Notes under the pieces: model-generated | What the model saw: the letters and a program-made list of their open reading frames with translations, nothing else | Databases searched by the model: none | What the model was told of the DNA's origin: nothing | NCBI RefSeq assembly: GCF_007655485.1 | Contig: NZ_VJXQ01000001.1 | Span: 316,556 to 380,555 of the forward strand | Direction: 5' to 3' | Origin: Halobellus captivus | GTDB taxonomy: Archaea; Halobacteriota; Halobacteria; Halobacteriales; Haloferacaceae | Length of the DNA: 64,000 nt | Part shown: positions 1-64,000 of the stretch, piece by piece | Layout of the letters: the number at the start of each line of letters is the position of its first letter | Position numbering within the stretch: the first letter of the stretch is position 1 | Program-made: the position numbers and the translations under genes

Positions 1-38
1 AGACGAGTCTCGTGACCTCACTGTCACCGACGCGGCGG

Positions 39-47
39 CTTTATCAC
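39..47 (+). promoter_or_regulatory. TATA-like box of the UbiA-type gene
   Basis: A TTTATCA-type stretch centred about 27 bases before the ATG at 71. This spacing is typical of leaderless haloarchaeal transcripts and supports that start. Confidence 0.45.
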
Positions 48-70
48 CGCAGCGTCGGAACCCGTGAGAT

Positions 71-967
71 ATGACACGGGCGCGCCGGGGGCTGGAAGGA
101 CTACTCGCGCACGTGCGGCCGACGTTTATGCTCCCGGCGGTCGGGATGTCCGCCTACGGGGCCGCCCTCGCTCCGAACATTGCGTTCGAGTGGTCTATCG
201 CAGCGCTACACGCCGCGACGGTCGGGCTCGCGCTCTACGTGGCGCACTTGCGCGACGGCTACGTCGACGGGCATCTTCGCGGGGAAGAGGAACCGCGTCT
301 CGGCGTTTCGACGTTTCGGTGGGGCGTCGGCGCCGGGTCGGCGGGCGTGCTCCTGCTCTCGGGAATCCTCGCGGCGACGGCGGGACCGATCCCCGCGCTG
401 TCGACGATTGCGCTCCTCTCGCTCGCGCTGCTGCACGCGCCGTATCTCGATCGACACCCCGTGACGGTGACCGTCGATTATCCGCTCGGCATCGCGCTCA
501 CCCTCGTCGGCGGCTACGCGACGCAGTCCGACGTGATCGACCCGCTCGTCGTCCTCGTGGCTCTCCTCTTCGCCGGGCTGTTGTCGGGGATCAAGATCGG
601 TATCGACCGCCTGGACGAATCGTTCGACGAATCGATCGGCAAGCGCACCATCCCGGTCGCCTTGAGTGCGAGCGGGGCCGATCGGGTCGCTCTCGGAGTC
701 TTCTCGTTCACTGCGGTTGCAGTCGTCGGCCTCGGCCTCGGCGGACTCCTCGGCGTCGTCTCCGCGCGACCGTTATTTGCGTTCGCCGCCGCCTCGGCTC
801 CCGTGACCTGTGCCCTCGCGACGATGCGACTCGACGACGAGTCGCTCGTTCGAGTCCAGATGACGTCGACGTACGTCTTCGCAGTCGCGCTCTTTTTCGC
901 CGCGTGTGACGGCGGCTGCACCGGATTCGTCCTCGTCGAACGCGTCATCGAAACTGTCGTCAGATGA
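71..967 (+). CDS. UbiA-family prenyltransferase-like membrane protein
   Basis: A 298-residue, very hydrophobic protein with about eight predicted membrane segments. It carries the two Asp-rich signatures of the UbiA superfamily: an RDGYVDG motif near residue 62 and a DRLDESFDESIGKRTIPV motif near residue 178. In this family the Asp clusters bind Mg-diphosphate of a polyprenyl donor, and the enzyme transfers the chain to an aromatic or lipid acceptor in the membrane. The acceptor cannot be told from sequence; menaquinone, haem or archaeal lipid synthesis are all possible. The ATG at 71 is preceded by a TATA-like box at leaderless spacing. The gene stands alone, followed by a convergent IclR gene. 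Confidence 0.75.
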   Translation: MTRARRGLEGLLAHVRPTFMLPAVGMSAYGAALAPNIAFEWSIAALHAATVGLALYVAHLRDGYVDGHLRGEEEPRLGVSTFRWGVGAGSAGVLLLSGILAATAGPIPALSTIALLSLALLHAPYLDRHPVTVTVDYPLGIALTLVGGYATQSDVIDPLVVLVALLFAGLLSGIKIGIDRLDESFDESIGKRTIPVALSASGADRVALGVFSFTAVAVVGLGLGGLLGVVSARPLFAFAAASAPVTCALATMRLDDESLVRVQMTSTYVFAVALFFAACDGGCTGFVLVERVIETVVR

Positions 968-1067
968 GCGTCACTGGAGGGGAGCGGGTACGTATCGTTC
1001 GGGGTTGAGTGGGATTCACCGATCGATCCGGAAAGAGAGGAGTGTACCGACCGCACCGAGGCGGAAA

Positions 1068-1835
1068 TCACCGGTAGGCGATCGTCAGGTCGATTTCGTC
1101 GGTCGCCGCGCGCAGGTGCTCGAGTATCTCGCCCTCGCAGCGCGCTTTGGACATCCGGTGTGCGGGCCCCGCGACGCTCAACGCGCCCTGAACCTCGCCG
1201 TCGACGGTCAGCGGGACGCCGATCGCCTGAATGCCCTCCAAATCCTCGCTGAGGTTGAGGGCGTACCCCTGTTCGCGGATCGCTTCGAGTTCCTCGGTCA
1301 GTTGCTGTCGGTCCGTGATCGTGTTTTTTGTGCGTGCCGGGAGGCCGTGCCGATCGACGATCCGGTCGACCTCGTCGTCGGGGAGGTGTGCGAGAATCGC
1401 CTTTCCACCCGAGTTGTAGTGCATGTGAACCCGCGTTCCGAGGATCGTGTTGACGTTGATGTCGTTTTTCCCCCCGCGACCGTACACGTAGATCGCCTTC
1501 CCGTTCTGGTGGGTGATGAGCCACGACATCTCCCCGGTCTCCCGTTCGAGTCGATCGACGGCAGCCAGGCCGGATTGGAAGATATCGAGCTGTCCCCGAA
1601 CGTACTGGCCGTACTCGAAAAACCTGAGACCGAGGTGATACTCCTGTCCCCGCTTGACCACGAATCCGCGGCCGAGGAGCGTCGTCAGGTGCCCGTGAAC
1701 CGTGCTCTTGGCGATGTCGAGCCGGTCGGCGAGTTCCGTGACTCCTGCACCATCGAGCGTTCGAAGGATTTCGATGATGTCGAATAACGTCCCGTCGGAT
1801 TTGATCCCTCGACTTTCGTTCGGTTCTCGGCCCAT
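1068..1835 (-). CDS. IclR-family transcriptional regulator
   Basis: A 255-residue protein with an N-terminal winged helix-turn-helix (GVTELADRLDIAKSTVHGHL) and a C-terminal IclR effector-binding domain. The latter has the family pattern around NSGGKAILAHLP and the closing GALSVAGPAHRM segment. The ATG at 1835 was chosen over an upstream in-frame ATG at 1913. It places a weak TATA-like sequence about 30 bases upstream, and the extra 26 residues are Arg/Cys-rich and unlike the family. IclR proteins usually control adjacent catabolic genes. Here the nearest genes are a UbiA-type enzyme and a gamma-carbonic anhydrase, so the target is unclear. It is one of four IclR genes in this window. Confidence 0.88.
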   Translation of the reverse strand: MGREPNESRGIKSDGTLFDIIEILRTLDGAGVTELADRLDIAKSTVHGHLTTLLGRGFVVKRGQEYHLGLRFFEYGQYVRGQLDIFQSGLAAVDRLERETGEMSWLITHQNGKAIYVYGRGGKNDINVNTILGTRVHMHYNSGGKAILAHLPDDEVDRIVDRHGLPARTKNTITDRQQLTEELEAIREQGYALNLSEDLEGIQAIGVPLTVDGEVQGALSVAGPAHRMSKARCEGEILEHLRAATDEIDLTIAYR

Positions 1836-2131
1836 ACGCGTATTCGGCGAACGGCAGCCAAGTAAGTGTCGCGTGCGGTTTCCCGAATGCAGTACACGAA
1901 TATGACATCGCAACAGGCGAATTGTTGTTCGACCTCATCGAATTTAATGCGCCTAACATAATGGATAACAACCGTACGGATGTTACCGTCACAACGTCCG
2001 GATTTTGCGAACGGTCGAGTTTCGACTCGATGCCGGGAGACGGTTATCCGAAGATCTCCCGACGGTTACGTACAGGAACCGTGAATCGGGAGTCAAACCC
2101 TGTTCGTCAAATTCGAACGGGGAGGCAGAAT

Positions 2132-2644
2132 TCACTCACGAGAGCGAGTATCAAGTCCCGCCTCGCGGAACCGCGCGGCCAATTCGACGTACGTCTCGTG
2201 AATCCGGTCGATTTGGGCCAACTGTGATTCAGTGAGGGGTCGGGTTTCGGCGGGCGTCCCGTACGCCAAGTGGCCCGCGGGGACCGTCTGATCGTGCGAG
2301 ACGACGGCGTTGGCCGCGACGATGCAGCGCTCTTCGACAGTCGCGCCTTTGAGGACGGCGCTTTGCATCCCCACGAGCGAATGATCGGCCACCTCCGCGT
2401 AGTCGACCACCGCACCGTGGCCGACGGTAACCGCTTCACCGAGTTTCGCGCCGTGTAGCATCGAGAACTCCTGGACGTTCGTTTCGGGTCCCACTTCGAC
2501 GGCGGTGCCGTGTCCCCGGAGGCACGTAAACGGCCAGATACTCGCTCGTTCGGCGACGTCGACGTCGCCGACGAGATACGCCATCTCCGAGACGAACGCG
2601 TCCCCGGCGACTACGGGTTCCGCGTCCTCGAACGGTCGCAGCAT
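2132..2644 (-). CDS. Gamma-carbonic anhydrase-like hexapeptide-repeat protein
   Basis: A 170-residue left-handed beta-helix protein of the gamma-carbonic anhydrase/PaaY/YrdA group. It shows imperfect hexapeptide repeats and the usual metal-site histidine context (NVQEFSMLHG, VTVGHGAVV, ADHSLVGMQSAVLKG). Members form trimers and bind a metal between subunits through three histidines; activity ranges from carbonic anhydrase to thioesterase-type hydrolysis. The paaY homologue accompanies phenylacetate catabolism in bacteria, so a thioesterase role near an aromatic gene island is possible but not shown. Length is normal for the family. Start is the ATG at 2644. Confidence 0.8.
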   Translation of the reverse strand: MLRPFEDAEPVVAGDAFVSEMAYLVGDVDVAERASIWPFTCLRGHGTAVEVGPETNVQEFSMLHGAKLGEAVTVGHGAVVDYAEVADHSLVGMQSAVLKGATVEERCIVAANAVVSHDQTVPAGHLAYGTPAETRPLTESQLAQIDRIHETYVELAARFREAGLDTRSRE

Positions 2645-2839
2645 ACCGTCCGTACGGGGACCCGGGGGGATAAATCCAGGTGCCGCTGTGGACGTCCGGT
2701 CAACCGCTGATTCGAGCGACGGGTCGGCTGCGAGCGGCCGTATTCCGTGAACAGATTATTCGACAGTATCGAACAGGTGACGAAAGATGGTCCAACGAGG
2801 ACAGTGAACCGCGCTACTGAGGCGGGAATCGGCGTGGAG

Positions 2840-2848
2840 TTATAAGTA
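2840..2848 (+). promoter_or_regulatory. TATA box of the UspA gene
   Basis: TTATAAGTA, centred 27 bases before the ATG at 2871. This decides in favour of that start over the in-frame ATG at 2850, which overlaps the box. Confidence 0.6.
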
Positions 2849-2870
2849 GATGGCCCATCGATTGACCGAT

Positions 2871-3269
2871 ATGGTTCGAGTACTGCTCGCACTGGACGAC
2901 GACGTACCGCAGGCACAGGCACAGACGAACGCGATCGAGGCTATGGTCGAGACCGCGAGCGCCGCGGAGGTGTATATCCTCCACGTCTTCAGCGACAACC
3001 CCGAGGGGGCTTCCGTCCACCAGGTCGAAGCCGTCCGAGTGGCCTCGGACCGATTGGAAGACGCCGGAGTGGACGTCGAACTGCTGGAGGCGAGCGGGTC
3101 ACCGTCGGACGAGATCCTCCGGTACGCTGAGGAGTTGAACGTCGATCAGATCTGCGTCGGCGGGCGCAAGCGTTCACCCACGGGGAAGGCGCTGTTCGGG
3201 AGTGTGACACAGGACGTGATCTTGGGGACGCACCGACCGGTACTCGTCTGCGGTAGCAGCGTCGAATAG
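2871..3269 (+). CDS. Universal stress protein (UspA family)
   Basis: A 132-residue single-domain UspA protein. It starts with the typical MVRVLLALDDD strand and ends with the nucleotide-binding signature GGRKRSPTGKALFGSVTQ, followed by the last strand VLVCGS. Proteins of this fold form dimers and many bind ATP; their cellular role is broad stress adaptation. The longer reading from 2850 was rejected because the TATA box overlaps that start codon. The gene is convergent with the transducer gene that follows. A second UspA protein in this window (37176-37694) carries a nearly identical C-terminal signature. Confidence 0.9.
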   Translation: MVRVLLALDDDVPQAQAQTNAIEAMVETASAAEVYILHVFSDNPEGASVHQVEAVRVASDRLEDAGVDVELLEASGSPSDEILRYAEELNVDQICVGGRKRSPTGKALFGSVTQDVILGTHRPVLVCGSSVE

Positions 3270-3297
3270 GGGGCGAGAGCCGAGCCTCGGTCCGGCG

Positions 3298-4656
3298 CTA
3301 TTCGGTTTGAACCACCGAGGAGAGGTTTCGTTCCAGCGCCTCGACGCTCTGACGGATCTCGGCGACCTCTTCGGTCTGCTTTTCGTTCGCGGCCGCGAGT
3401 TCGGCGACCTCGGTCGCGATGCGTTCGACGCCCTCAACCGTCGTTCCGAGCATCGCCGAGATGTCCTCCGCGCTCGTCGCCTGTTCGTCCGTCGCGGTCG
3501 CGATTTGTTCGAGCTGTTCGGAGACGTCCGCGATCGAGGCCTGGATCTCGCGCTGGTTCTCGTTGACCGTCTCGATCTGCGATTCGATCTCCTCGACCCG
3601 TGCGGTCGTCTGTTCGACCCCCTCGACCGTGTCGGCCGCGATGGTGGAGATCGATTCGACGAGCTCTTCGATCCGGTCGGCCTCCGTCTTCGACTCCGCG
3701 GCGAGGGATTTGACCTCATCGGCGACGACGGCGAAACCCGCTCCGGCCTCTCCGGCACGCGCGGCCTCGATCGAGGCGTTCAGCGCGAGGATGTTGATCT
3801 GGTCGGCGATGTCGTCGATCACGGCGACGACGTCATCGATCTCCGCGACTCGGTCGGCGAGGTCCTCCGCGTCCGACGCCATCCGATCGCTCGCCCGCGC
3901 GACGTCCTCGACGGTTTCGAGCAACCCCGTCGTCGACTCCTCGGAATCGGTCGCGAGATCCGCCGTCTCCGAACTCTGCGTACTGATCGTTTCGACGCTC
4001 GCGGCGACCTCTTGGGTCGTCGCGCTGAACGTCTGAATCTCGTCGTCGACCTCGCGGACGTGAGCCGCCTCCCGCTCTGCCACCTCGGCGATGACGTCGA
4101 CGTTTTCGGTCACCTGCGAAGACGCGTCTTCGAGCCACCCGACCGTCTGTTCGAGTTCCTCGCGAACTTGCGTCTGCACGTGTTCCATCGACTCGCGCTG
4201 CTCGACCAGATCAGTCACCTGATAGAGCACCTCGAAAGACCCGACGACGGATCCGTCGGGCGCGCTGAGGGGGACGCCCATCGCTCGACCGTGTCCCTTC
4301 TCGCCCGCGGTGTTGGTGATCGTTCGAACCTCCCGCTCTCTGATCGTCTCCCCAGTGCGCGCGACCTTCTCCGCGAGCGTCTCTGTCACGGCCTCGGTTC
4401 CGATGACCTCGTGGGCGCGCTGGCCGAGCGCCTCCTCCGCCGCGAGACCGACGAACGACGCCTGTTCCTCGTTCCAGTGGGTCAATCGCCCGTCGTCGTC
4501 GACGACGATCACCGGTTCGGGGAACTCCGCGGCGAGCTGATCGAACATGTGTCGCCAGTGGTCCCGTTCGGCGCGGTATCGTTCTGACTCGCTTAGATCG
4601 TCCGAGAGATCGGGGGCGAGGGACGCTGATTCGGGGGCGGCCAGTTGGTGTGCCAT
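3298..4656 (-). CDS. Soluble PAS-domain methyl-accepting transducer
   Basis: A 452-residue halobacterial-type transducer (Htr/MCP) without membrane segments. Residues about 35-155 form a PAS sensor domain (PVIVVDDDGRLTHWN). Residues about 190-450 form the long helical signalling domain with the conserved hairpin tip: NILALNASIEAARAGEAG followed by GFAVVADEVKSLA. Glu/Gln pairs around it are likely methylation sites. The family signals through CheW and CheA to the archaellum, and a cytoplasmic PAS member would sense an internal cue such as redox state or a metabolite. The ATG at 4656 has a TATA-like sequence near 4684. It could sense an aromatic metabolite, given the neighbourhood, but that is speculation. 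Confidence 0.92.
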   Translation of the reverse strand: MAHQLAAPESASLAPDLSDDLSESERYRAERDHWRHMFDQLAAEFPEPVIVVDDDGRLTHWNEEQASFVGLAAEEALGQRAHEVIGTEAVTETLAEKVARTGETIREREVRTITNTAGEKGHGRAMGVPLSAPDGSVVGSFEVLYQVTDLVEQRESMEHVQTQVREELEQTVGWLEDASSQVTENVDVIAEVAEREAAHVREVDDEIQTFSATTQEVAASVETISTQSSETADLATDSEESTTGLLETVEDVARASDRMASDAEDLADRVAEIDDVVAVIDDIADQINILALNASIEAARAGEAGAGFAVVADEVKSLAAESKTEADRIEELVESISTIAADTVEGVEQTTARVEEIESQIETVNENQREIQASIADVSEQLEQIATATDEQATSAEDISAMLGTTVEGVERIATEVAELAAANEKQTEEVAEIRQSVEALERNLSSVVQTE

Positions 4657-4760
4657 TGCGAGGGTGTGGATCGTGTCAGCATATAATTGGTTCGTCTAGT
4701 TATCACTAGTGAGAACCTCGTTGGAGCCAGCGGCCGGACGGTCCCGGCTCAAAGGAGCGC

Positions 4761-5204
4761 CTACTCGTGGGTTCGCCGCTTGACGAGCGCGATGACCTCG
4801 AAACTCGCCGCGACCGCGTCATCCTGGTTGATCGCTTCGCCCCTGGTCGTGACGTATCCGCGGTCGTCGTGCGTTTCGGAGGGCCGCTTTTCGAGTACTT
4901 CCGTGCGGAGGTGTAACCGATCACCCGGCCGGACCGGCTTCCGCCAGCGGATATTGTCAGCGCCGACGCCCGCGAGCGCCGCCAGCGGGTCCGGCTGTTC
5001 GGTGATCATCCGCATACACATCGCCATCGTGTGCCACCCGGAGGCGACGAGTCCGCCGAACATCGACTCGGCTGCGGCCGCGTCGTCGGTGTGAAACGGT
5101 TGGGGATCGTACTGCGCGCCGAACTCTTTGATCTCCCGCGCCGTCACCTCGTAGCCTCCGAACGTCGCGGTCGATCCGACCTCGACGTCCTCGAAATATC
5201 GCAT
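4761..5204 (-). CDS. MaoC-family dehydratase
   Basis: A 147-residue hotdog-fold protein with the hydratase-2 catalytic region: QYDPQPFHTDDAAAAES followed by FGGLVASGWHTM. The Asp and His of this region act on (R)-enoyl-CoA or related thioesters. MaoC proteins hydrate enoyl-CoA in fatty acid or polyhydroxyalkanoate metabolism, and others act on mesaconyl-CoA. Length fits a single-domain member. The ATG at 5204 has a TATA-like stretch (reverse strand) centred near 5230. It lies divergent from a small acidic protein gene, with a 17-base tandem repeat array between them. Substrate is unknown; a role in the CoA-dependent pathways of this window is possible. Confidence 0.82.
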   Translation of the reverse strand: MRYFEDVEVGSTATFGGYEVTAREIKEFGAQYDPQPFHTDDAAAAESMFGGLVASGWHTMAMCMRMITEQPDPLAALAGVGADNIRWRKPVRPGDRLHLRTEVLEKRPSETHDDRGYVTTRGEAINQDDAVAASFEVIALVKRRTHE

Positions 5205-5299
5205 ACGTCAGCCACGTAAGCGCCCGTAGAAAATCCTTCGTTCGCCGACGTGTGCGCGTGTCGAGGGCGGTTCGACGGGCCGCCCATCGGGACGCGGCT

Positions 5300-5395
5300 T
5301 GGTCTCTGATCTGAAGTGATTCGTGATCCGAAATGGTTCGTGCTCCAAGTTGGTTCGTGATCCCTGTCGGTCGTGGTCCGAATCGGTTCGTCCCG
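5300..5395. repeat. 17-base tandem repeat array
   Basis: About six degenerate units with a 17-base period, consensus near TGGTTCGTGATCCGAAT. Units begin at 5300, 5317, 5334, 5351, 5368 and about 5384; the fourth is one base short. The array sits between the divergent maoC-like gene and the 5481 gene, upstream of both promoters. There are no spacers, so it is not a CRISPR array. Confidence 0.75.
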
Positions 5396-5450
5396 AGTCT
5401 TCCTGAAGTCCGGTGTCGTTCGAGAACGATCTCACCGGCGTACCGCAAGG

Positions 5451-5459
5451 ATTTATGTA
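5451..5459 (+). promoter_or_regulatory. TATA box of the 5481 gene
   Basis: ATTTATGTA, centred 26 bases before the ATG at 5481. It fixes the start of the small acidic protein and excludes the longer reading from 5373. Confidence 0.6.
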
Positions 5460-5480
5460 CAGTGGTCCGAACGCCGAAAT

Positions 5481-5804
5481 ATGTCCCGAGAGTCAAATCT
5501 GGAAGAGGCTGCCGAACTGGCCACGGATCTGCCGGATCCGCGAGAGGTCGTCGGCGAGGACGAGGAAATCCCGCTCCGAGAGATCTTCGACGATGAGTTC
5601 ATTCAGGAGAACACCGAGTTCGAGACGTTCGACGAGATGGTCGCTGCGAGCCCCTCGGAGGCGACCTCCGCGGACGACCTCGAACAGATTCCCCGCGGCG
5701 CGTGGGACGGGTTCGTTTCCGAGACGACGATCTTCGAGAGCGAAGAGGAGTTCGTCTTTGCCGGACGCGACCACTGGGTCGGCAAGAAGCTCGGACTGAA
5801 CTGA
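5481..5804 (+). CDS. Small acidic hypothetical protein
   Basis: A 107-residue, strongly acidic, apparently soluble protein; I do not recognise its family. It has no signal peptide, membrane segment or cysteine. The sequence alternates acidic stretches with short conserved-looking motifs (IPLREIFDDEFI, GAWDGFVSETTIF) and ends with RDHWVGKKLGLN. The ATG at 5481 was chosen because of the well-placed TATA box; upstream residues in the longer frame are Arg-rich and arise from repeat DNA. The acidic composition and codon use are typical of a real haloarchaeal gene. It stands alone before the monooxygenase gene. Confidence 0.7.
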   Translation: MSRESNLEEAAELATDLPDPREVVGEDEEIPLREIFDDEFIQENTEFETFDEMVAASPSEATSADDLEQIPRGAWDGFVSETTIFESEEEFVFAGRDHWVGKKLGLN

Positions 5805-5964
5805 GCCGAACGTCCCTTCGACCTCTGCGGGGGACTGGACTCATCGGCGTGTGTGACTAGGCGGTCGGTCAGCCGGACGTCCAGGGATCGTCGGCCTGTG
5901 GGGACGCCCGGAGGACGTTTGTGGACGGCGTAGCTCGCGCTCTATTCCGCGGTAACGGACGTCT

Positions 5965-5982
5965 CCGGCGCTCTATCGCCGG
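5965..5982. promoter_or_regulatory. Inverted repeat upstream of the monooxygenase promoter
   Basis: A perfect 6+6 base inverted repeat (CCGGCG, six-base loop, CGCCGG) lies just upstream of the TATA-like sequence near 5998-6004 of the gene at 6033. It could be an operator or a chance GC-rich hairpin. Confidence 0.3.
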
Positions 5983-6032
5983 TGCAACCACAACGATTAT
6001 GAAGTCTGTGCGATAACGTCCACGTAGACACG

Positions 6033-7277
6033 ATGAGCTCAACTGACATCGACCAGCCCGTGTTGATCGCCGGTGCCGGACCGACGGGGATGACCGCCGC
6101 GCTCGCGCTTCACGCCCGCGGCATTCCCGCGGCGATCCTCGAGGCCGACTCCGAGGACCGAGACCGCGCCGGGAGCCGGGCGATCTACGTCCACGGCTCG
6201 ACGCTCAAGACGCTCGAACGAAACTACCCCGGCCTCGGGAAGGACCTCGTCGACGAGGGGCTCGTCTGGCCGACCCGCCACACGATGTGGCGCGGCAAGA
6301 CCGTGTTCCGACGCACGTACGACAACCCCGGCGGCAGTGGGGAGTTCCCCCACTTCGCGAGCCTCCCGCAGGTCACCACCGAGAAGTACATGCACGAGGC
6401 GCTTGACGACCTCGGCATCGAGATCCATTGGGACGCTGGCGTGGAGTCCGTCGAAACCACGCCTGAGGGCGTTCACGTCGAGACGGCCGACGGACAAGAG
6501 TGGGAGACGCCGTACCTCATCGGCGCCGACGGCGGCGGCTCGCAGGTGCGAAAAGAGATCGGCTCGGAGTTCGAGGGCGACCAGTCGGAGAACTCCTTCA
6601 TCATCGTCGACGTCGAGACGCTCGACGGCAACACCATCGAGGAAGAGCCGATCCCGTTCGAGCGGCTGTTCCACTACGACGACCCCGCCGCTGGCGGCCG
6701 CAACGTGATGCTCGTTCCGTTCGCTGGCGGGTGGCGGCTCGACATCCAGTGTCTCGGCGACGACGACCCCGAGGAGATATCCAGCGACGCGGAGATGCGA
6801 AAACTGGTCCGCGACATTATGGGCGAAGAGTACGTCGACAACATCCAGTGGACCTCGACGTACAAGTTCCTGCAGGTGATCGCCGACTCCTTCGTCGACG
6901 AGCACCGCCGCGTGCTCCTCGCGGGCGAGGCCGCACACCTGCTCGCGCCGTTCGGCGCCCGCGGGATGAACTCCTGCGTCGCCGACGCCGACGAGGCCGC
7001 CTCGGCCATCGCGGTCGCCGCGCGCGCACGACAGGACGCCGTCGCCCGCAACGAGGTCGAACTGTACGCCGCCCGACGCGAGCGGGCCGCCGAGTACAAC
7101 ATCGCCGCCGCCGGGGAGGCGCTCGACTACCTGCAGGGCGACACGCCGGTCACCGTCCTCCGAAAGGAAGTCGCCGCGTCGCTCGCGGAGTACTTCGAGC
7201 CAGCCGGTGAGTACCTCGACGACGCGCCGTACGGCCCGCACGACGCCCCGCCGATCGCCTCGACGGGTAACTACTGA
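6033..7277 (+). CDS. FAD-dependent aromatic-type monooxygenase
   Basis: A 414-residue class A flavoprotein monooxygenase of the phenol hydroxylase/TfdB/PHBH group. It has the N-terminal FAD-binding GAGPTGM motif (residues 14-20), the DG-type motif LIGADGGGS (162-170), and the ribityl-binding region around 298-312. In the last region the usual GDAAH reads GEAAH, followed by an intact PFGARGMN. These enzymes use NAD(P)H and O2 to hydroxylate activated rings. The thioredoxin-like C-terminal domain of phenol hydroxylases is absent, so the size is closer to 4-hydroxybenzoate 3-hydroxylase or salicylate hydroxylase. It stands upstream of, and convergent with, the CoA operon. In this window it is the best candidate for producing a dihydroxylated ring. 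Substrate is not determinable. Confidence 0.82.
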   Translation: MSSTDIDQPVLIAGAGPTGMTAALALHARGIPAAILEADSEDRDRAGSRAIYVHGSTLKTLERNYPGLGKDLVDEGLVWPTRHTMWRGKTVFRRTYDNPGGSGEFPHFASLPQVTTEKYMHEALDDLGIEIHWDAGVESVETTPEGVHVETADGQEWETPYLIGADGGGSQVRKEIGSEFEGDQSENSFIIVDVETLDGNTIEEEPIPFERLFHYDDPAAGGRNVMLVPFAGGWRLDIQCLGDDDPEEISSDAEMRKLVRDIMGEEYVDNIQWTSTYKFLQVIADSFVDEHRRVLLAGEAAHLLAPFGARGMNSCVADADEAASAIAVAARARQDAVARNEVELYAARRERAAEYNIAAAGEALDYLQGDTPVTVLRKEVAASLAEYFEPAGEYLDDAPYGPHDAPPIASTGNY

Positions 7278-7445
7278 ATCGACCGCGACCCACCGAGACG
7301 GCGTCGCGGACCGCTTCTCATCGTTCCGTCCCGAGCAGTGAATTTGTCTGCCGCACTCTCTGTCGTTCGGGCGAACGACAGTCCACAGAATGGATAGAAG
7401 CCGCGTTCTCACGGTACGTATCGCAACGTCAAAGCGAGCGTTCGC

Positions 7446-8597
7446 TCAGAAGTTGCGGTAGATCAGATCGCGCTGAATCGCGCCGACGCCCTCGTAGGTC
7501 ATCGGCATCCGGACGTCGCGGTAGACACGGGTCACGCGCTCGCCGTCCAGCAGCGCCCGTCCGCCGTGGAGTTTCATCGCCGTCTCGGCGCAGTCGGCGG
7601 CGACCTCGGTGGCTTTCGCCTTCGCCATCGCGGCCCAGCGCTCGGCGTCCTCGCCACGTTGGACGTGATCGACCGCCTGCCACAGCAGCGCGCGGGCGCT
7701 CTCGAACTCCATCCGCATCTCCGCGAGGTCGTGCTGGACCGACTGGAAGTCCGCGACCGACCGGCCGAACTCCTCGCGGCCGTGGACGAAGTCCCACGCC
7801 TCCTCGATGGCGGCCGCCGCGATTCCGATCCCGTGCGCGGCGACGCGCACTCGGCCGGAGTTGAAGAACTCCGCGACCATCTTGAACCCGTTGCCGCGCT
7901 CCCCGACGAGGTTCTCCTTCGGGACCCGACAGTCGTCGAAGACGATGTGCGCCTGTTCGGACGCACGGTAGGCCATCTTCTCCGGTACCGGTTCGGCCTC
8001 GTAGCCGGGCGCGTCCGTCGGAACGAGAACGAGCGAGTGGTTGCTGTGGCGGTCGTCGCTGTCCTCGGTGCGGGCGTAGACGGTGATGTAATCGCCGGAG
8101 ACGCCGTTGCCGATCCAGTATTTCTCTCCGTTGAGCACCCACTCGTCGCCCTCCAGTTTTGCTTCAGTTTCCATCCCCGCGAGGTCGCTCCCGGTGTCGG
8201 GTTCGGTGATCGCCATCCCCGTGCGCTTTTCGCCCGCGGCGACGGCCCGGAGGTACTCGTCCTTTTGCGCCTCGGTGCCGAACTCCTGGAGGATCTCGGT
8301 CCCGAAGCTCTGGCTGACGACCCCGAGGCCGAGTCCGGCGTCCGCGCGGAAGAACTCCTCGACGGTCGCGACGATCGCTTCGAGCGAACGCCCCGGACCG
8401 CCGTACTCGGTATCGATCTCCTGGGCCACGAGTCCGGCTTCGTGGGCGGCGTCGACGACGTCGTCTGGGTACGCGCCGGACTCGAAGTACTCCGCGGCCA
8501 CCGGGGCCATCCGCTCGTTTGCGAACGACCGCGCGCGGGATTTCGGTTCGTGCGCCTCCTCGGGAACGACAGTCGGTGTGAGTATGTCTGATTTCAT
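7446..8597 (-). CDS. Acyl-CoA dehydrogenase
   Basis: A 383-residue FAD enzyme with all landmarks of the family. These are the flavin-contact motif GMAITEPDTGSDLAGM, the substrate-side segment EKYWIGNGVSGDYITV, the helical C-terminal domain with REEFGRSVADFQ, and a terminal YEGVGAIQRD carrying the catalytic glutamate. It makes a 2,3-double bond in an acyl-CoA and passes electrons to ETF. It is the last gene of a five-gene operon read leftward, 53 bases after the ligase gene. The chain or ring carried by the acyl-CoA is unknown. Fatty, branched-chain, cyclohexane or phenylpropanoid acids are all possible. Confidence 0.93.
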   Translation of the reverse strand: MKSDILTPTVVPEEAHEPKSRARSFANERMAPVAAEYFESGAYPDDVVDAAHEAGLVAQEIDTEYGGPGRSLEAIVATVEEFFRADAGLGLGVVSQSFGTEILQEFGTEAQKDEYLRAVAAGEKRTGMAITEPDTGSDLAGMETEAKLEGDEWVLNGEKYWIGNGVSGDYITVYARTEDSDDRHSNHSLVLVPTDAPGYEAEPVPEKMAYRASEQAHIVFDDCRVPKENLVGERGNGFKMVAEFFNSGRVRVAAHGIGIAAAAIEEAWDFVHGREEFGRSVADFQSVQHDLAEMRMEFESARALLWQAVDHVQRGEDAERWAAMAKAKATEVAADCAETAMKLHGGRALLDGERVTRVYRDVRMPMTYEGVGAIQRDLIYRNF

Positions 8598-8650
8598 AGG
8601 TGTATTCGATCTATTTCGATTTCAGAGACGTTCGGCGGTCGCCGACGGGA

Positions 8651-10276
8651 TCACTCCTCGAGCGGAAGCTCGCCGTGTTCGTCGGTGAACCGCTCCCGTA
8701 GATTCTTCTTGTTGAACTTGTGCGTCGTCGTCTTCGGGATCTCGTCGACGAACCGGAATACATCCGGAAGCCACCACTTCGGGAACGTTTCGAGTAAGTG
8801 CTCTCGGAGCACCGCCTCGTCCACGCTCGGGTCGTTCACGACGACGAAGGCGACCGGCCGCTCCTGCCACTTCTCGTGCGGGACGCTGACGACCGCGGCT
8901 TCCGCTACGCCGTCGGCGTCGATGATGGAGTTCTCCAGTTCGACCGAGGAGATCCATTCGCCGCCGCTCTTGATCGCGTCGTCGATGCGGTCGACGATGT
9001 CGAGGTAGCCGAACTCGTCGATGGTGGCGACGTCGCCGGTCTTGAACCACCCGTCCTCTGAGAACGACGTCTCGTTGGCCTCCGGACGCTTGAAGTAGCC
9101 GTCGGTGAGCCACGGCGACCGCGCGTGGATCTCTCCGGGCGTCTCGCCGTCGTGCGGGACCGGGTCGCCGTCGGTGTCTCGGAGGCGGATCCGCGCGCCG
9201 GGGGCCGGAATCCCCGCCTTCCGCTTGAGTTGGTAGCGCGTCTCCTCGTCGAGGCCGCGCATCTGGGTCGTCTCGAACGTGTTCGCCAGGTGCGGCGAGG
9301 CCTCGGTCATCCCGTATCCCTGGTAGATGGGTGCCTCGTACACTTCCTCGTACTTCTGCATCAGCGACGCTGGCGGCGCGCTCCCGCCGGTGAGGACGCG
9401 GTCGAGACTCGCGAGCGGTTCGCCGTCGACGGATTCGAGGTAGCCGTCCATATCGATCCAGACGGTCGGGACCGCGGCGGCGACCGTCACGTCCTCGGCG
9501 TCGATCAGGTCCGCGACCTCCTGTGGCGAGGTGTGCTGTCCGGGGAGGACGAGTTTCGACCCGTAGAACGTCCCCGAGTAGGGGAACCCCCACCCGTTGA
9601 CGTGAAACATCGGCACGACCGGCATCACCGTGTCGTTCTCGCTGACGCCGAAGACGTCGACGTGGCCGTGGACCAGCGTGTGTAAGAACATCCGCCGGTG
9701 GCGGTACTGGACGCCCTTCGGGAGACCGGTCGTTCCGGAGGTGTAACAGAGCGCGAACTCCCGCTCCTCGTCCAGTTCGGGCCAGTCGTACTCGGTGTCG
9801 TAGCCCGCGATGAACGACTCGTAGTCGACGACGTTTTCCAATCCGGTCTCCGGCACCTCGTCGGCGAGGACGACGTACTGCTCGACGGTTTCGAGGTCGT
9901 CGGCGATGGCCTCGGCCGTGTCGAGGAATTCGGGATCGACGAACAGCATCCGATCCTCGGCCTCGTTGATGATCTCCACGAGGTGGTGTTCCGGCAGCCG
10001 GTGGTTCGTCGTGTGGATGCTCCGCCCGCTGCAGGAGGGGCCGAAGTACAATTCGTAATGGCGGTAGTGATTGACCGCCATCACCGATACACGATCGCCC
10101 ATCTCTAAGCCGTAATCGTCGAGCGCGTGCGCGAGCTGACAGATTCGATCGTAGGCGTCGCCGTACGTGTATCGGTGGACCGATCCGTCCGAGAGCTTCG
10201 AGACGATCTCCTTGTGGTCGAAGAGGTCGACCGCCCGTTGCAGGAACTTCGTGATCGTGAGTTCGTAGTCTTTCAT
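8651..10276 (-). CDS. AMP-forming acyl-CoA ligase
   Basis: A 541-residue ANL-superfamily ligase. Motif A3 is CYTSGTTGLPKGVQY, A5 is YQGYGMTEASP, A8 is FKTGDVATIDEFGYLDIVDR, and the C-terminal catalytic Lys lies in THKFNKKNLRE. It activates a carboxylic acid with ATP to the acyl-adenylate and then to the CoA thioester. The overall pattern is closest to medium/long-chain FadD/AlkK-like enzymes. It lies between the Zn-ribbon gene (four-base gap) and the acyl-CoA dehydrogenase gene, giving the entry step of the operon. An aromatic side-chain acid such as a cinnamate is a possible substrate given the island, but this is inference. Confidence 0.9.
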   Translation of the reverse strand: MKDYELTITKFLQRAVDLFDHKEIVSKLSDGSVHRYTYGDAYDRICQLAHALDDYGLEMGDRVSVMAVNHYRHYELYFGPSCSGRSIHTTNHRLPEHHLVEIINEAEDRMLFVDPEFLDTAEAIADDLETVEQYVVLADEVPETGLENVVDYESFIAGYDTEYDWPELDEEREFALCYTSGTTGLPKGVQYRHRRMFLHTLVHGHVDVFGVSENDTVMPVVPMFHVNGWGFPYSGTFYGSKLVLPGQHTSPQEVADLIDAEDVTVAAAVPTVWIDMDGYLESVDGEPLASLDRVLTGGSAPPASLMQKYEEVYEAPIYQGYGMTEASPHLANTFETTQMRGLDEETRYQLKRKAGIPAPGARIRLRDTDGDPVPHDGETPGEIHARSPWLTDGYFKRPEANETSFSEDGWFKTGDVATIDEFGYLDIVDRIDDAIKSGGEWISSVELENSIIDADGVAEAAVVSVPHEKWQERPVAFVVVNDPSVDEAVLREHLLETFPKWWLPDVFRFVDEIPKTTTHKFNKKNLRERFTDEHGELPLEE

Positions 10277-10280
10277 TTGC

Positions 10281-10817
10281 TTACTCCTGTGGTTCGAACC
10301 GGTAAAAAACCCGTTCGTGATCGACGGGCCCGTCGATCTCGACGATCTTCATCTCCACGGCGTCGCCGATTTCGAGGTCCTCGTACTCCGCGTTGTCGAC
10401 GTGTGCGGAGAGTCTGACGTCGCCGAGGTCAACGATGCCGAGCACGAACGGCACTTCGTCCTCCATTCCCATCGGCGCGCCCGCCCGAACCGTCGAGAAC
10501 GCGAATAACTCGCCCTCGTGGGGGAGGTCCACGTATTCGAGGTCGTCGCTGTGACACTCCGGACAGACGATGCGCGGCGGGAAGTGCAGTTCGTCGCATT
10601 CGGTGCACCGCGTCGTCGTCAACTGCCCGTCGGCGAGGTTGTCGTAGAACTCGCTGATCTTCGTCGTCTCCTCGGTCTGTAGCTCGTAGAAGTCGAGCAG
10701 CCGCGGGAGTTCGATCTGGTGGGGGAGTTCGACGACGTCTCTGTCGCTCCCGCCGTCGGTCGCGATCTCGGTTCCGCCTCGTCGCTCCGTTCGGTTCTCG
10801 TCGTTGTGCTCGTTCAT
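10281..10817 (-). CDS. Zn-ribbon/OB-fold protein, thiolase partner (DUF35)
   Basis: A 178-residue protein. After a charged, probably flexible N-terminal tail it has a rubredoxin-like zinc ribbon (CTECDELHFPPRIVCPEC) and then an OB fold (residues about 110-175). This family pairs with SCP2-type thiolases, binding CoA thioesters and forming a tight complex, as known for the archaeal HMG-CoA synthase/acetoacetyl-CoA thiolase system. Its ATG overlaps the stop codon of the thiolase gene by ATGA, so the two are probably translationally coupled. The longer open frame to 11747 lies inside the thiolase gene in another frame and was not used. Confidence 0.88.
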   Translation of the reverse strand: MNEHNDENRTERRGGTEIATDGGSDRDVVELPHQIELPRLLDFYELQTEETTKISEFYDNLADGQLTTTRCTECDELHFPPRIVCPECHSDDLEYVDLPHEGELFAFSTVRAGAPMGMEDEVPFVLGIVDLGDVRLSAHVDNAEYEDLEIGDAVEMKIVEIDGPVDHERVFYRFEPQE

Positions 10818-12004
10818 TGTCGTCCTCGCGCGAGAGTCATCACGCTGTGTACCGAGGCGCTGCCGCTGAGATTGTGAATCAAGCCGGTCTCGGGGTCGGG
10901 AACCTGTCGTTCGGGTTCGACGGTGCCGCGGAACTGATTGAACACCTCCAGCGCCTGCGAGACGCCGGTCGCACCTAACGGGTGTCCGCAGCCGAGTAGC
11001 CCACCGCGGGGGTTGACTGCGATGTCGCCGTCGAGTTCGCTGCGGCCGTCCTCGACGAACTGTCCTCCCTCTCCCTTCTCGACCCAACCGAGATCCTCGT
11101 ACTCGACGATCTCGCTGATCGAGAAGCAGTCGTGGACCTCCGCGACGTCGAGTTCCTTCAGGGGGTCGTCGATCCCGGCCTGTTCGTAGGCCTGCTCGGC
11201 CGCCTGCGTCGCCTGCGGCCACGCCGACATCGACGGGAGGTTGTTGATGGAGTTGCTCGAAAGGCAGGTCTGTCCGCTCCCGGTGATCCACGCCGCCTCG
11301 TCGGTCACTTCGCGGGCTTTCTCCTCGCTCATCAGGATGAGCCCGGCAGCGCCGTCGGTCACGCCGCTGCAGTCGAACAGACACAGCGGCGGCGACAGCG
11401 GGAACGAGTCGACGACGTCCTCGACGGACACTTCCTTTTGGAACTGCGCGAACGCGTTGTTCGCGGCGTGGGTCTTGTTCTTCGCGGCGACGAGCGCGAG
11501 CTGCTCGCGCGTGGTGTCGTACTCGTGCATATGGCGCTGCGCGATCATCGCGAAGTACGGCGGCGCGTTGAAGCCGTTGACGCCGTCGAACTCCCGGTCC
11601 ATCACGTTCGCCATGCTGGTCTGGGCCTCGGGCGTGTACTCCCGCGGGAGGTTCATCTTCTCGACGCCGAGGACGAGCGCGGTGTCGATCTGCCCCGCGG
11701 CGATCGCGAGCCACGCGTAGCGCAGCGCCGCCTGACCGCTCGCACACGCCAGTTCGGTGCGCGCGATCATACTATCGACGTCGATGCCGAGCAGCTCAGC
11801 AACCATCGGCGCGACGTGCGTCTGGAAGGCGAACCGCTCGGGCTGGACGGAGCCCACGAAGAGCCCCTCGATGTCGTCGGGCGTCACGTCCGGGACGTCC
11901 TCGAAGGTCGCCTTGCCCGCCTCCTGGATCAGATCCTTGTAGCTCGCCTCGCGGACGCCCCACTTCGTGTGGCCGCCGCCGACGATGCCGACGTTCCGCG
12001 TCAT
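10814..12004 (-). CDS. SCP2-type thiolase (acetyl-CoA acetyltransferase family)
   Basis: A 396-residue thiolase. The nucleophilic Cys is residue 87 in TELACASGQAALR, and the base His lies in the C-terminal GCGHPLGATG motif. The second Cys of classical degradative thiolases is not in the usual place, as in the SCP2/lipid-transfer thiolases of archaea. Such proteins need the DUF35 Zn-ribbon partner encoded directly downstream with a four-base overlap. The predicted reaction is CoA-dependent cleavage of a 3-oxoacyl-CoA, or the reverse condensation. It starts one base after the stop codon of the upstream dehydrogenase/hydratase gene. Confidence 0.9.
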   Translation of the reverse strand: MTRNVGIVGGGHTKWGVREASYKDLIQEAGKATFEDVPDVTPDDIEGLFVGSVQPERFAFQTHVAPMVAELLGIDVDSMIARTELACASGQAALRYAWLAIAAGQIDTALVLGVEKMNLPREYTPEAQTSMANVMDREFDGVNGFNAPPYFAMIAQRHMHEYDTTREQLALVAAKNKTHAANNAFAQFQKEVSVEDVVDSFPLSPPLCLFDCSGVTDGAAGLILMSEEKAREVTDEAAWITGSGQTCLSSNSINNLPSMSAWPQATQAAEQAYEQAGIDDPLKELDVAEVHDCFSISEIVEYEDLGWVEKGEGGQFVEDGRSELDGDIAVNPRGGLLGCGHPLGATGVSQALEVFNQFRGTVEPERQVPDPETGLIHNLSGSASVHSVMTLARGRQ

Positions 12005-12005
12005 C

Positions 12006-13952
12006 TCACTCGCCCCCGAAGTCGGCTTCTCTATCCTGGTTGAACGCCGCGACGCCTTCGAGCATATCGTCGGTCGTCGCGAGCAGCCCGAAGCCCTGAC
12101 TCTCCAGCGTCAGCCCGGTGTCGAGGCTGGCGTTCTGCCCCTGCTGGATGACCTTCTTCGCGACTTCGAGGGCCGTCTGCGGCCCGGTCGCGAGGTCGCT
12201 CGTCACGTCGTCGATCAGCGTCTCGAACTCCTCCTCCTCGACGGCGCGATTGAGGATGCCCCAGTCCTCGGCGCGTTCCGCCGAGAGTTGCATCCCGCGG
12301 TAGACCATCTCTTTCGTTCTCGGCTCGCCGACGAGCCGAACCAGTCGCTGGGTGCCGCCGCCGCCGGGGATCAGCCCGAGGTCGATCTCCGGGCTCCCGA
12401 GCGTCGAGCCCTCGGTCGCATAGCGGAGGTCGCACGCGAGCGTGATTTCGAGGCCCGCGCCCAGACAGAAGCCGTCGATCTTCGCGATCGTCGGTCGCGG
12501 GTACTCGTAGATCGTCTGCACGGTCTCGTCGACCTTCGCGAGGTCCGTTGCTTCCGCGGTGGTGAACCCAGTGATGTCCGCGCCCGCGCTGAACGCGCGG
12601 TCGCCCGCGCCCTCGAAGACGACGCAGGCGACCTCCTCGTCGTCGACGGTGTCGAGCACGCGCTTGACCTCGTCGAACATATCCGTCGAGAAGGCGTTGA
12701 GCCGCTCCTCGCGGTCGAAGAGCACGGTGAGGACGCCGTCGTCGCTCAGGTCGTGGCTGATGAAATGATACGGGCCGCCGTCGCGGTAGTCGTAGAAGCC
12801 GCGCCCCGCCTTCTCGCCGGTGTGGCCGTTCTCGACCAGTTCGACGAGGTAGTCGGCGGGTTCGTAGCGGTCCGCGCCCGTACGCTCGTGGAGGTCGCGG
12901 AGTTTTTCGAGGACGTTGTCGAGACCGAGCTTATCGCCGGTCCGACAGGTGCCCTCGGGGAGGCCGCCGCCGAGGCGCATCCCGATGTCGATGTCCTCGG
13001 GGTCGGCGACGTCGTCGCCGATCAGTTTTGCCGCCTCGTTGATCATCCGCGCCTCGATGCGTAGCGTGTCTATCCCCTCGCCGTCTGTCGGTTCGTAGTT
13101 CACGCCCTCGTCGTCCTCGTAGTCGTAAAAGCCTTTCCCAGTTTTCCGGCCGAGGTTCTCCGCGTCGACCCGCGAGCGGATGGAGTCCGGCACGGGCAGG
13201 TCCCACTGGTCGCGCGAGTGCGTGAAGATGTCCAGTCCGCCGAAGTCGTTGAGCTCGAACGGCCCCATCGGATAACCGCGCTGGAACACCATCGCGGCGT
13301 CGACATCCCGAATCGTGACGTCGCCCTCGTCGAGCATGAAGCCCGCCTCGCCCATCAGCGGTGTCAGGACGTTGTTGACGACGAACTGCGGGACGTCCTT
13401 TCGAACTCTAATCGGCGTCTTGTCCATCGACTCGACGAACTCTATCGCGTCGTCGACGACAGCCGGATCGGTCTGCTCGCAGGAAGCGACCTCGACGAGA
13501 TCCATCTTCACCGGGGGGTTGAAAAAGTGCATCCCGCAGACGTACTCGGGCTGGTCGGTCGCGTCCGCGATGTCGCTGACGCGGAGGCTCGAGGTGTTCG
13601 TCGCCATAATCGTCTCGTCGCCGGACGCGGCGTCGACGTCGGCGAAGATGTCGCGCTTGAGGTCCAGGTCCTCTGGCGCGGCCTCGATCACGAGGTCGAC
13701 ATCGGACACTGCGGCTTCGAGGTCGACGGTCGTCGAGACGCGATCTAAGACGTCGTCGGCGTCTTCGTCGATCTGTCCTTTCTCGGCGAGTTTGCCGAGG
13801 CTCCACTCGATCTGCTCGTAACCGTTTTCGACGAACTCCTCTTTGATGTCGCGCATCACGACCTCGTACCCGGCGATGGCGGCCACTTCGGCGATCCCGT
13901 GGCCCATACTGCCCGCGCCGAGAACCGCGACGCTCTCGATAGCTGCGTTCAT
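12006..13952 (-). CDS. Fused 3-hydroxyacyl-CoA dehydrogenase / enoyl-CoA hydratase
   Basis: A 648-residue bifunctional protein. Residues 1 to about 300 are an NAD-dependent 3-hydroxyacyl-CoA dehydrogenase with the AVLGAGSMGHGIAE Rossmann motif and the catalytic His in CGMHFFNPP. A second dehydrogenase helical domain follows to about 385. The C-terminal part, from about 390 on, is a crotonase-fold enoyl-CoA hydratase (SAGADITGF oxyanion loop, then GSPEIDLGLIPGGGGTQ). The order dehydrogenase-hydratase is the archaeal arrangement, opposite to bacterial FadB. It is the first gene of the five-gene operon and would carry out hydration and oxidation of a beta-oxidation-like cycle. The ATG at 13952 is used; a GTG one codon upstream is possible. 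Confidence 0.92.
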   Translation of the reverse strand: MNAAIESVAVLGAGSMGHGIAEVAAIAGYEVVMRDIKEEFVENGYEQIEWSLGKLAEKGQIDEDADDVLDRVSTTVDLEAAVSDVDLVIEAAPEDLDLKRDIFADVDAASGDETIMATNTSSLRVSDIADATDQPEYVCGMHFFNPPVKMDLVEVASCEQTDPAVVDDAIEFVESMDKTPIRVRKDVPQFVVNNVLTPLMGEAGFMLDEGDVTIRDVDAAMVFQRGYPMGPFELNDFGGLDIFTHSRDQWDLPVPDSIRSRVDAENLGRKTGKGFYDYEDDEGVNYEPTDGEGIDTLRIEARMINEAAKLIGDDVADPEDIDIGMRLGGGLPEGTCRTGDKLGLDNVLEKLRDLHERTGADRYEPADYLVELVENGHTGEKAGRGFYDYRDGGPYHFISHDLSDDGVLTVLFDREERLNAFSTDMFDEVKRVLDTVDDEEVACVVFEGAGDRAFSAGADITGFTTAEATDLAKVDETVQTIYEYPRPTIAKIDGFCLGAGLEITLACDLRYATEGSTLGSPEIDLGLIPGGGGTQRLVRLVGEPRTKEMVYRGMQLSAERAEDWGILNRAVEEEEFETLIDDVTSDLATGPQTALEVAKKVIQQGQNASLDTGLTLESQGFGLLATTDDMLEGVAAFNQDREADFGGE

Positions 13953-14006
13953 CACGTTACACTTCGGATCGCAGCTATTGAAAGTACCGGTGTGCTACCA
14001 CCGAAC

Positions 14007-14032
14007 AAGAAAAACGGGCCACGCCGTGAAGG
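14007..14032 (-). terminator. Probable terminator after livM
   Basis: On the reverse strand a GC-rich stretch (ACGGCGTGGCCCG) is followed by five T residues, about 45 bases past the livM stop codon. This fits an oligo-T haloarchaeal terminator and separates livHM from the CoA operon promoter. Confidence 0.4.
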
Positions 14033-14058
14033 GGTGGAACCTCGAAACAGTCTCGCGT

Positions 14059-15078
14059 TTACTCGCCGCTTCGGAGCCCCGCAAGCCGGTCGCGGATCCC
14101 TCGCTCTTCGTACATCGACTGCGCCATCGGCAGAATCCCGTCCTGGAAGTAGATGAAGAGGATCGTCAGGAGCAGGCCGAAGGTGACCGTCCGCCACTGA
14201 CCGAACTGCGAGAGCAGGTTGTCGAGGTAGATGACGATGGCCGCGCCGACGAGCGGACCGAACCGCGATCGAAGCCCGCCGAGGACGAGGATGATCAGCA
14301 CGAGGACGTCGACGCCGTTGAAACTGAACAGCCCCGGGATCACGATTCCCGTCGTCTGCGCGTAGAAGGGGCCGACGAATCCGATGATAAACGTGCTGAG
14401 GAAGCCCGCGAACACTTTCAGCCTGATGGCGTCGATCCCCGTCGCGCGAGCCGCGAACTCGTCCTGCCGGATCGCGGCGAACGCCAATCCGTACTTCGAG
14501 TTCGTCAACCACATATACAGGGCGAAGACGGCCGCGAAGATCCCGACGAGCACGTAGAATTGGAGCGCGAACGCCCCGATTCCGAGCGCACTCTCGACGG
14601 CCGGGAGGTCGAGGTCGCGGAACGGGATTCCCGTGGTGCCGCCGGTGATGTCTCGAAGCCCCACGATCACCTCCATAATGATCATCTGGAACGCGAACGT
14701 CACGATCGCGAGGACGATCACGGTGAACTGCCGACGGGCGGCCACATAGCAGACGAGCGCGCCGAACACGCCGGAAACGAACGCCCCCACAAAGAGGGTG
14801 AGCCACGGCGAGATCTCGAAGTACTGGGCCGTCAGGACGGTCGTGTACGTCCCGAGCGCGGCGATACCGCCCATATAGAGGATCAGCTGATCGGTCTCGC
14901 CGAAGATGATGTTGAGCGCCATCGCGAAGATGGCGAAGATCATCACGGTGATGAACCGCCGCGAGAGGTACGTCGTCGACGGATCGAAGAACAGCGGCGG
15001 CACTAATAGGAGTGCGGCGAACACCGCGATGACTGGCAGTTGACCACGAAGCGACGAGAGGGGGTTGTTTGCGTTCAT
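14059..15078 (-). CDS. livM: Branched-chain-type ABC importer permease LivM
   Basis: A 339-residue integral membrane protein with about nine to ten membrane segments and the LivM coupling-loop region (YGLAFAAIRQDEFAARATG). It forms the inner-membrane channel with LivH and imports branched-chain amino acids or, in several homologous systems, aromatic acids or urea. Its ATG overlaps the livH stop by ATGA, so the pair is translationally coupled. An oligo-T terminator-like sequence follows. The livG and livF ATPase genes lie divergently and the binding protein gene lies just beyond them, so the complete transporter is present. Confidence 0.92.
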   Translation of the reverse strand: MNANNPLSSLRGQLPVIAVFAALLLVPPLFFDPSTTYLSRRFITVMIFAIFAMALNIIFGETDQLILYMGGIAALGTYTTVLTAQYFEISPWLTLFVGAFVSGVFGALVCYVAARRQFTVIVLAIVTFAFQMIIMEVIVGLRDITGGTTGIPFRDLDLPAVESALGIGAFALQFYVLVGIFAAVFALYMWLTNSKYGLAFAAIRQDEFAARATGIDAIRLKVFAGFLSTFIIGFVGPFYAQTTGIVIPGLFSFNGVDVLVLIILVLGGLRSRFGPLVGAAIVIYLDNLLSQFGQWRTVTFGLLLTILFIYFQDGILPMAQSMYEERGIRDRLAGLRSGE

Positions 15079-15929
15079 GATATCTGCTCCGGTTTATAGA
15101 TCAGGACGGCGATCGCAGCCGCGAACAGCGTGACGGTCGCAAGGTACGATCCGAACAGGGACCCGGCGACCGTCATGATGATTCCGAGCACGATTCCGGC
15201 CGCCACGGTCCCCGAGATGCTGTCGACGCCGCCGACGATCGACACCATGATCGCGAACGACGTCAAGGTGAAGGAGCTCGCGGGAGTGACCTCCGCTTCG
15301 AGTGCGTAGAACACGCCTGCGACGCCCGCGATGGCGGCACTCAGTACGAACACGATCGCCTGTACCCGTCGGGGTGGGATCCCGCAGAGGACGGCACCGG
15401 TCTCGTCCTGAATCACGGTCCGCGTGCCGATCCCGAGGTACGTGTAATTGAAGAAGTAGTAGATGAGTCCGAACAACACCGCCGCGGCGGCGATCACCGC
15501 GATCGAGGAGCCGGTGAGGCTCGCGCCCGCGACAGTCATCGACGGAACGCCGACGTCGAGGAAGACGCTCCCCGGGTAGTAAATGAAGAGTAACCCCTCG
15601 AAGAACAGCGACAGGCCGAGCGTGACGAAGATCCCGAGCAGGATCCGATCTTCTCCCTCCTCTCGATACACCAGCGAGATCACCGTTCGGTCTAACACCA
15701 ACGCGAAGAGCGCCACGAACGCGACGGCGAGCAAGCCGGCGATCGCCAGTCCGGGAACCGCCCCCAGCAGTAGTGAACACGCGATAACGGCGACGACGGC
15801 GAACACGCCGAGGAGCAGATTGAGAATCTCTCCCAGTCCGAACACGAGCGTGATCCCGAGGCCGAACAGCGACAGAATCACGCCCCTGGCGAGGCCGTCG
15901 ATAAGCAGTTCTAACCCCTGTGCTAACAT
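15075..15929 (-). CDS. livH: Branched-chain-type ABC importer permease LivH
   Basis: A 284-residue permease with the LivH pattern: LFGLGITLVFGLGEILNLLLG near the N-terminus, about eight membrane segments, a cytoplasmic EAA-like loop (IQDETGAVLCGIPPRRVQA), and a Gly/Ile-rich end. The ATG at 15929 was preferred over an in-frame upstream ATG at 15962 because a TATA-like box (15951-15959, reverse strand) lies 27 bases upstream and would be inside the longer gene. It is the first gene of livHM and is transcribed divergently from livGF out of a shared 96-base region. Confidence 0.92.
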   Translation of the reverse strand: MLAQGLELLIDGLARGVILSLFGLGITLVFGLGEILNLLLGVFAVVAVIACSLLLGAVPGLAIAGLLAVAFVALFALVLDRTVISLVYREEGEDRILLGIFVTLGLSLFFEGLLFIYYPGSVFLDVGVPSMTVAGASLTGSSIAVIAAAAVLFGLIYYFFNYTYLGIGTRTVIQDETGAVLCGIPPRRVQAIVFVLSAAIAGVAGVFYALEAEVTPASSFTLTSFAIMVSIVGGVDSISGTVAAGIVLGIIMTVAGSLFGSYLATVTLFAAAIAVLIYKPEQIS

Positions 15930-15950
15930 ACTCCTGCATCGTGAGAGGGA

Positions 15951-16004
15951 ATTCATAAACATTGTGGATAGACCAGTTCTCCCGCCACCGAATTATTTAT
16001 ATAT
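15951..16004. promoter_or_regulatory. Divergent livHM / livGF promoter region
   Basis: Two TATA-like boxes lie in this short stretch. TTTATGAAT on the reverse strand is centred near 15956, 27 bases from the livH ATG. TTATTTATATA on the forward strand (15993-16003) is centred 28 bases from the livG GTG. Both transcripts are predicted leaderless. Confidence 0.55.
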
Positions 16005-16025
16005 AATCGTCAGCAACCTCGGACC

Positions 16026-16751
16026 GTGTTAACCGCCACCAACGTCACCAAGAAGTTCGGCGGTCTTGTCGCCGTCGACGAGGTCGACTTCGCTATCGGC
16101 GACGAGGAGATCGTGGGGTTGATCGGCCCGAACGGGGCCGGGAAGACCACCCTGTTCAACACGATCACCGGCGTCCACCCGCCCAACACCGGATCGATCA
16201 CGTTCGACGGCGAGGAACTCGTCGGCAAGAAGCCAAACCACGTGGCAAAGCTCGGCATCGCGCGAACCTTTCAGGCTGTCCGAACGTTCAACGAATCGAC
16301 CGTCCTCGACAACGCGATGATCGGTGCCGTCTTCGGCAACGACGAGTCGGTCTCGATGAACGAGGCGACCGACCGCGCCCGCGACGCGCTCGCGTTCGTC
16401 GGCCTCGACGATCGCCGCGACGAGGAGGCCGGGGGACTGACGATCGCCGACCGAAAACAGCTCGAACTCGCGAAGGCGATCGCGGCCGATCCCGAACTCA
16501 TCCTCGTCGACGAGATCGGTGCGGGCCTGACCCCGACGGAAATCGACGAAATCACCAGAACGCTCGAACGCGTCCGCGACGAGCGCGGCGTCTCGGTCTT
16601 CTGGATCGAACACATCATGGAGGCGATTATGAGCGTCACCGACCGCATCATCGTGTTGAATCAGGGCGAGAAGATCGCGGACGGCACGCCCGCGGAGATC
16701 CAAACTGACGAGCGCGTTACCCAGGCGTACCTCGGGGAGGTCGACTCGTGA
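16026..16751 (+). CDS. livG: ABC importer ATPase LivG
   Basis: A 241-residue LivG-type ATPase that starts with GTG. The Walker A motif is GPNGAGKTTLFN, and Walker B is LILVDEIGAGLTPTE. The ABC signature is not LSGGQ but LTIADRKQLELAKA, a variant seen in a subset of Liv-type ATPases. It energises LivHM together with LivF. The GTG start is supported by a TATA box exactly 28 bases upstream, which implies a leaderless mRNA beginning at GTG. The stop codon overlaps the GTG start of livF by four bases. Confidence 0.93.
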   Translation: MLTATNVTKKFGGLVAVDEVDFAIGDEEIVGLIGPNGAGKTTLFNTITGVHPPNTGSITFDGEELVGKKPNHVAKLGIARTFQAVRTFNESTVLDNAMIGAVFGNDESVSMNEATDRARDALAFVGLDDRRDEEAGGLTIADRKQLELAKAIAADPELILVDEIGAGLTPTEIDEITRTLERVRDERGVSVFWIEHIMEAIMSVTDRIIVLNQGEKIADGTPAEIQTDERVTQAYLGEVDS

Positions 16752-17452
16752 GCCTGATCGACGTCGACGGTCTCGACGTTCACTACGGCGATCTCCAGGT
16801 GCTGTGGGACGTCTCCTTCGAGGTCCGCGAGGACGACTCGGTGGTCACCATCGTCGGCCCGAACGGGGCCGGGAAGACGACGCTTCTGAAGACGCTCTCG
16901 GGAATTCTCACGCCGACGGACGGTCGCGTCGAGGTGCTCGGAGCCGACGTCGCGAGCGTCCCCGCGAGCGATATCGTCGACCGCGGGTTCGTTCACATCT
17001 CCGAGGAGCGAAACCTGTTCGGGGACCTCTCCGTCGAAAAGAACCTCCGGATGGGCTCATACACCAAGCGCGACACCTTCGAGGAGAACCGTGACAGGGT
17101 GTTCGAGATGTTCCCCGTGCTCGAGGACCGCCGCGACCAACACGCGTCGACGCTCAGCGGCGGCGAGCAACAGATGCTCGCGATCGGTCGCGGGCTGATG
17201 GCCGAGCCCGAGGTACTGGCGCTCGATGAGCCCTCCAACGCGCTCGCGCCGCAACTTGCCGAGCAGGTGTTTCGGACGATCGAGACGATCAGCGACGACG
17301 TGACGGTCGTCTTGGTCGAGCAGCACGTCGACAGAGCGCTCACGCTCGCGGACCGCGGCTACCTCCTCGAAAACGGACGAATCGAAACGGAGGGAACCGG
17401 CGAAGAACTGCTCGAAAGCGACGCGATCAAAGAAGGCTACCTCCGCGGGTAG
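16748..17452 (+). CDS. livF: ABC importer ATPase LivF
   Basis: A 234-residue LivF-type ATPase with Walker A GPNGAGKTTLLK, the livF signature LSGGEQQMLAIGRGLM, and Walker B VLALDEPSNALAPQ. Compared with LivG it lacks the long insert after Walker A, as usual. It starts with GTG overlapping the livG stop (GTGA), so the ATPases are made in a coupled way. An oligo-T run follows directly after the stop codon. The substrate is set by the binding protein encoded just downstream on the opposite strand. Confidence 0.93.
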   Translation: MSLIDVDGLDVHYGDLQVLWDVSFEVREDDSVVTIVGPNGAGKTTLLKTLSGILTPTDGRVEVLGADVASVPASDIVDRGFVHISEERNLFGDLSVEKNLRMGSYTKRDTFEENRDRVFEMFPVLEDRRDQHASTLSGGEQQMLAIGRGLMAEPEVLALDEPSNALAPQLAEQVFRTIETISDDVTVVLVEQHVDRALTLADRGYLLENGRIETEGTGEELLESDAIKEGYLRG

Positions 17453-17468
17453 CGCGGCGCGTTTTTTC
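17452..17468 (+). terminator. Probable livF terminator
   Basis: A GC-rich stretch with two GCGCG runs is followed by six T residues, ending 16 bases after the livF stop codon. Confidence 0.45.
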
Positions 17469-17615
17469 ATCCGAACTGCGACCCGGAGATCCCTCCTCGA
17501 CGAACGACGGATTGAGCGTCTGGAGGGATACGACGGTCACGAGATCTACAACGCGCGTGATAAACCTGGAAATCCCTACCGCAGGGACCGAACGGCGTCA
17601 GCCGTGAGCGAGTAG
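17460..17615 (+). pseudogene. Possible 3' relic of a transposon gene (TnpB-like end)
   Basis: Between the convergent livF and livK genes an open frame without its own start reads into a C-terminus ending DRTASAVSE, then TAG at 17613-17615. From memory, Arg-Thr-Ala-Ser-Ala-Val-Ser-Glu endings occur in haloarchaeal IS200/IS605-type TnpB proteins, whose 3' end also folds as the guide-RNA scaffold. Here the same bases form a hairpin (next entry). No catalytic part of TnpB is present. The call rests on this short C-terminal resemblance and on the structure, so it is tentative; chance or a plain bidirectional terminator remain possible. Confidence 0.33.
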
Positions 17616-17629
17616 GGAAGGGAAGTTTA
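17561..17629. repeat. Complex inverted repeat overlapping the livK stop codon
   Basis: The outer arms TAAAC (17561-17565) and GTTTA (17625-17629) and the arms CCCTAC (17574-17579) and GTAGGG (17612-17617) enclose a perfect inner hairpin ACGGC-GTCA-GCCGT (17592-17605). The right outer arm contains the livK stop codon. It may be a transposon right end/omega-RNA relic or a bidirectional terminator for livF and livK. Confidence 0.6.
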
Positions 17630-18937
17630 CGAGAGGAGATCGCTCGATGGGTCGTACGCCGGGAGCGGCTCCGAGCGGAACTCCTCGGTGAGTCCAATCT
17701 CACCGTCGGGGTAGTAGTCGGGCGTCCCCGATTCGAAGCCGACCATAAGCTGGACGAGGTTTTCCAGCTCGCCCCACTCAGTGTACTGGATCGGCGAGGC
17801 GAACAGCGTATCCAATTCGATGTTTCGGATCGAGTCGGCGATCGCGACCGGGTCCGCCTCTCCAGCGTCCTCGATCGCGGCCCCGATGAGATCGCCGACG
17901 ACGTATCCGACGGCGTTCAGCACGCCGAACCAGTCGTCGTTTTCGTCGTAGAACCGCTGTCCGACCTCCGCGTACTGGTCGGCGAACGGATCGGGCTGCG
18001 TCTGCGCGATGAAGCCCTGTGTGACCGAGTCGCCGAGCGCGTTCGCCGACAGTTTCGCGTCGCTGCGCCCGATGACGTAGTCGGGGTTGACGTCGTCGAG
18101 ACCCTGGAGCTGGTTGTAGATCGTGAACACGCCCGGCGGGTGGCTGGCGGTGATGAGCAGATCGAGGTCCTCGGGCATCGCCCGGAGGTACGTCGTGAAG
18201 GAGTCCTCCCCGAACGGGGCGACCTCCATGTGAACGTCGACGTCGTCCGGGAAGATCGCGTTGATGCTCTGCTCCCAGGCCCGTCCGTACGAGTAGTCGG
18301 CGATGATCGCGCCGACGTTCTGGAAGCCCTGATCTTCGATGAACTGACTCACCGCGCGGGCGTTAGTCGGGGCCGGGGCGAGTCCCATCCGGAAGTTGTA
18401 GCGCGAGTCCCGAGTCAGGAACTCCGAGCTCCCAACGAACTGCGGAATGTGCGGAACTTGATTGTCTTCGGCGATCGGTGCGACGGTGAGTCCGATGTCG
18501 CTCGAAATCGATCCGGTAAGCACGACCGCGTCCTCCGCTTCGATGAGTTCCGTGGCGATACTCGTCGCCTCCGCCGGATCGAGTTGCGTGTCGCGGTCCT
18601 CGAACGCGAGCTGTCGGTCGAGCACGCCGCCGTCGGCGTTGATCTCGTTGATCCGGAAGTTGAGTCCGTCGACGAACTGCTGGGTGGTCTGCGCGTACGG
18701 GCCCGTGTAGGGCTGCAGCCCGCCGATAACGATGTCGCCTTCGCCGCCGCTGTCACCCGCGGTCGCACCGTTGCCGTCGCCACTATCGCTACCGCCGTCC
18801 CCGCCGTCCCCGCCGCCATCGCCGCCGCCATTGTTCATACATCCCGCGAGCGATCCGGCAACGACGCTCGCGCCCGTTAGCTTCAGGAAGTTCCGCCTGT
18901 CAGTCGCACTCCGCTCACTGGTGTTACCAGATGGCAT
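17627..18937 (-). CDS. livK: Liv-type ABC importer substrate-binding lipoprotein
   Basis: A 436-residue extracellular binding protein. It begins with a twin-arginine signal (DRRNFLKLTGASVV) ending in a lipobox (SLAGC), followed by a Gly/Asp/Ser-rich linker that spans the S-layer zone. The mature part is a type I periplasmic-binding fold (GGLQPYTGPYAQTTQQFVDG, AYVVGDLIGAA). Homologues bind branched-chain amino acids, amides, urea or aromatic acids; the ligand is not predictable here. The ATG at 18937 has a strong TATA box (reverse strand, near 18960-18970) at leaderless spacing. It completes the livHM/livGF importer. Its stop codon lies in a large inverted repeat. Confidence 0.9.
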   Translation of the reverse strand: MPSGNTSERSATDRRNFLKLTGASVVAGSLAGCMNNGGGDGGGDGGDGGSDSGDGNGATAGDSGGEGDIVIGGLQPYTGPYAQTTQQFVDGLNFRINEINADGGVLDRQLAFEDRDTQLDPAEATSIATELIEAEDAVVLTGSISSDIGLTVAPIAEDNQVPHIPQFVGSSEFLTRDSRYNFRMGLAPAPTNARAVSQFIEDQGFQNVGAIIADYSYGRAWEQSINAIFPDDVDVHMEVAPFGEDSFTTYLRAMPEDLDLLITASHPPGVFTIYNQLQGLDDVNPDYVIGRSDAKLSANALGDSVTQGFIAQTQPDPFADQYAEVGQRFYDENDDWFGVLNAVGYVVGDLIGAAIEDAGEADPVAIADSIRNIELDTLFASPIQYTEWGELENLVQLMVGFESGTPDYYPDGEIGLTEEFRSEPLPAYDPSSDLLS

Positions 18938-18958
18938 ACTGATCATTCATAATCGTCA

Positions 18959-18970
18959 ATATTTATATTT
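18959..18970 (-). promoter_or_regulatory. TATA box of livK
   Basis: AAATATAAATAT on the reverse strand, centred about 27 bases before the ATG at 18937. It decides against the alternative start at 18946. Confidence 0.6.
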
Positions 18971-18995
18971 TTCTACTACACGAGCGCGAGAGGGA

Positions 18996-20684
18996 TCAAT
19001 TCTCTTCGATACCCGCTCGCGTCCGCAGGGACTGCCGTTGGACTTTCCCCGTCGTCGTCGTGGGGATGTCGTCGGTGAATTCGATCTCGCGGGGGTATTC
19101 GTACTTCGCGAGACGGTCTTTGACGTGCGATTGTAGCTCGTCGGTCAGCGTCTCGTCCGGGTCGTAGCCGTCCGCGAGGACGACGAAGGCTTTCGGAATC
19201 TCACCTCGGGTCTCGTGCGGGACGCCGATGACGCCGACGTGCTGGACCGCCGGGTGCGTCAGGAGGACCTCCTCGATCTCTTTAGGTGCGATTCGATAGC
19301 CGGAACTGATGATGATGTCGTCCGAGCGGGAGTGGAACCGGAAGTAGCCGTCTTCGTCCTTCGAGACGAGGTCATCGGACAGCAACCACCCGTCTTGGAT
19401 GGTGTTCGCGGTCCGTTCCGGGAGCCCGTGGTAGCGGAGAAACAGCATCGGATCCTCGCCGTACCGGACGGCGAGTTCGCCGATCTCGTGCGGTTCGTCG
19501 ATCGGTTCGAGCGTGTCGGGATCGACGACGGCGACATCGTGCCCCGCAGAGGGGACCCCGAAGTATCCGAGTCGGTGATCGAGACCGACGGCGGGGTCGT
19601 CGCAGATGAGCCCGCCGATCTCGGAGGTTCCGTACCCCTCGAGGAATGCGGCGTTCTCGAAGGTGTCCGTCGCCCACTCGATGATCCGTTCGTCGGCCGC
19701 CTCGCCGCCAGTCGTGAGCGACTGGAGGCTGGTGAGATCGTACCGGTCTCCCGGCGTGTCGATCTGCATCATCATTCGAACCGCCGTCGGCGGTAGGTTG
19801 AGGTGGGTGATGCCGTAGTGGTCGATCAACTCGAACTCCCGCTCGGGATCGAACTCTCGACCGGCGTAGCCGACGACCGGAATCCCGTAAAACATCGCCG
19901 GGAGCACGATCCCCGGAAGCGACATAATCCACGACCACTCCGAGACGGTTCGGACCACTTGCTCGTCGTCCGTCCGGTGACACTGGAGGCTGAGGAACTG
20001 CGGCAACTCGCCGAGGAGGTGTTGATGAGCGTGTACGACGCCCTTCGGCTCTCCCGTGGTCCCGCTCGTGTAGATGATGAACGCCTCGTCGTCGGCGCTG
20101 GTCGGCCGGGTCTCAAACGAGGCGGACGCGCCGTCGATCGCCTCGTGAAAGTTGACCTCGTCGCCCCGATCGAAGTCGCCGTACGTGACTATCAGGTCGA
20201 GCGAGTCGACGGCATCACGCACCGATCTGAGCGCGTCGATCGCGGCTTCATCGGCCAGAAACACCGACGCACTGCAGTCTTGCAGTCGGTAGGTGAGTCC
20301 GTCGGAGCCGAGCAGGACGGTGAGGGGAACGGAGATCGCACCGATCTTGAACGCGGCGAGATGCCCAACGAGGGACTCGACGCACTGCGTTCCGTTGACC
20401 GCGACGTGATCGCCCGCGCCGACTCCTTCGTCGGTGAGGAACGTCGCAAATCTGTTTGCCAAGCGGTTCAGCTCCGCGAACGTGTATTCGGATCGCTCGC
20501 CATCGAGTCGATCGAGTGAGAGCGCCACGCGATCCGGTTCGCGTTCCGCCCAGCGCTCGCAGGCGTACCGGGCGATGTTGAACGTCTCCGGAACCTCCCA
20601 GGAGAACCACTCGTTGATCTCTTCGAGCGTCTCGAATGCCTGCTGGTGGAAGTAGTACTTCTCCAACTCCGTGGGTACGGTCAT
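18996..20684 (-). CDS. AMP-forming acyl-CoA ligase (second)
   Basis: A 562-residue ANL-family ligase nearest the medium-chain acyl-CoA synthetase/benzoate-type group. A3 is IYTSGTTGEPKGVVHAH, A5 is LEGYGTSEIGG, A8 lies in SKDEDGYFRFHSRSDDI, and the C-terminal Lys is in TTTTGKVQRQSLR. It forms a CoA thioester from a carboxylic acid and ATP. It lies immediately upstream of livK on the same strand (58 bases), and an IclR gene follows upstream, so uptake, activation and regulation are neighbours. A TATA-like AT-rich stretch at 20706-20717 precedes the ATG. Aromatic or fatty acids are both possible substrates. Confidence 0.9.
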   Translation of the reverse strand: MTVPTELEKYYFHQQAFETLEEINEWFSWEVPETFNIARYACERWAEREPDRVALSLDRLDGERSEYTFAELNRLANRFATFLTDEGVGAGDHVAVNGTQCVESLVGHLAAFKIGAISVPLTVLLGSDGLTYRLQDCSASVFLADEAAIDALRSVRDAVDSLDLIVTYGDFDRGDEVNFHEAIDGASASFETRPTSADDEAFIIYTSGTTGEPKGVVHAHQHLLGELPQFLSLQCHRTDDEQVVRTVSEWSWIMSLPGIVLPAMFYGIPVVGYAGREFDPEREFELIDHYGITHLNLPPTAVRMMMQIDTPGDRYDLTSLQSLTTGGEAADERIIEWATDTFENAAFLEGYGTSEIGGLICDDPAVGLDHRLGYFGVPSAGHDVAVVDPDTLEPIDEPHEIGELAVRYGEDPMLFLRYHGLPERTANTIQDGWLLSDDLVSKDEDGYFRFHSRSDDIIISSGYRIAPKEIEEVLLTHPAVQHVGVIGVPHETRGEIPKAFVVLADGYDPDETLTDELQSHVKDRLAKYEYPREIEFTDDIPTTTTGKVQRQSLRTRAGIEEN

Positions 20685-20758
20685 CGTTCACGTGAACATA
20701 ACGATCGATATTAAAAATGCAGTGTGCGTCCCTCGCTCAGATCGGGGACGTCGCCGAT

Positions 20759-20926
20759 CGATCGGACGAGACAGCGACTTCGGCACGACGATTGCGACAC
20801 ATCGACCACGACTCAACGATTTCGACACACCGACAGCGATACGCGAACCGCAACACTACGACTGCGAGACGACGACTGCAACACCACGACAACGAAACGA
20901 CGACTGCAACACCACGACTGCGAGAT
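20759..20926. repeat. 14-base tandem repeat array
   Basis: Twelve consecutive 14-base units in exact register, from 20759 to 20926, consensus near NACGACTGCGACAC. Each unit ends AC, TC or AT and differs by a few substitutions; units at 20871 and 20899 are identical. The array fills the gap between the acyl-CoA ligase promoter and the end of the IclR gene and has no spacers. Open frames across it are products of the repeat. Confidence 0.85.
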
Positions 20927-20953
20927 CACCGCACTCAAGACCCGGTCCGGACG

Positions 20954-21715
20954 CTACGGCGCGTACTGGTAGTTGACAGAGATGATGTTCGCGGACTTCT
21001 GCACCTCGTCGGCGAGTTCCTCTCTGTACTCCGCATCGCGCAGTCGATCGGACGGACAGACCACGCCGATCGATCCGAGCACCTCGTCGCCGACGCGGAC
21101 CGGGGCGGCGACAGCGCCCATCCCGACGACCTGCTCGTTCCGGTCGATTCCGTAACCCTGCTCTCGGATCGCCTCCAGTTCCGCGTCGAGCGACTCGCGG
21201 TCCGTGATCGTGTGCTCGGTCCGGGCGGTGAGGCCGTGCGCGTCGATGATCGATTCGATCCGCTCGTCGCCGAGGAACGCGAGTATCACTTTTCCACCCG
21301 CGTGCGTGTGGATCGGGGTCTTGAGCCCCGGATAGATCCCCAACCGAAGCGACTCCGATCCGAACTCTGTGTGCAGAATGACGAACTGTCCCCGCTCCTC
21401 AACGTTGACGCTGACGAGTTCTCCCGTACTATCGACCAGTCGGTCTAACTCGGGCTTGGCGACGTGGAACAGCCGATTGCGGTATTTGACCTGCCCGCCC
21501 AGTTCCAATAACTGAAAGCCCAACCGGTACGTACCGTCCTCGTTGATCACGTAGCCCATCGTTCGCAGGGTCCGGAGGTAGTCGTGGACCGTACTCTTCG
21601 GGAGATCGAGCCGTCGAGCGAGTTCCGCGACGCCGACCTCCTTCTGCTCTTTGAGCACGTCCATTATTTCGAACGCCCGCTGGATCGTTTTCAGCGGCGG
21701 CGTGGTGTCGGTCAT
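20954..21715 (-). CDS. IclR-family transcriptional regulator
   Basis: A 253-residue IclR protein. The helix-turn-helix is at residues 26-50 (VGVAELARRLDLPKSTVHDY). The effector domain contains HAGGKVILAFLGDERIE and LGSIGVVCPSDRLRD. It is read toward the acyl-CoA ligase and livK genes, from which it is separated by a 14-base repeat array, and is the most likely local regulator of this uptake/activation group. The start ATG at 21715 has a TATA-like box on the reverse strand near 21747, slightly further than usual, implying a leader of a few bases. The effector is unknown; aromatic or organic acids are common for the family. Confidence 0.9.
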   Translation of the reverse strand: MTDTTPPLKTIQRAFEIMDVLKEQKEVGVAELARRLDLPKSTVHDYLRTLRTMGYVINEDGTYRLGFQLLELGGQVKYRNRLFHVAKPELDRLVDSTGELVSVNVEERGQFVILHTEFGSESLRLGIYPGLKTPIHTHAGGKVILAFLGDERIESIIDAHGLTARTEHTITDRESLDAELEAIREQGYGIDRNEQVVGMGAVAAPVRVGDEVLGSIGVVCPSDRLRDAEYREELADEVQKSANIISVNYQYAP

Positions 21716-22692
21716 CTCTACGCGGATGATATCACTGCACGAACCTAAATACTGCGGTTATTTCGAACACCGACCGAGACCTGGAGAGGGCCCCTCTCAA
21801 TCACAGCCCAGTCGTCCCCTCGAACGCAGGTCATACCGCCACTTCGAGCGCAGGCCATACCACCTCCGCTAACGTAGATTATCTCGGCGTCTCAGGCGCT
21901 GTACGCCAATGGGTCCGGGTTCAAATATGCAGTTTTCAGCCACCAGCACTCCGAGGGTTGGGTCGGTACGTCCCGCTGCTCAGAGACATCACTGCTTCGG
22001 CGTGCTGGTTCCGACTTCGAACCACCGCGGCGGCTGCTCAATCCACGCGTAGCTGCCCGGTCTCCTGGACGCTGCCGTTCGATATCCACACGCTTTCCGC
22101 TGTTTGTAGTACTCTTCAGATCAGTCTGAAATACCGGCACTACTGAGCGCCCGCCTGAATAATCTGTGCGAGTAAATCGAACGGTGGTTCGGATCATCGG
22201 AAGAGTCATCGCGCGTTCACTGAGTTCCACTGGCACGTGTTTGATTCGCCAGGCCGCACGATACCAAATACGGACCGGGGGACGGACTCCACGGAACCAA
22301 CGAGTCACCGGTTCGAATAACGAAAGTACGACTGTTATGCCGTATCCGAATTCGATCGAGCGATCTCGGCCTTTTTCGTATTCGGTCAACCGAGCGGCCT
22401 CGCTGTCGAAAGATAACTTCAGATACATATCTGCGGTAGAATGATTTGAGTAGCTCGTAAACGGGACCGTTATCGGCCAAAAATGAACCTTCGATCGGCA
22501 ATATATAGGTCAAATTTCGTACATAACCCGCGGTTTCTTGAGAGGACCCGACGCAATCGGTTCACTCCGAATGACGACGCGTTCGATGACGGAGTAGTAC
22601 GGCGATATCGAACGGGTGGGCGGTCGATACTCTCGAACACCGGGTCGACTCGCTGCACAAAGCATATATACACGAGTGCAGATAGGTTTTGT
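21716..22692. other. Gene-poor region, about 980 bases
   Basis: No convincing gene is seen. The region is less GC-rich than its surroundings and holds a two-copy 24-base direct repeat (21820-21843 and 21844-21867). A 16-base match to a tRNA T-arm start lies at 21911-21926 without a matching stem. A 178-codon frame on the reverse strand (21892-22428) is basic and resembles nothing I know. The promoter of the SMC-like gene lies at its right end. It may be an old insertion or decayed gene. Confidence 0.5.
22663..22670 (+). promoter_or_regulatory. TATA box of the SMC-like gene
   Basis: CATATATA, centred 26 bases before the ATG at 22693. This shows that the 70 upstream codons in the same open frame are not translated. 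Confidence 0.6.
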
Positions 22693-24639
22693 ATGGCGAC
22701 TTCCGAACAACTAGCTGAATCCGCTCATTTCTCTGTGGAGAATGTCGGCGGTATCGACAACACCGAGGTGGACATTCCGCCCGGTGTCACCGTTCTCACC
22801 GGCAAGAATGCTACCAACAGGACCTCGTTTCTGCGATCAATTATGGCCGCGATGGGCAGCCAGCGCGTCTCGCTGAAAGGCGACGCCGACGAGGGGCGCG
22901 TCGAACTCACTCTCGACGGCACGACTTACGAGCGAACGCTCACCCGCGCGGGCGACGGTGTCTCCTTCGAGGGCGACGCGTACCTCGACGACCCCGAGGT
23001 CGCCGACCTCTTCGCGTTCCTCTTAGAGACCAACGACGCCAGACAAGCGGCCGCCCGCGGCGAGCAACTCCGCGATGTCATTATGCGCCCCGTCGACGTC
23101 GATGCCATCCGCTCGGAGATCCGCCGTCTCGAAGAGGAGAAAGGCGACATTAACGATACTCTGGCCCGCATCGAATCCAAAAAGCGGGAACTTCCCGAAC
23201 TCGAACAGCGCCGCACCACGCTCAAAGGCAACATCGAGGACAAGCGCGAGGAACTCGCCGCCCTCGAAGACGACATCGACGACAGCAGCCGCGACGTTGA
23301 GGAGGGCCGCAAAGAGCAGGCCGAACTCGAAGAGAAGCTGCAGGAACTCCGCTCGACCCGCTCGGAACTCGAATCGATCCGCCGCAAGATCGAACGCCAA
23401 GAAGAGAGCATCTCCTCGCTGAAGCGCGAGCAGAAAGAACTCGAAGGCGACCTCGACGAGCTCCCCGAGACCCCGATGGGCGACCACCAGGATCTCGACA
23501 CCGAAATCGATCGCCTCCGAACCGAGCGCCAGGATCTGAATACCGCAATCAACGAACTCCGCAGCCTCATCCAGTACAACGAGGAACGCCTGGAAGCCGA
23601 GGACTACGAACTGCTGGAGGACGGCGGCGCGGCCGCCGCAGAGGGCGACGGCTCCGTGACGGACCAGCTCGTCGACTCGGACGACGAGACCGTGGTCTGT
23701 TGGACCTGCGGCTCCTCCGTCGAACGCGAGCAGATCGAATCGACGATCGAACGGCTGAAATCGCTCCGCACGGAGAAGGTCGAGGAACTCAACGAGATCA
23801 AGAGCACGCTCGAAGAGAAGAAACGAGAGCAGCAGGAGGCGACCAAAAAGCAGCGCAAGCGCACGGAGATCGAGCGCAAACTCGACGACATCGACGCGGA
23901 ACTCGACCGCCGCGACGAGCAGATCGACGCGCTGAAGGAGAACCGCGAATCGCTCACCGAAGACGTCGAATCGCTCGAATCAGAGGTGGAAAACCTCGAA
24001 TCGGCGGACTTCGAGGAGATCCTCTCGCTGCACAAGGAGGCGAACCAGCTCGAATTCGAGATCGACAGCCTCGAATCGGATCTCGATTCGGTCACCGAAG
24101 AGATCGAAGAGATCGAAGACGACATCGAGCGGGCCGAAGGGCTCCGCGAGAAGCGGACGGAGCTCGTCGACGCGCTGACCGACCAGCGGACGAAGATCGA
24201 CCAGATCGAGGCGGAAGCCGTCGAGTCGTTCAACGAGCACATGGAGTCGATTCTCGAACTCTTAGGCTACGAGAACATCGAACGGATCTGGATCGAGCGG
24301 ATCGAGGGCGCTGGGACGAGTGACGGGCAGACGCGCTTCGAGCTGCACATCGTGCGGACGACTGAGAACGGGGCGGCCTACGAGGACACGATCGATCACC
24401 TTTCGGAAAGCGAGCGGGAAGTCACGGGACTGATCTTCGCGCTGGCGGGCTATCTCGTCCACGATCTCCACGAGTCGGTGCCGTTTATGCTGTTGGACTC
24501 GCTGGAAGCGATCGACTCGGACCGGATCGCGGCTCTCGTCGAGTACTTCGCGGACTACGCGGACTTCCTCGTGGTGGCGCTCTTGCCCGAGGACGCCCAG
24601 GCGCTCGACGACGACTTCACCCGAGTGACGTCCATCTGA
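22693..24639 (+). CDS. sph3: Archaeal SMC-like protein (Sph3-like)
   Basis: A 648-residue Rad50/SMC-like protein of the haloarchaea-specific group. It has an N-terminal head and a long coiled coil from about residue 140, interrupted near residues 336-339 by a CWTC motif that resembles a zinc hook. A second coil arm follows to about residue 515, then the C-terminal head with the signature HLSESEREVTGLIFALAG and a Walker B region FMLLDSLEAID. The Walker A region is unusual: LTGKNATNRTSF, where GxxGKS/T would be expected. The next gene is rdfA-like; in Haloferax volcanii a neighbouring sph3-rdfA pair affects rod/disk cell shape. The start at 22693 is set by the TATA box. Confidence 0.85.
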   Translation: MATSEQLAESAHFSVENVGGIDNTEVDIPPGVTVLTGKNATNRTSFLRSIMAAMGSQRVSLKGDADEGRVELTLDGTTYERTLTRAGDGVSFEGDAYLDDPEVADLFAFLLETNDARQAAARGEQLRDVIMRPVDVDAIRSEIRRLEEEKGDINDTLARIESKKRELPELEQRRTTLKGNIEDKREELAALEDDIDDSSRDVEEGRKEQAELEEKLQELRSTRSELESIRRKIERQEESISSLKREQKELEGDLDELPETPMGDHQDLDTEIDRLRTERQDLNTAINELRSLIQYNEERLEAEDYELLEDGGAAAAEGDGSVTDQLVDSDDETVVCWTCGSSVEREQIESTIERLKSLRTEKVEELNEIKSTLEEKKREQQEATKKQRKRTEIERKLDDIDAELDRRDEQIDALKENRESLTEDVESLESEVENLESADFEEILSLHKEANQLEFEIDSLESDLDSVTEEIEEIEDDIERAEGLREKRTELVDALTDQRTKIDQIEAEAVESFNEHMESILELLGYENIERIWIERIEGAGTSDGQTRFELHIVRTTENGAAYEDTIDHLSESEREVTGLIFALAGYLVHDLHESVPFMLLDSLEAIDSDRIAALVEYFADYADFLVVALLPEDAQALDDDFTRVTSI

Positions 24640-24697
24640 GACGTCGCTGGCGACAGACCCCAGTACATTTTTGAGCCCGTTCGGCGAAGGGGTGACA

Positions 24698-25315
24698 ATG
24701 CCAGATACGACCGACAACCGACCGTCGAGCAAGGTGGCGCGGCTCATCGCCGAATACGAGCTCGAAGGGCTGGGAGACGAGCTTGAGGCTCGATGGACGG
24801 GCAACGGGGTCGAGCGGATGAGTCTCCGTGACCTCGCCGATCACTTCAACGAACGCTTGCTCGAACAGACGCTCATCGACGCCGGAATGAGCGCCCTCGA
24901 GAGCGACGTCTCGACGACGTACCAGAACCTCACCGACGACGAGGTCAGTACCGGTGTCAGAACCGACGCGCGAAGTCGGCTCGAACAGAACGGTGTCGAC
25001 GTCGACACCCTCGAATCCAACTTCGTCAGCTATCAGGCGATCAGATCGTATCTCACGGAGTATCGCGACGCGGAGTACCGCCAGCTCTCCGACGAGGAGA
25101 AGGTCGAAAAAGACCTCCAAAGCATCCAACGGTTGATGACGCGGACGCTATCGGTGACAGAAGAACGGATCGAGAAGCTGAGAGAGACCGGTCGGATCGA
25201 TATCGACGAGTTCGAGGTGTTACTCGATATGCAGGTGCTCTGTCAGCGCTGCGGAGACCAATACTCCGTCGCTGAATTCCTCGAAAATCGCGGGTGTGAT
25301 TGTCAGCGGGAGTGA
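24698..25315 (+). CDS. rdfA: Rod-determining factor RdfA-like protein
   Basis: A 205-residue soluble protein matching the RdfA family. The N-terminal part has KVARLIAEYELEGLGDELE and WTGNGVERMSLRDLADHFN, the middle is helical and acidic, and the C-terminus has a probable zinc site (CQRCGDQYS through CDC). RdfA is needed for rod-shaped cells in Haloferax and is thought to act as a regulator of shape genes. It lies 58 bases after the SMC-like gene on the same strand and also has a weak TATA-like sequence at 24663-24671, so it may be transcribed both alone and with its neighbour. The start ATG at 24698 was chosen over 24671 because of this spacing. Confidence 0.85.
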   Translation: MPDTTDNRPSSKVARLIAEYELEGLGDELEARWTGNGVERMSLRDLADHFNERLLEQTLIDAGMSALESDVSTTYQNLTDDEVSTGVRTDARSRLEQNGVDVDTLESNFVSYQAIRSYLTEYRDAEYRQLSDEEKVEKDLQSIQRLMTRTLSVTEERIEKLRETGRIDIDEFEVLLDMQVLCQRCGDQYSVAEFLENRGCDCQRE

Positions 25316-25361
25316 CGCGGCCGATTGAAACTATTCGTCGCCGATCGCTCCGTCTGTGACG

Positions 25362-25441
25362 CGCTCGACGCCGAGAGCGCACAATCGAAGACGAGAGATC
25401 ACAGTCGACGACGAGAAATCACTACCGACCGTCCGAGTCAC
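25362..25441. repeat. 20-base tandem repeat array
   Basis: Three clear 20-base units (25362, 25382, 25402), consensus near CANTCGACGACGAGAAATCA, and a weaker fourth (25422-25441) that runs into the stop codon of the IclR gene. It lies between the convergent rdfA-like and iclR genes. Confidence 0.65.
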
Positions 25442-26202
25442 CGTTGGCTCAATTTCAACTCCAGTTCGTTCGTCGCGCCCCTGATCTGATCGATGATTCC
25501 GTCGGCGAGCTGCTGATCGGTCAGTCGGTTCGCCGGTCCGGCGACACTTATCGCTCCGACGACCTCGCCGCCGACGATGATCGCTTTCCCGATAGCCCGC
25601 GCTCCCTCGACCGCCTCTTGATCGTTGATCGCGTAGCCGCGTTCGCGCGTGCGCTCCAGTACCTCGAAGAGTTCTTCGCGCGTGTTGATCGTATGAGGCG
25701 TCCGCTGTTCGAGACCGTGCCTGTCGATGATCTCGTCGACGCGCGCTTCGGGGAGGTACGCCAGGATACTTTTTCCCGACGCCAGCTGGTGGAGATACGA
25801 GCGCGTTCCGATGCGTGCGTGCGTCTGGACGGCCTGTTCGCCCAGTGCGTAGTCGAGGTACACCGCGCGCCCGTGCTCTTCGGTCACGAGCCAGGTGGCT
25901 TCGCCGGTCTCTCTCGCAAGCTGTTTGATCGTTCGCTTGCCGACCGTGGCGATATCGTGTCGATCCCGGGCTTTGATCCCGTGATCCAGGAAGCGGAGAC
26001 CGATATCGTACTTCCCGTCGGTTTTTACGAGGTATTCTAAGTCGTGTAGCGACGAGAGGTAGTCGTGAGCGGTGCTCGTGGGGACGTCGAGCGCCTCGGT
26101 TATCTCCGTCGCACCCAGCGGACCCCGTGATTGAATCAATTCGACAATCTCGGAGACCCGCTGGACCGATTGTAGTTTAATGGTCCCGTTTGTCATTGTC
26201 AT
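25438..26202 (-). CDS. IclR-family transcriptional regulator
   Basis: A 254-residue IclR protein. The helix-turn-helix is GATEITEALDVPTSTAHDYL. The effector domain includes HQLASGKSILAYLPEARVDE and VVGAISVAGPANRLTD. Starts at 26202 (ATG) or 26196 (ATG) are both possible; the longer frame to 26310 has a basic, family-unlike extension. The gene is read away from a 507-base gap that separates it from the LigM-like gene. By position it is the likely regulator of the O-demethylase/decarboxylase group that follows. The effector is unknown, but IclR members controlling protocatechuate and other aromatic pathways are well known. Confidence 0.9.
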   Translation of the reverse strand: MTMTNGTIKLQSVQRVSEIVELIQSRGPLGATEITEALDVPTSTAHDYLSSLHDLEYLVKTDGKYDIGLRFLDHGIKARDRHDIATVGKRTIKQLARETGEATWLVTEEHGRAVYLDYALGEQAVQTHARIGTRSYLHQLASGKSILAYLPEARVDEIIDRHGLEQRTPHTINTREELFEVLERTRERGYAINDQEAVEGARAIGKAIIVGGEVVGAISVAGPANRLTDQQLADGIIDQIRGATNELELKLSQR

Positions 26203-26709
26203 AGAGGCAGATAAGAAGCCGCTGGACCTTAGGTTTGCGGTCCCGGACGAGTAGGACTCAATTCGAAACTGTCGGATCAACCATCTCCGGCCCGACGGCT
26301 CACAGTCCACCGATTCGGGCGATGTAGGCCCGTTCCGACCCGAATCTGGCCGCGGTTCGCTCAGCGATCCCCCGAGGAGGATGCGTCTATCGTAGTACCA
26401 GGCTGTTTGCCATCGGATATCTGTAAATCCGCCTATCTCGAAATATCACGCTGCATTAACGGATCGCGTTCTCGACGAACCTCGGCATATAACAACTTAA
26501 AATAACACCCGTACATATGTTATCCAAGTAGTTTACTCCACTATCCCTAATCATTGATCACATCAAATGATCCGATAGTATCGGAAGGTTTGAGCGAGAT
26601 CTCATCCAGCCGACGCCGTTGCGAACCGCTCACGGAGGCGAAGACGTGAAAATCACCACACAAAGAGACGGCGTGCGAGTGGGAACGAGAGCTTACGGAT
26701 TGTCGTCGA
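26203..26709. other. Gene-free stretch before the LigM-like gene end
   Basis: About 500 bases without a supportable gene. The part from 26440 to 26600 is AT-rich. It contains a perfect 6+1+6 inverted repeat CCGATAGTATCGG at 26572-26584, which may be an operator or chance. It holds the upstream region of the IclR gene; no good TATA box was found at the expected distance. Confidence 0.4.
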
Positions 26710-28053
26710 CTATTCGCCTTTCCGACGGTCCGCGGAGTACGGAACCTTGCCGACGGTGGCCGAGATCTCACACTGGGCGTGTCGTTCGACCTTCGGATTC
26801 GGCGAGTCCTGTTCGCCCCAGATCAGCGTGACCTCCGTGCCGGGGTCGGCGTGATCGACGTCGATGCTGCACAGAGAGATGATCGTGCCCGCGTCGTATT
26901 CGTAGGACCGCGAGTGCGACAGTCCGATTCGCTCGCCGTCGACCAACACCTCATCGTAGTTCGCCCGCCCCCATCCGATCCGGGGCAGGTCCATAAACTT
27001 CTTCGTCTCGCCGTCGCGGAACAGCGACGCGTAGACGTCGATGACGTCCTCTTCGTCCCACGCGAGCGACACGAGCGTTCGTTCGGGATCTTCGACCATC
27101 GATTCGAGCGCGTCGCGCCCGACGTAGTCGTGATCGAAGCTGATGAGCTTCTTATAACCGAGCTCGATCGGGTCCATATAGTACTCGGAGATGTCGTCGG
27201 AGACGAAGCTGCCGTCGATGGAGTACGTCGCCTCTCGGCTATCGGCGTCGAGCCACTCGCGGTAGCCGCTCATCTCGTCGACGTCGTAGATCGGCGGGAC
27301 GCCCGGCGGGACCCACCCGAGCTTCACCGAGAGGGTGTGATAGGACTTCGACCCGAGCTGTTTGAGACCGTGCTCGCGACCGGCCTCGACGATGGCTTCG
27401 CGAACCTGTTCGGACTGCTCGAACGGCCCGATGAACTCGAAGCCGAACTCCGTCGACATGCCGTGCCCGAGCGCGATGGTCTCGACGCCCGCGAGGTCGA
27501 TCGTCTCGAAGTGGTAGAACGGGATCGAATCGAGGTCGGCGTCCGTGACCTGTTCGAGGACCGCCCGCGCGTTCGGGCCCTGCACCTGGAACACGAAGTT
27601 CTCGGGGTCTCCCTCGTGAGCAGACGTCCGGGGTTCGGTTTCGACGGTGGCGTCGTAATCCCCCGTCTCGAGGTTGTAGCGCACCCAGTTCGCAGACAGC
27701 ATTCCGGCGCTGTAGTACTCCTCGTCGTCGAGGCGAAGCATCGGGCCGTCACCGATGATGTGGCCGTTCGGGTTGCACATCACGAGCTGTTTCGCGCGAC
27801 CGATCTCGTAGTTCTCGAAGCTGTTGACACTGAGGTCGCGCAGCAACTCCCGCGCGTCGGGACCGGTGACGCGCAGCGCAGTCATGTGGTGCGATAGGTT
27901 CGCGAACGAGACCGTTTCGGTGACCGACCGTTGTTCGTCCAGCCAGTTCGTGATCTCGTTCGGAACGACCGGGAAGTTGTCCGTGTAGTTGCCGCCTTTC
28001 TGACGCAGTACTTCGACAGGGTTACCGGACGCCTGAATGTCTTCGGGGTCCAT
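26710..28053 (-). CDS. LigM/DesA-like tetrahydrofolate-dependent O-demethylase
   Basis: A 447-residue protein of the GcvT (aminomethyltransferase) fold. It matches the LigM/DesA branch better than true GcvT: an NWLDEQ segment, SHHM at residues 54-57, GHIIGDG, NWVRYNLETGDYD, GSFVSDDISEYYMDP, FDHDYVGRDALE, and a C-terminal GTEVTLIWGE. LigM moves the methyl group of vanillate to tetrahydrofolate, giving protocatechuate; DesA does this with syringate. Haloarchaea use folates, so the chemistry is possible. A TATA box (28076-28090, reverse strand) precedes the ATG. The adjacent upstream gene is an ACMSD/LigW-type decarboxylase. A sarcosine- or DMSP-type demethylase is an alternative, judged less likely from motif order. 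Confidence 0.78.
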   Translation of the reverse strand: MDPEDIQASGNPVEVLRQKGGNYTDNFPVVPNEITNWLDEQRSVTETVSFANLSHHMTALRVTGPDARELLRDLSVNSFENYEIGRAKQLVMCNPNGHIIGDGPMLRLDDEEYYSAGMLSANWVRYNLETGDYDATVETEPRTSAHEGDPENFVFQVQGPNARAVLEQVTDADLDSIPFYHFETIDLAGVETIALGHGMSTEFGFEFIGPFEQSEQVREAIVEAGREHGLKQLGSKSYHTLSVKLGWVPPGVPPIYDVDEMSGYREWLDADSREATYSIDGSFVSDDISEYYMDPIELGYKKLISFDHDYVGRDALESMVEDPERTLVSLAWDEEDVIDVYASLFRDGETKKFMDLPRIGWGRANYDEVLVDGERIGLSHSRSYEYDAGTIISLCSIDVDHADPGTEVTLIWGEQDSPNPKVERHAQCEISATVGKVPYSADRRKGE

Positions 28054-28075
28054 ACTGCGAGAGGGTCACCCCACA

Positions 28076-28090
28076 TACTTAAATATACCT
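28076..28090 (-). promoter_or_regulatory. TATA box of the first LigM-like gene
   Basis: GGTATATTTAAGTA-type sequence on the reverse strand, centred about 29 bases before the ATG at 28053. Confidence 0.6.
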
Positions 28091-28238
28091 TACTCGGAAA
28101 CAAACGGATATATTCGCAGATAATCGTCAAATTATATGAAAACCAGCTCACCGGTGACGATACCGGGGCGACTGCAGAGATTGGGCGGTTCGAGGAGTGG
28201 GTACCTCGGTTGGCTCGAATCGTCGCTTCGGAGCGTCG

Positions 28239-29228
28239 TTACAGGTCGAGGAGACGCTTGATGTTCCCCGAGAGGATCTTCTCTTTGTCCGCCTCCGAAA
28301 TATCGAGCTCATCGATGATCGGGAGGATCTTCGTCACCCAGTATTGGCCCTTGTCGGGGCCAAACGGGTAATCGGCGCTGTAGACGACGTTGTCCGCGCC
28401 GAAGAACTCGAGGCCGCACTCTAGCGGGTACGACTCGCCCTGGCTGCTGACGGCGGTGTCGCCGTAGATCCGATCGAAGTAGGCGTCGAGGGGTTCGGAG
28501 AGGTCGGCGATCGCCGGGTTCTGATACAGTTCGGGCTCCTCGGTCCGCGTCTGGTACCACGAGCGGATCCGTCCGATCTGGTAGGGGAACGAGCCGCCGA
28601 GGTGATGAGAGATGATGTCCAGATTCTTGTGGCGGTCGAGCACGCCGGAGAAAATCAGCCGCGCGAGCGCGATGTTGGTATCGAACGGCCACGCGAGCAT
28701 CTTGTAAATCCACGTGTGGGAGTTGTCGTAGTCGTGCCAATCCGCCAGCTGCGGGTGGATCCAGATGGGTACGTCGAGGTCGTCGACGGTCGCGTAGAAC
28801 TCCTCGAAATCGTCGTCGTCCAGCATCTTGCCGTCGATGTTCGAGAAGATTTGGATGCCGTGCATCCCCAGTTCCTCGACACAGCGGCGGGCCTCATCGA
28901 CGTACTCATCGGTGAGGAACGGCAGCGTCCCCGTCGCGATGAATCGGTCGGGGTGCTTGTCGGCGATCCGTCGAATCTCGTTGTTCGCGACGCGCGTGGC
29001 TTCGAGGGCGTCGTCGGGATCGATTCCCTGCCACAGCATCGGCGCGGAGAGATTGATGACTTGTCTGTCGATCGCGTTCTTGTCGAGGTAGTCCAGTCGA
29101 CCGTCGATCTCGAACATTCGCGGGGCGTTGCGGAGGCTGTCCAGTTCGGACGTCGGATGGACTTTCTCGATTTCGCTGAGCGCCTCCTCTGTCATAATGT
29201 GGGAGGTCGCGTCTATGATCTCAGGCAT
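28239..29228 (-). CDS. ACMSD/LigW-type amidohydrolase, probable decarboxylase
   Basis: A 329-residue amidohydrolase-2 protein. Expected metal ligands are visible: His10 in DATSHI, a His in IWIHPQ, a His in IISHHLGG, and the Asp in YSADYPFG near the C-terminus. This branch contains non-oxidative decarboxylases of aromatic or muconate acids, such as 2-amino-3-carboxymuconate-6-semialdehyde, 5-carboxyvanillate (LigW), gamma-resorcylate and the protocatechuate 2,3-pathway PraH. Hydrolases are a minority. It is encoded just upstream of the LigM-like gene on the same strand, with its own TATA box (near 29256). It shares the GIQIFSNIDG-LDDDDF stretch with the second copy at 58085-59062. Confidence 0.82.
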   Translation of the reverse strand: MPEIIDATSHIMTEEALSEIEKVHPTSELDSLRNAPRMFEIDGRLDYLDKNAIDRQVINLSAPMLWQGIDPDDALEATRVANNEIRRIADKHPDRFIATGTLPFLTDEYVDEARRCVEELGMHGIQIFSNIDGKMLDDDDFEEFYATVDDLDVPIWIHPQLADWHDYDNSHTWIYKMLAWPFDTNIALARLIFSGVLDRHKNLDIISHHLGGSFPYQIGRIRSWYQTRTEEPELYQNPAIADLSEPLDAYFDRIYGDTAVSSQGESYPLECGLEFFGADNVVYSADYPFGPDKGQYWVTKILPIIDELDISEADKEKILSGNIKRLLDL

Positions 29229-29382
29229 CGTTCGTCGATTGACGCAATCGTACTTAAATCATTGTGTGCCTCGGGTGAATGTTCGTAGTCGCTCACCCCC
29301 CGACGCGTCAGGCAGACAACGAGACACGGCGTTTGACAGCGGGGCGCAAAGCCTAATACTGTCTGCCTGTGTACAACGTGGT

Positions 29383-30822
29383 ATGTCTCAAGAACGCGTC
29401 GAGCAGCGGGGGATGTTTATCAACGGCACGTATCGGCAGACGGACGAGACGTTCGATGTAGAGGACCCATCGACGGGCGACGTGATCGCCTCGGTGACCG
29501 CCGCTGGCAGCTCCGGCGTGGACGCCGCGCTCGAATCGGCCGAACGCGCACAGGCCGAGTGGGCGGCGATGGACCCCGTTGAGAGAGGGCGCGTTCTGCG
29601 CGAGGTGGCCCGCGGACTCGAAGCGCACGTCGACGAGGTCGGCGAACTTGCCAGTCGGGAGATCGGTCGCCCGCTCGGCCAGTCTAAGCACCTGGTTGCC
29701 AACGCCGTCGACTACCTCGATTACTACGCCGGAATGACCGACAAAATCGAGGGCGAGAGCTTCCCCCTGAAACCGTCCAACCAGGCGTTCAGTCGAAAGG
29801 AACCGATCGGGGTGAGTGCACAGATCGTGCCGTGGAACGCCCCCGTACTCCTCTGTTTCCGCGGCGTTGCGCCCGCGCTCGCGGCGGGCAACGCGGTCGT
29901 CGTTAAGCCGTCTCCGTTCGCCCCGGGCGTCATTCTCAAACTCGCCGAAATCGCGAGCGAGGCGGGACTCCCGGACGGCCTGTTCAACGTGGTTCCCGGA
30001 CTGGTCGAGACCAGTAAATCGCTGACGACCGATTCGCGGGTCGATCAGATCACGTTCACCGGATCGGTCTCCACCGGCCAGATCGTCGGGAAAACGGCGA
30101 TCGATCGGGTCATCCCGACCGTTCTCGAACTCGGGGGCAAAAGCCCGGGAGTCGTCTTCGACGACGCCGACTTGGACGCGGCAGTCGACGGCGCGATGAA
30201 GGCGATAACGCTGATCAACGGGCAGGTGTGCTTTGCAACCACCCGGATCTTCGTCCACGAAGACGTCTACGACGAGTTCAAACAGCGGTACGTCGACGCG
30301 GTCGAATCGATCACGCTGGGACCGGGGGTGGAAAACCCCGATCTGGGACCGGTCATCTCCGCGGACGCCGTCGAGCAGATCGACAGCTACGTGCAGAGCG
30401 CCGTCCAGAGCGGTGCGACCGCACTCACCGGTGGTCAGGCCGTCGACCGCGAGGGGAACTTCTACGAACCGACGGTCATCGAGGGGGCCGCTGACGACGC
30501 GGAGATTTCCTGTGAGGAGGTGTTCGGACCGGTCATCAACCTGTACTCGTTCTCCGACGAGGAGGAAGTTATTCGGCGGGCGAACGACACCGAGTTCGGC
30601 CTGTATGCGACCGTCTGGACGAACACGCTCGACCGGGCCCACCGCGTCGCCAACGGCATCGAGGCAGGCAGCGTGATGGTCAACCAGTACGCAGGTTCGC
30701 GACCGCAGACGCCCTTCGGCGGGTACAAGAAGAGTGGCCTCGGCCGCGAGAAGGGAATGCAGGCCGTCGATCACTACACGCAACTGAAGACGGTCAACGT
30801 TAACATCGCTGGCGACGAGTAA
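29383..30822 (+). CDS. NAD(P)-dependent aldehyde dehydrogenase
   Basis: A 479-residue aldehyde dehydrogenase. The cofactor region is SAQIVPWNAPVL and VVKPSPFAP, the general-base Glu lies in VLELGGKSPG, the nucleophilic Cys in NGQVCFATTR, and the C-terminal motif is GYKKSGLGREKG. It oxidises an aldehyde to the acid. Neighbours suggest an aromatic aldehyde such as vanillin or benzaldehyde, but betaine-aldehyde-like activity is also common in haloarchaea. It is divergent from the decarboxylase gene. The start at 29383 replaces a longer frame from 29128 that overlaps the divergent gene; a weak TATA-like CCTAATACT lies 27 bases upstream. Confidence 0.9.
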   Translation: MSQERVEQRGMFINGTYRQTDETFDVEDPSTGDVIASVTAAGSSGVDAALESAERAQAEWAAMDPVERGRVLREVARGLEAHVDEVGELASREIGRPLGQSKHLVANAVDYLDYYAGMTDKIEGESFPLKPSNQAFSRKEPIGVSAQIVPWNAPVLLCFRGVAPALAAGNAVVVKPSPFAPGVILKLAEIASEAGLPDGLFNVVPGLVETSKSLTTDSRVDQITFTGSVSTGQIVGKTAIDRVIPTVLELGGKSPGVVFDDADLDAAVDGAMKAITLINGQVCFATTRIFVHEDVYDEFKQRYVDAVESITLGPGVENPDLGPVISADAVEQIDSYVQSAVQSGATALTGGQAVDREGNFYEPTVIEGAADDAEISCEEVFGPVINLYSFSDEEEVIRRANDTEFGLYATVWTNTLDRAHRVANGIEAGSVMVNQYAGSRPQTPFGGYKKSGLGREKGMQAVDHYTQLKTVNVNIAGDE

Positions 30823-30950
30823 CTGCTGTCGATTCCGTTCACTATTACCTGCTGTCGACTCGTTTCATTTCCGCCCGTCATCGATCCGTCTCGCTATTAT
30901 CTGCCGTCGACTCGTCTCACCTCCGCCTGTCACTGACGTGTCTCATCGCC
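30823..30950. repeat. 26/52-base degenerate tandem repeat
   Basis: CTGCTGTCGA or CTGCCGTCGA recurs at 30823, 30849 and 30901, and the two 52-base segments from 30849 and 30901 align along most of their length. It lies between the convergent aldehyde dehydrogenase and ThDP-enzyme genes. Confidence 0.55.
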
Positions 30951-31035
30951 GTCGAGGACGCGATGAAAACCGAAGCGCTACCGGTGATTCCGGAGATTCA
31001 AATTTTCGGGGCGGTGTTGTACGTGAGGATAGTGA

Positions 31036-32754
31036 CTACGGGCGTTCTACCTTGACGTCAAGCACAGCTGGTCTCCCCGCATCGACGGCTGCGGCCGCCT
31101 CTTCGAGCGCCGCGGGGAGTTCGTCTGGGTCGTGAACCACGCGCGTGTGCGCGTCAACGACGCTCGCGGGTGCAGAGAGGTCCATCGTTGTCCCGAAGTG
31201 ACTCTCCGGAACCGACTCCTCGGCCGCCGCGCCGTCTGGATACTGCGCCGTCGTCGCGCCTTCGACCGCGTTCCACCCCTGGTTGTCGTAGACGACCGTG
31301 AGCGTCGGGGCGTCGTACTCGGCGGCGAGCAACGCGCACGCCGACGGGTTGGCGAACAGATACGAACCGTCACCGACCAGCGCGATCACGCGGTTGTCCG
31401 GATTCGCCAGTTTGGCACCGACGGCTGCTCCGCCCGCCCAGCCAAGTCCAGCGCCTCCCTTCCAGAAGTAGCTGCCCGGCGTCGAGAGTTCGATCTGCGA
31501 CATTATCGCCGGTCGGCTCGTGACCGCGTCTTCGACGACGACGGTCTCCCCGTCGACGATCGACTCGACGGCGTTCGAGAGAACCGTCGGCGTCAGTCGT
31601 CCCTCCCTCGTATCAGCCGCCAAGCGATCGGCTGCGTCCGCACGTCGTTCCGCGGCGATGTCGCGCCAGAACGCCCGGCTCGAATCGGCATCCGTATGGA
31701 GTCTGGCCTCGACGGCTTCGAGCGTCGCAGCGGCGTCGGCCTGTACGGTCTCGTCGATCGCGAACGGCCACCGCGGGTACGCCGGTTTGGTCGGATTGGG
31801 ATCGATCTGAACGACTGTCGCGTCACTCTCGGACGTCTCGGGCCCCGGAATCCACGGAACGTCGGCGTCGGCGAGGACGACGAGGTCCGCGCGCTCGAGC
31901 GCCACCGTCGGGTCGTAGCCGAGGTGTTGCTCGTGGTCGCGCGGGAAACAAAGCGTTGTCGGCGTCTGCTCGACGACTCCGGCACCGGCGGCCTCCGCGA
32001 AGGAGACGAGCGCGTCGACGCGCTCTCCAGCGGGAGATCGACCCAGGTCGCTCGTGATCACCGCCGGGCGCTCCGCGCGCTCGACCTCGGAGACCAGGCG
32101 GTCGATCGACGCGGTGTCGGCACCGCCGGGGCCGACCCGCCGGACGGTCGCCGTCGACGGGGTCGCGTCGACGGTCCCGCTGAGCGCCTCTCGCGTCGCC
32201 GTCACGTACACCGGGCCCGACGGTTCCGAAACGGCCCGCTCTAAGCCGCGGCGGACAGTCTCCGCCGGATCCGCGGGCGGCCGGTACTGGTCGATCCACC
32301 GCGAGTACTCGCGCACGATTCCGGGCTGGTCGAACACGTCCTGGAAGTAGTGCACCGGGTGATCCCGGGATCCGGAGTGCCCGGCGTCAGTGACCGGTGC
32401 GAGCCCCGCGAGCACGAACACCGGGGCGCCAGCGCGGTGTGCGTTGTGCATCGCCGCGCCGAGGTTCTGGGTCCCCACGTCGACGTGTACCAGCACGACC
32501 TGTGGGTCCCCCGTCACGGCGGCGCATCCGTGGGCCGCGCTCATCGCGGCGAACTCGTGCGGGCACGAGATTATCTCCGGAATCTGGTCTCCGTCACCGG
32601 CGCGTCGGACGTCCGCCGCGGCCTCCAGAAGCGGTGTGTGGTCGGTACCGAGATTAGCGAAAATGCGCGCCACGCCCTGCTGGTGGAACGCGCGGAGGAA
32701 TCTCTCAGCGGCGGTACGATCGGCTGTCGGTGAGGTGGTTTCTGATTCTGACAC
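31036..32754 (-). CDS. Thiamine-diphosphate-dependent enzyme (acetolactate synthase/decarboxylase family)
   Basis: A 572-residue three-domain ThDP enzyme. The N-terminal pyrimidine-binding domain has the catalytic Glu67 in SCPHEFAAMSAAHG. A central domain follows, and the C-terminal PP domain has the ThDP motif LVGDGSYLFANPSA running to YDNQGWN. The family includes acetolactate synthase, benzoylformate decarboxylase, indolepyruvate decarboxylase and glyoxylate carboligase. No FAD-specific signature could be judged. Placed next to an aldehyde dehydrogenase and O-demethylase genes, a 2-oxo acid (benzoylformate-like) decarboxylase would fit, but this is inference. The protein is convergent with the aldehyde dehydrogenase and sits downstream of an ABC permease gene on the same strand. 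Confidence 0.82.
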   Translation of the reverse strand: MSESETTSPTADRTAAERFLRAFHQQGVARIFANLGTDHTPLLEAAADVRRAGDGDQIPEIISCPHEFAAMSAAHGCAAVTGDPQVVLVHVDVGTQNLGAAMHNAHRAGAPVFVLAGLAPVTDAGHSGSRDHPVHYFQDVFDQPGIVREYSRWIDQYRPPADPAETVRRGLERAVSEPSGPVYVTATREALSGTVDATPSTATVRRVGPGGADTASIDRLVSEVERAERPAVITSDLGRSPAGERVDALVSFAEAAGAGVVEQTPTTLCFPRDHEQHLGYDPTVALERADLVVLADADVPWIPGPETSESDATVVQIDPNPTKPAYPRWPFAIDETVQADAAATLEAVEARLHTDADSSRAFWRDIAAERRADAADRLAADTREGRLTPTVLSNAVESIVDGETVVVEDAVTSRPAIMSQIELSTPGSYFWKGGAGLGWAGGAAVGAKLANPDNRVIALVGDGSYLFANPSACALLAAEYDAPTLTVVYDNQGWNAVEGATTAQYPDGAAAEESVPESHFGTTMDLSAPASVVDAHTRVVHDPDELPAALEEAAAAVDAGRPAVLDVKVERP

Positions 32755-32885
32755 GGAAGTGGCTCCTCTAACGTGAGGTATTCACAGGCGACCCGGATAT
32801 AACTATATCGACGAGACGTCGCGAAAGAACCGCGTCGAAGTGGAAAAAGTCGATGCCCAGAGAGAGGGGTGCCGTGACAGCCGGG

Positions 32886-33707
32886 TTATCGGGGGCCGGT
32901 CCCCATCGACGATTTGATGTCTTCTCGCCAGGAGAACAGATACTCCTCCATCTTGCTGAAGATGCCGTACTCGATGACCATCATCAGGATGACGAACAGG
33001 ACGACGTACTGGAGCACACCGACCATCGAGAACCGGCTCATGTTGTCTGCGATGAGGAAACCGATACCGACGTTCGAGATGACGACCTCCGCGAGGATCG
33101 TCACCTTCCACGCGACGGAGAAGGTGAACCGAATCGCGGAGAATATCTCGGGAAGGATCGACTGAAACAGTACTCGGCGGTAGACGCGACTCCGTGAGAC
33201 GCCGAATGCGCTCGACATATTGAGCAGGTCGGATTCGACGTTCTCGACCCCGCTTTGGATGATGTCAACGACGAACGGCGCGGTGATGACCGCAGTCGCG
33301 AGCATCGGCGTGGTGTCGCTGATGCCGAACGCCATCGCGGTGAAGATGACGACGAACAGCCCGGGAACCGCCATCCCGACGAGTACGTAGTACCGAAGGA
33401 CCTTCCCCCAGAAGTTGCTCACGCCGAGCACGACGCCGCCGATGATTCCGACGACAAGTGCGGCGCCGAATCCGAGGAGAATGCGCTGCATCGAAGCGAC
33501 GAAGTGCATCACCCACTCGTCGCCCGACAGGAGCTCGTAGATCCCACCGCCGACTAGGATCGGCGAGGCGATCAGGTCGGTGATACCGAAGATGCGGGCG
33601 CTCAGTTCCCACACGAGTAACAACGCGACGACCGACTCGACGAAGATGACTCTCCGGTTACTGACGAACGCCCGCCCGATCGTCCCACGTAGCTGTGTCG
33701 TGCTCAT
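32886..33707 (-). CDS. NitT/TauT-type ABC permease (system 1, permease A)
   Basis: A 273-residue inner-membrane permease with about six membrane segments and the binding-protein-dependent EAA loop (MSSAFGVSRSRVYRRVLFQS). It belongs to the NitT/TauT/SsuC group, which takes up taurine, sulfonates, nitrate, thiamine precursors and phthalate-type aromatics. It lies seven bases after the binding-protein gene and is surely co-transcribed with it. The ATPase and a second, different permease are encoded divergently at 35326-37071, so the channel may be a heterodimer, unusual for this group. Confidence 0.87.
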   Translation of the reverse strand: MSTTQLRGTIGRAFVSNRRVIFVESVVALLLVWELSARIFGITDLIASPILVGGGIYELLSGDEWVMHFVASMQRILLGFGAALVVGIIGGVVLGVSNFWGKVLRYYVLVGMAVPGLFVVIFTAMAFGISDTTPMLATAVITAPFVVDIIQSGVENVESDLLNMSSAFGVSRSRVYRRVLFQSILPEIFSAIRFTFSVAWKVTILAEVVISNVGIGFLIADNMSRFSMVGVLQYVVLFVILMMVIEYGIFSKMEEYLFSWREDIKSSMGTGPR

Positions 33708-33714
33708 TTGATCC

Positions 33715-34953
33715 TCAGACCATATCCTCGAGATCGGACCGCGTCATAAACGTGACTTGATCCTCCCAGCCCGAGGGGATCTGACCCAGTTCCTCCATCA
33801 CGCCGAGGACGTTCATCGCATCCTCGACGGACTGGTCGTCGAGACCCACCTCGGAGTACAGCGCCGAGCGCTGGAGACTCTCGATTTGTTCGACTTCGTT
33901 TCCGGCGAAGAGGTCCATCAGGAAGCGCGCTTCCTCCTCGTTTTCGGCTTCGAGCGTTTCTTGACCGGCCGGGTCGGCGGCGATATCCGGAATGTTGTCT
34001 TGGACGTAGTTCAACCCTTCACTCCACATATCGATCATATTCAACAGGACTTCGGGGTTCTCCTCGGCGAAGTCCAGCCGCGTCGAGAGGCTCACGAGCG
34101 GCGGTCGCCCCCACCCCTGATCGAGGTACTCGTTCCAGATCCACAGGAGCGGTTTGAGCTCCCCGTTGACGACCTCCGAGAGACCGGCAGAGGACGCCGA
34201 GTGAACGGCCGTCGCGAGGTCACCGCGCAGGGTGAGCTGTGGCATCGTCCCGCGCTCCGTCGTCTGAACGTTGAAGTCGCCACCGTCCTGCGCCAGAGTG
34301 TAGCCGTACTTCTCTTGGATGATGTTCTGTAGGTGCGGAACCGCGCCCGCGGCCCACCCGGGGATGCCGAACCGGGCACCCTCGTCGACGATCTTGTCGA
34401 GCGACTCCTGAACGCCGCCGGTCTCGTCGGGATCGTATGGTCCGCCGACCTCGACCCACGGCGTCGAAACGACACCCTCGATATTACCGAATGCGACGAG
34501 TTGCTGGTCTTGCTCGACGCCGAGGCGCGCGTCTTCGACCCAGCTCACGGTGCCCATATCGATCTGGCCGGACGCGAAGAGCGTCGCATCTTCGAAGGTG
34601 AGCTCGTAATCGAGCTCATAGCCGTCCTCCTCGAACCGCGGTTGGATGAGATCATTCTCCGCGAGGTAGTATTCCATCACGATGTTGACGGGCATTCCGA
34701 CCGGCGGCGTCGCGAACGAAACTGTCGTGAGATCCTCGCTGCCGCCACTGTCTCCCCCGCTGTCGCCGCCACTGTCCCCCCCGCTGTCGCCGCTACTGTC
34801 CCCCCCGCTGTCATCGCTACTGTCGCCGCCACCGTCTCCACCGCTTGTACAACCCGCAAGGGTGACCGCGGCCGCACTGGCCCCGGCTGCCTTAATGAAT
34901 CTCCGTCTGTTTACACCGCTGACTGTTCGGATTGCCTCTTTATCGCGTGGCAT
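33715..34953 (-). CDS. NitT/TauT-type ABC substrate-binding lipoprotein (system 1)
   Basis: A 412-residue extracellular binding protein. The twin-arginine signal NRRRFIKAAGASAAA ends in the lipobox TLAGC. A long linker of DSGG/DSSG repeats follows and then a type II periplasmic-binding fold (TVSFATPPVGMPVNIVMEY, TVSWVEDARLGV). Homologues bind sulfonates, nitrate or aromatic acids. The linker DNA is itself a short tandem repeat (about 34740-34830). The ATG at 34953 has a TATA-like box on the reverse strand near 34981. It is the first gene of a two-gene unit with the permease at 32886. Confidence 0.87.
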   Translation of the reverse strand: MPRDKEAIRTVSGVNRRRFIKAAGASAAAVTLAGCTSGGDGGGDSSDDSGGDSSGDSGGDSGGDSGGDSGGSEDLTTVSFATPPVGMPVNIVMEYYLAENDLIQPRFEEDGYELDYELTFEDATLFASGQIDMGTVSWVEDARLGVEQDQQLVAFGNIEGVVSTPWVEVGGPYDPDETGGVQESLDKIVDEGARFGIPGWAAGAVPHLQNIIQEKYGYTLAQDGGDFNVQTTERGTMPQLTLRGDLATAVHSASSAGLSEVVNGELKPLLWIWNEYLDQGWGRPPLVSLSTRLDFAEENPEVLLNMIDMWSEGLNYVQDNIPDIAADPAGQETLEAENEEEARFLMDLFAGNEVEQIESLQRSALYSEVGLDDQSVEDAMNVLGVMEELGQIPSGWEDQVTFMTRSDLEDMV

Positions 34954-35252
34954 ACGATGTCACATCAGGATCTATGATTAAAAACCCATCGGTTGTATGA
35001 TACAGTCTCAGGTGGAGCCCGTTCGACCCGACTATCGAGATACCGGCGTCCAGAATGATCGTGGTTTTCTTTCTGAGGCGCGCTATATTGGGCTTTCAGG
35101 TGGATCTCCTATTTTCATTGTGAATCCTCACCGAGAACTCAGTCACCAGTTCCGCGTGGCAATATATCAAACATTCAACCTCTATTGGATCTTTGTGTTG
35201 GTGTGACGTAGCAAATCTAAAGTACACCCATTCTCAATACGTGGTTACAGCG
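34954..35252. other. Intergenic region between divergent ABC operons
   Basis: About 300 bases, AT-rich for this genome, holding the binding-protein promoter near 34981 and a possible TATA box (35215-35224) for the rightward operon. The open frames in it are short, not acidic and show no recognisable similarity. Confidence 0.45.
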
Positions 35253-35336
35253 ATGAAAGAGAATCATTCTCACGCAGTAGGTCTCCGGGCACACCGAAAC
35301 GCCACGGTGATCAGGGGTGGTCTTCGTGGCCTCTGA
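35253..35336 (+). other. Possible 27-codon leader ORF overlapping the ABC ATPase start
   Basis: ATG at 35253 to TGA at 35334-35336, overlapping the ATPase gene start in another frame. A TATA-like sequence lies about 33 bases upstream. It may be a coupling leader for the ATPase gene, as proposed for 36194 and 47285, but the spacing is less good and the peptide is His/Arg-rich. Confidence 0.3.
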
Positions 35337-36123
35337 GACGCGGCAGGCGACTGACGCGGACGACGTGGCGGGCGTTTCACACGGGACTTCGGCGGCGGGA
35401 GCCATCCACGTCAGAAACCTCACGAAGGTCTTCGACACCGAAGAGGGAACCGAGACGGTCTTCGAGGACGTGAGTTTCGACATCGAACCCGGTTCGTTCG
35501 TGACGTTGATCGGCCGCTCCGGGAGCGGCAAGTCGACGATGCTGAACATCATCAGTAACGTCCTCGAACCGACGGCGGGCACCGTAGAGTTCGAGGGAAC
35601 GCAAAACGACGAAGTCACGCTCGGTCACGTCTTCCAATCGCCGCGTCTCCTCCCGTGGAACACCTGCGTGCAGAACATCGAGTACGTTCACGAGAACAAC
35701 CCGGAGTACACGCGTGACCTCGCCGAAGAGTACATGGACCTCGTCGGTCTCACCGAACACTACGATAAATACCCCTCACAGCTCTCCGGCGGCCAGCGAC
35801 AGCGTGTCGGAATCACCCGTGCGCTGAGTATCGACCCCGAGATACTGATTATGGACGAGCCGTTCAGCAACCTCGACGAGATTACCGCGGAGGCGCTCCG
35901 CGAGGAACTCATCGACATCTGGCAGAAACTCGGAAAGACCGTGTTCTTCGTCACGCACGACATCACCGAGGCGATAGAACTCTCCGATCGAATCTTGATG
36001 CTCGGCGACGGACGCATCTTCGACGATATGTCCATCGACCTCGAACGCCCACGAGACGTCGATTCTGAGGAGTTTTTGAAGGTCCGACAGGACGCGATCA
36101 ACCGGTTCCACGCGATCACCTGA
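35326..36123 (+). CDS. NitT/TauT-type ABC ATPase (system 1)
   Basis: A 265-residue ATPase with Walker A GRSGSGKSTMLN, Q-loop LGHVFQSPRLLPW, signature LSGGQRQRVGITRA, Walker B ILIMDEPFSNLDE and an H-loop His in VTHDITEA. It energises the importer formed with the permeases at 32886 and 36262 and the binding protein at 33715. The start is uncertain: GTG at 35326 has a GGGGTGG Shine-Dalgarno-like sequence five bases upstream, while GTG at 35317 overlaps that sequence. It is followed by a permease gene after 138 bases that contain a small leader ORF. Confidence 0.88.
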   Translation: MASETRQATDADDVAGVSHGTSAAGAIHVRNLTKVFDTEEGTETVFEDVSFDIEPGSFVTLIGRSGSGKSTMLNIISNVLEPTAGTVEFEGTQNDEVTLGHVFQSPRLLPWNTCVQNIEYVHENNPEYTRDLAEEYMDLVGLTEHYDKYPSQLSGGQRQRVGITRALSIDPEILIMDEPFSNLDEITAEALREELIDIWQKLGKTVFFVTHDITEAIELSDRILMLGDGRIFDDMSIDLERPRDVDSEEFLKVRQDAINRFHAIT

Positions 36124-36162
36124 TATGAGTGAATGTCTGCGCGCAAGGCGTGAAAACCAAAT

Positions 36163-36171
36163 GATTAAGTA
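36163..36171 (+). promoter_or_regulatory. TATA-like box before the leader ORF
   Basis: GATTAAGTA, centred 27 bases before the ATG at 36194. It suggests that a leaderless transcript starts there, inside the ABC operon. Confidence 0.45.
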
Positions 36172-36193
36172 TGCTCGATCGACAGTGAGCGCT

Positions 36194-36256
36194 ATGTACG
36201 TGACATACTCGCCCGTCTCGGAGTCAGTGATGCTCCCGAGCGGAGGGGGGAAGTAG
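36194..36256 (+). other. 20-codon leader ORF upstream of the second permease
   Basis: An ATG at ideal leaderless spacing from a TATA-like box opens a 20-codon frame ending TAG at 36254-36256, only five bases before the permease ATG at 36262. Its last codons contain GGAGG (36242-36246), which could serve as a Shine-Dalgarno site for the permease. A translated leader that couples to the permease gene is proposed; the peptide itself (MYVTYSPVSESVMLPSGGGK) is not recognised. Confidence 0.45.
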
Positions 36257-36261
36257 TCCAA

Positions 36262-37071
36262 ATGGCGACGAGTAACCGCTCATTCCGAACGCCGATCCGT
36301 TCGATGGTCGGTGACAAATGGGCTGCGCGCATATTTGGGGTTGTCATCGGTCTTGCGGCGTGGTGGATTGTCACGGTGCTCTTCCCGCGGGGACTGTTCC
36401 CGGGACCGGTCGCGACGGTAAACGCCTCGTGGGAAATCATTGCTTCCGGGGTAGTCTGGACGCATATGCAAGCGACGTTTTTCCGGACGTTCCTCGGGTT
36501 CATCGGGGCGTTCCTCGTCGGTGCGGCACTCGGAATCATTATGGGGATCAACAACTTCGGTGAACACTTCTCAACGCCGATCATCGTGATCGCGCTGTCG
36601 ATTCCAGGGATCGCCTGGGCCGCGATCACGACGATCATCTTCGGATTCGGGGTCGCTGCACCCGTCCTGGCGACGGCCGTCACCGTCTTCCCGTACATTT
36701 CGCTGCGGATCTGGAAAGGCGTCGAGAACATCGATCCAAACCTCCTTCGGATGAGCCGTTCCTTCGATATTTCGAGGTCGCGACTGCTCAGACGGATGAT
36801 CCTCCCGAGCGTCGCACCGGCGCTGTTCACCGCGATCCGATTCGGGCTGGCGATCTCGTGGAAAGTCGAGACCCAGGCGGAGATCTTCGCGTCGAACACC
36901 GGCGTCGGCTACCGTGCGATCGAGGCGTTTTCGCGGTACCAGTACGACACGGCGATGGCGTGGGCCGCCGTCTTCGTGGTCGTCGTCTTCATCCTGGAGA
37001 TGGGCATCCTTCGCCCCCTCGAACGGAAGGTATTCGCGTACCGAGAAGAAGCGGACTTCGGTGTCCTCTGA
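36262..37071 (+). CDS. NitT/TauT-type ABC permease (system 1, permease B)
   Basis: A 269-residue permease with about six membrane segments and the EAA loop MSRSFDISRSRLLRRMILPS. It is of the TauC/SsuC type but only distantly like permease A of the same system. Its ATG lies five bases after a short leader ORF that carries a Shine-Dalgarno-like GGAGG, so translation may depend on coupling. Together with the ATPase at 35326 it completes the system-1 importer. A UspA gene follows. Confidence 0.87.
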   Translation: MATSNRSFRTPIRSMVGDKWAARIFGVVIGLAAWWIVTVLFPRGLFPGPVATVNASWEIIASGVVWTHMQATFFRTFLGFIGAFLVGAALGIIMGINNFGEHFSTPIIVIALSIPGIAWAAITTIIFGFGVAAPVLATAVTVFPYISLRIWKGVENIDPNLLRMSRSFDISRSRLLRRMILPSVAPALFTAIRFGLAISWKVETQAEIFASNTGVGYRAIEAFSRYQYDTAMAWAAVFVVVVFILEMGILRPLERKVFAYREEADFGVL

Positions 37072-37144
37072 CCGGCACGACCTCGGTACTGCGATCCGCT
37101 TTTGCTGCGTTCGTTTCGGTTTCGACGATCCGCCGGGACGTGAT

Positions 37145-37151
37145 GTTATAT
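37145..37151 (+). promoter_or_regulatory. TATA box of the second UspA gene
   Basis: TTATATA, centred about 28 bases before the ATG at 37176. It rules out the upstream in-frame start at 37143, which overlaps the box. Confidence 0.6.
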
Positions 37152-37175
37152 ACGTGGCACGTGAACACGATTCGT

Positions 37176-37694
37176 ATGGCGGTTCTAGCTGCAACAGATG
37201 GGACGATCGTCCCGGACCGAGTGGTCGAAACCGGAGCCGAACTCGCCGAACAGTTCGGCGAGGAACTCCTCGTGCTTCACGTCATACCGCGAGACGTCTT
37301 CGAGTCACAACGCAAATCATCCGTGGAGAGCACGTCTGACCTCGCACTGACATTCGCACCTGAGATCACCTACCGGGAGCTGGGCGATCAGACCGGGGAA
37401 CCCGGAGGCAGCGACGAGCGGTATTCGCTCGAAGCCGCCCAGCGGGACGCCGCGGGGGTCGCCGCCGACGTCACCGAAGAAACGGTCGGCGACCTCGAGA
37501 AGGTCTCCTACCTCGGGCGCATCGGTGACGTCACCGAGGAGATACTCGCGGTCGCGAACGCCGAGAACCCGCGATATCTGGTCGTGGGCGGGCGAAAACG
37601 AACCCCCGTCGGGAAAGCGATCTTCGGCAGCGTCACACAATCGGTGCTACTCGAGTCCGACCTGCCTGTCGTGACCGTACTGTCTGACGGATAA
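37176..37694 (+). CDS. Universal stress protein (UspA family)
   Basis: A 172-residue UspA protein that starts MAVLAATDGT and ends with the nucleotide-binding signature GGRKRTPVGKAIFGSVTQ and the strand LPVVTVLSDG. A longer insert between residues 45 and 110 distinguishes it from the shorter UspA at 2871. It has its own TATA box although it follows the ABC permease gene on the same strand. UspA proteins often accompany transporters in haloarchaea, possibly as ATP-responsive modulators; nothing in the sequence shows a specific partner. Confidence 0.88.
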   Translation: MAVLAATDGTIVPDRVVETGAELAEQFGEELLVLHVIPRDVFESQRKSSVESTSDLALTFAPEITYRELGDQTGEPGGSDERYSLEAAQRDAAGVAADVTEETVGDLEKVSYLGRIGDVTEEILAVANAENPRYLVVGGRKRTPVGKAIFGSVTQSVLLESDLPVVTVLSDG

Positions 37695-37795
37695 TCGAAC
37701 GTTCTCGGCGGTGGCGATCGCTGAGTTCGGTGGACAGCTTTCCAGAGGCCACGACCGAACGGTTATGCCACCTCGGAGAAAATCGGTGACTCGAA

Positions 37796-38521
37796 ATGGA
37801 CGACACAACCGCGGTGGTGACGGGTGCGGCGACCGGAATCGGGCAGGCGATCGCAGAACGGCTGGCGGACGACGGCGCACACGTCGTAGTTTCCGACATC
37901 GCTGACGGGAGCGAAACGGTATCGCGAATCGAGCGCACGGGGGGATCCGCCGAGTTCCGCGAGGCCGACGTGACTGACGAGGACGCGATGCGGTCGCTGT
38001 TCGAGGGTCTCGATCTCGACGTGTTGGTCAACAATGCCGCCTACTACGCGCCGCTCGTCACCGACAAGAAACGCTTCGATGAGATTTCCGCCGAAGAGTG
38101 GGACACAGTTCTGGCAGTCAACACGAAGGGAACGTTCCTCGCTTCGAAACACGCGCTGGGTGCGTTCGACGACGGTGGGAGCATCGTGAACATCTCCTCG
38201 TCCGTCGTCACGATGGGCGTTCCGGGCTTTCTGCACTACGTCGCATCGAAAGGTGCGGTGCTCGCAATGACGCGCGCGATGGCGGCCGAAGTCGGCGATA
38301 TCGGCGTCCGCGTTAACGCGGTGATGCCGGGATTCACCTGGTCAGAGGCATCCCAGCAGGCCGGTGACGAGTATCTCGACGACTACGTCGACAAGCAGGA
38401 CCTGGACCGAGTCGTCGAACCGGACGACATCGCGGGCGTCGTCTCGTTTCTCGCCGGGGCCGACAGCGGAATTATGACCGGACAGGCCGTCAACGCGGAT
38501 CCGGGACTCTCCTACTACTGA
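37796..38521 (+). CDS. SDR-family NAD(P)-dependent oxidoreductase
   Basis: A 241-residue classical short-chain dehydrogenase. The cofactor motif is VVTGAATGIGQ, NNAA follows, the catalytic Tyr and Lys are in HYVASKGA, and the C-terminal region DIAGVVSFLAG is typical. It interconverts an alcohol and a ketone or aldehyde, or oxidises a cis-dihydrodiol. The substrate is unknown. The gene follows UspA and the ABC genes on the same strand and is convergent with an EamA exporter. In this island a dihydrodiol or aryl alcohol dehydrogenase would fit, without direct evidence. Confidence 0.9.
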   Translation: MDDTTAVVTGAATGIGQAIAERLADDGAHVVVSDIADGSETVSRIERTGGSAEFREADVTDEDAMRSLFEGLDLDVLVNNAAYYAPLVTDKKRFDEISAEEWDTVLAVNTKGTFLASKHALGAFDDGGSIVNISSSVVTMGVPGFLHYVASKGAVLAMTRAMAAEVGDIGVRVNAVMPGFTWSEASQQAGDEYLDDYVDKQDLDRVVEPDDIAGVVSFLAGADSGIMTGQAVNADPGLSYY

Positions 38522-38546
38522 ACGGAAATCGGTCCCACGTCACGTG

Positions 38547-39455
38547 TTAACTCAGGAGCGTTACGCCGATCGCACCGGCCACCGCGATGAGCGCGCCAGC
38601 GGCGAGACGCGGCGTGATCCGTTCGAGGTCGTCGCTGACCAACAGAACCGAAAGAAGAATGACGACCAGCGGACTCGATTGGACGAGCGGGACGACGAGC
38701 GAGACCGGTTCGAGTTCCAGCGCGCCGTAGTACCCGAGGAGAAAGAGCGTGTTCGCGACGCCCGCGGCGACCAACCACGGAACTTCACTCCGCTCGAACG
38801 TTCGCGGGTCCGGAAGCCCCTCCGTCCACCAGAGGTAGATGAGAAATCCGAGCCCGGCACTTACTGTCTTGATCATCAGTCCCGTGAGTACCGCCGTCCC
38901 CTCGGCAAGTCCCAGCTTCGCGAACGTGGGCTCGATGCCGTAGAAGAACGCCGCCACGAAGGGAATCGCGATTCCGATGTAGCCGGAGTCGGAGGTATCG
39001 TCGTCGGAGCGCCCGTGTTCGTAGGTGATGACGGCGATGCCGACGACGATCGCGATCATCGAGAGCACGTGTCCGCCGGTGACGACTTCGCCGAGGACGA
39101 CGACCGCAATGAGCGACGCGTGAAGTGGCTGTGAGGCCTTGATCGGCTCCGCCCGACTCGATCCGATGCGTTTGATCCCCTCGAAATGCATCGCGCGTCC
39201 GACCATCGTCCCGAGCAGTCCCGCGGCAGTGAACGCCGCAAGCGATCGGAGCGTCAGGTTCTCTATCGGCGATCCAAGCAGAAACGCCGCCGGGACGAGC
39301 ACCAGCACGTTAATGCCGAGCCCGACGATCAGCGCGTCGGAAGCGGAACTGGTGATCGTCCCGTAGCGCACCGAGAGGGACTGTACCGCCAAGGCACACG
39401 CACCGAATGCGGCCAAGAACACGCCCACCGAGAGTATCTCACCGCCGAGCATCAT
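38547..39455 (-). CDS. EamA/DMT-family transporter
   Basis: A 302-residue protein with ten predicted membrane segments arranged as two EamA repeats (residues about 5-145 and 155-300). These proteins export or exchange amino acids, nucleotide sugars or small metabolites, and the direction is not predictable. Start at 39455 or 39452 (two adjacent ATG codons). It sits alone between the SDR gene and the second TauT-type ABC system; its involvement in aromatic metabolite efflux would be guesswork. Confidence 0.85.
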   Translation of the reverse strand: MMLGGEILSVGVFLAAFGACALAVQSLSVRYGTITSSASDALIVGLGINVLVLVPAAFLLGSPIENLTLRSLAAFTAAGLLGTMVGRAMHFEGIKRIGSSRAEPIKASQPLHASLIAVVVLGEVVTGGHVLSMIAIVVGIAVITYEHGRSDDDTSDSGYIGIAIPFVAAFFYGIEPTFAKLGLAEGTAVLTGLMIKTVSAGLGFLIYLWWTEGLPDPRTFERSEVPWLVAAGVANTLFLLGYYGALELEPVSLVVPLVQSSPLVVILLSVLLVSDDLERITPRLAAGALIAVAGAIGVTLLS

Positions 39456-39640
39456 TCGACGGCTCCCGTTTGTGACCCGATGTCGCTACTAGTCAGTGAG
39501 TCTACCCTCACGAGGGTACCGCATATCATCGTCTTCGAGGTGGATATGTTATGATATAACAGTTGTCATCCAATACGGGCGCGGAAATCGCCCACGTGAC
39601 AATTAACGCGTACAGAAGGAAGGAGCACCGTAGGCGAGGG

Positions 39641-40402
39641 TTACCGCCACCGCATCAGGCGGTGTTCTGCGGCGCGGAGGCTCTCTTGACTGATAATAAT
39701 CAGGATGACGGGAATCACGACCCAGCCCAAGAGCAGATCGACTCGCTGCTGCTGGAACCAGTAGCTGACCATATAACCGACGCCGGATCCCGCCCCGAAC
39801 ACCTCGGCGACGAAGAGAACCTTCCAAGAGACCACGAGGCCCCAGTACATCGACGGAAACAGGTACTGGAGGACCTGGGGGAGGATGATATCACGGTACC
39901 GCTGATAGGTGCCTGCGCCGAAGAAGTCGGCCATTTCCGTGATTTGTTGATCGAGGTCCTGCGTGCCTTCCCACATATTCAGGATGACGAACGGGACGCC
40001 GATGATCACGACCGTCAGCACCGGCACCCACTCAGTGATTCCGAGTGCGATGATCAGACCGAACGCGACCGCGATCGACGGTACCGAGAGCGCGATTACG
40101 ATCCACGAGCGGAGGAAGGCCTCCACGTCCTTTCGAAGGCCCATTGCCGTCCCGACGACCGTCCCGACCACAACGGAGATTGCGAACCCGGCGAAGAGAC
40201 GGCGAAAGGTGTCGAAGACGTTACTGTAATACGTGCCGAACTGAGGATCGACGATCACCGTCCGTATGGCCGAAAACAACTCGAAAAGGCCGGGGAACAC
40301 GTAGAACGGGAAAAACTGCGAGGCGACTTGCCACGCGCCAAGCAGAACCAACGCCACGGCCGCTTTCTTTTCGATATTCCGGTCTTGAATGTAGGAATTC
40401 AT
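39641..40402 (-). CDS. NitT/TauT-type ABC permease (system 2, permease A)
   Basis: A 253-residue permease with about six membrane segments and the EAA loop (MADFFGAGTYQRYRDIILPQ). The ATG at 40402 is used; the longer frame starts with TTG. It follows the binding-protein gene by 25 bases on the same strand. The second permease of the system (44155-44943) carries a very similar loop (MAEFFGAGRIQTFKDIIVPQ), so in system 2 the two permeases are closer relatives than in system 1. Confidence 0.87.
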   Translation of the reverse strand: MNSYIQDRNIEKKAAVALVLLGAWQVASQFFPFYVFPGLFELFSAIRTVIVDPQFGTYYSNVFDTFRRLFAGFAISVVVGTVVGTAMGLRKDVEAFLRSWIVIALSVPSIAVAFGLIIALGITEWVPVLTVVIIGVPFVILNMWEGTQDLDQQITEMADFFGAGTYQRYRDIILPQVLQYLFPSMYWGLVVSWKVLFVAEVFGAGSGVGYMVSYWFQQQRVDLLLGWVVIPVILIIISQESLRAAEHRLMRWR

Positions 40403-40427
40403 AGGGTGTTTCGCCAAATAACCGCGT

Positions 40428-41504
40428 CTAGAATGGGTTTCTGAGAACGTCGTCCTGAGACGGGACGCTGTCGATGAACTCTTGCTCTTCCATCAGATCG
40501 AGGAACTGCCACACGGAATCGACATAGGACTCTTCGGCCCGTCCGTGGAACACCTCTCCGTTGCTCGCCCAGTCTTCGACGACTTGTATCTTCGCGTCGT
40601 TGTCGATGCTTGCCGGTCCGCCGAACTCTTCCAATATCGAGCGCGTATTGTTACGCCAATGTTCGACGGCATTTGCGCCAGCCCGGACGAGTGACGCCGC
40701 AACGTCGGTGTTGTCGTCGTACCAGTCCGAGTACGCCCACCAGGAGGTGAGCGGCAGCGTGTGACCGGTCACGTCGGTCCAGAGATCGTTGAGCTGGACG
40801 AGGTTGCGGTAGTTCTCCGGCTGTGATTCCATCGTGATCGTGAGCCCGCTCACGTTGATGACGCCGTCGATCTCGCCGTCGTTGAGGAGGCCGACGAGTG
40901 CCGGTGGTGCGGCGGTCGTCGTCTCGAAGTCTTCGCGGAGTCTGAGGCCGGTCTGTTCGGCGAGGACGGCCTGGAACGCTTGGACAGTCGATGAACCCCA
41001 CGACCAGACGCCGATCCGTTGTCCCTCGAGGTCCTCGACGGATTCGTACTCGCTATCGGCCCGAACGTAGAGCGCGTTCACGGACTGAAGGCCGCCACTG
41101 AACCCGTATGTGACGAGGTCTTCACCGTTGATTCGGTTATTGATGTAGGGGAGTACAGACGGATGCGACGTCTCGACCTCACCGCTCGTGACGCCCTGTA
41201 CCTGCGCATCGAACGGCGGATACTCGACAGTGACGTCGATGCCTTCCTCCTCGAAGATGCCCTGTTGCTGGGCGGCTTCCCACATCGGATAGAACACGGT
41301 TCCTTCGGGGAACTGTATCGTCACAGGTGTCAGATCATCTCCACCACCGCTGCTGTCACTACCACTGTCGCCGCCGCTGTCGCCACCGCCGCTGTCACCA
41401 CCACTACCGCCGTCATCTCCTCCGGACCCCGAACACCCGGCGAGGCCAGCAGTCGCGACGACGCCAGCGGCTTTTAGCATCTCTCGTCTGCTATTTGTTA
41501 TCAT
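40428..41504 (-). CDS. NitT/TauT-type ABC substrate-binding lipoprotein (system 2)
   Basis: A 358-residue extracellular protein with a twin-arginine-type signal (SRREMLKAAGVVATA) ending in the lipobox GLAGC, a Gly/Ser/Asp linker, and a SsuA/ThiY-type binding fold (VTIQFPEGTVFYPMWEAAQ, DLEGQRIGVWSW). The ligand may be a sulfonate, a pyrimidine or an aromatic acid. A strong TATA box lies at 41531-41540 on the reverse strand. The LigM-like gene directly upstream on the same strand suggests that the imported compound may be methoxylated, as a hypothesis. Confidence 0.87.
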   Translation of the reverse strand: MITNSRREMLKAAGVVATAGLAGCSGSGGDDGGSGGDSGGGDSGGDSGSDSSGGGDDLTPVTIQFPEGTVFYPMWEAAQQQGIFEEEGIDVTVEYPPFDAQVQGVTSGEVETSHPSVLPYINNRINGEDLVTYGFSGGLQSVNALYVRADSEYESVEDLEGQRIGVWSWGSSTVQAFQAVLAEQTGLRLREDFETTTAAPPALVGLLNDGEIDGVINVSGLTITMESQPENYRNLVQLNDLWTDVTGHTLPLTSWWAYSDWYDDNTDVAASLVRAGANAVEHWRNNTRSILEEFGGPASIDNDAKIQVVEDWASNGEVFHGRAEESYVDSVWQFLDLMEEQEFIDSVPSQDDVLRNPF

Positions 41505-41530
41505 TGTTCCTCAGCAACTGCTTCTCGCAC

Positions 41531-41540
41531 ACATATATAA
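41531..41540 (-). promoter_or_regulatory. TATA box of the system-2 binding protein
   Basis: TTATATATGT on the reverse strand, centred about 31 bases before the ATG at 41504. Confidence 0.55.
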
Positions 41541-41623
41541 GTTTCGGCAACGGTCACCGCGTTAACAAAGTCGACACGAGGGTTGAATCCCCAAATAATT
41601 GCGAATTTATCAAATTTATGTCA

Positions 41624-42964
41624 TCACTGCGTGGGATCAGTCCGACGATTGTCTTCTTTATACGGGGCGGGGGCAACCGTTGCGCGAATTTCCATCGGTT
41701 CGTGCGAGTCTGTCGTCGGGCTTCGCGGGTTCTGTCCCTCTCCCCAGACGACCGTGACCTCCGTCCCGGGAACGCTCCAATCGACGTCGATCGTACACAA
41801 CGAGAGCATCTCGCGGAAGTAATAGCTGTACCCACGGCACGTGGAAACACCGACGGCGCTGCCGTCTCCGACCACCGTATCGGCGATCATCGCTCGCTTC
41901 TGCTGATGAGGCATATCCATGTATTTGTGGTGGAGTCCCTCCTCGAAGAGGGACGCGTACGTCTCAATCACGTCGTCATCGTCCCACACCAACGTCACGA
42001 TGGTTCGTTCCGGGTTCGCGAGTTCGGCTTCGAGCGCCTCGCGGCCGACGAAGTCGTGATCGAGAGCGATATTTCGATCCCATCCGAGTTCGACGGGTGT
42101 TCGATACCACGCACTGATATCGTCGGCATCGAAGCTCCCTTCGATCGGATAAGTGAGGATATCACGGGACGCGTGGGTGTCAACCCACGCTCTGAACTGC
42201 CCCATCTCCGGCGAAAAGATCGCCGGGATGTAATCGCGCCCTCGCGTCGGGAAGCACGCTTCGAGATGGTTGATCGACGACGTCCGTTCGCTCAACCGCT
42301 GAATCCCGTACTCCTCGCCGACTTCGACGATGGCGTCCCAGACGGCGTCGGCGTCCGCTGCCGGACCCTGTAACTCGAATCCGAGCTCTCCGGCCATTCC
42401 CATCCGGATGGCAGTCACCTCGACGTCGTCGATGGAAATCGTGTCGAAGTGGATAAACTCGATATCTTTCAACGGCTGATCAGTCAGTTCTTCGAGTACC
42501 TGAATCGAACGGGGCCCTTGTACCTGGAAGTTGAACGTATCTCGCCATTCCGCCTCGACGTCGAACTGACCGTCTCGGCCGACTTCGAGGTTGTATGCCG
42601 CCCAGTAACACGGGAGACCGTGTACGACGTACTCGTCCTCGCCGGTCCGAGCGAGAACTCCCTCCGCGATCACGTTGCCGTTCGCCGAGCACTGGATGAG
42701 GTGCTTCGCCTGTCCAATCTTAAACGAATCAAAGGTGTTCACTGACAGCCTGGAGAGCAGCTCTTCTGCGTCCTCCCCCTGCAGTCTGAGGTTTGCCAGG
42801 AACGACCAATCACCGATATAGCACGTCTCTTTCCAGGAAAGCTGTTCGTCGATCCAGTTCGTGAACTCCCTTCGCCCGCGCCGGAGCCCAAACGTTCGTC
42901 CGTTCGCCGCTCGCATCGTTGCCAGATGATCGTCTCCGGTACCGGATTCGTTGGGAGGGTTCAT
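41624..42964 (-). CDS. LigM-like GcvT-fold demethylase, divergent paralogue
   Basis: A 446-residue protein of the same GcvT-fold branch as 26710-28053, with matching landmarks: EFTNWIDEQ, NGNVIAEG, WAAYNLEVGRDGQ, GSFDADDISAWYRTPVELGW, LDHDFVGREALE and GTEVTVVWGE. The SHHM tetrapeptide of the first copy is replaced by SFLA (residues 54-57), so the active site differs and the substrate may too. It could be a syringate-type, methylamine-type or other tetrahydrofolate-dependent demethylase. It sits between the two halves of the second TauT-type ABC system. The ATG at 42964 fits a TATA-like box near 42997 and gives a protein of the same length as its paralogue. Confidence 0.72.
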   Translation of the reverse strand: MNPPNESGTGDDHLATMRAANGRTFGLRRGRREFTNWIDEQLSWKETCYIGDWSFLANLRLQGEDAEELLSRLSVNTFDSFKIGQAKHLIQCSANGNVIAEGVLARTGEDEYVVHGLPCYWAAYNLEVGRDGQFDVEAEWRDTFNFQVQGPRSIQVLEELTDQPLKDIEFIHFDTISIDDVEVTAIRMGMAGELGFELQGPAADADAVWDAIVEVGEEYGIQRLSERTSSINHLEACFPTRGRDYIPAIFSPEMGQFRAWVDTHASRDILTYPIEGSFDADDISAWYRTPVELGWDRNIALDHDFVGREALEAELANPERTIVTLVWDDDDVIETYASLFEEGLHHKYMDMPHQQKRAMIADTVVGDGSAVGVSTCRGYSYYFREMLSLCTIDVDWSVPGTEVTVVWGEGQNPRSPTTDSHEPMEIRATVAPAPYKEDNRRTDPTQ

Positions 42965-43346
42965 TCTATCGCATTGCTCCGCGTTCCCCGACCGAATAAA
43001 GATTCGGACTATCGAAGCGCGTGGAATTCTCCCGGAGCGTCTGTATCTGACCAGACCCAACCGTACGACACCGTACCGCCGACTGAGTATATATTAATAA
43101 ATAGCTACTATCGCATACGCATTCCCATTGATGAGCGGGTTTTCTGCGAAGAACACAGAGTCTTTCGAATGCGTTTGGCGGTTATTTCTAATTGGAAAGT
43201 TCCTGACAATATGCCAACGATCGATAGTGGCACCCATAGAAAGATTATTATACGCAGTTCCTCTTGTGTGACGTGTTCACACGATCTATGTTCCACCAGT
43301 ATACGTGCGAAAACATTCTACAGTTGACAGAACAACGAGGGTTGCA
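42965..43346. other. AT-rich intergenic region
   Basis: About 380 bases without a supportable gene. A markedly AT-rich block (about 43085-43115) contains TATATATTAATAAATA, which could serve as a promoter in either direction. The short open frames here are not acidic and have no recognisable similarity. The ATPase promoter (weak TATA-like ACATTCTAC near 43316) lies at its end. Confidence 0.4.
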
Positions 43347-44153
43347 ATGACGGCAGCAGAAGAAAACCAACCGTCCGCCGAATCATCGGGTACGTCAGTA
43401 GACACACTTGAGCTTCGCAACATTGTCAAACGCTTCGAGAAACCAGGACAGGGGGAAATCCTCGTTCTGGACGGCGTTGATCTGGATGTAGAAGGTGGGG
43501 CATTCGTCTCGCTGCTCGGCCCATCCGGGTGCGGGAAGACTACTCTGATGAACGTGATCTCCGGACTCGTTACGCAGGACCAAGGGACGATGCGCCGCGG
43601 GGGTCGAGACGTCGCACCGGGAGACCTCTCGCTCGGATATATCTTTCAGGAGCCGAGATTACTCAATTGGAAAACCGTCTCGGAAAACATCGAGTTTGCC
43701 CTCGAGGCCCGGGACATCCCCGAGTCGGAGTGGCAGGAGCGAACCGACCGGTACCTCGAAATGGTCGGGTTGGGCGACGAGGGAGACAACTATCCGACCC
43801 GACTCTCGGGGGGGATGAAACAGCGCGTCGCCATCGCTCGGGCGCTGGCCATCGAACCGGAGATCATTCTGATGGACGAACCGTTCAGCAGCCTCGACGA
43901 GATTACTGCCAGGGATCTGCGAGAGGAGTTACTCGACATCTGGAAACAGGAAGAGAAGACGATTCTATTCGTCACGCACGACATCAACGAAGCGGTGTTC
44001 CTCTCCGATTACATCTATATGATGAACACCCAGGGGGAGATGTTCGCCCGTCGGAACGTCAACATCGACCGCCCCCGCCAGTACGACGATCCGGCGATTG
44101 CACAGCGCGAGACGGAACTGTACAGAGAGTTCCACGAGAACGTGGTGCATTGA
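43347..44153 (+). CDS. NitT/TauT-type ABC ATPase (system 2)
   Basis: A 268-residue ATPase with Walker A GPSGCGKTTLMN, Q-loop YIFQEPRLLNW, signature LSGGMKQRVAIARA, Walker B IILMDEPFSSLDE and an H-loop His in VTHDINEA. The ATG at 43347 was chosen over a GTG at 43305, since the weak TATA-like box overlaps the longer form. The gene is followed by its permease with a one-base gap, so these two form an operon. The matching binding protein and first permease are on the other strand at 39641-41504. Confidence 0.88.
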   Translation: MTAAEENQPSAESSGTSVDTLELRNIVKRFEKPGQGEILVLDGVDLDVEGGAFVSLLGPSGCGKTTLMNVISGLVTQDQGTMRRGGRDVAPGDLSLGYIFQEPRLLNWKTVSENIEFALEARDIPESEWQERTDRYLEMVGLGDEGDNYPTRLSGGMKQRVAIARALAIEPEIILMDEPFSSLDEITARDLREELLDIWKQEEKTILFVTHDINEAVFLSDYIYMMNTQGEMFARRNVNIDRPRQYDDPAIAQRETELYREFHENVVH

Positions 44154-44154
44154 G

Positions 44155-44943
44155 ATGAATCGGCTCCAACGATCGTCGTACACCGCCGCTTCGATCGCTG
44201 CGCTGCTAGCGCTGTGGTACGCCGGTGGCATCGCGTTCCCGGAGGTCCTCCCCGGACTGCCGGAAACGGTCTCGGCCCTCATCGTCGTACTCACGGAACC
44301 CGGACCGTACGGGAACATGTTCTACTTCCACGTGTGGAAGACCATCGAGATGCTGTTTGCCGCGCTCATCGTCTCGATGATCGCCGGAACGTTCCTCGGT
44401 ATCGCACTCGGTCGAAACGAGACGCTGGAGAGCACGCTCTCGATGTGGATCTACGGATGGCTGGCGATTCCCTCGCTCGTGATCGTCTTCGTCTCGGCGA
44501 TCTGGATCGGATTCAACGCTAACAGCGGATACTTCGCGGTCCCTGTCGTCATCACGCCGTTTATCGCGCTGAATATGTGGGAGGGCGCTCGCACCCTTGA
44601 CACAGACCTCGCGGAAATGGCGGAATTCTTCGGTGCTGGGCGGATTCAAACGTTCAAAGATATCATCGTCCCACAGCTCGCTCCGTTTCTGTTCGCCAGC
44701 TTCCGTTCGGGCCTTTCGGTGGGTTGGAAGATCACTCTCCTCGTCGAGGCGTTCTTACTCACGCGGGGCGTCGGATTCATGTTCAAACGCTACTTCGACA
44801 ACTACGACCTCCCGACGATGATGAGTTGGCTCATCATCTTCGTAATCTTCCTGATTATCGTCGAGTACGGCGTCCTGGCCCCGCTTCACGAGCGCGTGAT
44901 GGAATGGCGACCAGATGCAGAAGGGGTGAGAGTCACGGAGTGA
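44155..44943 (+). CDS. NitT/TauT-type ABC permease (system 2, permease B)
   Basis: A 262-residue permease with about six membrane segments and the EAA loop MAEFFGAGRIQTFKDIIVPQ. The ATG starts one base after the stop codon of the ATPase gene, so translation is likely coupled. With permease A at 39641 it would form a heterodimeric channel. The arrangement of this four-gene system repeats that of 32886-37071. Confidence 0.87.
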   Translation: MNRLQRSSYTAASIAALLALWYAGGIAFPEVLPGLPETVSALIVVLTEPGPYGNMFYFHVWKTIEMLFAALIVSMIAGTFLGIALGRNETLESTLSMWIYGWLAIPSLVIVFVSAIWIGFNANSGYFAVPVVITPFIALNMWEGARTLDTDLAEMAEFFGAGRIQTFKDIIVPQLAPFLFASFRSGLSVGWKITLLVEAFLLTRGVGFMFKRYFDNYDLPTMMSWLIIFVIFLIIVEYGVLAPLHERVMEWRPDAEGVRVTE

Positions 44944-45541
44944 ACATCGCATTTGAACCCTCGATCGCACGTCATCGACGGAGAACAGATCTAATCGGCT
45001 GCAAACACTGCAGCTTGTTGACAGCGGAAAGAGGTCAGTACGTGAACGGTGGACGAAATAGCAGTTCAACACATAACAGAGTATCCGCGATAAGTTGTGT
45101 GCTCCCAATTATCGAGGAAGACACGATGTGTTGAAACAGATTTTGGGCGGCAGGCGTAACAATCAGTCATCGTCTATTCCGAGAGGCGTTTTCAAAAGGA
45201 TAACTGTCTGATATGGAAATTGCGGGAGTTTGACGCGACCGAACAGTTATGGGAATACGACATATGGTGCAATCTACTGTAGATACCGTATATACACACA
45301 GTATTTCGTCTAATCAGTGTACATATATTCCGAATTCACGAGCCGTATCAAAATAGATACGAGCCAGGATCCGGTAGATCTTCTCTGAAAGCTGTTTTCG
45401 CACTCGAAACGTACTAGGTTCGTGTGATAACTCTCATAGGAGCAGTGAAAACCGCACGGAGCCAGTGGACACGTCGCGTAGACCGAGACAATACGACTCA
45501 CACGCAAACGGACGGTGGCAGCGGCCGATAACCCGGTCGGC
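44944..45541. other. Gene-free stretch of about 600 bases
   Basis: No gene can be supported. The middle is AT-rich and has a perfect 6+1+6 inverted repeat (ATCTAC-T-GTAGAT, 45272-45284) just before a TATA-like CGTATATACAC (45287-45297). A 23-codon GTG frame starts 26 bases further on (45317-45388), but nothing supports it beyond that spacing. Confidence 0.4.
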
Positions 45542-46954
45542 TCAGTGGGCCTGTCGGATGGAGCGACTAATCGAGCGCCACGTCCCCGTTTGGTACCGGT
45601 AAAGCGTGATACCAGCCGGGACGCTGGTCTCGACGAGGAGCGCGAGATACAGGGCGGCGATGCCGAGCGACGTTACGACGGACAGGTACGCGACGGGGAG
45701 CGCGAACGCGTACAGACCGATCAACGAACCGTAGAACGGCCAGCTCGTATCACCGGCGCCACGGAGTGCTCCCGTCGCCGATCGATCGATTCCCAGGGCG
45801 ATCGCCGCAACGGCACCGATGCGAACGAACGGGACGGTTTGTTCGATCGTGCCTGGATCGTTCGCGAACAGTCCCGCGATGGGGCGCGCGAACACGGCGA
45901 CGAGGACTGCGAGAATCACGAAGGACAGAACCGTCAACCGGATGATTTCGCGGCCGTACGCGGCGGCAGTTCCCTCCGCATCGGAACCCAGATACCGCCC
46001 GACCAAACTGCTCGCGGCGATCGAGTAGCCCCACGCGAGACTGTTGACCAGATCTCTGATACGACGGCCGATTTCGAAGGCCGCGACCGTCGTCGGGCCG
46101 AATACGGCGGCGATCGCCAGCAGCGGGAAGACCACGACAGCCCGTGAGAGCTCCTGGAGAACGAGCGGCGTGCTCACCCGCAGTAACGGCCGGGCGAGAT
46201 CGGGATCGAAGAACGAATCGCCGAGTGCGAAGCCCACGGGAATCGCCTCGGAGAACGGATACGAGCGCGCGTACAACCCCCAAAAGAACGTAATCGAAAC
46301 CACCCCGGTCGCGATCGCCGTGCCGAGAGCGGCCCCTACGACACCCCAACCGAGCCCGAAAATAAACACGGCGTTGAGGAACACGTTGACGATCGCCCCA
46401 CCGGTTCGAATGATCATCGGTGTGACCGTGTCGCCGATGCCCGCGAACACGCGGCTCGCGATCTTGGTGTAGAACTCGAAGACGAGTGCCGGTGCGAGAG
46501 TCGCGAGATACACGGCACCGTACTGGACCGTCTCTGAGCCCGCGCCCATTAGCGCGATAAGCGGCGTCGAGAAGAAGTAAAACGCGACTGCGAGCGGGAT
46601 TCCGAACACGGTGGCCAGAACGTAGCTTTGGGTGATCGTTTGATCAGCACGTTCGGTATCGTCGCCCCCGTAATACTGCGAGACGAGGCTGATCGTCCCG
46701 CCGGAGATTCCGAGTGAGATCTTATTGCCGATCTGCCAGTACGCGTAGGCGAAGGCCAGTCCGGCGATCCCCGCAGGACCGACGGCGAGACCCACCATCG
46801 CCAGATCGACCGTCTGCTGGGACATCCGCGAGAACCCCGTGACGACGCGGGGCCACGCCAGATCGAACGTCGCCCGCAGCCGGTCACGCGCGATGACGTC
46901 CGCCCGTTCGAGTGCGTCGGCGATCCAATCGAACAGTCGCGATACGAGACCCAT
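45542..46954 (-). CDS. MATE-family efflux transporter
   Basis: A 470-residue protein with twelve predicted membrane segments in two MatE halves (residues about 35-200 and 255-420). The halobacterial pattern RDRLRATFDLAWPRVVTGF precedes the first segment. MATE proteins export drugs or organic cations using Na+ or H+. The ATG at 46954 was chosen; a GTG at 46987 is possible. The start codon overlaps the stop codon of a short, apparently frameshifted reading frame upstream (TGATG), which suggests that the two were translated together. Confidence 0.87.
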   Translation of the reverse strand: MGLVSRLFDWIADALERADVIARDRLRATFDLAWPRVVTGFSRMSQQTVDLAMVGLAVGPAGIAGLAFAYAYWQIGNKISLGISGGTISLVSQYYGGDDTERADQTITQSYVLATVFGIPLAVAFYFFSTPLIALMGAGSETVQYGAVYLATLAPALVFEFYTKIASRVFAGIGDTVTPMIIRTGGAIVNVFLNAVFIFGLGWGVVGAALGTAIATGVVSITFFWGLYARSYPFSEAIPVGFALGDSFFDPDLARPLLRVSTPLVLQELSRAVVVFPLLAIAAVFGPTTVAAFEIGRRIRDLVNSLAWGYSIAASSLVGRYLGSDAEGTAAAYGREIIRLTVLSFVILAVLVAVFARPIAGLFANDPGTIEQTVPFVRIGAVAAIALGIDRSATGALRGAGDTSWPFYGSLIGLYAFALPVAYLSVVTSLGIAALYLALLVETSVPAGITLYRYQTGTWRSISRSIRQAH

Positions 46955-47164
46955 CAGCCACCGTCGGAATCGCGAGACAGGTCGCACGGAGGTTCACCAC
47001 TCACCATCGGGTCGAACCCCAGGTGATCTAACTCGACCGCCGTGCGGATTTCTCTGGCCGCGGCTTTCCCCCGTGGCGCAGCCGTTGGCGTCGTCCCCTC
47101 CGCTTTCGCCGTCGTCGAGACACGCCGCTTTCGTGCGTTTCCGAGAGGCGTCCGTTTCGAACAC
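46954..47164 (-). pseudogene. Small gene upstream of MATE, apparently frameshifted
   Basis: A GTG at 47164 lies 28 bases after a TATA-like AAATTTATCA (reverse strand) and opens an acidic frame (VFETDASRKRTKAACLDD...). Near a run of five C residues (about 47067-47071) good coding character passes to another frame. That frame continues as GKAAAREIRTAVELDHLG and SGEPPCDLSRDSDGG and ends at a TGA overlapping the MATE start codon. Neither frame alone is a convincing protein; joined they give one of about 70 residues. A sequencing error, a true mutation or frameshifting could explain this. The family is not recognised. Confidence 0.42.
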
Positions 47165-47187
47165 GGCCGACAGACGGCGATGGTGCT

Positions 47188-47197
47188 GATAAATTTG
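47188..47197 (-). promoter_or_regulatory. TATA box of the small gene/MATE unit
   Basis: AAATTTATCA on the reverse strand, centred 28 bases before the GTG at 47164. Confidence 0.45.
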
Positions 47198-47284
47198 TCG
47201 GGCACGTTGTCGGATTGACGATGCACCGTCGGGGAGCGTCGACCGAGACAGAACATATATACTACACATCATCGACATCCCGAT

Positions 47285-47329
47285 ATGGATCGATCGAGAA
47301 CGAAGGCACAAGTTCACGCCGGAGGATGA
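47285..47329 (+). other. 14-codon leader ORF overlapping the SLC13-type gene start
   Basis: A TATA box (AACATATATAC, 47252-47262) lies 28 bases before the ATG at 47285. The frame encodes 14 residues (MDRSRTKAQVHAGG) and stops at a TGA that overlaps the ATG of the transporter gene (ATGA, 47326-47329). A GGAGG immediately precedes that ATG. The layout suggests translational coupling from a leaderless mini-ORF. Confidence 0.5.
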
Positions 47330-48723
47330 CGAGGACGCAGGACTGGTGGATCCCGACCCCGTCAGCGCTTTCGGTTCCCCTCGCGATCGTCGGGGCGGTC
47401 GCGGTCTACCTGGCCGCGCCGTTCGATCCGGCGGGTGCGACGATGCTGGCTATCACGACGCTGTGTATCGTCCTGTGGGTCGGTAATCTCATCACACCCG
47501 CCTACACCGGCGTGCTCGCGTTGGGACTCATCGGCTTCGCCTTCTCGCTGGATCTCGCGCTCACCGGGTTTCAGTCGCCGGCAACGTGGCTCATCGCGTT
47601 CGGTCTCGTTATGGGCGAGGCGACGCGGCGAAGCGGTCTCGCGGAGTGGGGCGGCCGCTGGGTCATCCACCGGACCACGCTCGACTCGCCGTCGAAGACC
47701 CCGAAGCGAACGTACCGTCGACTCTTAGTCGGGCTCTCGGTCGCGGGACTGTTACTCGTCTTGGTGATTCCCGTCGGCATCGTCCGCGTGCTCGTCCTCG
47801 CGCCCATCGTCTTGGAAGTGGGCGATCGATTCGACTCTCAGCGGGTCAAACTGGGGTTGTTCTTCGGCCCGATTCTGGTGACTTATCTCGGGGCGTACGC
47901 GATCCTCACCGGTGGTTCACCGAATATCATCGTCCTCGGCATCCTCGAATCGGTTGCCGGGATGTCGATCGCGTGGACTGAATGGTTCGTACTGATGTTT
48001 CCGGTGATGGGCCTCGGGCGACTGGTTTTAATCGTCGGTATCGTCTACGCGATGTATCGACCGCCGGATCGGCTGCAGATGGCGTCGGCGTCGGGTGAGC
48101 TGCCGCCGATGGCTGGCTCCGAGCGTCGGATGCTCGTGTTTCTCGCCGCTGGCGTCGCCGTCTGGGTGACGGATGCGATCCACGGATTCCACCCGGTGTT
48201 CGGCGCGCTGTTGGTCGTGGTCCTCGTGTTTCTCCCGCGCGTCGGCATCGCGGATTTCGAGGAGACCGTCGGCGACGTCGACTTCTCGATCCTGTTTTTC
48301 GTCGCCGCCGTGCTCGCGATCGGCGAGGGGCTGACGCAGACGAACGTCGCCGGAGCGCTCGCCGAACAGCTCCTCGCGCTCGTTCCGACGGACGCCTCGC
48401 TGTTCGTCATTCTCTCGATCGTGTTCGTCTCGACGGTGGTGCTGATGGTCGTTATGGGTGGGCTCGCGGCGGTGAGCGTCGCGACACCGATCGTCGTCGC
48501 GGTCGCCTCTGACGCTGGTGCCCCCCTCGTTCCGATGGTACTGGCGACGTCGGCAGCGCTCAGCGTTCCGTTCATTCCGTACCAATCGGCCGTGCTCGTG
48601 GTCATCCTCGCGTACGACATCGTCGACGCGACGGAGTTGATTCGGGTCGTCTCCGCGATCGCGCTGGCGACGGTGCTTCTGTTGATCCCGCTGCAACTCG
48701 GAATCCTGGCCATATTCGGGTGA
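47326..48723 (+). CDS. SLC13/DASS-type anion transporter
   Basis: A 465-residue membrane protein with about twelve segments. It has the SLC13-like hairpin motif ILTGGSPNIIVLG and a matching C-terminal repeat (SVPFIPYQSAVLVV). The family imports di- or tricarboxylates, sulfate or other anions with Na+. The ATG at 47326 was chosen because a TATA box and a mini-ORF precede it; longer in-frame readings from 47215 or 47221 overlap that promoter. It is followed after 86 bases by the aldehyde:ferredoxin oxidoreductase gene, which has its own TATA-like box. The substrate is unknown. Confidence 0.82.
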   Translation: MTRTQDWWIPTPSALSVPLAIVGAVAVYLAAPFDPAGATMLAITTLCIVLWVGNLITPAYTGVLALGLIGFAFSLDLALTGFQSPATWLIAFGLVMGEATRRSGLAEWGGRWVIHRTTLDSPSKTPKRTYRRLLVGLSVAGLLLVLVIPVGIVRVLVLAPIVLEVGDRFDSQRVKLGLFFGPILVTYLGAYAILTGGSPNIIVLGILESVAGMSIAWTEWFVLMFPVMGLGRLVLIVGIVYAMYRPPDRLQMASASGELPPMAGSERRMLVFLAAGVAVWVTDAIHGFHPVFGALLVVVLVFLPRVGIADFEETVGDVDFSILFFVAAVLAIGEGLTQTNVAGALAEQLLALVPTDASLFVILSIVFVSTVVLMVVMGGLAAVSVATPIVVAVASDAGAPLVPMVLATSAALSVPFIPYQSAVLVVILAYDIVDATELIRVVSAIALATVLLLIPLQLGILAIFG

Positions 48724-48809
48724 AACCCACCGCCTGCGGGGACGTTGCCGTCGGCGCGATATCGACGATGTGCGACGGGTTTTTGTACTCGCTTACGTAT
48801 CTATGTACG

Positions 48810-50480
48810 ATGCTACACGCCAACGGTTCGCTGCTGACGGTCGACGTGGGAGACCGGACAGCGGAGACGACGAACATCGACGATGAACTGTCGGAGTTCA
48901 TCGGCGGACGCGGCGTTTCGACGAAACTCGCACACGATCGGATCCCGTTCGACGCGGATCCCCTCGGCCCGGAGAACCGCGTCTATCTCGCGTCCGGTCC
49001 GCTCCAGCAGTCATCGATGAGCTTCACCGGTCGGATGAACATGACCGGCCTCTCCCCGCTGACCGACGGCCTTCTCTCCTCGAACGCCGGGGGCTATCTC
49101 TCCCGTAACTTCATCGGGACGGGCCACTCGGTCGTCGAGGTCGCAGGCGAGAGCGAGGAACTACTGGCCGTTCACGTGACCGACGAGGGCGTCGAGTTCG
49201 AGGAGGTCCCCGAACTGGAGGGCGCGACCGTCCCCGAGGTCACCGAAGAGATGAACGAACGGTACGGGCTCGAAAGCGAAAACCTCGTGTCGATCGGTCC
49301 CGCGGGCGAGAACGAGGTTCGGTTCGCCGCCGCGATGACCTACGACGAGCGCGCGTTCGGACGCGGCGGACTGGGGGCGATCCTGGGATCGAAGAACGTC
49401 AAGTGCCTCACTTTCGAGGGCGACTCCGCACCCGATATCGAACTGCCCAACGAGGACGTGCAGATGGACGTGCACCGCCAGGCGGCGACGAGCGACGACA
49501 TCTTCCGCCGTCAGGGGACGACTCACCTCGTACAGATCCTCAACGACAACTTCTCGCTGCCGACGCGGTACTTCTCGGAGATGTCCTTCGAGCACGCCGA
49601 GAAGATCAACGGCGATCGCGTCGAGGAGAAGAAGTACAAGAAGGCGGCGTGTTCGGTCTGTGCATTCGCCTGTAAGCTTCCGACCCGCGACGAAGCGACC
49701 GGTTTGGAGACCGAAGGCCCCGAGTTCGAGACCGTGATGGCCTTCGGCAGCAACTCCGAAGTCGGCGACATCGTCGAGATTATGAAGTCCAACCAGCTCT
49801 GCGACGACCTCGGGATGGACTCCATCTCCTGCGGCAACACCATCGCCGCCTACCTCGCCAGCGAGGACGAGTTCGGCAACGTCGAGTTGATCCACGAGCT
49901 CATCGAGAAGATCGCCCACCGCGAGGGCGTCGGGGACACGCTCGCCGAGGGAATCGACCGCATCCACGAGGACCTCGGTGTCGAGAACTGGACGGTCAAA
50001 GGAATGGACTTCGCGGCCCACGACGGCCGCGTCGTTCACGGGCAGGGACTCTCCTACGCGGTGGCGAACCGCGGCGGCGACCACATGTACTCGACGATGA
50101 TGATCCCCGAGTACAACGACGTCATTCCCGCCGAGGGCACCGCCGGGAAGGCCGACTTCCTCATCGACCACGAGAACCGCAACGCCGTGCGCGACAGCGC
50201 CGTCCTCTGCCAGTTCGGCCTCGGCCGCGTCATCGAGGAGGATGTCTTCGAGGCGCTCTTCGACGAACCGTACGAGGACATCCTCGCGGTCGGCGACCGT
50301 GTCGTCAACCTCGAGCGCCACTTCAGCAACCAGCGCGGTCGCGACGCCTCGGACGATTACCTGCCGTACGACCTGCCGGACCTCGAGTCCTCGATTCAGG
50401 AATACTACGAGCACCGCGGCTGGACCGACGACGGAATCGTCCCCGGCGACCTCGTCGCCGACTTCGCGCAAGCGGACTGA
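48810..50480 (+). CDS. Aldehyde:ferredoxin oxidoreductase (tungstopterin family)
   Basis: A 556-residue AOR-family enzyme. The N-terminal domain has GGRGVSTKLAHDRIP and the pterin-binding region around SNAGGYLSRNFIGTGHS and GRGGLGAILGSKNVK. The [4Fe-4S] ligands are CSVCAFAC, with a fourth Cys near the C-terminus in AVLCQFG. These enzymes oxidise aldehydes to acids with ferredoxin as acceptor and normally contain tungsten. Length is slightly short of the usual 600 residues. The start at 48810 is supported by a TATA-like TTTTGTAC 27 bases upstream. It stands between an anion transporter and the ring-cleavage dioxygenase, so an aromatic aldehyde is a possible substrate. Confidence 0.88.
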   Translation: MLHANGSLLTVDVGDRTAETTNIDDELSEFIGGRGVSTKLAHDRIPFDADPLGPENRVYLASGPLQQSSMSFTGRMNMTGLSPLTDGLLSSNAGGYLSRNFIGTGHSVVEVAGESEELLAVHVTDEGVEFEEVPELEGATVPEVTEEMNERYGLESENLVSIGPAGENEVRFAAAMTYDERAFGRGGLGAILGSKNVKCLTFEGDSAPDIELPNEDVQMDVHRQAATSDDIFRRQGTTHLVQILNDNFSLPTRYFSEMSFEHAEKINGDRVEEKKYKKAACSVCAFACKLPTRDEATGLETEGPEFETVMAFGSNSEVGDIVEIMKSNQLCDDLGMDSISCGNTIAAYLASEDEFGNVELIHELIEKIAHREGVGDTLAEGIDRIHEDLGVENWTVKGMDFAAHDGRVVHGQGLSYAVANRGGDHMYSTMMIPEYNDVIPAEGTAGKADFLIDHENRNAVRDSAVLCQFGLGRVIEEDVFEALFDEPYEDILAVGDRVVNLERHFSNQRGRDASDDYLPYDLPDLESSIQEYYEHRGWTDDGIVPGDLVADFAQAD

Positions 50481-50511
50481 CGTCGACTCCGTACCAGTGG
50501 ACTGCGCGACG

Positions 50512-50586
50512 TTACACCGACGAATTGACTCCGGCTTTACACCGACGAATTGACCCCGGCATCATACCGACGAACCGAGATTCGAC
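50512..50586. repeat. 25-base tandem repeat, three units
   Basis: Units at 50512-50536 and 50537-50561 match at 23 of 25 positions (TTACACCGACGAATTGACYC core); a third, weaker copy runs 50562-50586. The array lies between the AOR stop codon and the dioxygenase promoter. No spacers. Confidence 0.75.
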
Positions 50587-50672
50587 GCGCTGGCGACGAC
50601 TGTCCGTTTCGATCCCTTTCGTCGCGGGCTGACACTCCGAATCTGATGATCCGATTCCTTGGAGGGATCGCT

Positions 50673-50686
50673 AAATGTATATAAGA
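50673..50686 (+). promoter_or_regulatory. TATA box of the extradiol dioxygenase gene
   Basis: AAATGTATATAAGA, centred about 27 bases before the ATG at 50707. Confidence 0.6.
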
Positions 50687-50706
50687 GAACTACGAACGAA
50701 TTCTGT

Positions 50707-51654
50707 ATGGCAGAACTTGCCAAACTTGGACACATAGCGTTCGAGACGCCCGATCTCGAGGAGTCGCTGTGGTTCTTCCGGGACCTGATGGGAATGAAGG
50801 TCGTCGAGCGCGACGACGACACCGCGTATCTCTGTGCGCTTCGGGATTACGAGCACCACACGATGAGTCTCACGGAGGGCGAGCGGGGCGCGATCGATCA
50901 CGTCGGACTTCGCGCGGCCGACCCCGAATCCGTCGAGGAGTACGCCGAAATCCTCGAGGAGAAGGGCTACGACGTCTGGTGGACCGAAGACGGTCACGAG
51001 GCGGGGATCGGCGACTCGATTATGTTCGAGACGGAGGCGGACCACCGCTTCGAGATCTACTACGAGATGGAGAAGCCGGACATCGACGGGAAGCAGCGCT
51101 CGAACATCCCGATGCGCCGGTACAGTCCGGAGTTCGCCAACCGGGTCTATCCGCAGCGGATCGATCACGCGCACGTCCAGGACGACACGCCTGAAGCGAC
51201 CTCGGAACTCTTCGAGGAGGAGTTCGGAATGGGCCTCAACGAAGTCTTCAAATCGGCCGACGGCACCATTTGGGGCTGGTGGCACGCGACGACGCCGCTC
51301 CCGCACGACCTCGCCGTTCACCGTCTCGAAGAAGGCGAGGAGACGGAGTTCCACCACATCGCCTACCACCTCGACCACCTGCAGGACCTGTGGGACGCCG
51401 CCGATATCCTCGCGGAGAACAACGTCGAGATCGACGGTGGCCCTGGCAAGCACGCCATCACGAACGCGAACTACCTCTACGTCAAGGATCCCGCCAGCGG
51501 CATCCGCTTGGAACTGTTCGCCGGACCGGGCTACCTCAACTTCGAGCCGGACTGGGAGACGGTCGTCTGGCAGGAGAACATCGGCTCCGAGGACGACCAC
51601 CAGTGGTTCGGGACGCAGTACAGTCTCGAGGGCGTTCCGTACACGGACCGCTGA
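50707..51654 (+). CDS. Extradiol ring-cleavage dioxygenase (catechol 2,3-dioxygenase type)
   Basis: A 315-residue type I extradiol dioxygenase made of two VOC modules (residues about 5-125 and 150-290). The catalytic half has the iron ligands in order: His154 in RIDHAHV, His216/217 in EFHHIAYHLDH, and Glu269 in IRLELFAGPGYL, preceded by the NANYLYVKDP segment. Such enzymes use Fe(II) and O2 to open a catechol next to its hydroxyls, giving a semialdehyde. Nearest in overall pattern are the catechol 2,3-dioxygenases of Gram-positive bacteria. The enzyme may act on catechol or protocatechuate; the ACMSD-type decarboxylase in this cluster favours a carboxylated product. It heads the meta-cleavage gene group. 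Confidence 0.9.
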   Translation: MAELAKLGHIAFETPDLEESLWFFRDLMGMKVVERDDDTAYLCALRDYEHHTMSLTEGERGAIDHVGLRAADPESVEEYAEILEEKGYDVWWTEDGHEAGIGDSIMFETEADHRFEIYYEMEKPDIDGKQRSNIPMRRYSPEFANRVYPQRIDHAHVQDDTPEATSELFEEEFGMGLNEVFKSADGTIWGWWHATTPLPHDLAVHRLEEGEETEFHHIAYHLDHLQDLWDAADILAENNVEIDGGPGKHAITNANYLYVKDPASGIRLELFAGPGYLNFEPDWETVVWQENIGSEDDHQWFGTQYSLEGVPYTDR

Positions 51655-51701
51655 GGTCGATCCCGGTCAGCCCGGGAATTCTTTCTCTTACCTTCGTACC
51701 C

Positions 51702-52481
51702 TTACTCGTCGGCGAGTCGAGCGTTCACCGTTCCGATCGACGTGAACTCCACTGACACGACGTCGCCCGGCGCGAGATCGACCGCGGGAGTCAGCGACCC
51801 GCTCAGAACGACGTGACCGGCCTCGATCTGCTCGTCCAGATCCGCGAGCGTATTCGCGAGCCACGCGACGGAGCGGGCGGGGTGATCGAGAACCGCCGCG
51901 CCGACGCCCGAGGACTCGAGCGTTCCGTTCTTGTAGAGCTTGACGCCCTCTAAGGAGAGGTCGGTGTCGGCGAGGCTGGTCTGTTCTCCCGCGACGTACA
52001 GCGCCGAGGAGGCGTTGTCCGCGATCGTGTCCTGAATGCGGATGTCCCAGTCTCGGACGCGGCTGTCGATGACTTCGACCACGGGAAGCACGGCGCTCGT
52101 CGCGTCGAGGACGTCGAGGTACGTGACCGGCGCTTCCAGCGACTCCTCCATCGCGAAGCCGATTTCGGGCTCGATCCGCGGTTGGATCAGATCCTCGCCG
52201 GGGATCTCGCGCCCCTCGACGAACATCGTATCGAGCAGGCGACCGAAGTCGGGCTCGTCGACGCCCAACTGCTCTTGGATCCCGTCGCTCGTCAGGCCGA
52301 TCTTGTGGCCGACGATCTCCGCGCCGTCGTCGAGCCGCCGGTCGATAAACCGCGTCTGGATGTCGTAGGCGTCTTCCATCGAGACGTCGTGCTCGGCGGT
52401 GAGCCGCCCGATCGGTTCCTGCGTCCGCAGCGCCGAGTAGAGCGCTTCGGCCAACTCCTCGCGGGTGTCTTCTGCTGCCAT
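51702..52481 (-). CDS. 2-oxopent-4-enoate hydratase / 4-oxalocrotonate decarboxylase family
   Basis: A 259-residue protein of the DmpE/DmpH (MhpD/XylJ/XylI) family, with the metal-binding stretch IQPRIEPEIGF and the VGHKIGLTS motif near residue 66. Hydratase and decarboxylase members share a fold and form a complex in meta-cleavage pathways; the two cannot be separated with confidence by eye. The paralogue at 57019 supplies the other activity, so the pair covers both steps. The ATG at 52481 has a TATA box on the reverse strand (52501-52510); the longer frame to 52649 was rejected. It is convergent with the dioxygenase gene. Confidence 0.86.
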   Translation of the reverse strand: MAAEDTREELAEALYSALRTQEPIGRLTAEHDVSMEDAYDIQTRFIDRRLDDGAEIVGHKIGLTSDGIQEQLGVDEPDFGRLLDTMFVEGREIPGEDLIQPRIEPEIGFAMEESLEAPVTYLDVLDATSAVLPVVEVIDSRVRDWDIRIQDTIADNASSALYVAGEQTSLADTDLSLEGVKLYKNGTLESSGVGAAVLDHPARSVAWLANTLADLDEQIEAGHVVLSGSLTPAVDLAPGDVVSVEFTSIGTVNARLADE

Positions 52482-52500
52482 AGGCTCGCTTCCGCCGGAG

Positions 52501-52510
52501 GCATCAAATA
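52501..52510 (-). promoter_or_regulatory. TATA box of the hydratase-family gene
   Basis: TATTTGATGC on the reverse strand, about 26 bases before the ATG at 52481. It rules out the longer open frame. Confidence 0.5.
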
Positions 52511-52677
52511 GGTTGGTGATCCGGTGGGCTGGTCGGTCGAGACGGTCGCGCCGGTCGAATCGTTCGCGACAGTCGGATCGATGGGGGCCGGTCGAACCGA
52601 TTCTCTCCACGGAGACTCGGACCCGCCTCGAGATGGGGATCCCCGACATTTATGCGACACCCCGCCCGACCCCGACT

Positions 52678-53064
52678 ATGGACGTCATTCACAGCGCCAT
52701 CTGGGTTTCGGACATCGAACAGACGCTCGACTTCTACGTCGGGGAACTCGGTCTGGAGAAGACCAACGACTTCGTCGGCGGCGACGACGCCCGGAACGTC
52801 TACGTCCGCGGCGAGAGCGAGACGGAGATCCAGTTCAAGCACAAGCCGGATCACGACCTCGGCGAGCCGTCGACCCAGCGGTTCGACCACCTCGCGCTCG
52901 AAGTCGACGACACCGACGCGCTGGTCGAGCGGCTGACCGAGGAGACCGACAGCGAACTGCTCCGAGGACCGCTCGATTCGACGGGCGTCAGCGGGCGGAT
53001 CGCGTTCATCACCGATCCGGACGGACACGTGATCGAACTGATCGAGCCCCGCGACGACCTCTGA
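52678..53064 (+). CDS. Small VOC-family protein (glyoxalase/lyase-like)
   Basis: A 128-residue single-module VOC protein. Metal-type positions are visible: His in VIHSAIWVSD, Glu or Gln in EIQFKH, His in RFDHLALEVDD and Glu in GHVIELIEP. This pattern matches glyoxalase I-like lyases. Related small proteins can be isomerases or dioxygenase helpers. The ATG at 52678 is preceded at 26 bases by ACATTTATG; the longer frame from 52465 overlaps the divergent hydratase gene. Its role in the cluster is unknown; an isomerase replacing the missing tautomerase is a speculative possibility. Confidence 0.8.
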   Translation: MDVIHSAIWVSDIEQTLDFYVGELGLEKTNDFVGGDDARNVYVRGESETEIQFKHKPDHDLGEPSTQRFDHLALEVDDTDALVERLTEETDSELLRGPLDSTGVSGRIAFITDPDGHVIELIEPRDDL

Positions 53065-53124
53065 GACGGTCGGCTCTTCTCAACAGTCAAAACGATCCGC
53101 GAACGAATGCTGAAAACGGGAGGT

Positions 53125-54174
53125 TCAGTCGTCCGACGCGGCTTCGGCGGCCGCGCCCGCGTCCCGCTCCTCGGCGAGTCGCGAGGCGACGTCGGTGATC
53201 AGGTCCTCCTGACCGCCGACGACCTCCATCTCACCGAGTTTGACCAGGATCTCGCGGGGATCGAGGTCGTACTTCTTCCCCACACGGCGCGTGTGCCGGA
53301 GGAACGAGGAGTACACGCCCGCGTAGCCGAGCATCAGCGAATCGTTATCGAGTTTCGGCATCTCGTCGTCGTCGATCATCGGCACGAGGACGTCCTCCGC
53401 GGCGTCCATCACGCCGAAGAAGTCCGGGTTGATGTCGTAGCCCGCCTTCTCTAAGACGCCGACGAGCACTTCGATCTGTGCGTTGCCCGATCCGGCACCG
53501 AGGCCGCGGAGACAGCCGTCGGTCGTCACCGCCCCCTCTTCCAGCGCGGCGAGCGTGTTTCCGATGCCGAGTCCGAGGTTGTTGTGCGCGTGGAAGCCGA
53601 CGTCGATCGAGAGTTCGTCGACGAGAAGGCTAATGCGCTCGCGGACGTCGGTGGGGAGCAGCGCGCCCGCCGAATCCATCAGGTAGACGGCGTCCGCGCC
53701 GTACTCCTCCATCAGCTTCGCCTCCTCGAGGATCCGTTCCGGTCCCGCCATATGCGAGAGCATCAGGAGGCCATTGGCCTCGATCCCGCGGTCTTTGACG
53801 TACTCGAAGTGGTCCTCGGAGACGTCCGCCTCGGTGACGTGGGTCGCGATCCGGCAGATGTCGGCCCCGCGGTCGACGGCCATATCGAGTTCCTCGACCG
53901 TTCCGATCCCCGGAAGGAGCAGCACCGAAAGCTGCGTGTCGGTGAGTTCCGGAACGACCGCGTCGAGATACTCCTCGGTGTCGGCCGCGGCGAAGCCGTA
54001 GTTAATCGAGGAGCCGCCCATCCCGTCGCCGTGGGAGACCTCGACGACGTCCATATTCGCGGCGTCGAGCGCGGCGGCCACCTCGGCCATCTCCTCGGGC
54101 GTGAACTGGTGGTCGACGGCGTGCATCCCGTCTCGGAGCGTCATATCGACGAGTCGGACGTCGGCGTCAGTCAT
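53125..54174 (-). CDS. 4-hydroxy-2-oxovalerate aldolase (BphI/DmpG/MhpE type)
   Basis: A 349-residue DRE-TIM aldolase. The N-terminal motif TLRDGMHAVDHQ holds the metal and base residues, and GFHAHNNLGLGIGN holds the second metal His pair. It splits 4-hydroxy-2-oxopentanoate to pyruvate and acetaldehyde. In bacteria it forms a channelling complex with an acylating acetaldehyde dehydrogenase; that gene is directly upstream here and overlaps by eight bases. The C-terminal communication domain is present, so length is normal. Distinguished from HMG-CoA lyase and isopropylmalate synthase by the RDGMHAV sequence and the neighbour. Confidence 0.93.
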   Translation of the reverse strand: MTDADVRLVDMTLRDGMHAVDHQFTPEEMAEVAAALDAANMDVVEVSHGDGMGGSSINYGFAAADTEEYLDAVVPELTDTQLSVLLLPGIGTVEELDMAVDRGADICRIATHVTEADVSEDHFEYVKDRGIEANGLLMLSHMAGPERILEEAKLMEEYGADAVYLMDSAGALLPTDVRERISLLVDELSIDVGFHAHNNLGLGIGNTLAALEEGAVTTDGCLRGLGAGSGNAQIEVLVGVLEKAGYDINPDFFGVMDAAEDVLVPMIDDDEMPKLDNDSLMLGYAGVYSSFLRHTRRVGKKYDLDPREILVKLGEMEVVGGQEDLITDVASRLAEERDAGAAAEAASDD

Positions 54175-55111
54175 CGCTCACACCTCCGATGGCGTCCGCG
54201 TCAACTGACTGCTGTGCGACCCGTTCCGCCGCGCCGAGTGCTGCGCTTGTCATAATGTCGAGATTACCCGCATAGGGCGGAAGATACTGTCCCTCGCCCT
54301 CGACTTCGAGCATCGTGGTGAGGATGATCGAGTCGCCGAGGTCGAAGGCGACGTCCGCTTGATCTTTCACCGTCGGTTCGAGCGTGACGTCGTAGCCGGG
54401 GACGTACCCCTGAACCTCGGACTCGATCCGCGAGACCGAGTCGCGAACCTCGTCGACGTCGGTGTCCTCGTGGACCATCGTGTAGACCGTGTTCCGCATC
54501 ATAATCGGCGGTTCGGCGGGGTTGAGCGTGATGATCGCCTTTCCGCGATCGGCTCCGCCGACCTTCTCCAGGCCCGCGGCGGTCGTCTGCGTGAACTTGT
54601 CGATGTTCTTTCGCGTTCCCGGACCGGCGCTCTTCGAGGCGATATGCGAGAGCATCTCTGCGTATTCGACGTCCGCGACGCGGTCGACCGCGTGGACGAG
54701 CGGGATCGTCGCCTGCCCGCCGCAGGTGACCATATTGATGTTCTCGTGGCCGCTCGCGACGACCTCATCGGCGTTGACGACCGGGACGGTGTACGGGCCG
54801 ATCGCCGCCGGTGTGAGATCGACGGCGAACAGACCCAGCTCCTCGTAGACCGGCGCGTGCTGCTCGTGGATGCCCGCGCTGGTGGCCTCGAAGACGAGGT
54901 CGAACTCGTCGGCGTACTCTTTGACGCTGTCGATACCGTCGGTGCCGACGTCGACGCCCTCGTCGACGGCCGCTTGGAGCCCCTCGCTCTCCTCGACCGG
55001 GAAGATTCCGATCATCCGCTGGAGGTCGATCTCCTCCCCGCGGTCGAGTATCTTGTACATCAGGTCGGTTCCGATGTTACCCGGACCGACGATCGCCGCA
55101 TCTAACGACAT
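54167..55111 (-). CDS. Acetaldehyde dehydrogenase, acylating (BphJ/DmpF/MhpF type)
   Basis: A 314-residue NAD/CoA-dependent enzyme with the Rossmann motif AIVGPGNIGTDLMYK and the catalytic Cys in NMVTCGGQATIPLVHA. It turns acetaldehyde into acetyl-CoA and works with the aldolase encoded next to it, to which its gene is joined by an eight-base overlap. The ATG at 55111 was preferred to 55138 because a TATA-like box (reverse strand, near 55137) lies 26 bases upstream. The pair is the last step of meta-cleavage pathways, delivering acetyl-CoA to central metabolism. Confidence 0.94.
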   Translation of the reverse strand: MSLDAAIVGPGNIGTDLMYKILDRGEEIDLQRMIGIFPVEESEGLQAAVDEGVDVGTDGIDSVKEYADEFDLVFEATSAGIHEQHAPVYEELGLFAVDLTPAAIGPYTVPVVNADEVVASGHENINMVTCGGQATIPLVHAVDRVADVEYAEMLSHIASKSAGPGTRKNIDKFTQTTAAGLEKVGGADRGKAIITLNPAEPPIMMRNTVYTMVHEDTDVDEVRDSVSRIESEVQGYVPGYDVTLEPTVKDQADVAFDLGDSIILTTMLEVEGEGQYLPPYAGNLDIMTSAALGAAERVAQQSVDADAIGGVSDD

Positions 55112-55243
55112 ATATTGGTATAAGAATCTATCGTACAAATAACTTCGCTTGCACCCGTATCAGACGGGCGTAATCCTCCGCGTTTCGGTGTTTTCGAGAA
55201 GAAAAGCCCGAGAAATCGGTACCGAAGATGCTCCGATACTGAC

Positions 55244-55358
55244 AGCGCGGGAGAATGCGAAGTCGTAGATCGAGAGAGCGAGAGAACGCGAATCCTCAGA
55301 CCGAGAGCGCGGGAGAACGCGAAGCCATAGTCCGTGAGTGCGGGGAAACCCGCGAATC
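55244..55358. repeat. 31-base tandem repeat array
   Basis: Three full 31-base units (55244, 55275, 55306) and a partial fourth (from 55337), consensus near AGCGCGGGAGAACGCGAANC with a variable tail ending CCGAG. It lies between the acetaldehyde dehydrogenase promoter and the stop codon of the next dehydrogenase. No spacers. Confidence 0.75.
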
Positions 55359-55359
55359 T

Positions 55360-56844
55360 TCAGAAGAGATACTCGCGCGGTTCGCGCTGCACGGACGTCC
55401 ACTTGGTCTCGGTGAACTCGTCGATGATCCACTTGCCGTTGTAGCGGCCGAGGCCCGACTCCTTCACGCCGCCGAAGGGAACGTGAGGTTCGACGTTCAC
55501 CGGCTGGTCGTTGACGTGGATCATCCCGACGTCGATCCGGTCCGCGACGTCGCGAGCGCGACCCCGGTCGACGGAGTGGACCGAGCCAGCGAGGCCGTAC
55601 TCGGTGGCGTTCGCGAGTTCGACCGCCTCGTCGTCGTCCGAGAAGGGGATGATCGGCGCGACGGGGCCGAAGTGCTCGTTGCACGCGGCGGCCATATCGT
55701 TCGTCACGTCGGTGATGACCGTCGGCTCGACGAACAGGCCGTCGGCCTCCCCTCCGGTGAGGACGGTTCCGCCCTCCTCGACCGTGCGATCGATATAGTC
55801 CAGCATCTCGTCCCGCTGGGACTCGTTGATGATCGGTCCGATGACGACGTCGTCGTCGGTGGGATCGCCGATCTTGAGTCCCGCGGCGCGCTCGGAGAGC
55901 CGTTCGGCGTATTCGTCGTAGATCGATTCGTGGACGAGGTGGCGGTTGATCGAGATACACACCTGTCCCTGGTTCCAGAACGAGCCGAACGTCCCGGCGG
56001 CGACGGCCTGGTCGAGATTGGCGTCTTCGAGGACGACGTGGGGGTTGTTGCCGCCGAGTTCCAGTGCGGGGAACGCGAAGTGTTTGATCGCGTTCTCGCC
56101 GACGAGTCGCCCCGCGCCGGTCGAACCGGTGAAGGCGATGACGTCGCAGTCGGGGTGTGCCGCGGTCCGGTCGCCAGCGACGGATCCCTTCCCGGTGACG
56201 ACGTTGAGCACGCCCTCCGGAAGTCCGGCCTTCTCGAAGATCCTCGCGAGCAGCAGGCCGCCGGAGATCGACGACTCCTGAGCGGGCTTGAGGACGACGC
56301 TGTTCCCGAGAGCGATCGCGGGCGCGACCGCGCGAATCGAGAGCTTCAGCGGAACGTTCCACGGCGAGATCACGCCGACCACGCCCACGGGCTCCCGCTG
56401 GATGATGTTCTCCTTGCCGGGGATCTTCGATTGATTGTGCCCGCCCGACGAGCGGAACGCGAACGACGCCGCGTCGTGGACGAACGTCACGGTCCCGCCG
56501 TGTTCGATATCCTGTCGCGGTTTCGCCGCACCGGTCTCGACCGCCAGGATCTCTCTGATTTCGGCTTCGTATTCGTCGATTACGTTCGCCGCGCGGCGGA
56601 CGACGGCGGCCCGCTCGTCGGGCGTCGTCTTGGCCCACGACTCCTGGGCGCGGGTCGCGGCCTCGAACGCGCGGTCGACGTCCTCGACCGTCCCCGCGGG
56701 GACGGACGTGATCGACTCCTGCGTCGTCGGGTTGCGGACGTCGATACCGTCTCTGTCGCCGGGGGCGATCCACTCGCCGTCGATGTAGAGCGCGTTCCAA
56801 GGCGCGTCGATGGAGATGTTTTGACCGTGATCGGGTTCTGACAT
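55360..56844 (-). CDS. Aldehyde dehydrogenase, probable 2-hydroxymuconic semialdehyde type
   Basis: A 494-residue NAD-dependent aldehyde dehydrogenase. Motifs are GVISPWNVPLKL, VVLKPAQESSISGG, the base Glu in ALELGGNNPHVV, the catalytic Cys in NQGQVCISINRH, and a C-terminal GGVKESGLGRYNG. The sequence alone fits a benzaldehyde/vanillin-type enzyme as well as a hydroxymuconic semialdehyde dehydrogenase. Its place inside the dioxygenase-hydratase-aldolase group makes oxidation of the ring-cleavage semialdehyde likely. The ATG at 56844 has a TATA-like box on the reverse strand near 56873; the longer frame to 56904 runs over it. Confidence 0.9.
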   Translation of the reverse strand: MSEPDHGQNISIDAPWNALYIDGEWIAPGDRDGIDVRNPTTQESITSVPAGTVEDVDRAFEAATRAQESWAKTTPDERAAVVRRAANVIDEYEAEIREILAVETGAAKPRQDIEHGGTVTFVHDAASFAFRSSGGHNQSKIPGKENIIQREPVGVVGVISPWNVPLKLSIRAVAPAIALGNSVVLKPAQESSISGGLLLARIFEKAGLPEGVLNVVTGKGSVAGDRTAAHPDCDVIAFTGSTGAGRLVGENAIKHFAFPALELGGNNPHVVLEDANLDQAVAAGTFGSFWNQGQVCISINRHLVHESIYDEYAERLSERAAGLKIGDPTDDDVVIGPIINESQRDEMLDYIDRTVEEGGTVLTGGEADGLFVEPTVITDVTNDMAAACNEHFGPVAPIIPFSDDDEAVELANATEYGLAGSVHSVDRGRARDVADRIDVGMIHVNDQPVNVEPHVPFGGVKESGLGRYNGKWIIDEFTETKWTSVQREPREYLF

Positions 56845-57018
56845 ACACTCGGAATGACGGGACCCACGAGTAAAATGATGTCGACCCCGGAACCGATTGT
56901 TCATTATACGTTGATCGTATAAGAGTAACCAGTATCAGTTACGCTCTTCGCTCGTCTCGGCTGCGGGGAATCCGCCTGTCGAAAGTATAATGAGTACACC
57001 AGCGAACGTAGCGGATGT

Positions 57019-57804
57019 ATGCTACTCAGCTCAGAGGAGGTCGACGATCTCGCGACGAAACTTTACGAGGCTTACGACCAGAAGGAGCCGATCGCACCGC
57101 TGACCGACGACGCCGAATTCTCCACCGAAGACGCCTATCGCATCCAGTTCGAGGTATTCGATCGCCTCAGCGCGGGCGGACGCGAGGACGTCGTCGGCCA
57201 CAAGCTCGGGCTCGTCAGCGAGGCCAAGCAGGAACAACTCGGCATTCCGGAGCCGATCTTCGGCTACGTCGCCCACGAGACCGTGTTAGAAAACGAACCC
57301 GTCCGGGTCGACGAGATGATCGCGCCCCGGATCGAGGCCGAGATCGGATTCATCCTCGACGAGGACCTCGAACCGCCCGTCTCGACGATGGACGTCCTCA
57401 CGGCCACGCGCGCGGTCGTCCCCGTCGTCGAGATCCTCGAAAGTCGGTTCCAGGGCTGGTCGATCCCCTCCGCACAGGACGTCATCGCCGACCTCACCTC
57501 CGCTGGAAAGGTCATCGTCGGCGAGCAGTACCGCGACGTCACGGACGTCGACCTGAAGATGGAGAGTGTCGCGGTCTCGGTCAACGGCGAACTCGAATCC
57601 ACGGGCGTTGGCGGCGACATTATGGGCAACCCCGCACGGCCGGTCGCGTGGCTCGCCGAGCGCCTCGGCGACGTCGACGACAACCTCCGTGAGGGCGAAC
57701 TCGTGATGAGCGGCGGGATCACCGCCGCAATCGACATCGAACCCGGCGACGTCTACACCATCGAATTCGCGAACCTCGGCACGATGGAAGTCCGCGCCGA
57801 GTAA
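57019..57804 (+). CDS. 4-oxalocrotonate decarboxylase / 2-oxopent-4-enoate hydratase family
   Basis: A 261-residue DmpH/DmpE-family protein. It has VVGHKLGLVS near residue 60, the metal site IAPRIEAEIGF near residue 105, and a C-terminal GDVYTIEFANLGTMEV. It is paralogous to 51702-52481, and the two together should provide decarboxylation and hydration after the semialdehyde dehydrogenase. Which copy does which step cannot be decided by eye. A TATA-like AAGTATAATG lies about 28 bases before the ATG. It is divergent from the dehydrogenase gene and convergent with the amidohydrolase gene. Confidence 0.87.
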   Translation: MLLSSEEVDDLATKLYEAYDQKEPIAPLTDDAEFSTEDAYRIQFEVFDRLSAGGREDVVGHKLGLVSEAKQEQLGIPEPIFGYVAHETVLENEPVRVDEMIAPRIEAEIGFILDEDLEPPVSTMDVLTATRAVVPVVEILESRFQGWSIPSAQDVIADLTSAGKVIVGEQYRDVTDVDLKMESVAVSVNGELESTGVGGDIMGNPARPVAWLAERLGDVDDNLREGELVMSGGITAAIDIEPGDVYTIEFANLGTMEVRAE

Positions 57805-58084
57805 GGCCGCGGGGTTCACACGGATTTTACGCGACTCGCATCTACTCGTTTGTTATTGGATTCGGTTCGTTTTCGCTGTGAAAACGGATTCTCAGTGAGA
57901 AAATCGACGTATCCAACCGTCTTCCGGCTGCTCACGCGATTATTGAGCGATATATAACATATGTACGTTTGTTTTTCGCATCGGAATCGGCAGGTTTGCC
58001 GTCCCGCATTTTGGGCACCAGATTCAGGATGTGAAAACGTTCTGAACGGGAACGGAACGTACTGCTGGGTTCGATATCAATGGA

Positions 58085-59062
58085 TCAGGAGATCAGGTCG
58101 TAGAGGTTCCCGGCGAAGACGTCCGCCTTGGTGTCGTCGTCGACGTCCATCCGCTCGACGGCGTCGATGGTGTAGTCGATCGTTTGACGGCCTCGCTGTG
58201 GGCTGAAGGGGTAGTCGGTGCCGAAGATGACGTTGCCCTCGTTGAAGAACGACGACGCGCACTCGATGGCAGGAGTCGATCCGGAGACCGCGGTGTCGGC
58301 GTAGAACTTCTTGAAGTACTCCTCCGCGGGCTGAGACAGTTCGGCGGCGTGCTCGTGGTAGCCCTGATAGTTCTCGGGGTAGGTCATCCGCTGCTCGTAA
58401 AACATCTCGATGCGACGACCGTAGAACGGAACCATCCCGCCGCCGTGGTGTGAGACCAGTTCCAGGTCGGGATATTCCTCCATCACGCCGCCGAACACCA
58501 GTCGCGAGAGTGCGAGCGTGGTGTCGAACGGCCACCCGAAGAGGCGGTGCTCCATGTACTCCGAGGCCCAGTCGTACCACTCCCACAGCTGCGGGTGCAT
58601 CCACAGCGGCGTGTCGGTCGATTCGGCGCGCTCGAAGAGCGGCCAGAACTGGTCGTCGTCGAGCGGCCGACCGTCGATGTTCGAGAATATCTGGACGCCA
58701 GCCATATCGAGGTCGTCGACGCAGCGGTCGAACTCCGCGAGGAACTCCTCGCTCACCTTGGGAACGGTCGCGACGGGGATGAACGAGTCGGGGTGTTCAT
58801 CGGCCAGACGACGGATCTCGTCGTTCGCGAGCCGCGTGATGTCGAGGGCGAGGTCGTGGTCCATCCCCTGGAACATCGTCGGCAGCGCGAGCGTGATGAT
58901 CTGCTTGTCGACGCCGTAGTCCTCCATATCTTGGAGCCGCTGTTCGTGGTCCCAGAGGAACTCGGGGCGGCCGGAGAGCCCCTGAAACCCGAACTGATCC
59001 GTGAGATCCTCGAAGAACCGTTCTGTCAGCACGTGCGTGTAACCGTCGACGATTTCCGGCAT
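58085..59062 (-). CDS. ACMSD-type amidohydrolase, probable semialdehyde decarboxylase
   Basis: A 325-residue amidohydrolase-2 protein with candidate metal ligands His10 in DGYTHV, a His in LWMHPQ, a His in LVSHHGGG, and an Asp in FGTDYPFS. Nearest functional classes are 2-amino-3-carboxymuconate-6-semialdehyde decarboxylase and the carboxy-hydroxymuconate-semialdehyde decarboxylase (PraH) of the protocatechuate 2,3-pathway. Here it closes the meta-cleavage group and would remove the ring carboxyl after 2,3-cleavage of protocatechuate. It resembles the copy at 28239-29228. The ATG at 59062 has a TATA-like box on the reverse strand near 59089. Confidence 0.84.
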   Translation of the reverse strand: MPEIVDGYTHVLTERFFEDLTDQFGFQGLSGRPEFLWDHEQRLQDMEDYGVDKQIITLALPTMFQGMDHDLALDITRLANDEIRRLADEHPDSFIPVATVPKVSEEFLAEFDRCVDDLDMAGVQIFSNIDGRPLDDDQFWPLFERAESTDTPLWMHPQLWEWYDWASEYMEHRLFGWPFDTTLALSRLVFGGVMEEYPDLELVSHHGGGMVPFYGRRIEMFYEQRMTYPENYQGYHEHAAELSQPAEEYFKKFYADTAVSGSTPAIECASSFFNEGNVIFGTDYPFSPQRGRQTIDYTIDAVERMDVDDDTKADVFAGNLYDLIS

Positions 59063-59246
59063 ACATCCAACCACGGGCGAGCGAGGTGATAATTGTTCTC
59101 ACTGAGAGGCGGGGACCGCATCCGCTGACGCTGCCCACATTCAGGCCCGGTCGACATCCAACCCGGTCGACAGTCGACCGTGATCACCAGACGACTCGAT
59201 CAACATTCGGCTCGGCACCGACTCACCAGCGGAATCTACGGTTCGA

Positions 59247-60014
59247 TCACTGGCGGGCGTACTTGATGTCCAACGCGAGTTCGTGCGCGGTGCTCTCCAC
59301 TTCGGCGGTGATGTCGTCGTCGAATCCGGAGTTGCCGAGTCGTTTGGTGGGAGCCGAGATACTGATCGCGCCGAGGACGTCGCCGCCGAGTTTGACGGGC
59401 GCACCGATGCACGTGAGTCCCTCTGTGCGCTCCTCGTCATCGGTCGCGTATCCGCGTTCGCGGATTTCAGCCAGCTCCTCGAAGAGGACGTCGCGGTCGG
59501 TTATCGTGTTCTCTGTGGCCTTCGGCAGCCCCCACTCGTCGATGATCGCGTCGACGCGCTCCCGCGGGAGCGACGCCAGAATGGCCTTTCCGATCCCGAT
59601 GTTGTGCAGCGGCAGCCGATACCCCACGTGCGTGTCGAGGTTGACGGCGTAGCTGCCCCGCGATTGGTACAGATAGACCGCGCGGCCGCCCTCTTCCGTC
59701 GCGAGGTTGGCCAACATTCCCGTATCGCTCGCCAGCTGATCGATCTTCGAGCGTCCGTACTGATACAGCGAAGACCGGCTGCGGACGTGCCCGCCGAGCG
59801 AGAGGAACTTCAGACTGAGGGCGTACTCGTCGCCGTTCTTCTCGACGTACCCGTGCTCTCTGAGCGTGCTGAGGTGGTTGTGAATGCCGCTTTTGCTCAT
59901 ATCGAGGCGCTCTTCCAGGTCGGTGAGGCGAAACCCGTTATCCGTGTCGAGCGTCTCGATCAACGCCAGCGTCTTTTCGGTCGTCCGTACGGGGTGGTTC
60001 GCCTTCTTCGCCAT
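59247..60014 (-). CDS. IclR-family transcriptional regulator
   Basis: A 255-residue IclR protein. The helix-turn-helix lies around residues 25-50 (RLTDLEERLDMSKSGIHNHL). The effector domain includes LHNIGIGKAILASLPRERVD and VLGAISISAPTKRLGN. It lies at the end of the meta-cleavage group, read toward it, and is the likely regulator of that group. The ATG at 60014 was chosen; a longer frame to 60095 is Ile/Tyr-rich and comes from AT-rich promoter DNA. A near-palindromic element at 60039-60070 overlaps its promoter and could be its own operator. Confidence 0.91.
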   Translation of the reverse strand: MAKKANHPVRTTEKTLALIETLDTDNGFRLTDLEERLDMSKSGIHNHLSTLREHGYVEKNGDEYALSLKFLSLGGHVRSRSSLYQYGRSKIDQLASDTGMLANLATEEGGRAVYLYQSRGSYAVNLDTHVGYRLPLHNIGIGKAILASLPRERVDAIIDEWGLPKATENTITDRDVLFEELAEIRERGYATDDEERTEGLTCIGAPVKLGGDVLGAISISAPTKRLGNSGFDDDITAEVESTAHELALDIKYARQ

Positions 60015-60038
60015 ACACGAGAAAAGCGCCGTGCGTAC

Positions 60039-60070
60039 ATACATTTTCTGTGTGAAAATACAGTATGTAT
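60039..60070. promoter_or_regulatory. Imperfect palindrome at the IclR promoter, candidate operator
   Basis: ATACATTTTC (60039-60048), a five-base loop, GAAAAT (60054-60059), then after five bases ATGTAT (60065-60070). The arms pair in the order ATACAT/ATGTAT and ATTTTC/GAAAAT. It overlaps the TATA region of the IclR gene (start 60014). Autorepression is a frequent mode for this family. Confidence 0.4.
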
Positions 60071-60306
60071 TTATCACCGGAAATATATACAACACAATTT
60101 TGTTTATATCATATATTTTTTCTGTCTATTTTGTATCTGAATATACGTCCAGAATAGAAGATATGGGACTTTCTGACCACATCCTGTATCAATGAGATTC
60201 CTAAACTATATATGGATTTATTTGTGGAGGAGTCGTTTGCGACGATATCCACTCGCGGTCTTGCTGTACAGTAGTGCTTAAATTCTCCCCACTGGAACGT
60301 TTTTGT

Positions 60307-61557
60307 ATGTCCGAACCTAACCCGTTTGAGAGCCTGCAGGAGCAGATCGACGATGCGGCAGCGTACCTTGACATCGAGACGGACGTTCTCGAACGGTTGA
60401 AACACCCCGAGCGCGTGCTGGAGGTAAACCTCTCTATCGAACTCGACGACGGCACGCTCCGTCGTTTCGAGGGCTTCCGCTCGCAGTTTAACGGCGACCG
60501 CGGCCCGTACAAGGGCGGGATTCGGTATCACCCAAACGTCTCCCGCGACGAGGTGAAAGCGCTCTCGGGATGGATGGCGTACAAGTGTGCTATTGTCGAC
60601 GTCCCGTTCGGGGGCGGAAAAGGCGGAATCGTCGTCGACCCCGACGAGCTGTCCGATTCGGAGCTAGAGCGCCTCACGCGTGCATACGCGACTGAACTGC
60701 GCCCTCTCGTCGGTCCCGACCGCGACATTCCCGCCCCTGACGTGAATACCGGCCAGCGGGAGATGAACTGGTTCAAAGACACCTACGAGACGCTCGAACG
60801 GACGACTGCACCGGGCGTCATCACCGGGAAAGCGATCTCCTCCGGCGGGAGTGAGGGACGCGTCGAAGCCACCGGTCGGTCGACGATGATCGCGGCGCGG
60901 GAAGTGTTCGAGTACCTCGGCCGTGACATCACCGAGGCGACCGTCGCCATCCAGGGATACGGCAACGCGGGATCCGTCGGGGCAAGGCTCATCGAAGACT
61001 TGGGTGCCACTGTGGTCGCCGTATCCGACTCCTCCGGTGGCGTCTACGACGCCGATGGGCTCGACACCCGCGCGGTGAAGGCGTTCAAAAACGAAACCGG
61101 GACCGTCTCGGGATACGGAGATGCCGAGGAGTTGACCAACGAGGAGCTGCTCACGCTCGACGTCGACGTCCTCGTCCCCGCGGCGCTCGAAAACGCCATC
61201 GACGGTGATCTGGCTGCGGACGTCCGAGCGGACGTTATTGTCGAAGCCGCGAACGGGCCGCTGACGCCGCGTGCAGACGACGTGCTCACGGACCGGGACG
61301 TCCACGTAGTTCCGGACATCCTCGCAAACGCGGGCGGCGTCACCGTCTCGTACTTCGAGTGGGTCCAAAACCGACAGCGCTTCGCGTGGACCGAAGAGCG
61401 CGTCAACGACGAACTCGAATCTGTGATCACGAGCGCCTTCGACGAACTTGTCGACGCCTACGAATCGAAGGACCTGCCGAACATCCGTACCGCCGCGTAC
61501 GTGGTCGCGACCCGCCGAATCGCGGACGCGTACACCGAAGGCGGCAACTGGCCGTAA
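60307..61557 (+). CDS. gdhB: Glutamate dehydrogenase
   Basis: A 416-residue hexameric-type glutamate dehydrogenase. Substrate-binding lysines are in YKGGIRYHP and [20 protein letters not shown], and the cofactor domain has [15 protein letters not shown]. It interconverts glutamate and 2-oxoglutarate with NAD(P), linking carbon and nitrogen metabolism. Haloarchaea carry several copies with different cofactor and catabolic/anabolic use; which one this is cannot be decided here, so the symbol is only approximate. A TATA-like CTTAAATTCT lies 27-30 bases before the ATG at 60307. It marks the return to core genes at the right edge of the island. Confidence 0.93.
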
Positions 61558-61649
61558 CGCCGTCGACCGACGGAGGGGGGAGAGCCGACCCCGCCCGAAC
61601 CGATTCCGACCCGAGCGATTCAAGTTGATTCCGAGCGCGGGTGCATACA

Positions 61650-62570
61650 ATGCGTCAGGACCACCTCATCTCCGCGACACAACTGTCGCGGGCCGACATC
61701 GAGGCGGTGCTCGACCGCGCGGCGGAGATCGACGCCGACCCGAGCGCCTGGCAGGGGCGACACGAGGGCTCGATCCTCGGCCTCTGCTTCTTCGAGCCGA
61801 GCACCCGCACGCGGATGAGCTTCGACACCGCGATGAAACGACTGGGCGGTCGCACGATCGATATGGGTGCGGTCGAGTCCTCGTCGGTGAAGAAGGGCGA
61901 AACGCTGGCCGACACGATGCGCGTCCTCGAAGGGTACGCGGACGCGCTCGTTCTTCGACACCCCTCCGAGGGGTCGGCGAAGATGGCCACGGAGTTCGTC
62001 GACGTCCCGCTCATCAACGCGGGTGACGGCGCCGGACAGCATCCCACGCAAACGCTCTTAGACCTCTATACGATGCGGCAGAACGTCGGACTCGACGATG
62101 TCACCGTCGGAATTATGGGCGATCTCAAGTACGGTCGGACGGTCCACTCGCTCGCGTCGGCGCTGACGAACTTCGACACGCGCCAGCACTTCGTCAGCCC
62201 CGAGAGCCTTCGGCTTCCGCGGAGCGTTCGGTACGACCTCCACGAGTCGGGCGCGCAGGTGCGCGAGCACACCGCTCTCGACGACGTGCTCTCGGAACTG
62301 GACATCCTGTACGTCACGCGCATCCAGCGCGAGCGCTTCCCAGACGAGAACGAGTACCTGAAAGTCGCCGGTGAGTACCAGATCAGCGCAGACGACCTGC
62401 GGGCGGCGAAAGACTCTCTCACCGTGATGCACCCGCTCCCGCGCGTCGACGAAATTGCACCCGACGTCGACCATACGGCTCACGCGACGTACTTCGAACA
62501 GGCGCACAACGGCGTTCCCGTCCGGATGGCGCTTCTGGATATGCTGCTCTCGGAGGGGGAAGACGAATGA
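61650..62570 (+). CDS. pyrB: Aspartate carbamoyltransferase, catalytic subunit
   Basis: A 306-residue enzyme with the carbamoyl-phosphate loop [12 protein letters not shown], the ATCase lid region [20 protein letters not shown], and [10 protein letters not shown]. It makes carbamoyl-aspartate in the first committed step of pyrimidine synthesis. The ATG at 61650 gives the normal N-terminus MRQDHLIS; a GTG at 61641 adds three residues and is less likely. Its stop codon overlaps the pyrI start (ATGA), so catalytic and regulatory subunits are made together. Confidence 0.97.
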
Positions 62571-63037
62571 GCGACATCGACAGAGAACTCCGCGTGTCGA
62601 AGATCCGCAACGGCACCGTCATCGACCACCTCGCGGCGGGCCATGCGCTGAACGTCCTCGCGATCCTCGGCATCGACGGCTCCGGCGGCGAGAGCGTCTC
62701 GATCGGGATGAACGTCCCCTCGGACAAACTGGCGAAGAAAGACATCGTCAAGGTCGAAGACCGCGAACTGAGCGAATCGGAGGTCGACGTGCTTTCGGTC
62801 ATCTCGCCGGAGGCGACGATCAACATCGTCCGCGAGTACGACGTCATCGAGAAGAAGCGGATCGATCGCCCCGAGTACGTCGACGGCGTACTCGCCTGTC
62901 CGAACCGAAACTGCATCACCAACGACGAGGAACCGATCCACACGCGATTCGCCGTTCTCGACGACGGACTCCGCTGTGACTACTGCGGCGAGATCGTCCG
63001 CGAGGACGAAGTCCCCGCTCATCTCGACGTCGCGTAG
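62567..63037 (+). CDS. pyrI: Aspartate carbamoyltransferase, regulatory subunit
   Basis: A 156-residue PyrI. The nucleotide-binding N-terminal domain has [15 protein letters not shown] and [14 protein letters not shown]. The C-terminal zinc domain holds four Cys (CPNRNC, then CDYC) that bind Zn and contact PyrB. It confers allosteric control by CTP and ATP. The ATG overlaps the pyrB stop by four bases. Length is usual for archaeal PyrI. Confidence 0.97.
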
Positions 63038-63134
63038 GGCGGTCGTCAGTTCGGTTTTCACGTCAATCAGTCGGTCGCTCCGTCCGAGTGACGGAGGGGA
63101 AACCACTTTGTACCGAGAGGAAGTATCTACGCGT

Positions 63135-63242
63135 ATGTCCGGAAAAGCGAAATTCATCCTGGTACTGTCACTCATCGCCCTCGTCTACTTCGTCGTCTCC
63201 GGCGGCGAGGATCCCGTCGAAGTCGAAGTCGACGAAGAGTAA
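63135..63242 (+). CDS. Tiny membrane protein
   Basis: A 35-residue protein: a short basic N-terminus (MSGKAKF), one hydrophobic segment (ILVLSLIALVYFVVS) and an acidic tail (GEDPVEVEVDEE). It could be a single-pass membrane protein or a membrane-anchored micropeptide. The ATG at 63135 is supported by a TATA-like ACTTTGTAC about 27 bases upstream, and codon use is typical of the genome. The longer open frame from 62976 overlaps pyrI and was rejected. Similar tiny proteins are often missed in annotation; no function is known to me. Confidence 0.6.
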   Translation: MSGKAKFILVLSLIALVYFVVSGGEDPVEVEVDEE

Positions 63243-63390
63243 CCGACGGAAACACCTGATTTCTTTCACGACTCGTGACATCCCCGTGAGCGCTAGCTGT
63301 CGGTACGATACATACTGTTGTCTCGCTGACTCGGTCGCCGTCTCCCCAGCGGAACGAACGACTGATACCGCTCGGGGAGCAACGCCGGGT

Positions 63391-64000
63391 ATGTACGGTG
63401 TCGTCACACGGAACGCCGAGGAGGTCGATTGGTCGGACTTCGACGTCGGCTTCTACGAGGTCAAGGACGTGACCGGACGGGCCGCCGAACCGCTCTCCGA
63501 GGCAGTGAATATGATCTCGTGCTTCGGCGACAACGCCGGTGTGAGCTCCGATCCCGACCTCGTCGCTGTCGACGCCGACGGGCGACCCGCGACCCGCGAA
63601 CAGCCGTATTTCGACTGGTCGCACGTCTGCCCGACGCACGAGCGCTACCGCGAGGGACTGCTCGAAATCGTTTCGGACTGCGCCGCCGAGAACGGCGACG
63701 TCCGCCTCGACGACGTCGGGTTCCCGCGGGAGGGGTACTGTCGGTGTGAGCGGTGCGAGCGCGGCTTCGCCGAGAGCGACTACAACGACCGGAAGGAGTG
63801 GCGCGCCGCGGAGATCACCGAGTTCGTCGCAAACGCGGCCGATCGGATTCCGGACCGAACGTATCTGACGCTGTACCCCGATCCCTACCCCGGGCACCTC
63901 TACGACCGCGCGGGTATCGACGTCGAGTCGCTCGCCGCGCACGTCGACGAGTTCGTCGTCCCGCTGTACGACACCGAGTACGCGACGACGTACTGGCTGG
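63391..64000 (+). CDS. Hypothetical protein, truncated by the window end
   Basis: An open frame from the ATG at 63391 through the end of the window, at least 203 codons without a stop. The protein is acidic and haloarchaeal in composition. It has a CRCERC motif near residue 118, and phrases such as NMISCFGDNAG, RLDDVGFPREGY and LYPDPYPGHLYDRAGID that suggest a TIM-barrel, possibly a glycosidase-like fold. I do not recognise the family. It has no signal peptide. Downstream sequence is needed to judge the rest. It is in the same direction as pyrBI but separated from the tiny membrane protein gene by about 150 bases. Confidence 0.75.
   Translation, partial: MYGVVTRNAEEVDWSDFDVGFYEVKDVTGRAAEPLSEAVNMISCFGDNAGVSSDPDLVAVDADGRPATREQPYFDWSHVCPTHERYREGLLEIVSDCAAENGDVRLDDVGFPREGYCRCERCERGFAESDYNDRKEWRAAEITEFVANAADRIPDRTYLTLYPDPYPGHLYDRAGIDVESLAAHVDEFVVPLYDTEYATTYWL

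Follow-up and report, generated by a model that had tools for sequence, protein, structure and literature searches.

Gene content of the locus

The DNA analysed here, a window of 64,000 nucleotides from Halobellus captivus (GCF_007655485.1, contig NZ_VJXQ01000001.1, positions 316,556-380,555, forward strand), carries two neighbouring genes of interest on its minus strand. The first (26710-28053) encodes a 447-residue protein assigned to the LigM/DesA superfamily by profile, structure match, tree and alignment, and a proposed tetrahydrofolate (THF)-dependent O-demethylase. The second (28239-29228) encodes a 329-residue Amidohydro_2 protein, a proposed metal-dependent decarboxylase of the clan that contains ACMSD, gamma-resorcylate decarboxylase and LigW. 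In Sphingobium SYK-6, LigW turns 5-carboxyvanillate into vanillate, which is then demethylated by LigM. A sequence-only reading of this locus, which had placed both open reading frames at the same coordinates, side by side and on the same strand, proposed that they form a vanillate-type module.

The pair is flanked, as had been claimed, by a divergently transcribed aldehyde dehydrogenase gene (29383-30822, plus strand), which is present at most ortholog loci. An IclR-family regulator gene adjoining the pair (25438-26310, minus strand), a candidate regulator of the module, is found at nearly all ortholog loci including that of Halarchaeum. Further along lie the gene of a thiamine-pyrophosphate-requiring protein (31036-32754, minus strand), a looser member of the neighbourhood whose product scores above the PRK08327 cut-off, ABC importer genes with a candidate Tat-signal binding protein (32886-34953, minus strand; 35317-37071, plus strand) and an SDR gene (37796-38521, plus strand). 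The thiamine-pyrophosphate-requiring protein is present at the ortholog loci L025 and L026 and absent at L027, and a LigM-like gene of Thermomicrobium roseum adjoins a protein with the same annotated name. Kin of the ABC/SDR stretch (32886-38521) also occur near the pair in Halarchaeum. A Rad50/SMC-like protein and a small partner gene (22483-25315) occupy the same place at most ortholog loci, and a similar twosome is located near C17:146815-148000.

Each of the two genes is preceded by a TATA-like TTTAAG element (28078-28083 for the LigM-like gene and 29253-29258 for the amidohydrolase gene, both on the minus strand) that starts exactly 30 bp before the ATG. These positions are kept in most Halobellus orthologs, and the frequency of TTTAA in the window is only about 8.6e-5 per strand position. 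The earlier prediction that each gene has its own TATA box is thereby borne out at the sequence level, and the arrangement is consistent with separate, nearly leaderless transcripts. The palindrome GGGGTGACCC and its variants, situated between the TATA box and the ATG of the LigM-like gene, were considered as an operator and rejected, because palindromes with arms this short (4-5 bp) are no commoner in the window than chance predicts.

Family and tree position of the LigM-like protein

The product of 26710-28053, which contains a GCV_T domain, matches solved LigM over its full length (residues 6-444, E 4e-98). Among the NCBIfam models, DesA (430.8 bits) and LigM (406.7 bits) score highest, compared to GcvT (83), TMAO demethylase (73), SoxA (72) and DmdA (50). 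The cut-offs of the equivalog models for LigM (NF047885, 580 bits) and DesA (NF047633, 800 bits) are not reached, nor are the curated cut-offs of 300, 1164 and 410 bits for GcvT, sarcosine oxidase and DMSP demethylase. Plasmid-borne proteins of Novosphingobium and Rhizobium exceed the LigM/DesA cut-offs, one example being a Rhizobium leguminosarum plasmid protein with 782 bits on the LigM model. AlphaFold models of both window proteins came from shallow alignments and had mean pLDDT values of 63 and 62, so their use was limited to fold-level matching and did not extend to active-site geometry. At this level, the top fold matches of the low-confidence model of the LigM-like protein are all LigM, with 38-39% identity in the alignment.

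A tree of 68 rows was calculated in which GcvT and DMGDH-like proteins of the same genome served as outgroup and the bacterial rows came solely from plasmids, while DmdA and SoxA were compared by score and fold outside the tree. The LigM-like protein, its Halobellus and Halarchaeum orthologs and two in-genome paralogs (C12:491737 and C15:131810) form a clade of 11 rows (support 100/100), far from the GcvT and DMGDH-like outgroups. This clade falls outside a 44-row clade (100/99) that unites the bacterial LigM/DesA-type rows with most other haloarchaeal paralogs. Bacterial LigM/DesA are nested among haloarchaeal rows, from which no direction of transfer is inferred because the bacterial sample comprises plasmids only. 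The nearest named relatives of the gene are those of H. rufus (89%), H. rarus (87%) and H. clavatus (85%), where the flanking genes are the same. The genome holds 21 GCV_T matches and 14 LigM-like matches with E below 1e-60. One LigM-like paralog (L022, C1:579467-580808) is broken by a run of N and looks split, probably by an assembly gap.

On these sequence grounds, the protein can be assigned to the LigM/DesA superfamily in a wide sense, nearer to LigM/DesA than to GcvT, DmdA, SoxA or TMAO demethylase, in line with the LigM homology first claimed. Scores and fold speak against a placement within the glycine-cleavage, sarcosine or DMSP demethylases, and the tree against one with GcvT, the outcome that the sequence-only reading had named as fatal to its proposal. 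An enzyme acting on a non-aromatic methylated compound, such as a brine osmolyte of the glycine betaine, DMSP or TMAO type delivered by the neighbouring ABC importer, has to be weighed here, as enzymes for DMSP, TMAO and dimethylglycine belong to the GcvT superfamily, genes of an NMT1/SsuA-like ABC importer lie close by and the substrate pocket differs from that of LigM. This substrate class is nevertheless distinctly improbable: the scores for osmolyte families are 5-8 times lower than those for DesA/LigM, the tree, in which DmdA is not among the rows, groups the protein with LigM/DesA and away from GcvT and DMGDH-like proteins, and paralogs adjoin aromatic ring-cleavage genes.

Active-site residues

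In LigM, Arg122 is the residue that anchors the vanillate carboxylate. The alignment with LigM revealed that Tyr29, His59, His60, Phe188, Glu215, Tyr247 and Trp256 are retained, whereas Tyr31 is replaced by Phe and the Arg122 position is occupied by Met, with a two-residue deletion at this site. An arginine stands there in every sampled bacterial row of the LigM/DesA clade and in none of the haloarchaeal rows. The residue comparison suggested by the sequence-only reading recovered the SHHM region and not the carboxylate-binding arginine; the catalytic tyrosine of LigM, Tyr247 (PMC9296663), has its counterpart in Tyr238 of the window protein. Substrate recognition is probably unlike that of LigM with vanillate, and the designation "vanillate pathway" is too specific because the enzyme is devoid of the residue used to hold this substrate.

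A second type of LigM-like paralog is encoded in the window at 41624-43060 (minus strand). It has no His pair, carries Ser at the position of the catalytic Tyr and adjoins an NMT1-type ABC importer. Three genes of this type are present in the genome, the others at C1:285232 and C15:123401, and their products may catalyse another reaction or have no catalytic role.

The amidohydrolase and the vanillate proposal

Profile searches identified the product of 28239-29228 as a member of the Amidohydro_2 family. Its nearest solved and characterised relatives in a single-sequence search are ACMSD (98.9 bits), gamma-resorcylate decarboxylase (96.5) and LigW (92.8); a six-sequence profile gave 133.3 bits for LigW, 128.6 for ACMSD and 106.3 for gamma-resorcylate decarboxylase. 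The edge of LigW over ACMSD is negligible by profile, reversed in the single-sequence search and absent by fold comparison, so that nothing sets LigW apart from the other clan members in similarity to this protein. Since the three enzymes are about equally distant, the protein is best described as a member of the decarboxylase clan and not specifically as LigW; the ACMSD/LigW-type neighbour that had been claimed is therefore present in this general sense. The best profile match is 3IJ6, a solved structure of no known function. LigJ and LigY rank well below the decarboxylases (52-56 versus 133 bits by profile), and the fold search agrees.

The clan binds its metal through a first ligand that is His or Glu, followed by His, His and Asp. 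One of these four is missing from the amidohydrolase, in which Thr8 takes the first position (Tyr or Phe in close relatives, Tyr in 3IJ6), and His10, His158 and Asp286 are kept. The protein shares the Amidohydro_2 clan and the TIM barrel with LigW/LigW2, gamma-resorcylate decarboxylase and ACMSD and retains the equivalents of His10, His158, His209 and Asp286, but differs from them in having Thr8 instead of His or Glu as first ligand. Decarboxylation is likely, though with this threonine not certain. The comparison with LigW envisaged earlier holds as far as the clan and no further.

These data bear on the literal form of the vanillate module, in which the amidohydrolase would decarboxylate 5-carboxyvanillate (or a different carboxylated guaiacyl acid) to vanillate, which the LigM-like enzyme would convert to protocatechuate. 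The same two superfamilies do lie side by side in a conserved manner, and, among characterised proteins, LigW structures rank near the top of the profile search (133 versus 129 bits for ACMSD). Against vanillate as substrate stand the loss of Arg122 with the accompanying two-residue deletion and the position of the protein outside the bacterial LigM/DesA clade, with 407 of the 580 bits and 431 of the 800 bits set as equivalog cut-offs. 5-Carboxyvanillate as precursor is likewise unsupported by an amidohydrolase whose similarity to LigW does not exceed that to ACMSD and whose first metal ligand is missing. We regard this form of the module as very unlikely.

Conservation of the pair

The LigM-like and amidohydrolase genes are adjacent at all nine orthologous loci, which come from eight Halobellus genomes, and the IclR regulator and the aldehyde dehydrogenase are usually near. 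In Halarchaeum rubridurum the two genes are adjacent but divergent, with products 71% (LigM-like) and 54% (amidohydrolase) identical to those of the window. Both in-genome paralogs of the window clade also adjoin Amidohydro_2 genes, located at C12:487552 and C12:489105 for the paralog at C12:491737 and at C15:130022 for the paralog at C15:131810. The 3.35 Mb genome has 17 Amidohydro_2 matches, and four of them are at most about 5 kb from the three LigM-like members of the clade. The association of LigM-like with amidohydrolase genes holds at the level of the clade and is beyond chance.

Separate TATA boxes and the divergent orientation in Halarchaeum would also suit two independently promoted genes that are neighbours by accident and have no common pathway. 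The pairing, however, survives between families and recurs with different amidohydrolases at both other clade members in the genome, so that accidental adjacency appears highly improbable. A small Rieske ferredoxin is encoded beside both clade paralogs (L131, C12:488775; L133, C15:131306), and none was seen beside the window gene.

Folate and aromatic setting

Among 292 genomes of the class, MTHFR is encoded in 13 of the 13 with strong LigM/DesA-like matches and in 71 of the 292 overall (Fisher p 4e-9), and outside Halobellus in five of five LigM/DesA-like genomes compared to 57 of 278 (p 4e-4); these p values serve as guides only, because the genomes are related and eight of the 13 belong to one genus. 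In 8 of the 13 genomes, about 2.5 kb or less separates MTHFR from a LigM-like gene. A control search gave no MTHFR match for Haloferax volcanii. In H. captivus, the MTHFR gene at C16:181055 adjoins the LigM-like gene at C16:181991 and not that of the window. Bacterial relatives display the same link of MTHFR to LigM-like genes, as in the LigM-S6MTHFR pair of Sphingobium (PMC12585457).

Other LigM-like paralogs adjoin extradiol dioxygenases, folate genes, an HpaI-type aldolase, acyl-CoA ligases and Liv transporters, and the neighbour of one matches the 4,5-dihydroxyphthalate decarboxylase 9JP7 with 262 bits. In one such region (L132, C15:120372-123471), two LigM-like paralogs enclose a pair of class II aldolase genes, which are PhtC-like with scores under the cut-off, and the gene of a 4,5-dihydroxyphthalate-decarboxylase-type protein. 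Another (L134, C16:172000-191999) combines two LigM-like paralogs with MTHFR, an HpaI-type aldolase, a VOC protein, two acyl-CoA ligases, a Liv-type ABC importer and a D-2-hydroxyacid dehydrogenase.

The window itself contains a catechol meta-cleavage cluster (50659-60095), 21 kb from the pair, with genes for an extradiol dioxygenase, two FAA-family hydratase/decarboxylase proteins, DmpG- and DmpF-like proteins, an aldehyde dehydrogenase and an IclR regulator. No ring-cleavage dioxygenase was found inside the conserved synteny block of the pair. The demethylase could act as proposed while the amidohydrolase serves after ring cleavage, either as a LigY/LigJ-like hydrolase or hydratase or as an ACMSD acting on a ring-opened semialdehyde. 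An amidohydrolase paralog (58085-59074) indeed resides in the meta-cleavage cluster, a VOC-family protein is a neighbour in Halobaculum and R. etli, and the first metal ligand is missing; the higher ranking of decarboxylases over LigJ/LigY, by profile and by fold, makes this role unlikely.

Proposed function and comparison with known systems

The reading that we favour, with modest confidence, is a haloarchaeal pair of THF-dependent O-demethylase and decarboxylase for a methoxylated compound, most likely an aromatic one of the lignin type. The LigM-like enzyme would bind THF in its GcvT-type domain and, with the conserved Tyr, transfer the methyl group of the substrate to THF, yielding 5-methyl-THF and a phenol; the co-occurrence with MTHFR supports this transfer indirectly. 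The MTHFR encoded elsewhere, beside another LigM-like paralog, could return the methyl group to the C1 pool by oxidising 5-methyl-THF. The amidohydrolase would most likely take a carboxyl group off this compound as well, either ahead of the demethylation or following it, and the product may then enter a ring-cleavage route, for example that of the meta-cleavage cluster. What stands of the vanillate-type module first proposed is a conserved functional association in an aromatic-catabolic, folate-linked setting; vanillate as substrate and its 5-carboxylated precursor are not supported.

The protein has in common with LigM, the vanillate/3-O-methylgallate O-demethylase of Sphingobium SYK-6 (PDB 5X1I-N, 5TL4), full-length homology, the folate domain and membership of an MTHFR-linked superfamily; it differs in the missing Arg122, the change of Tyr31 to Phe, its place outside the LigM/DesA clade, its archaeal origin and its amidohydrolase neighbour. 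The syringate O-demethylase DesA, its best NCBIfam model, has the same fold and catalytic Tyr, but the score remains below the cut-off and the Arg122 equivalent of bacterial DesA is missing here. Archaeal O-demethylation of methoxylated aromatics has been described for the Mto corrinoid system of the anaerobes Methermicoccus and Archaeoglobus (PMC8630106, PMC8359953). This methyltransferase system is unrelated to the haloarchaeal proteins, which are of the THF type and have no corrinoid partner in view. The literature search retrieved only corrinoid systems for archaeal O-demethylation and no report of a LigM-type demethylase in haloarchaea, which is weak evidence as subscription papers lay outside its coverage. 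The LigM-type enzyme family has so far been studied in bacteria.

A wider proposal, which we hold more tentatively and just short of evenly balanced, is that haloarchaea, and Halobellus above all, possess an expanded folate-based demethylation of many methoxylated aromatics. The LigM/DesA paralogs, 14 of them in this genome, would recognise their substrates without the LigM arginine and be served by MTHFR working toward methylene-THF, and the window clade would be a unit of demethylase and decarboxylase with a variant metal site. Many genes that now carry the label "aminomethyltransferase family protein" or "glycine cleavage T" would become testable enzymes. If true, the system would give Archaea a second means of aryl-O-demethylation, one that works without corrinoids. 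Such a folate-based, apparently aerobic haloarchaeal system would tie lignin-type carbon to hypersaline habitats and would offer salt-tolerant demethylases in many paralogs with differing active-site residues.
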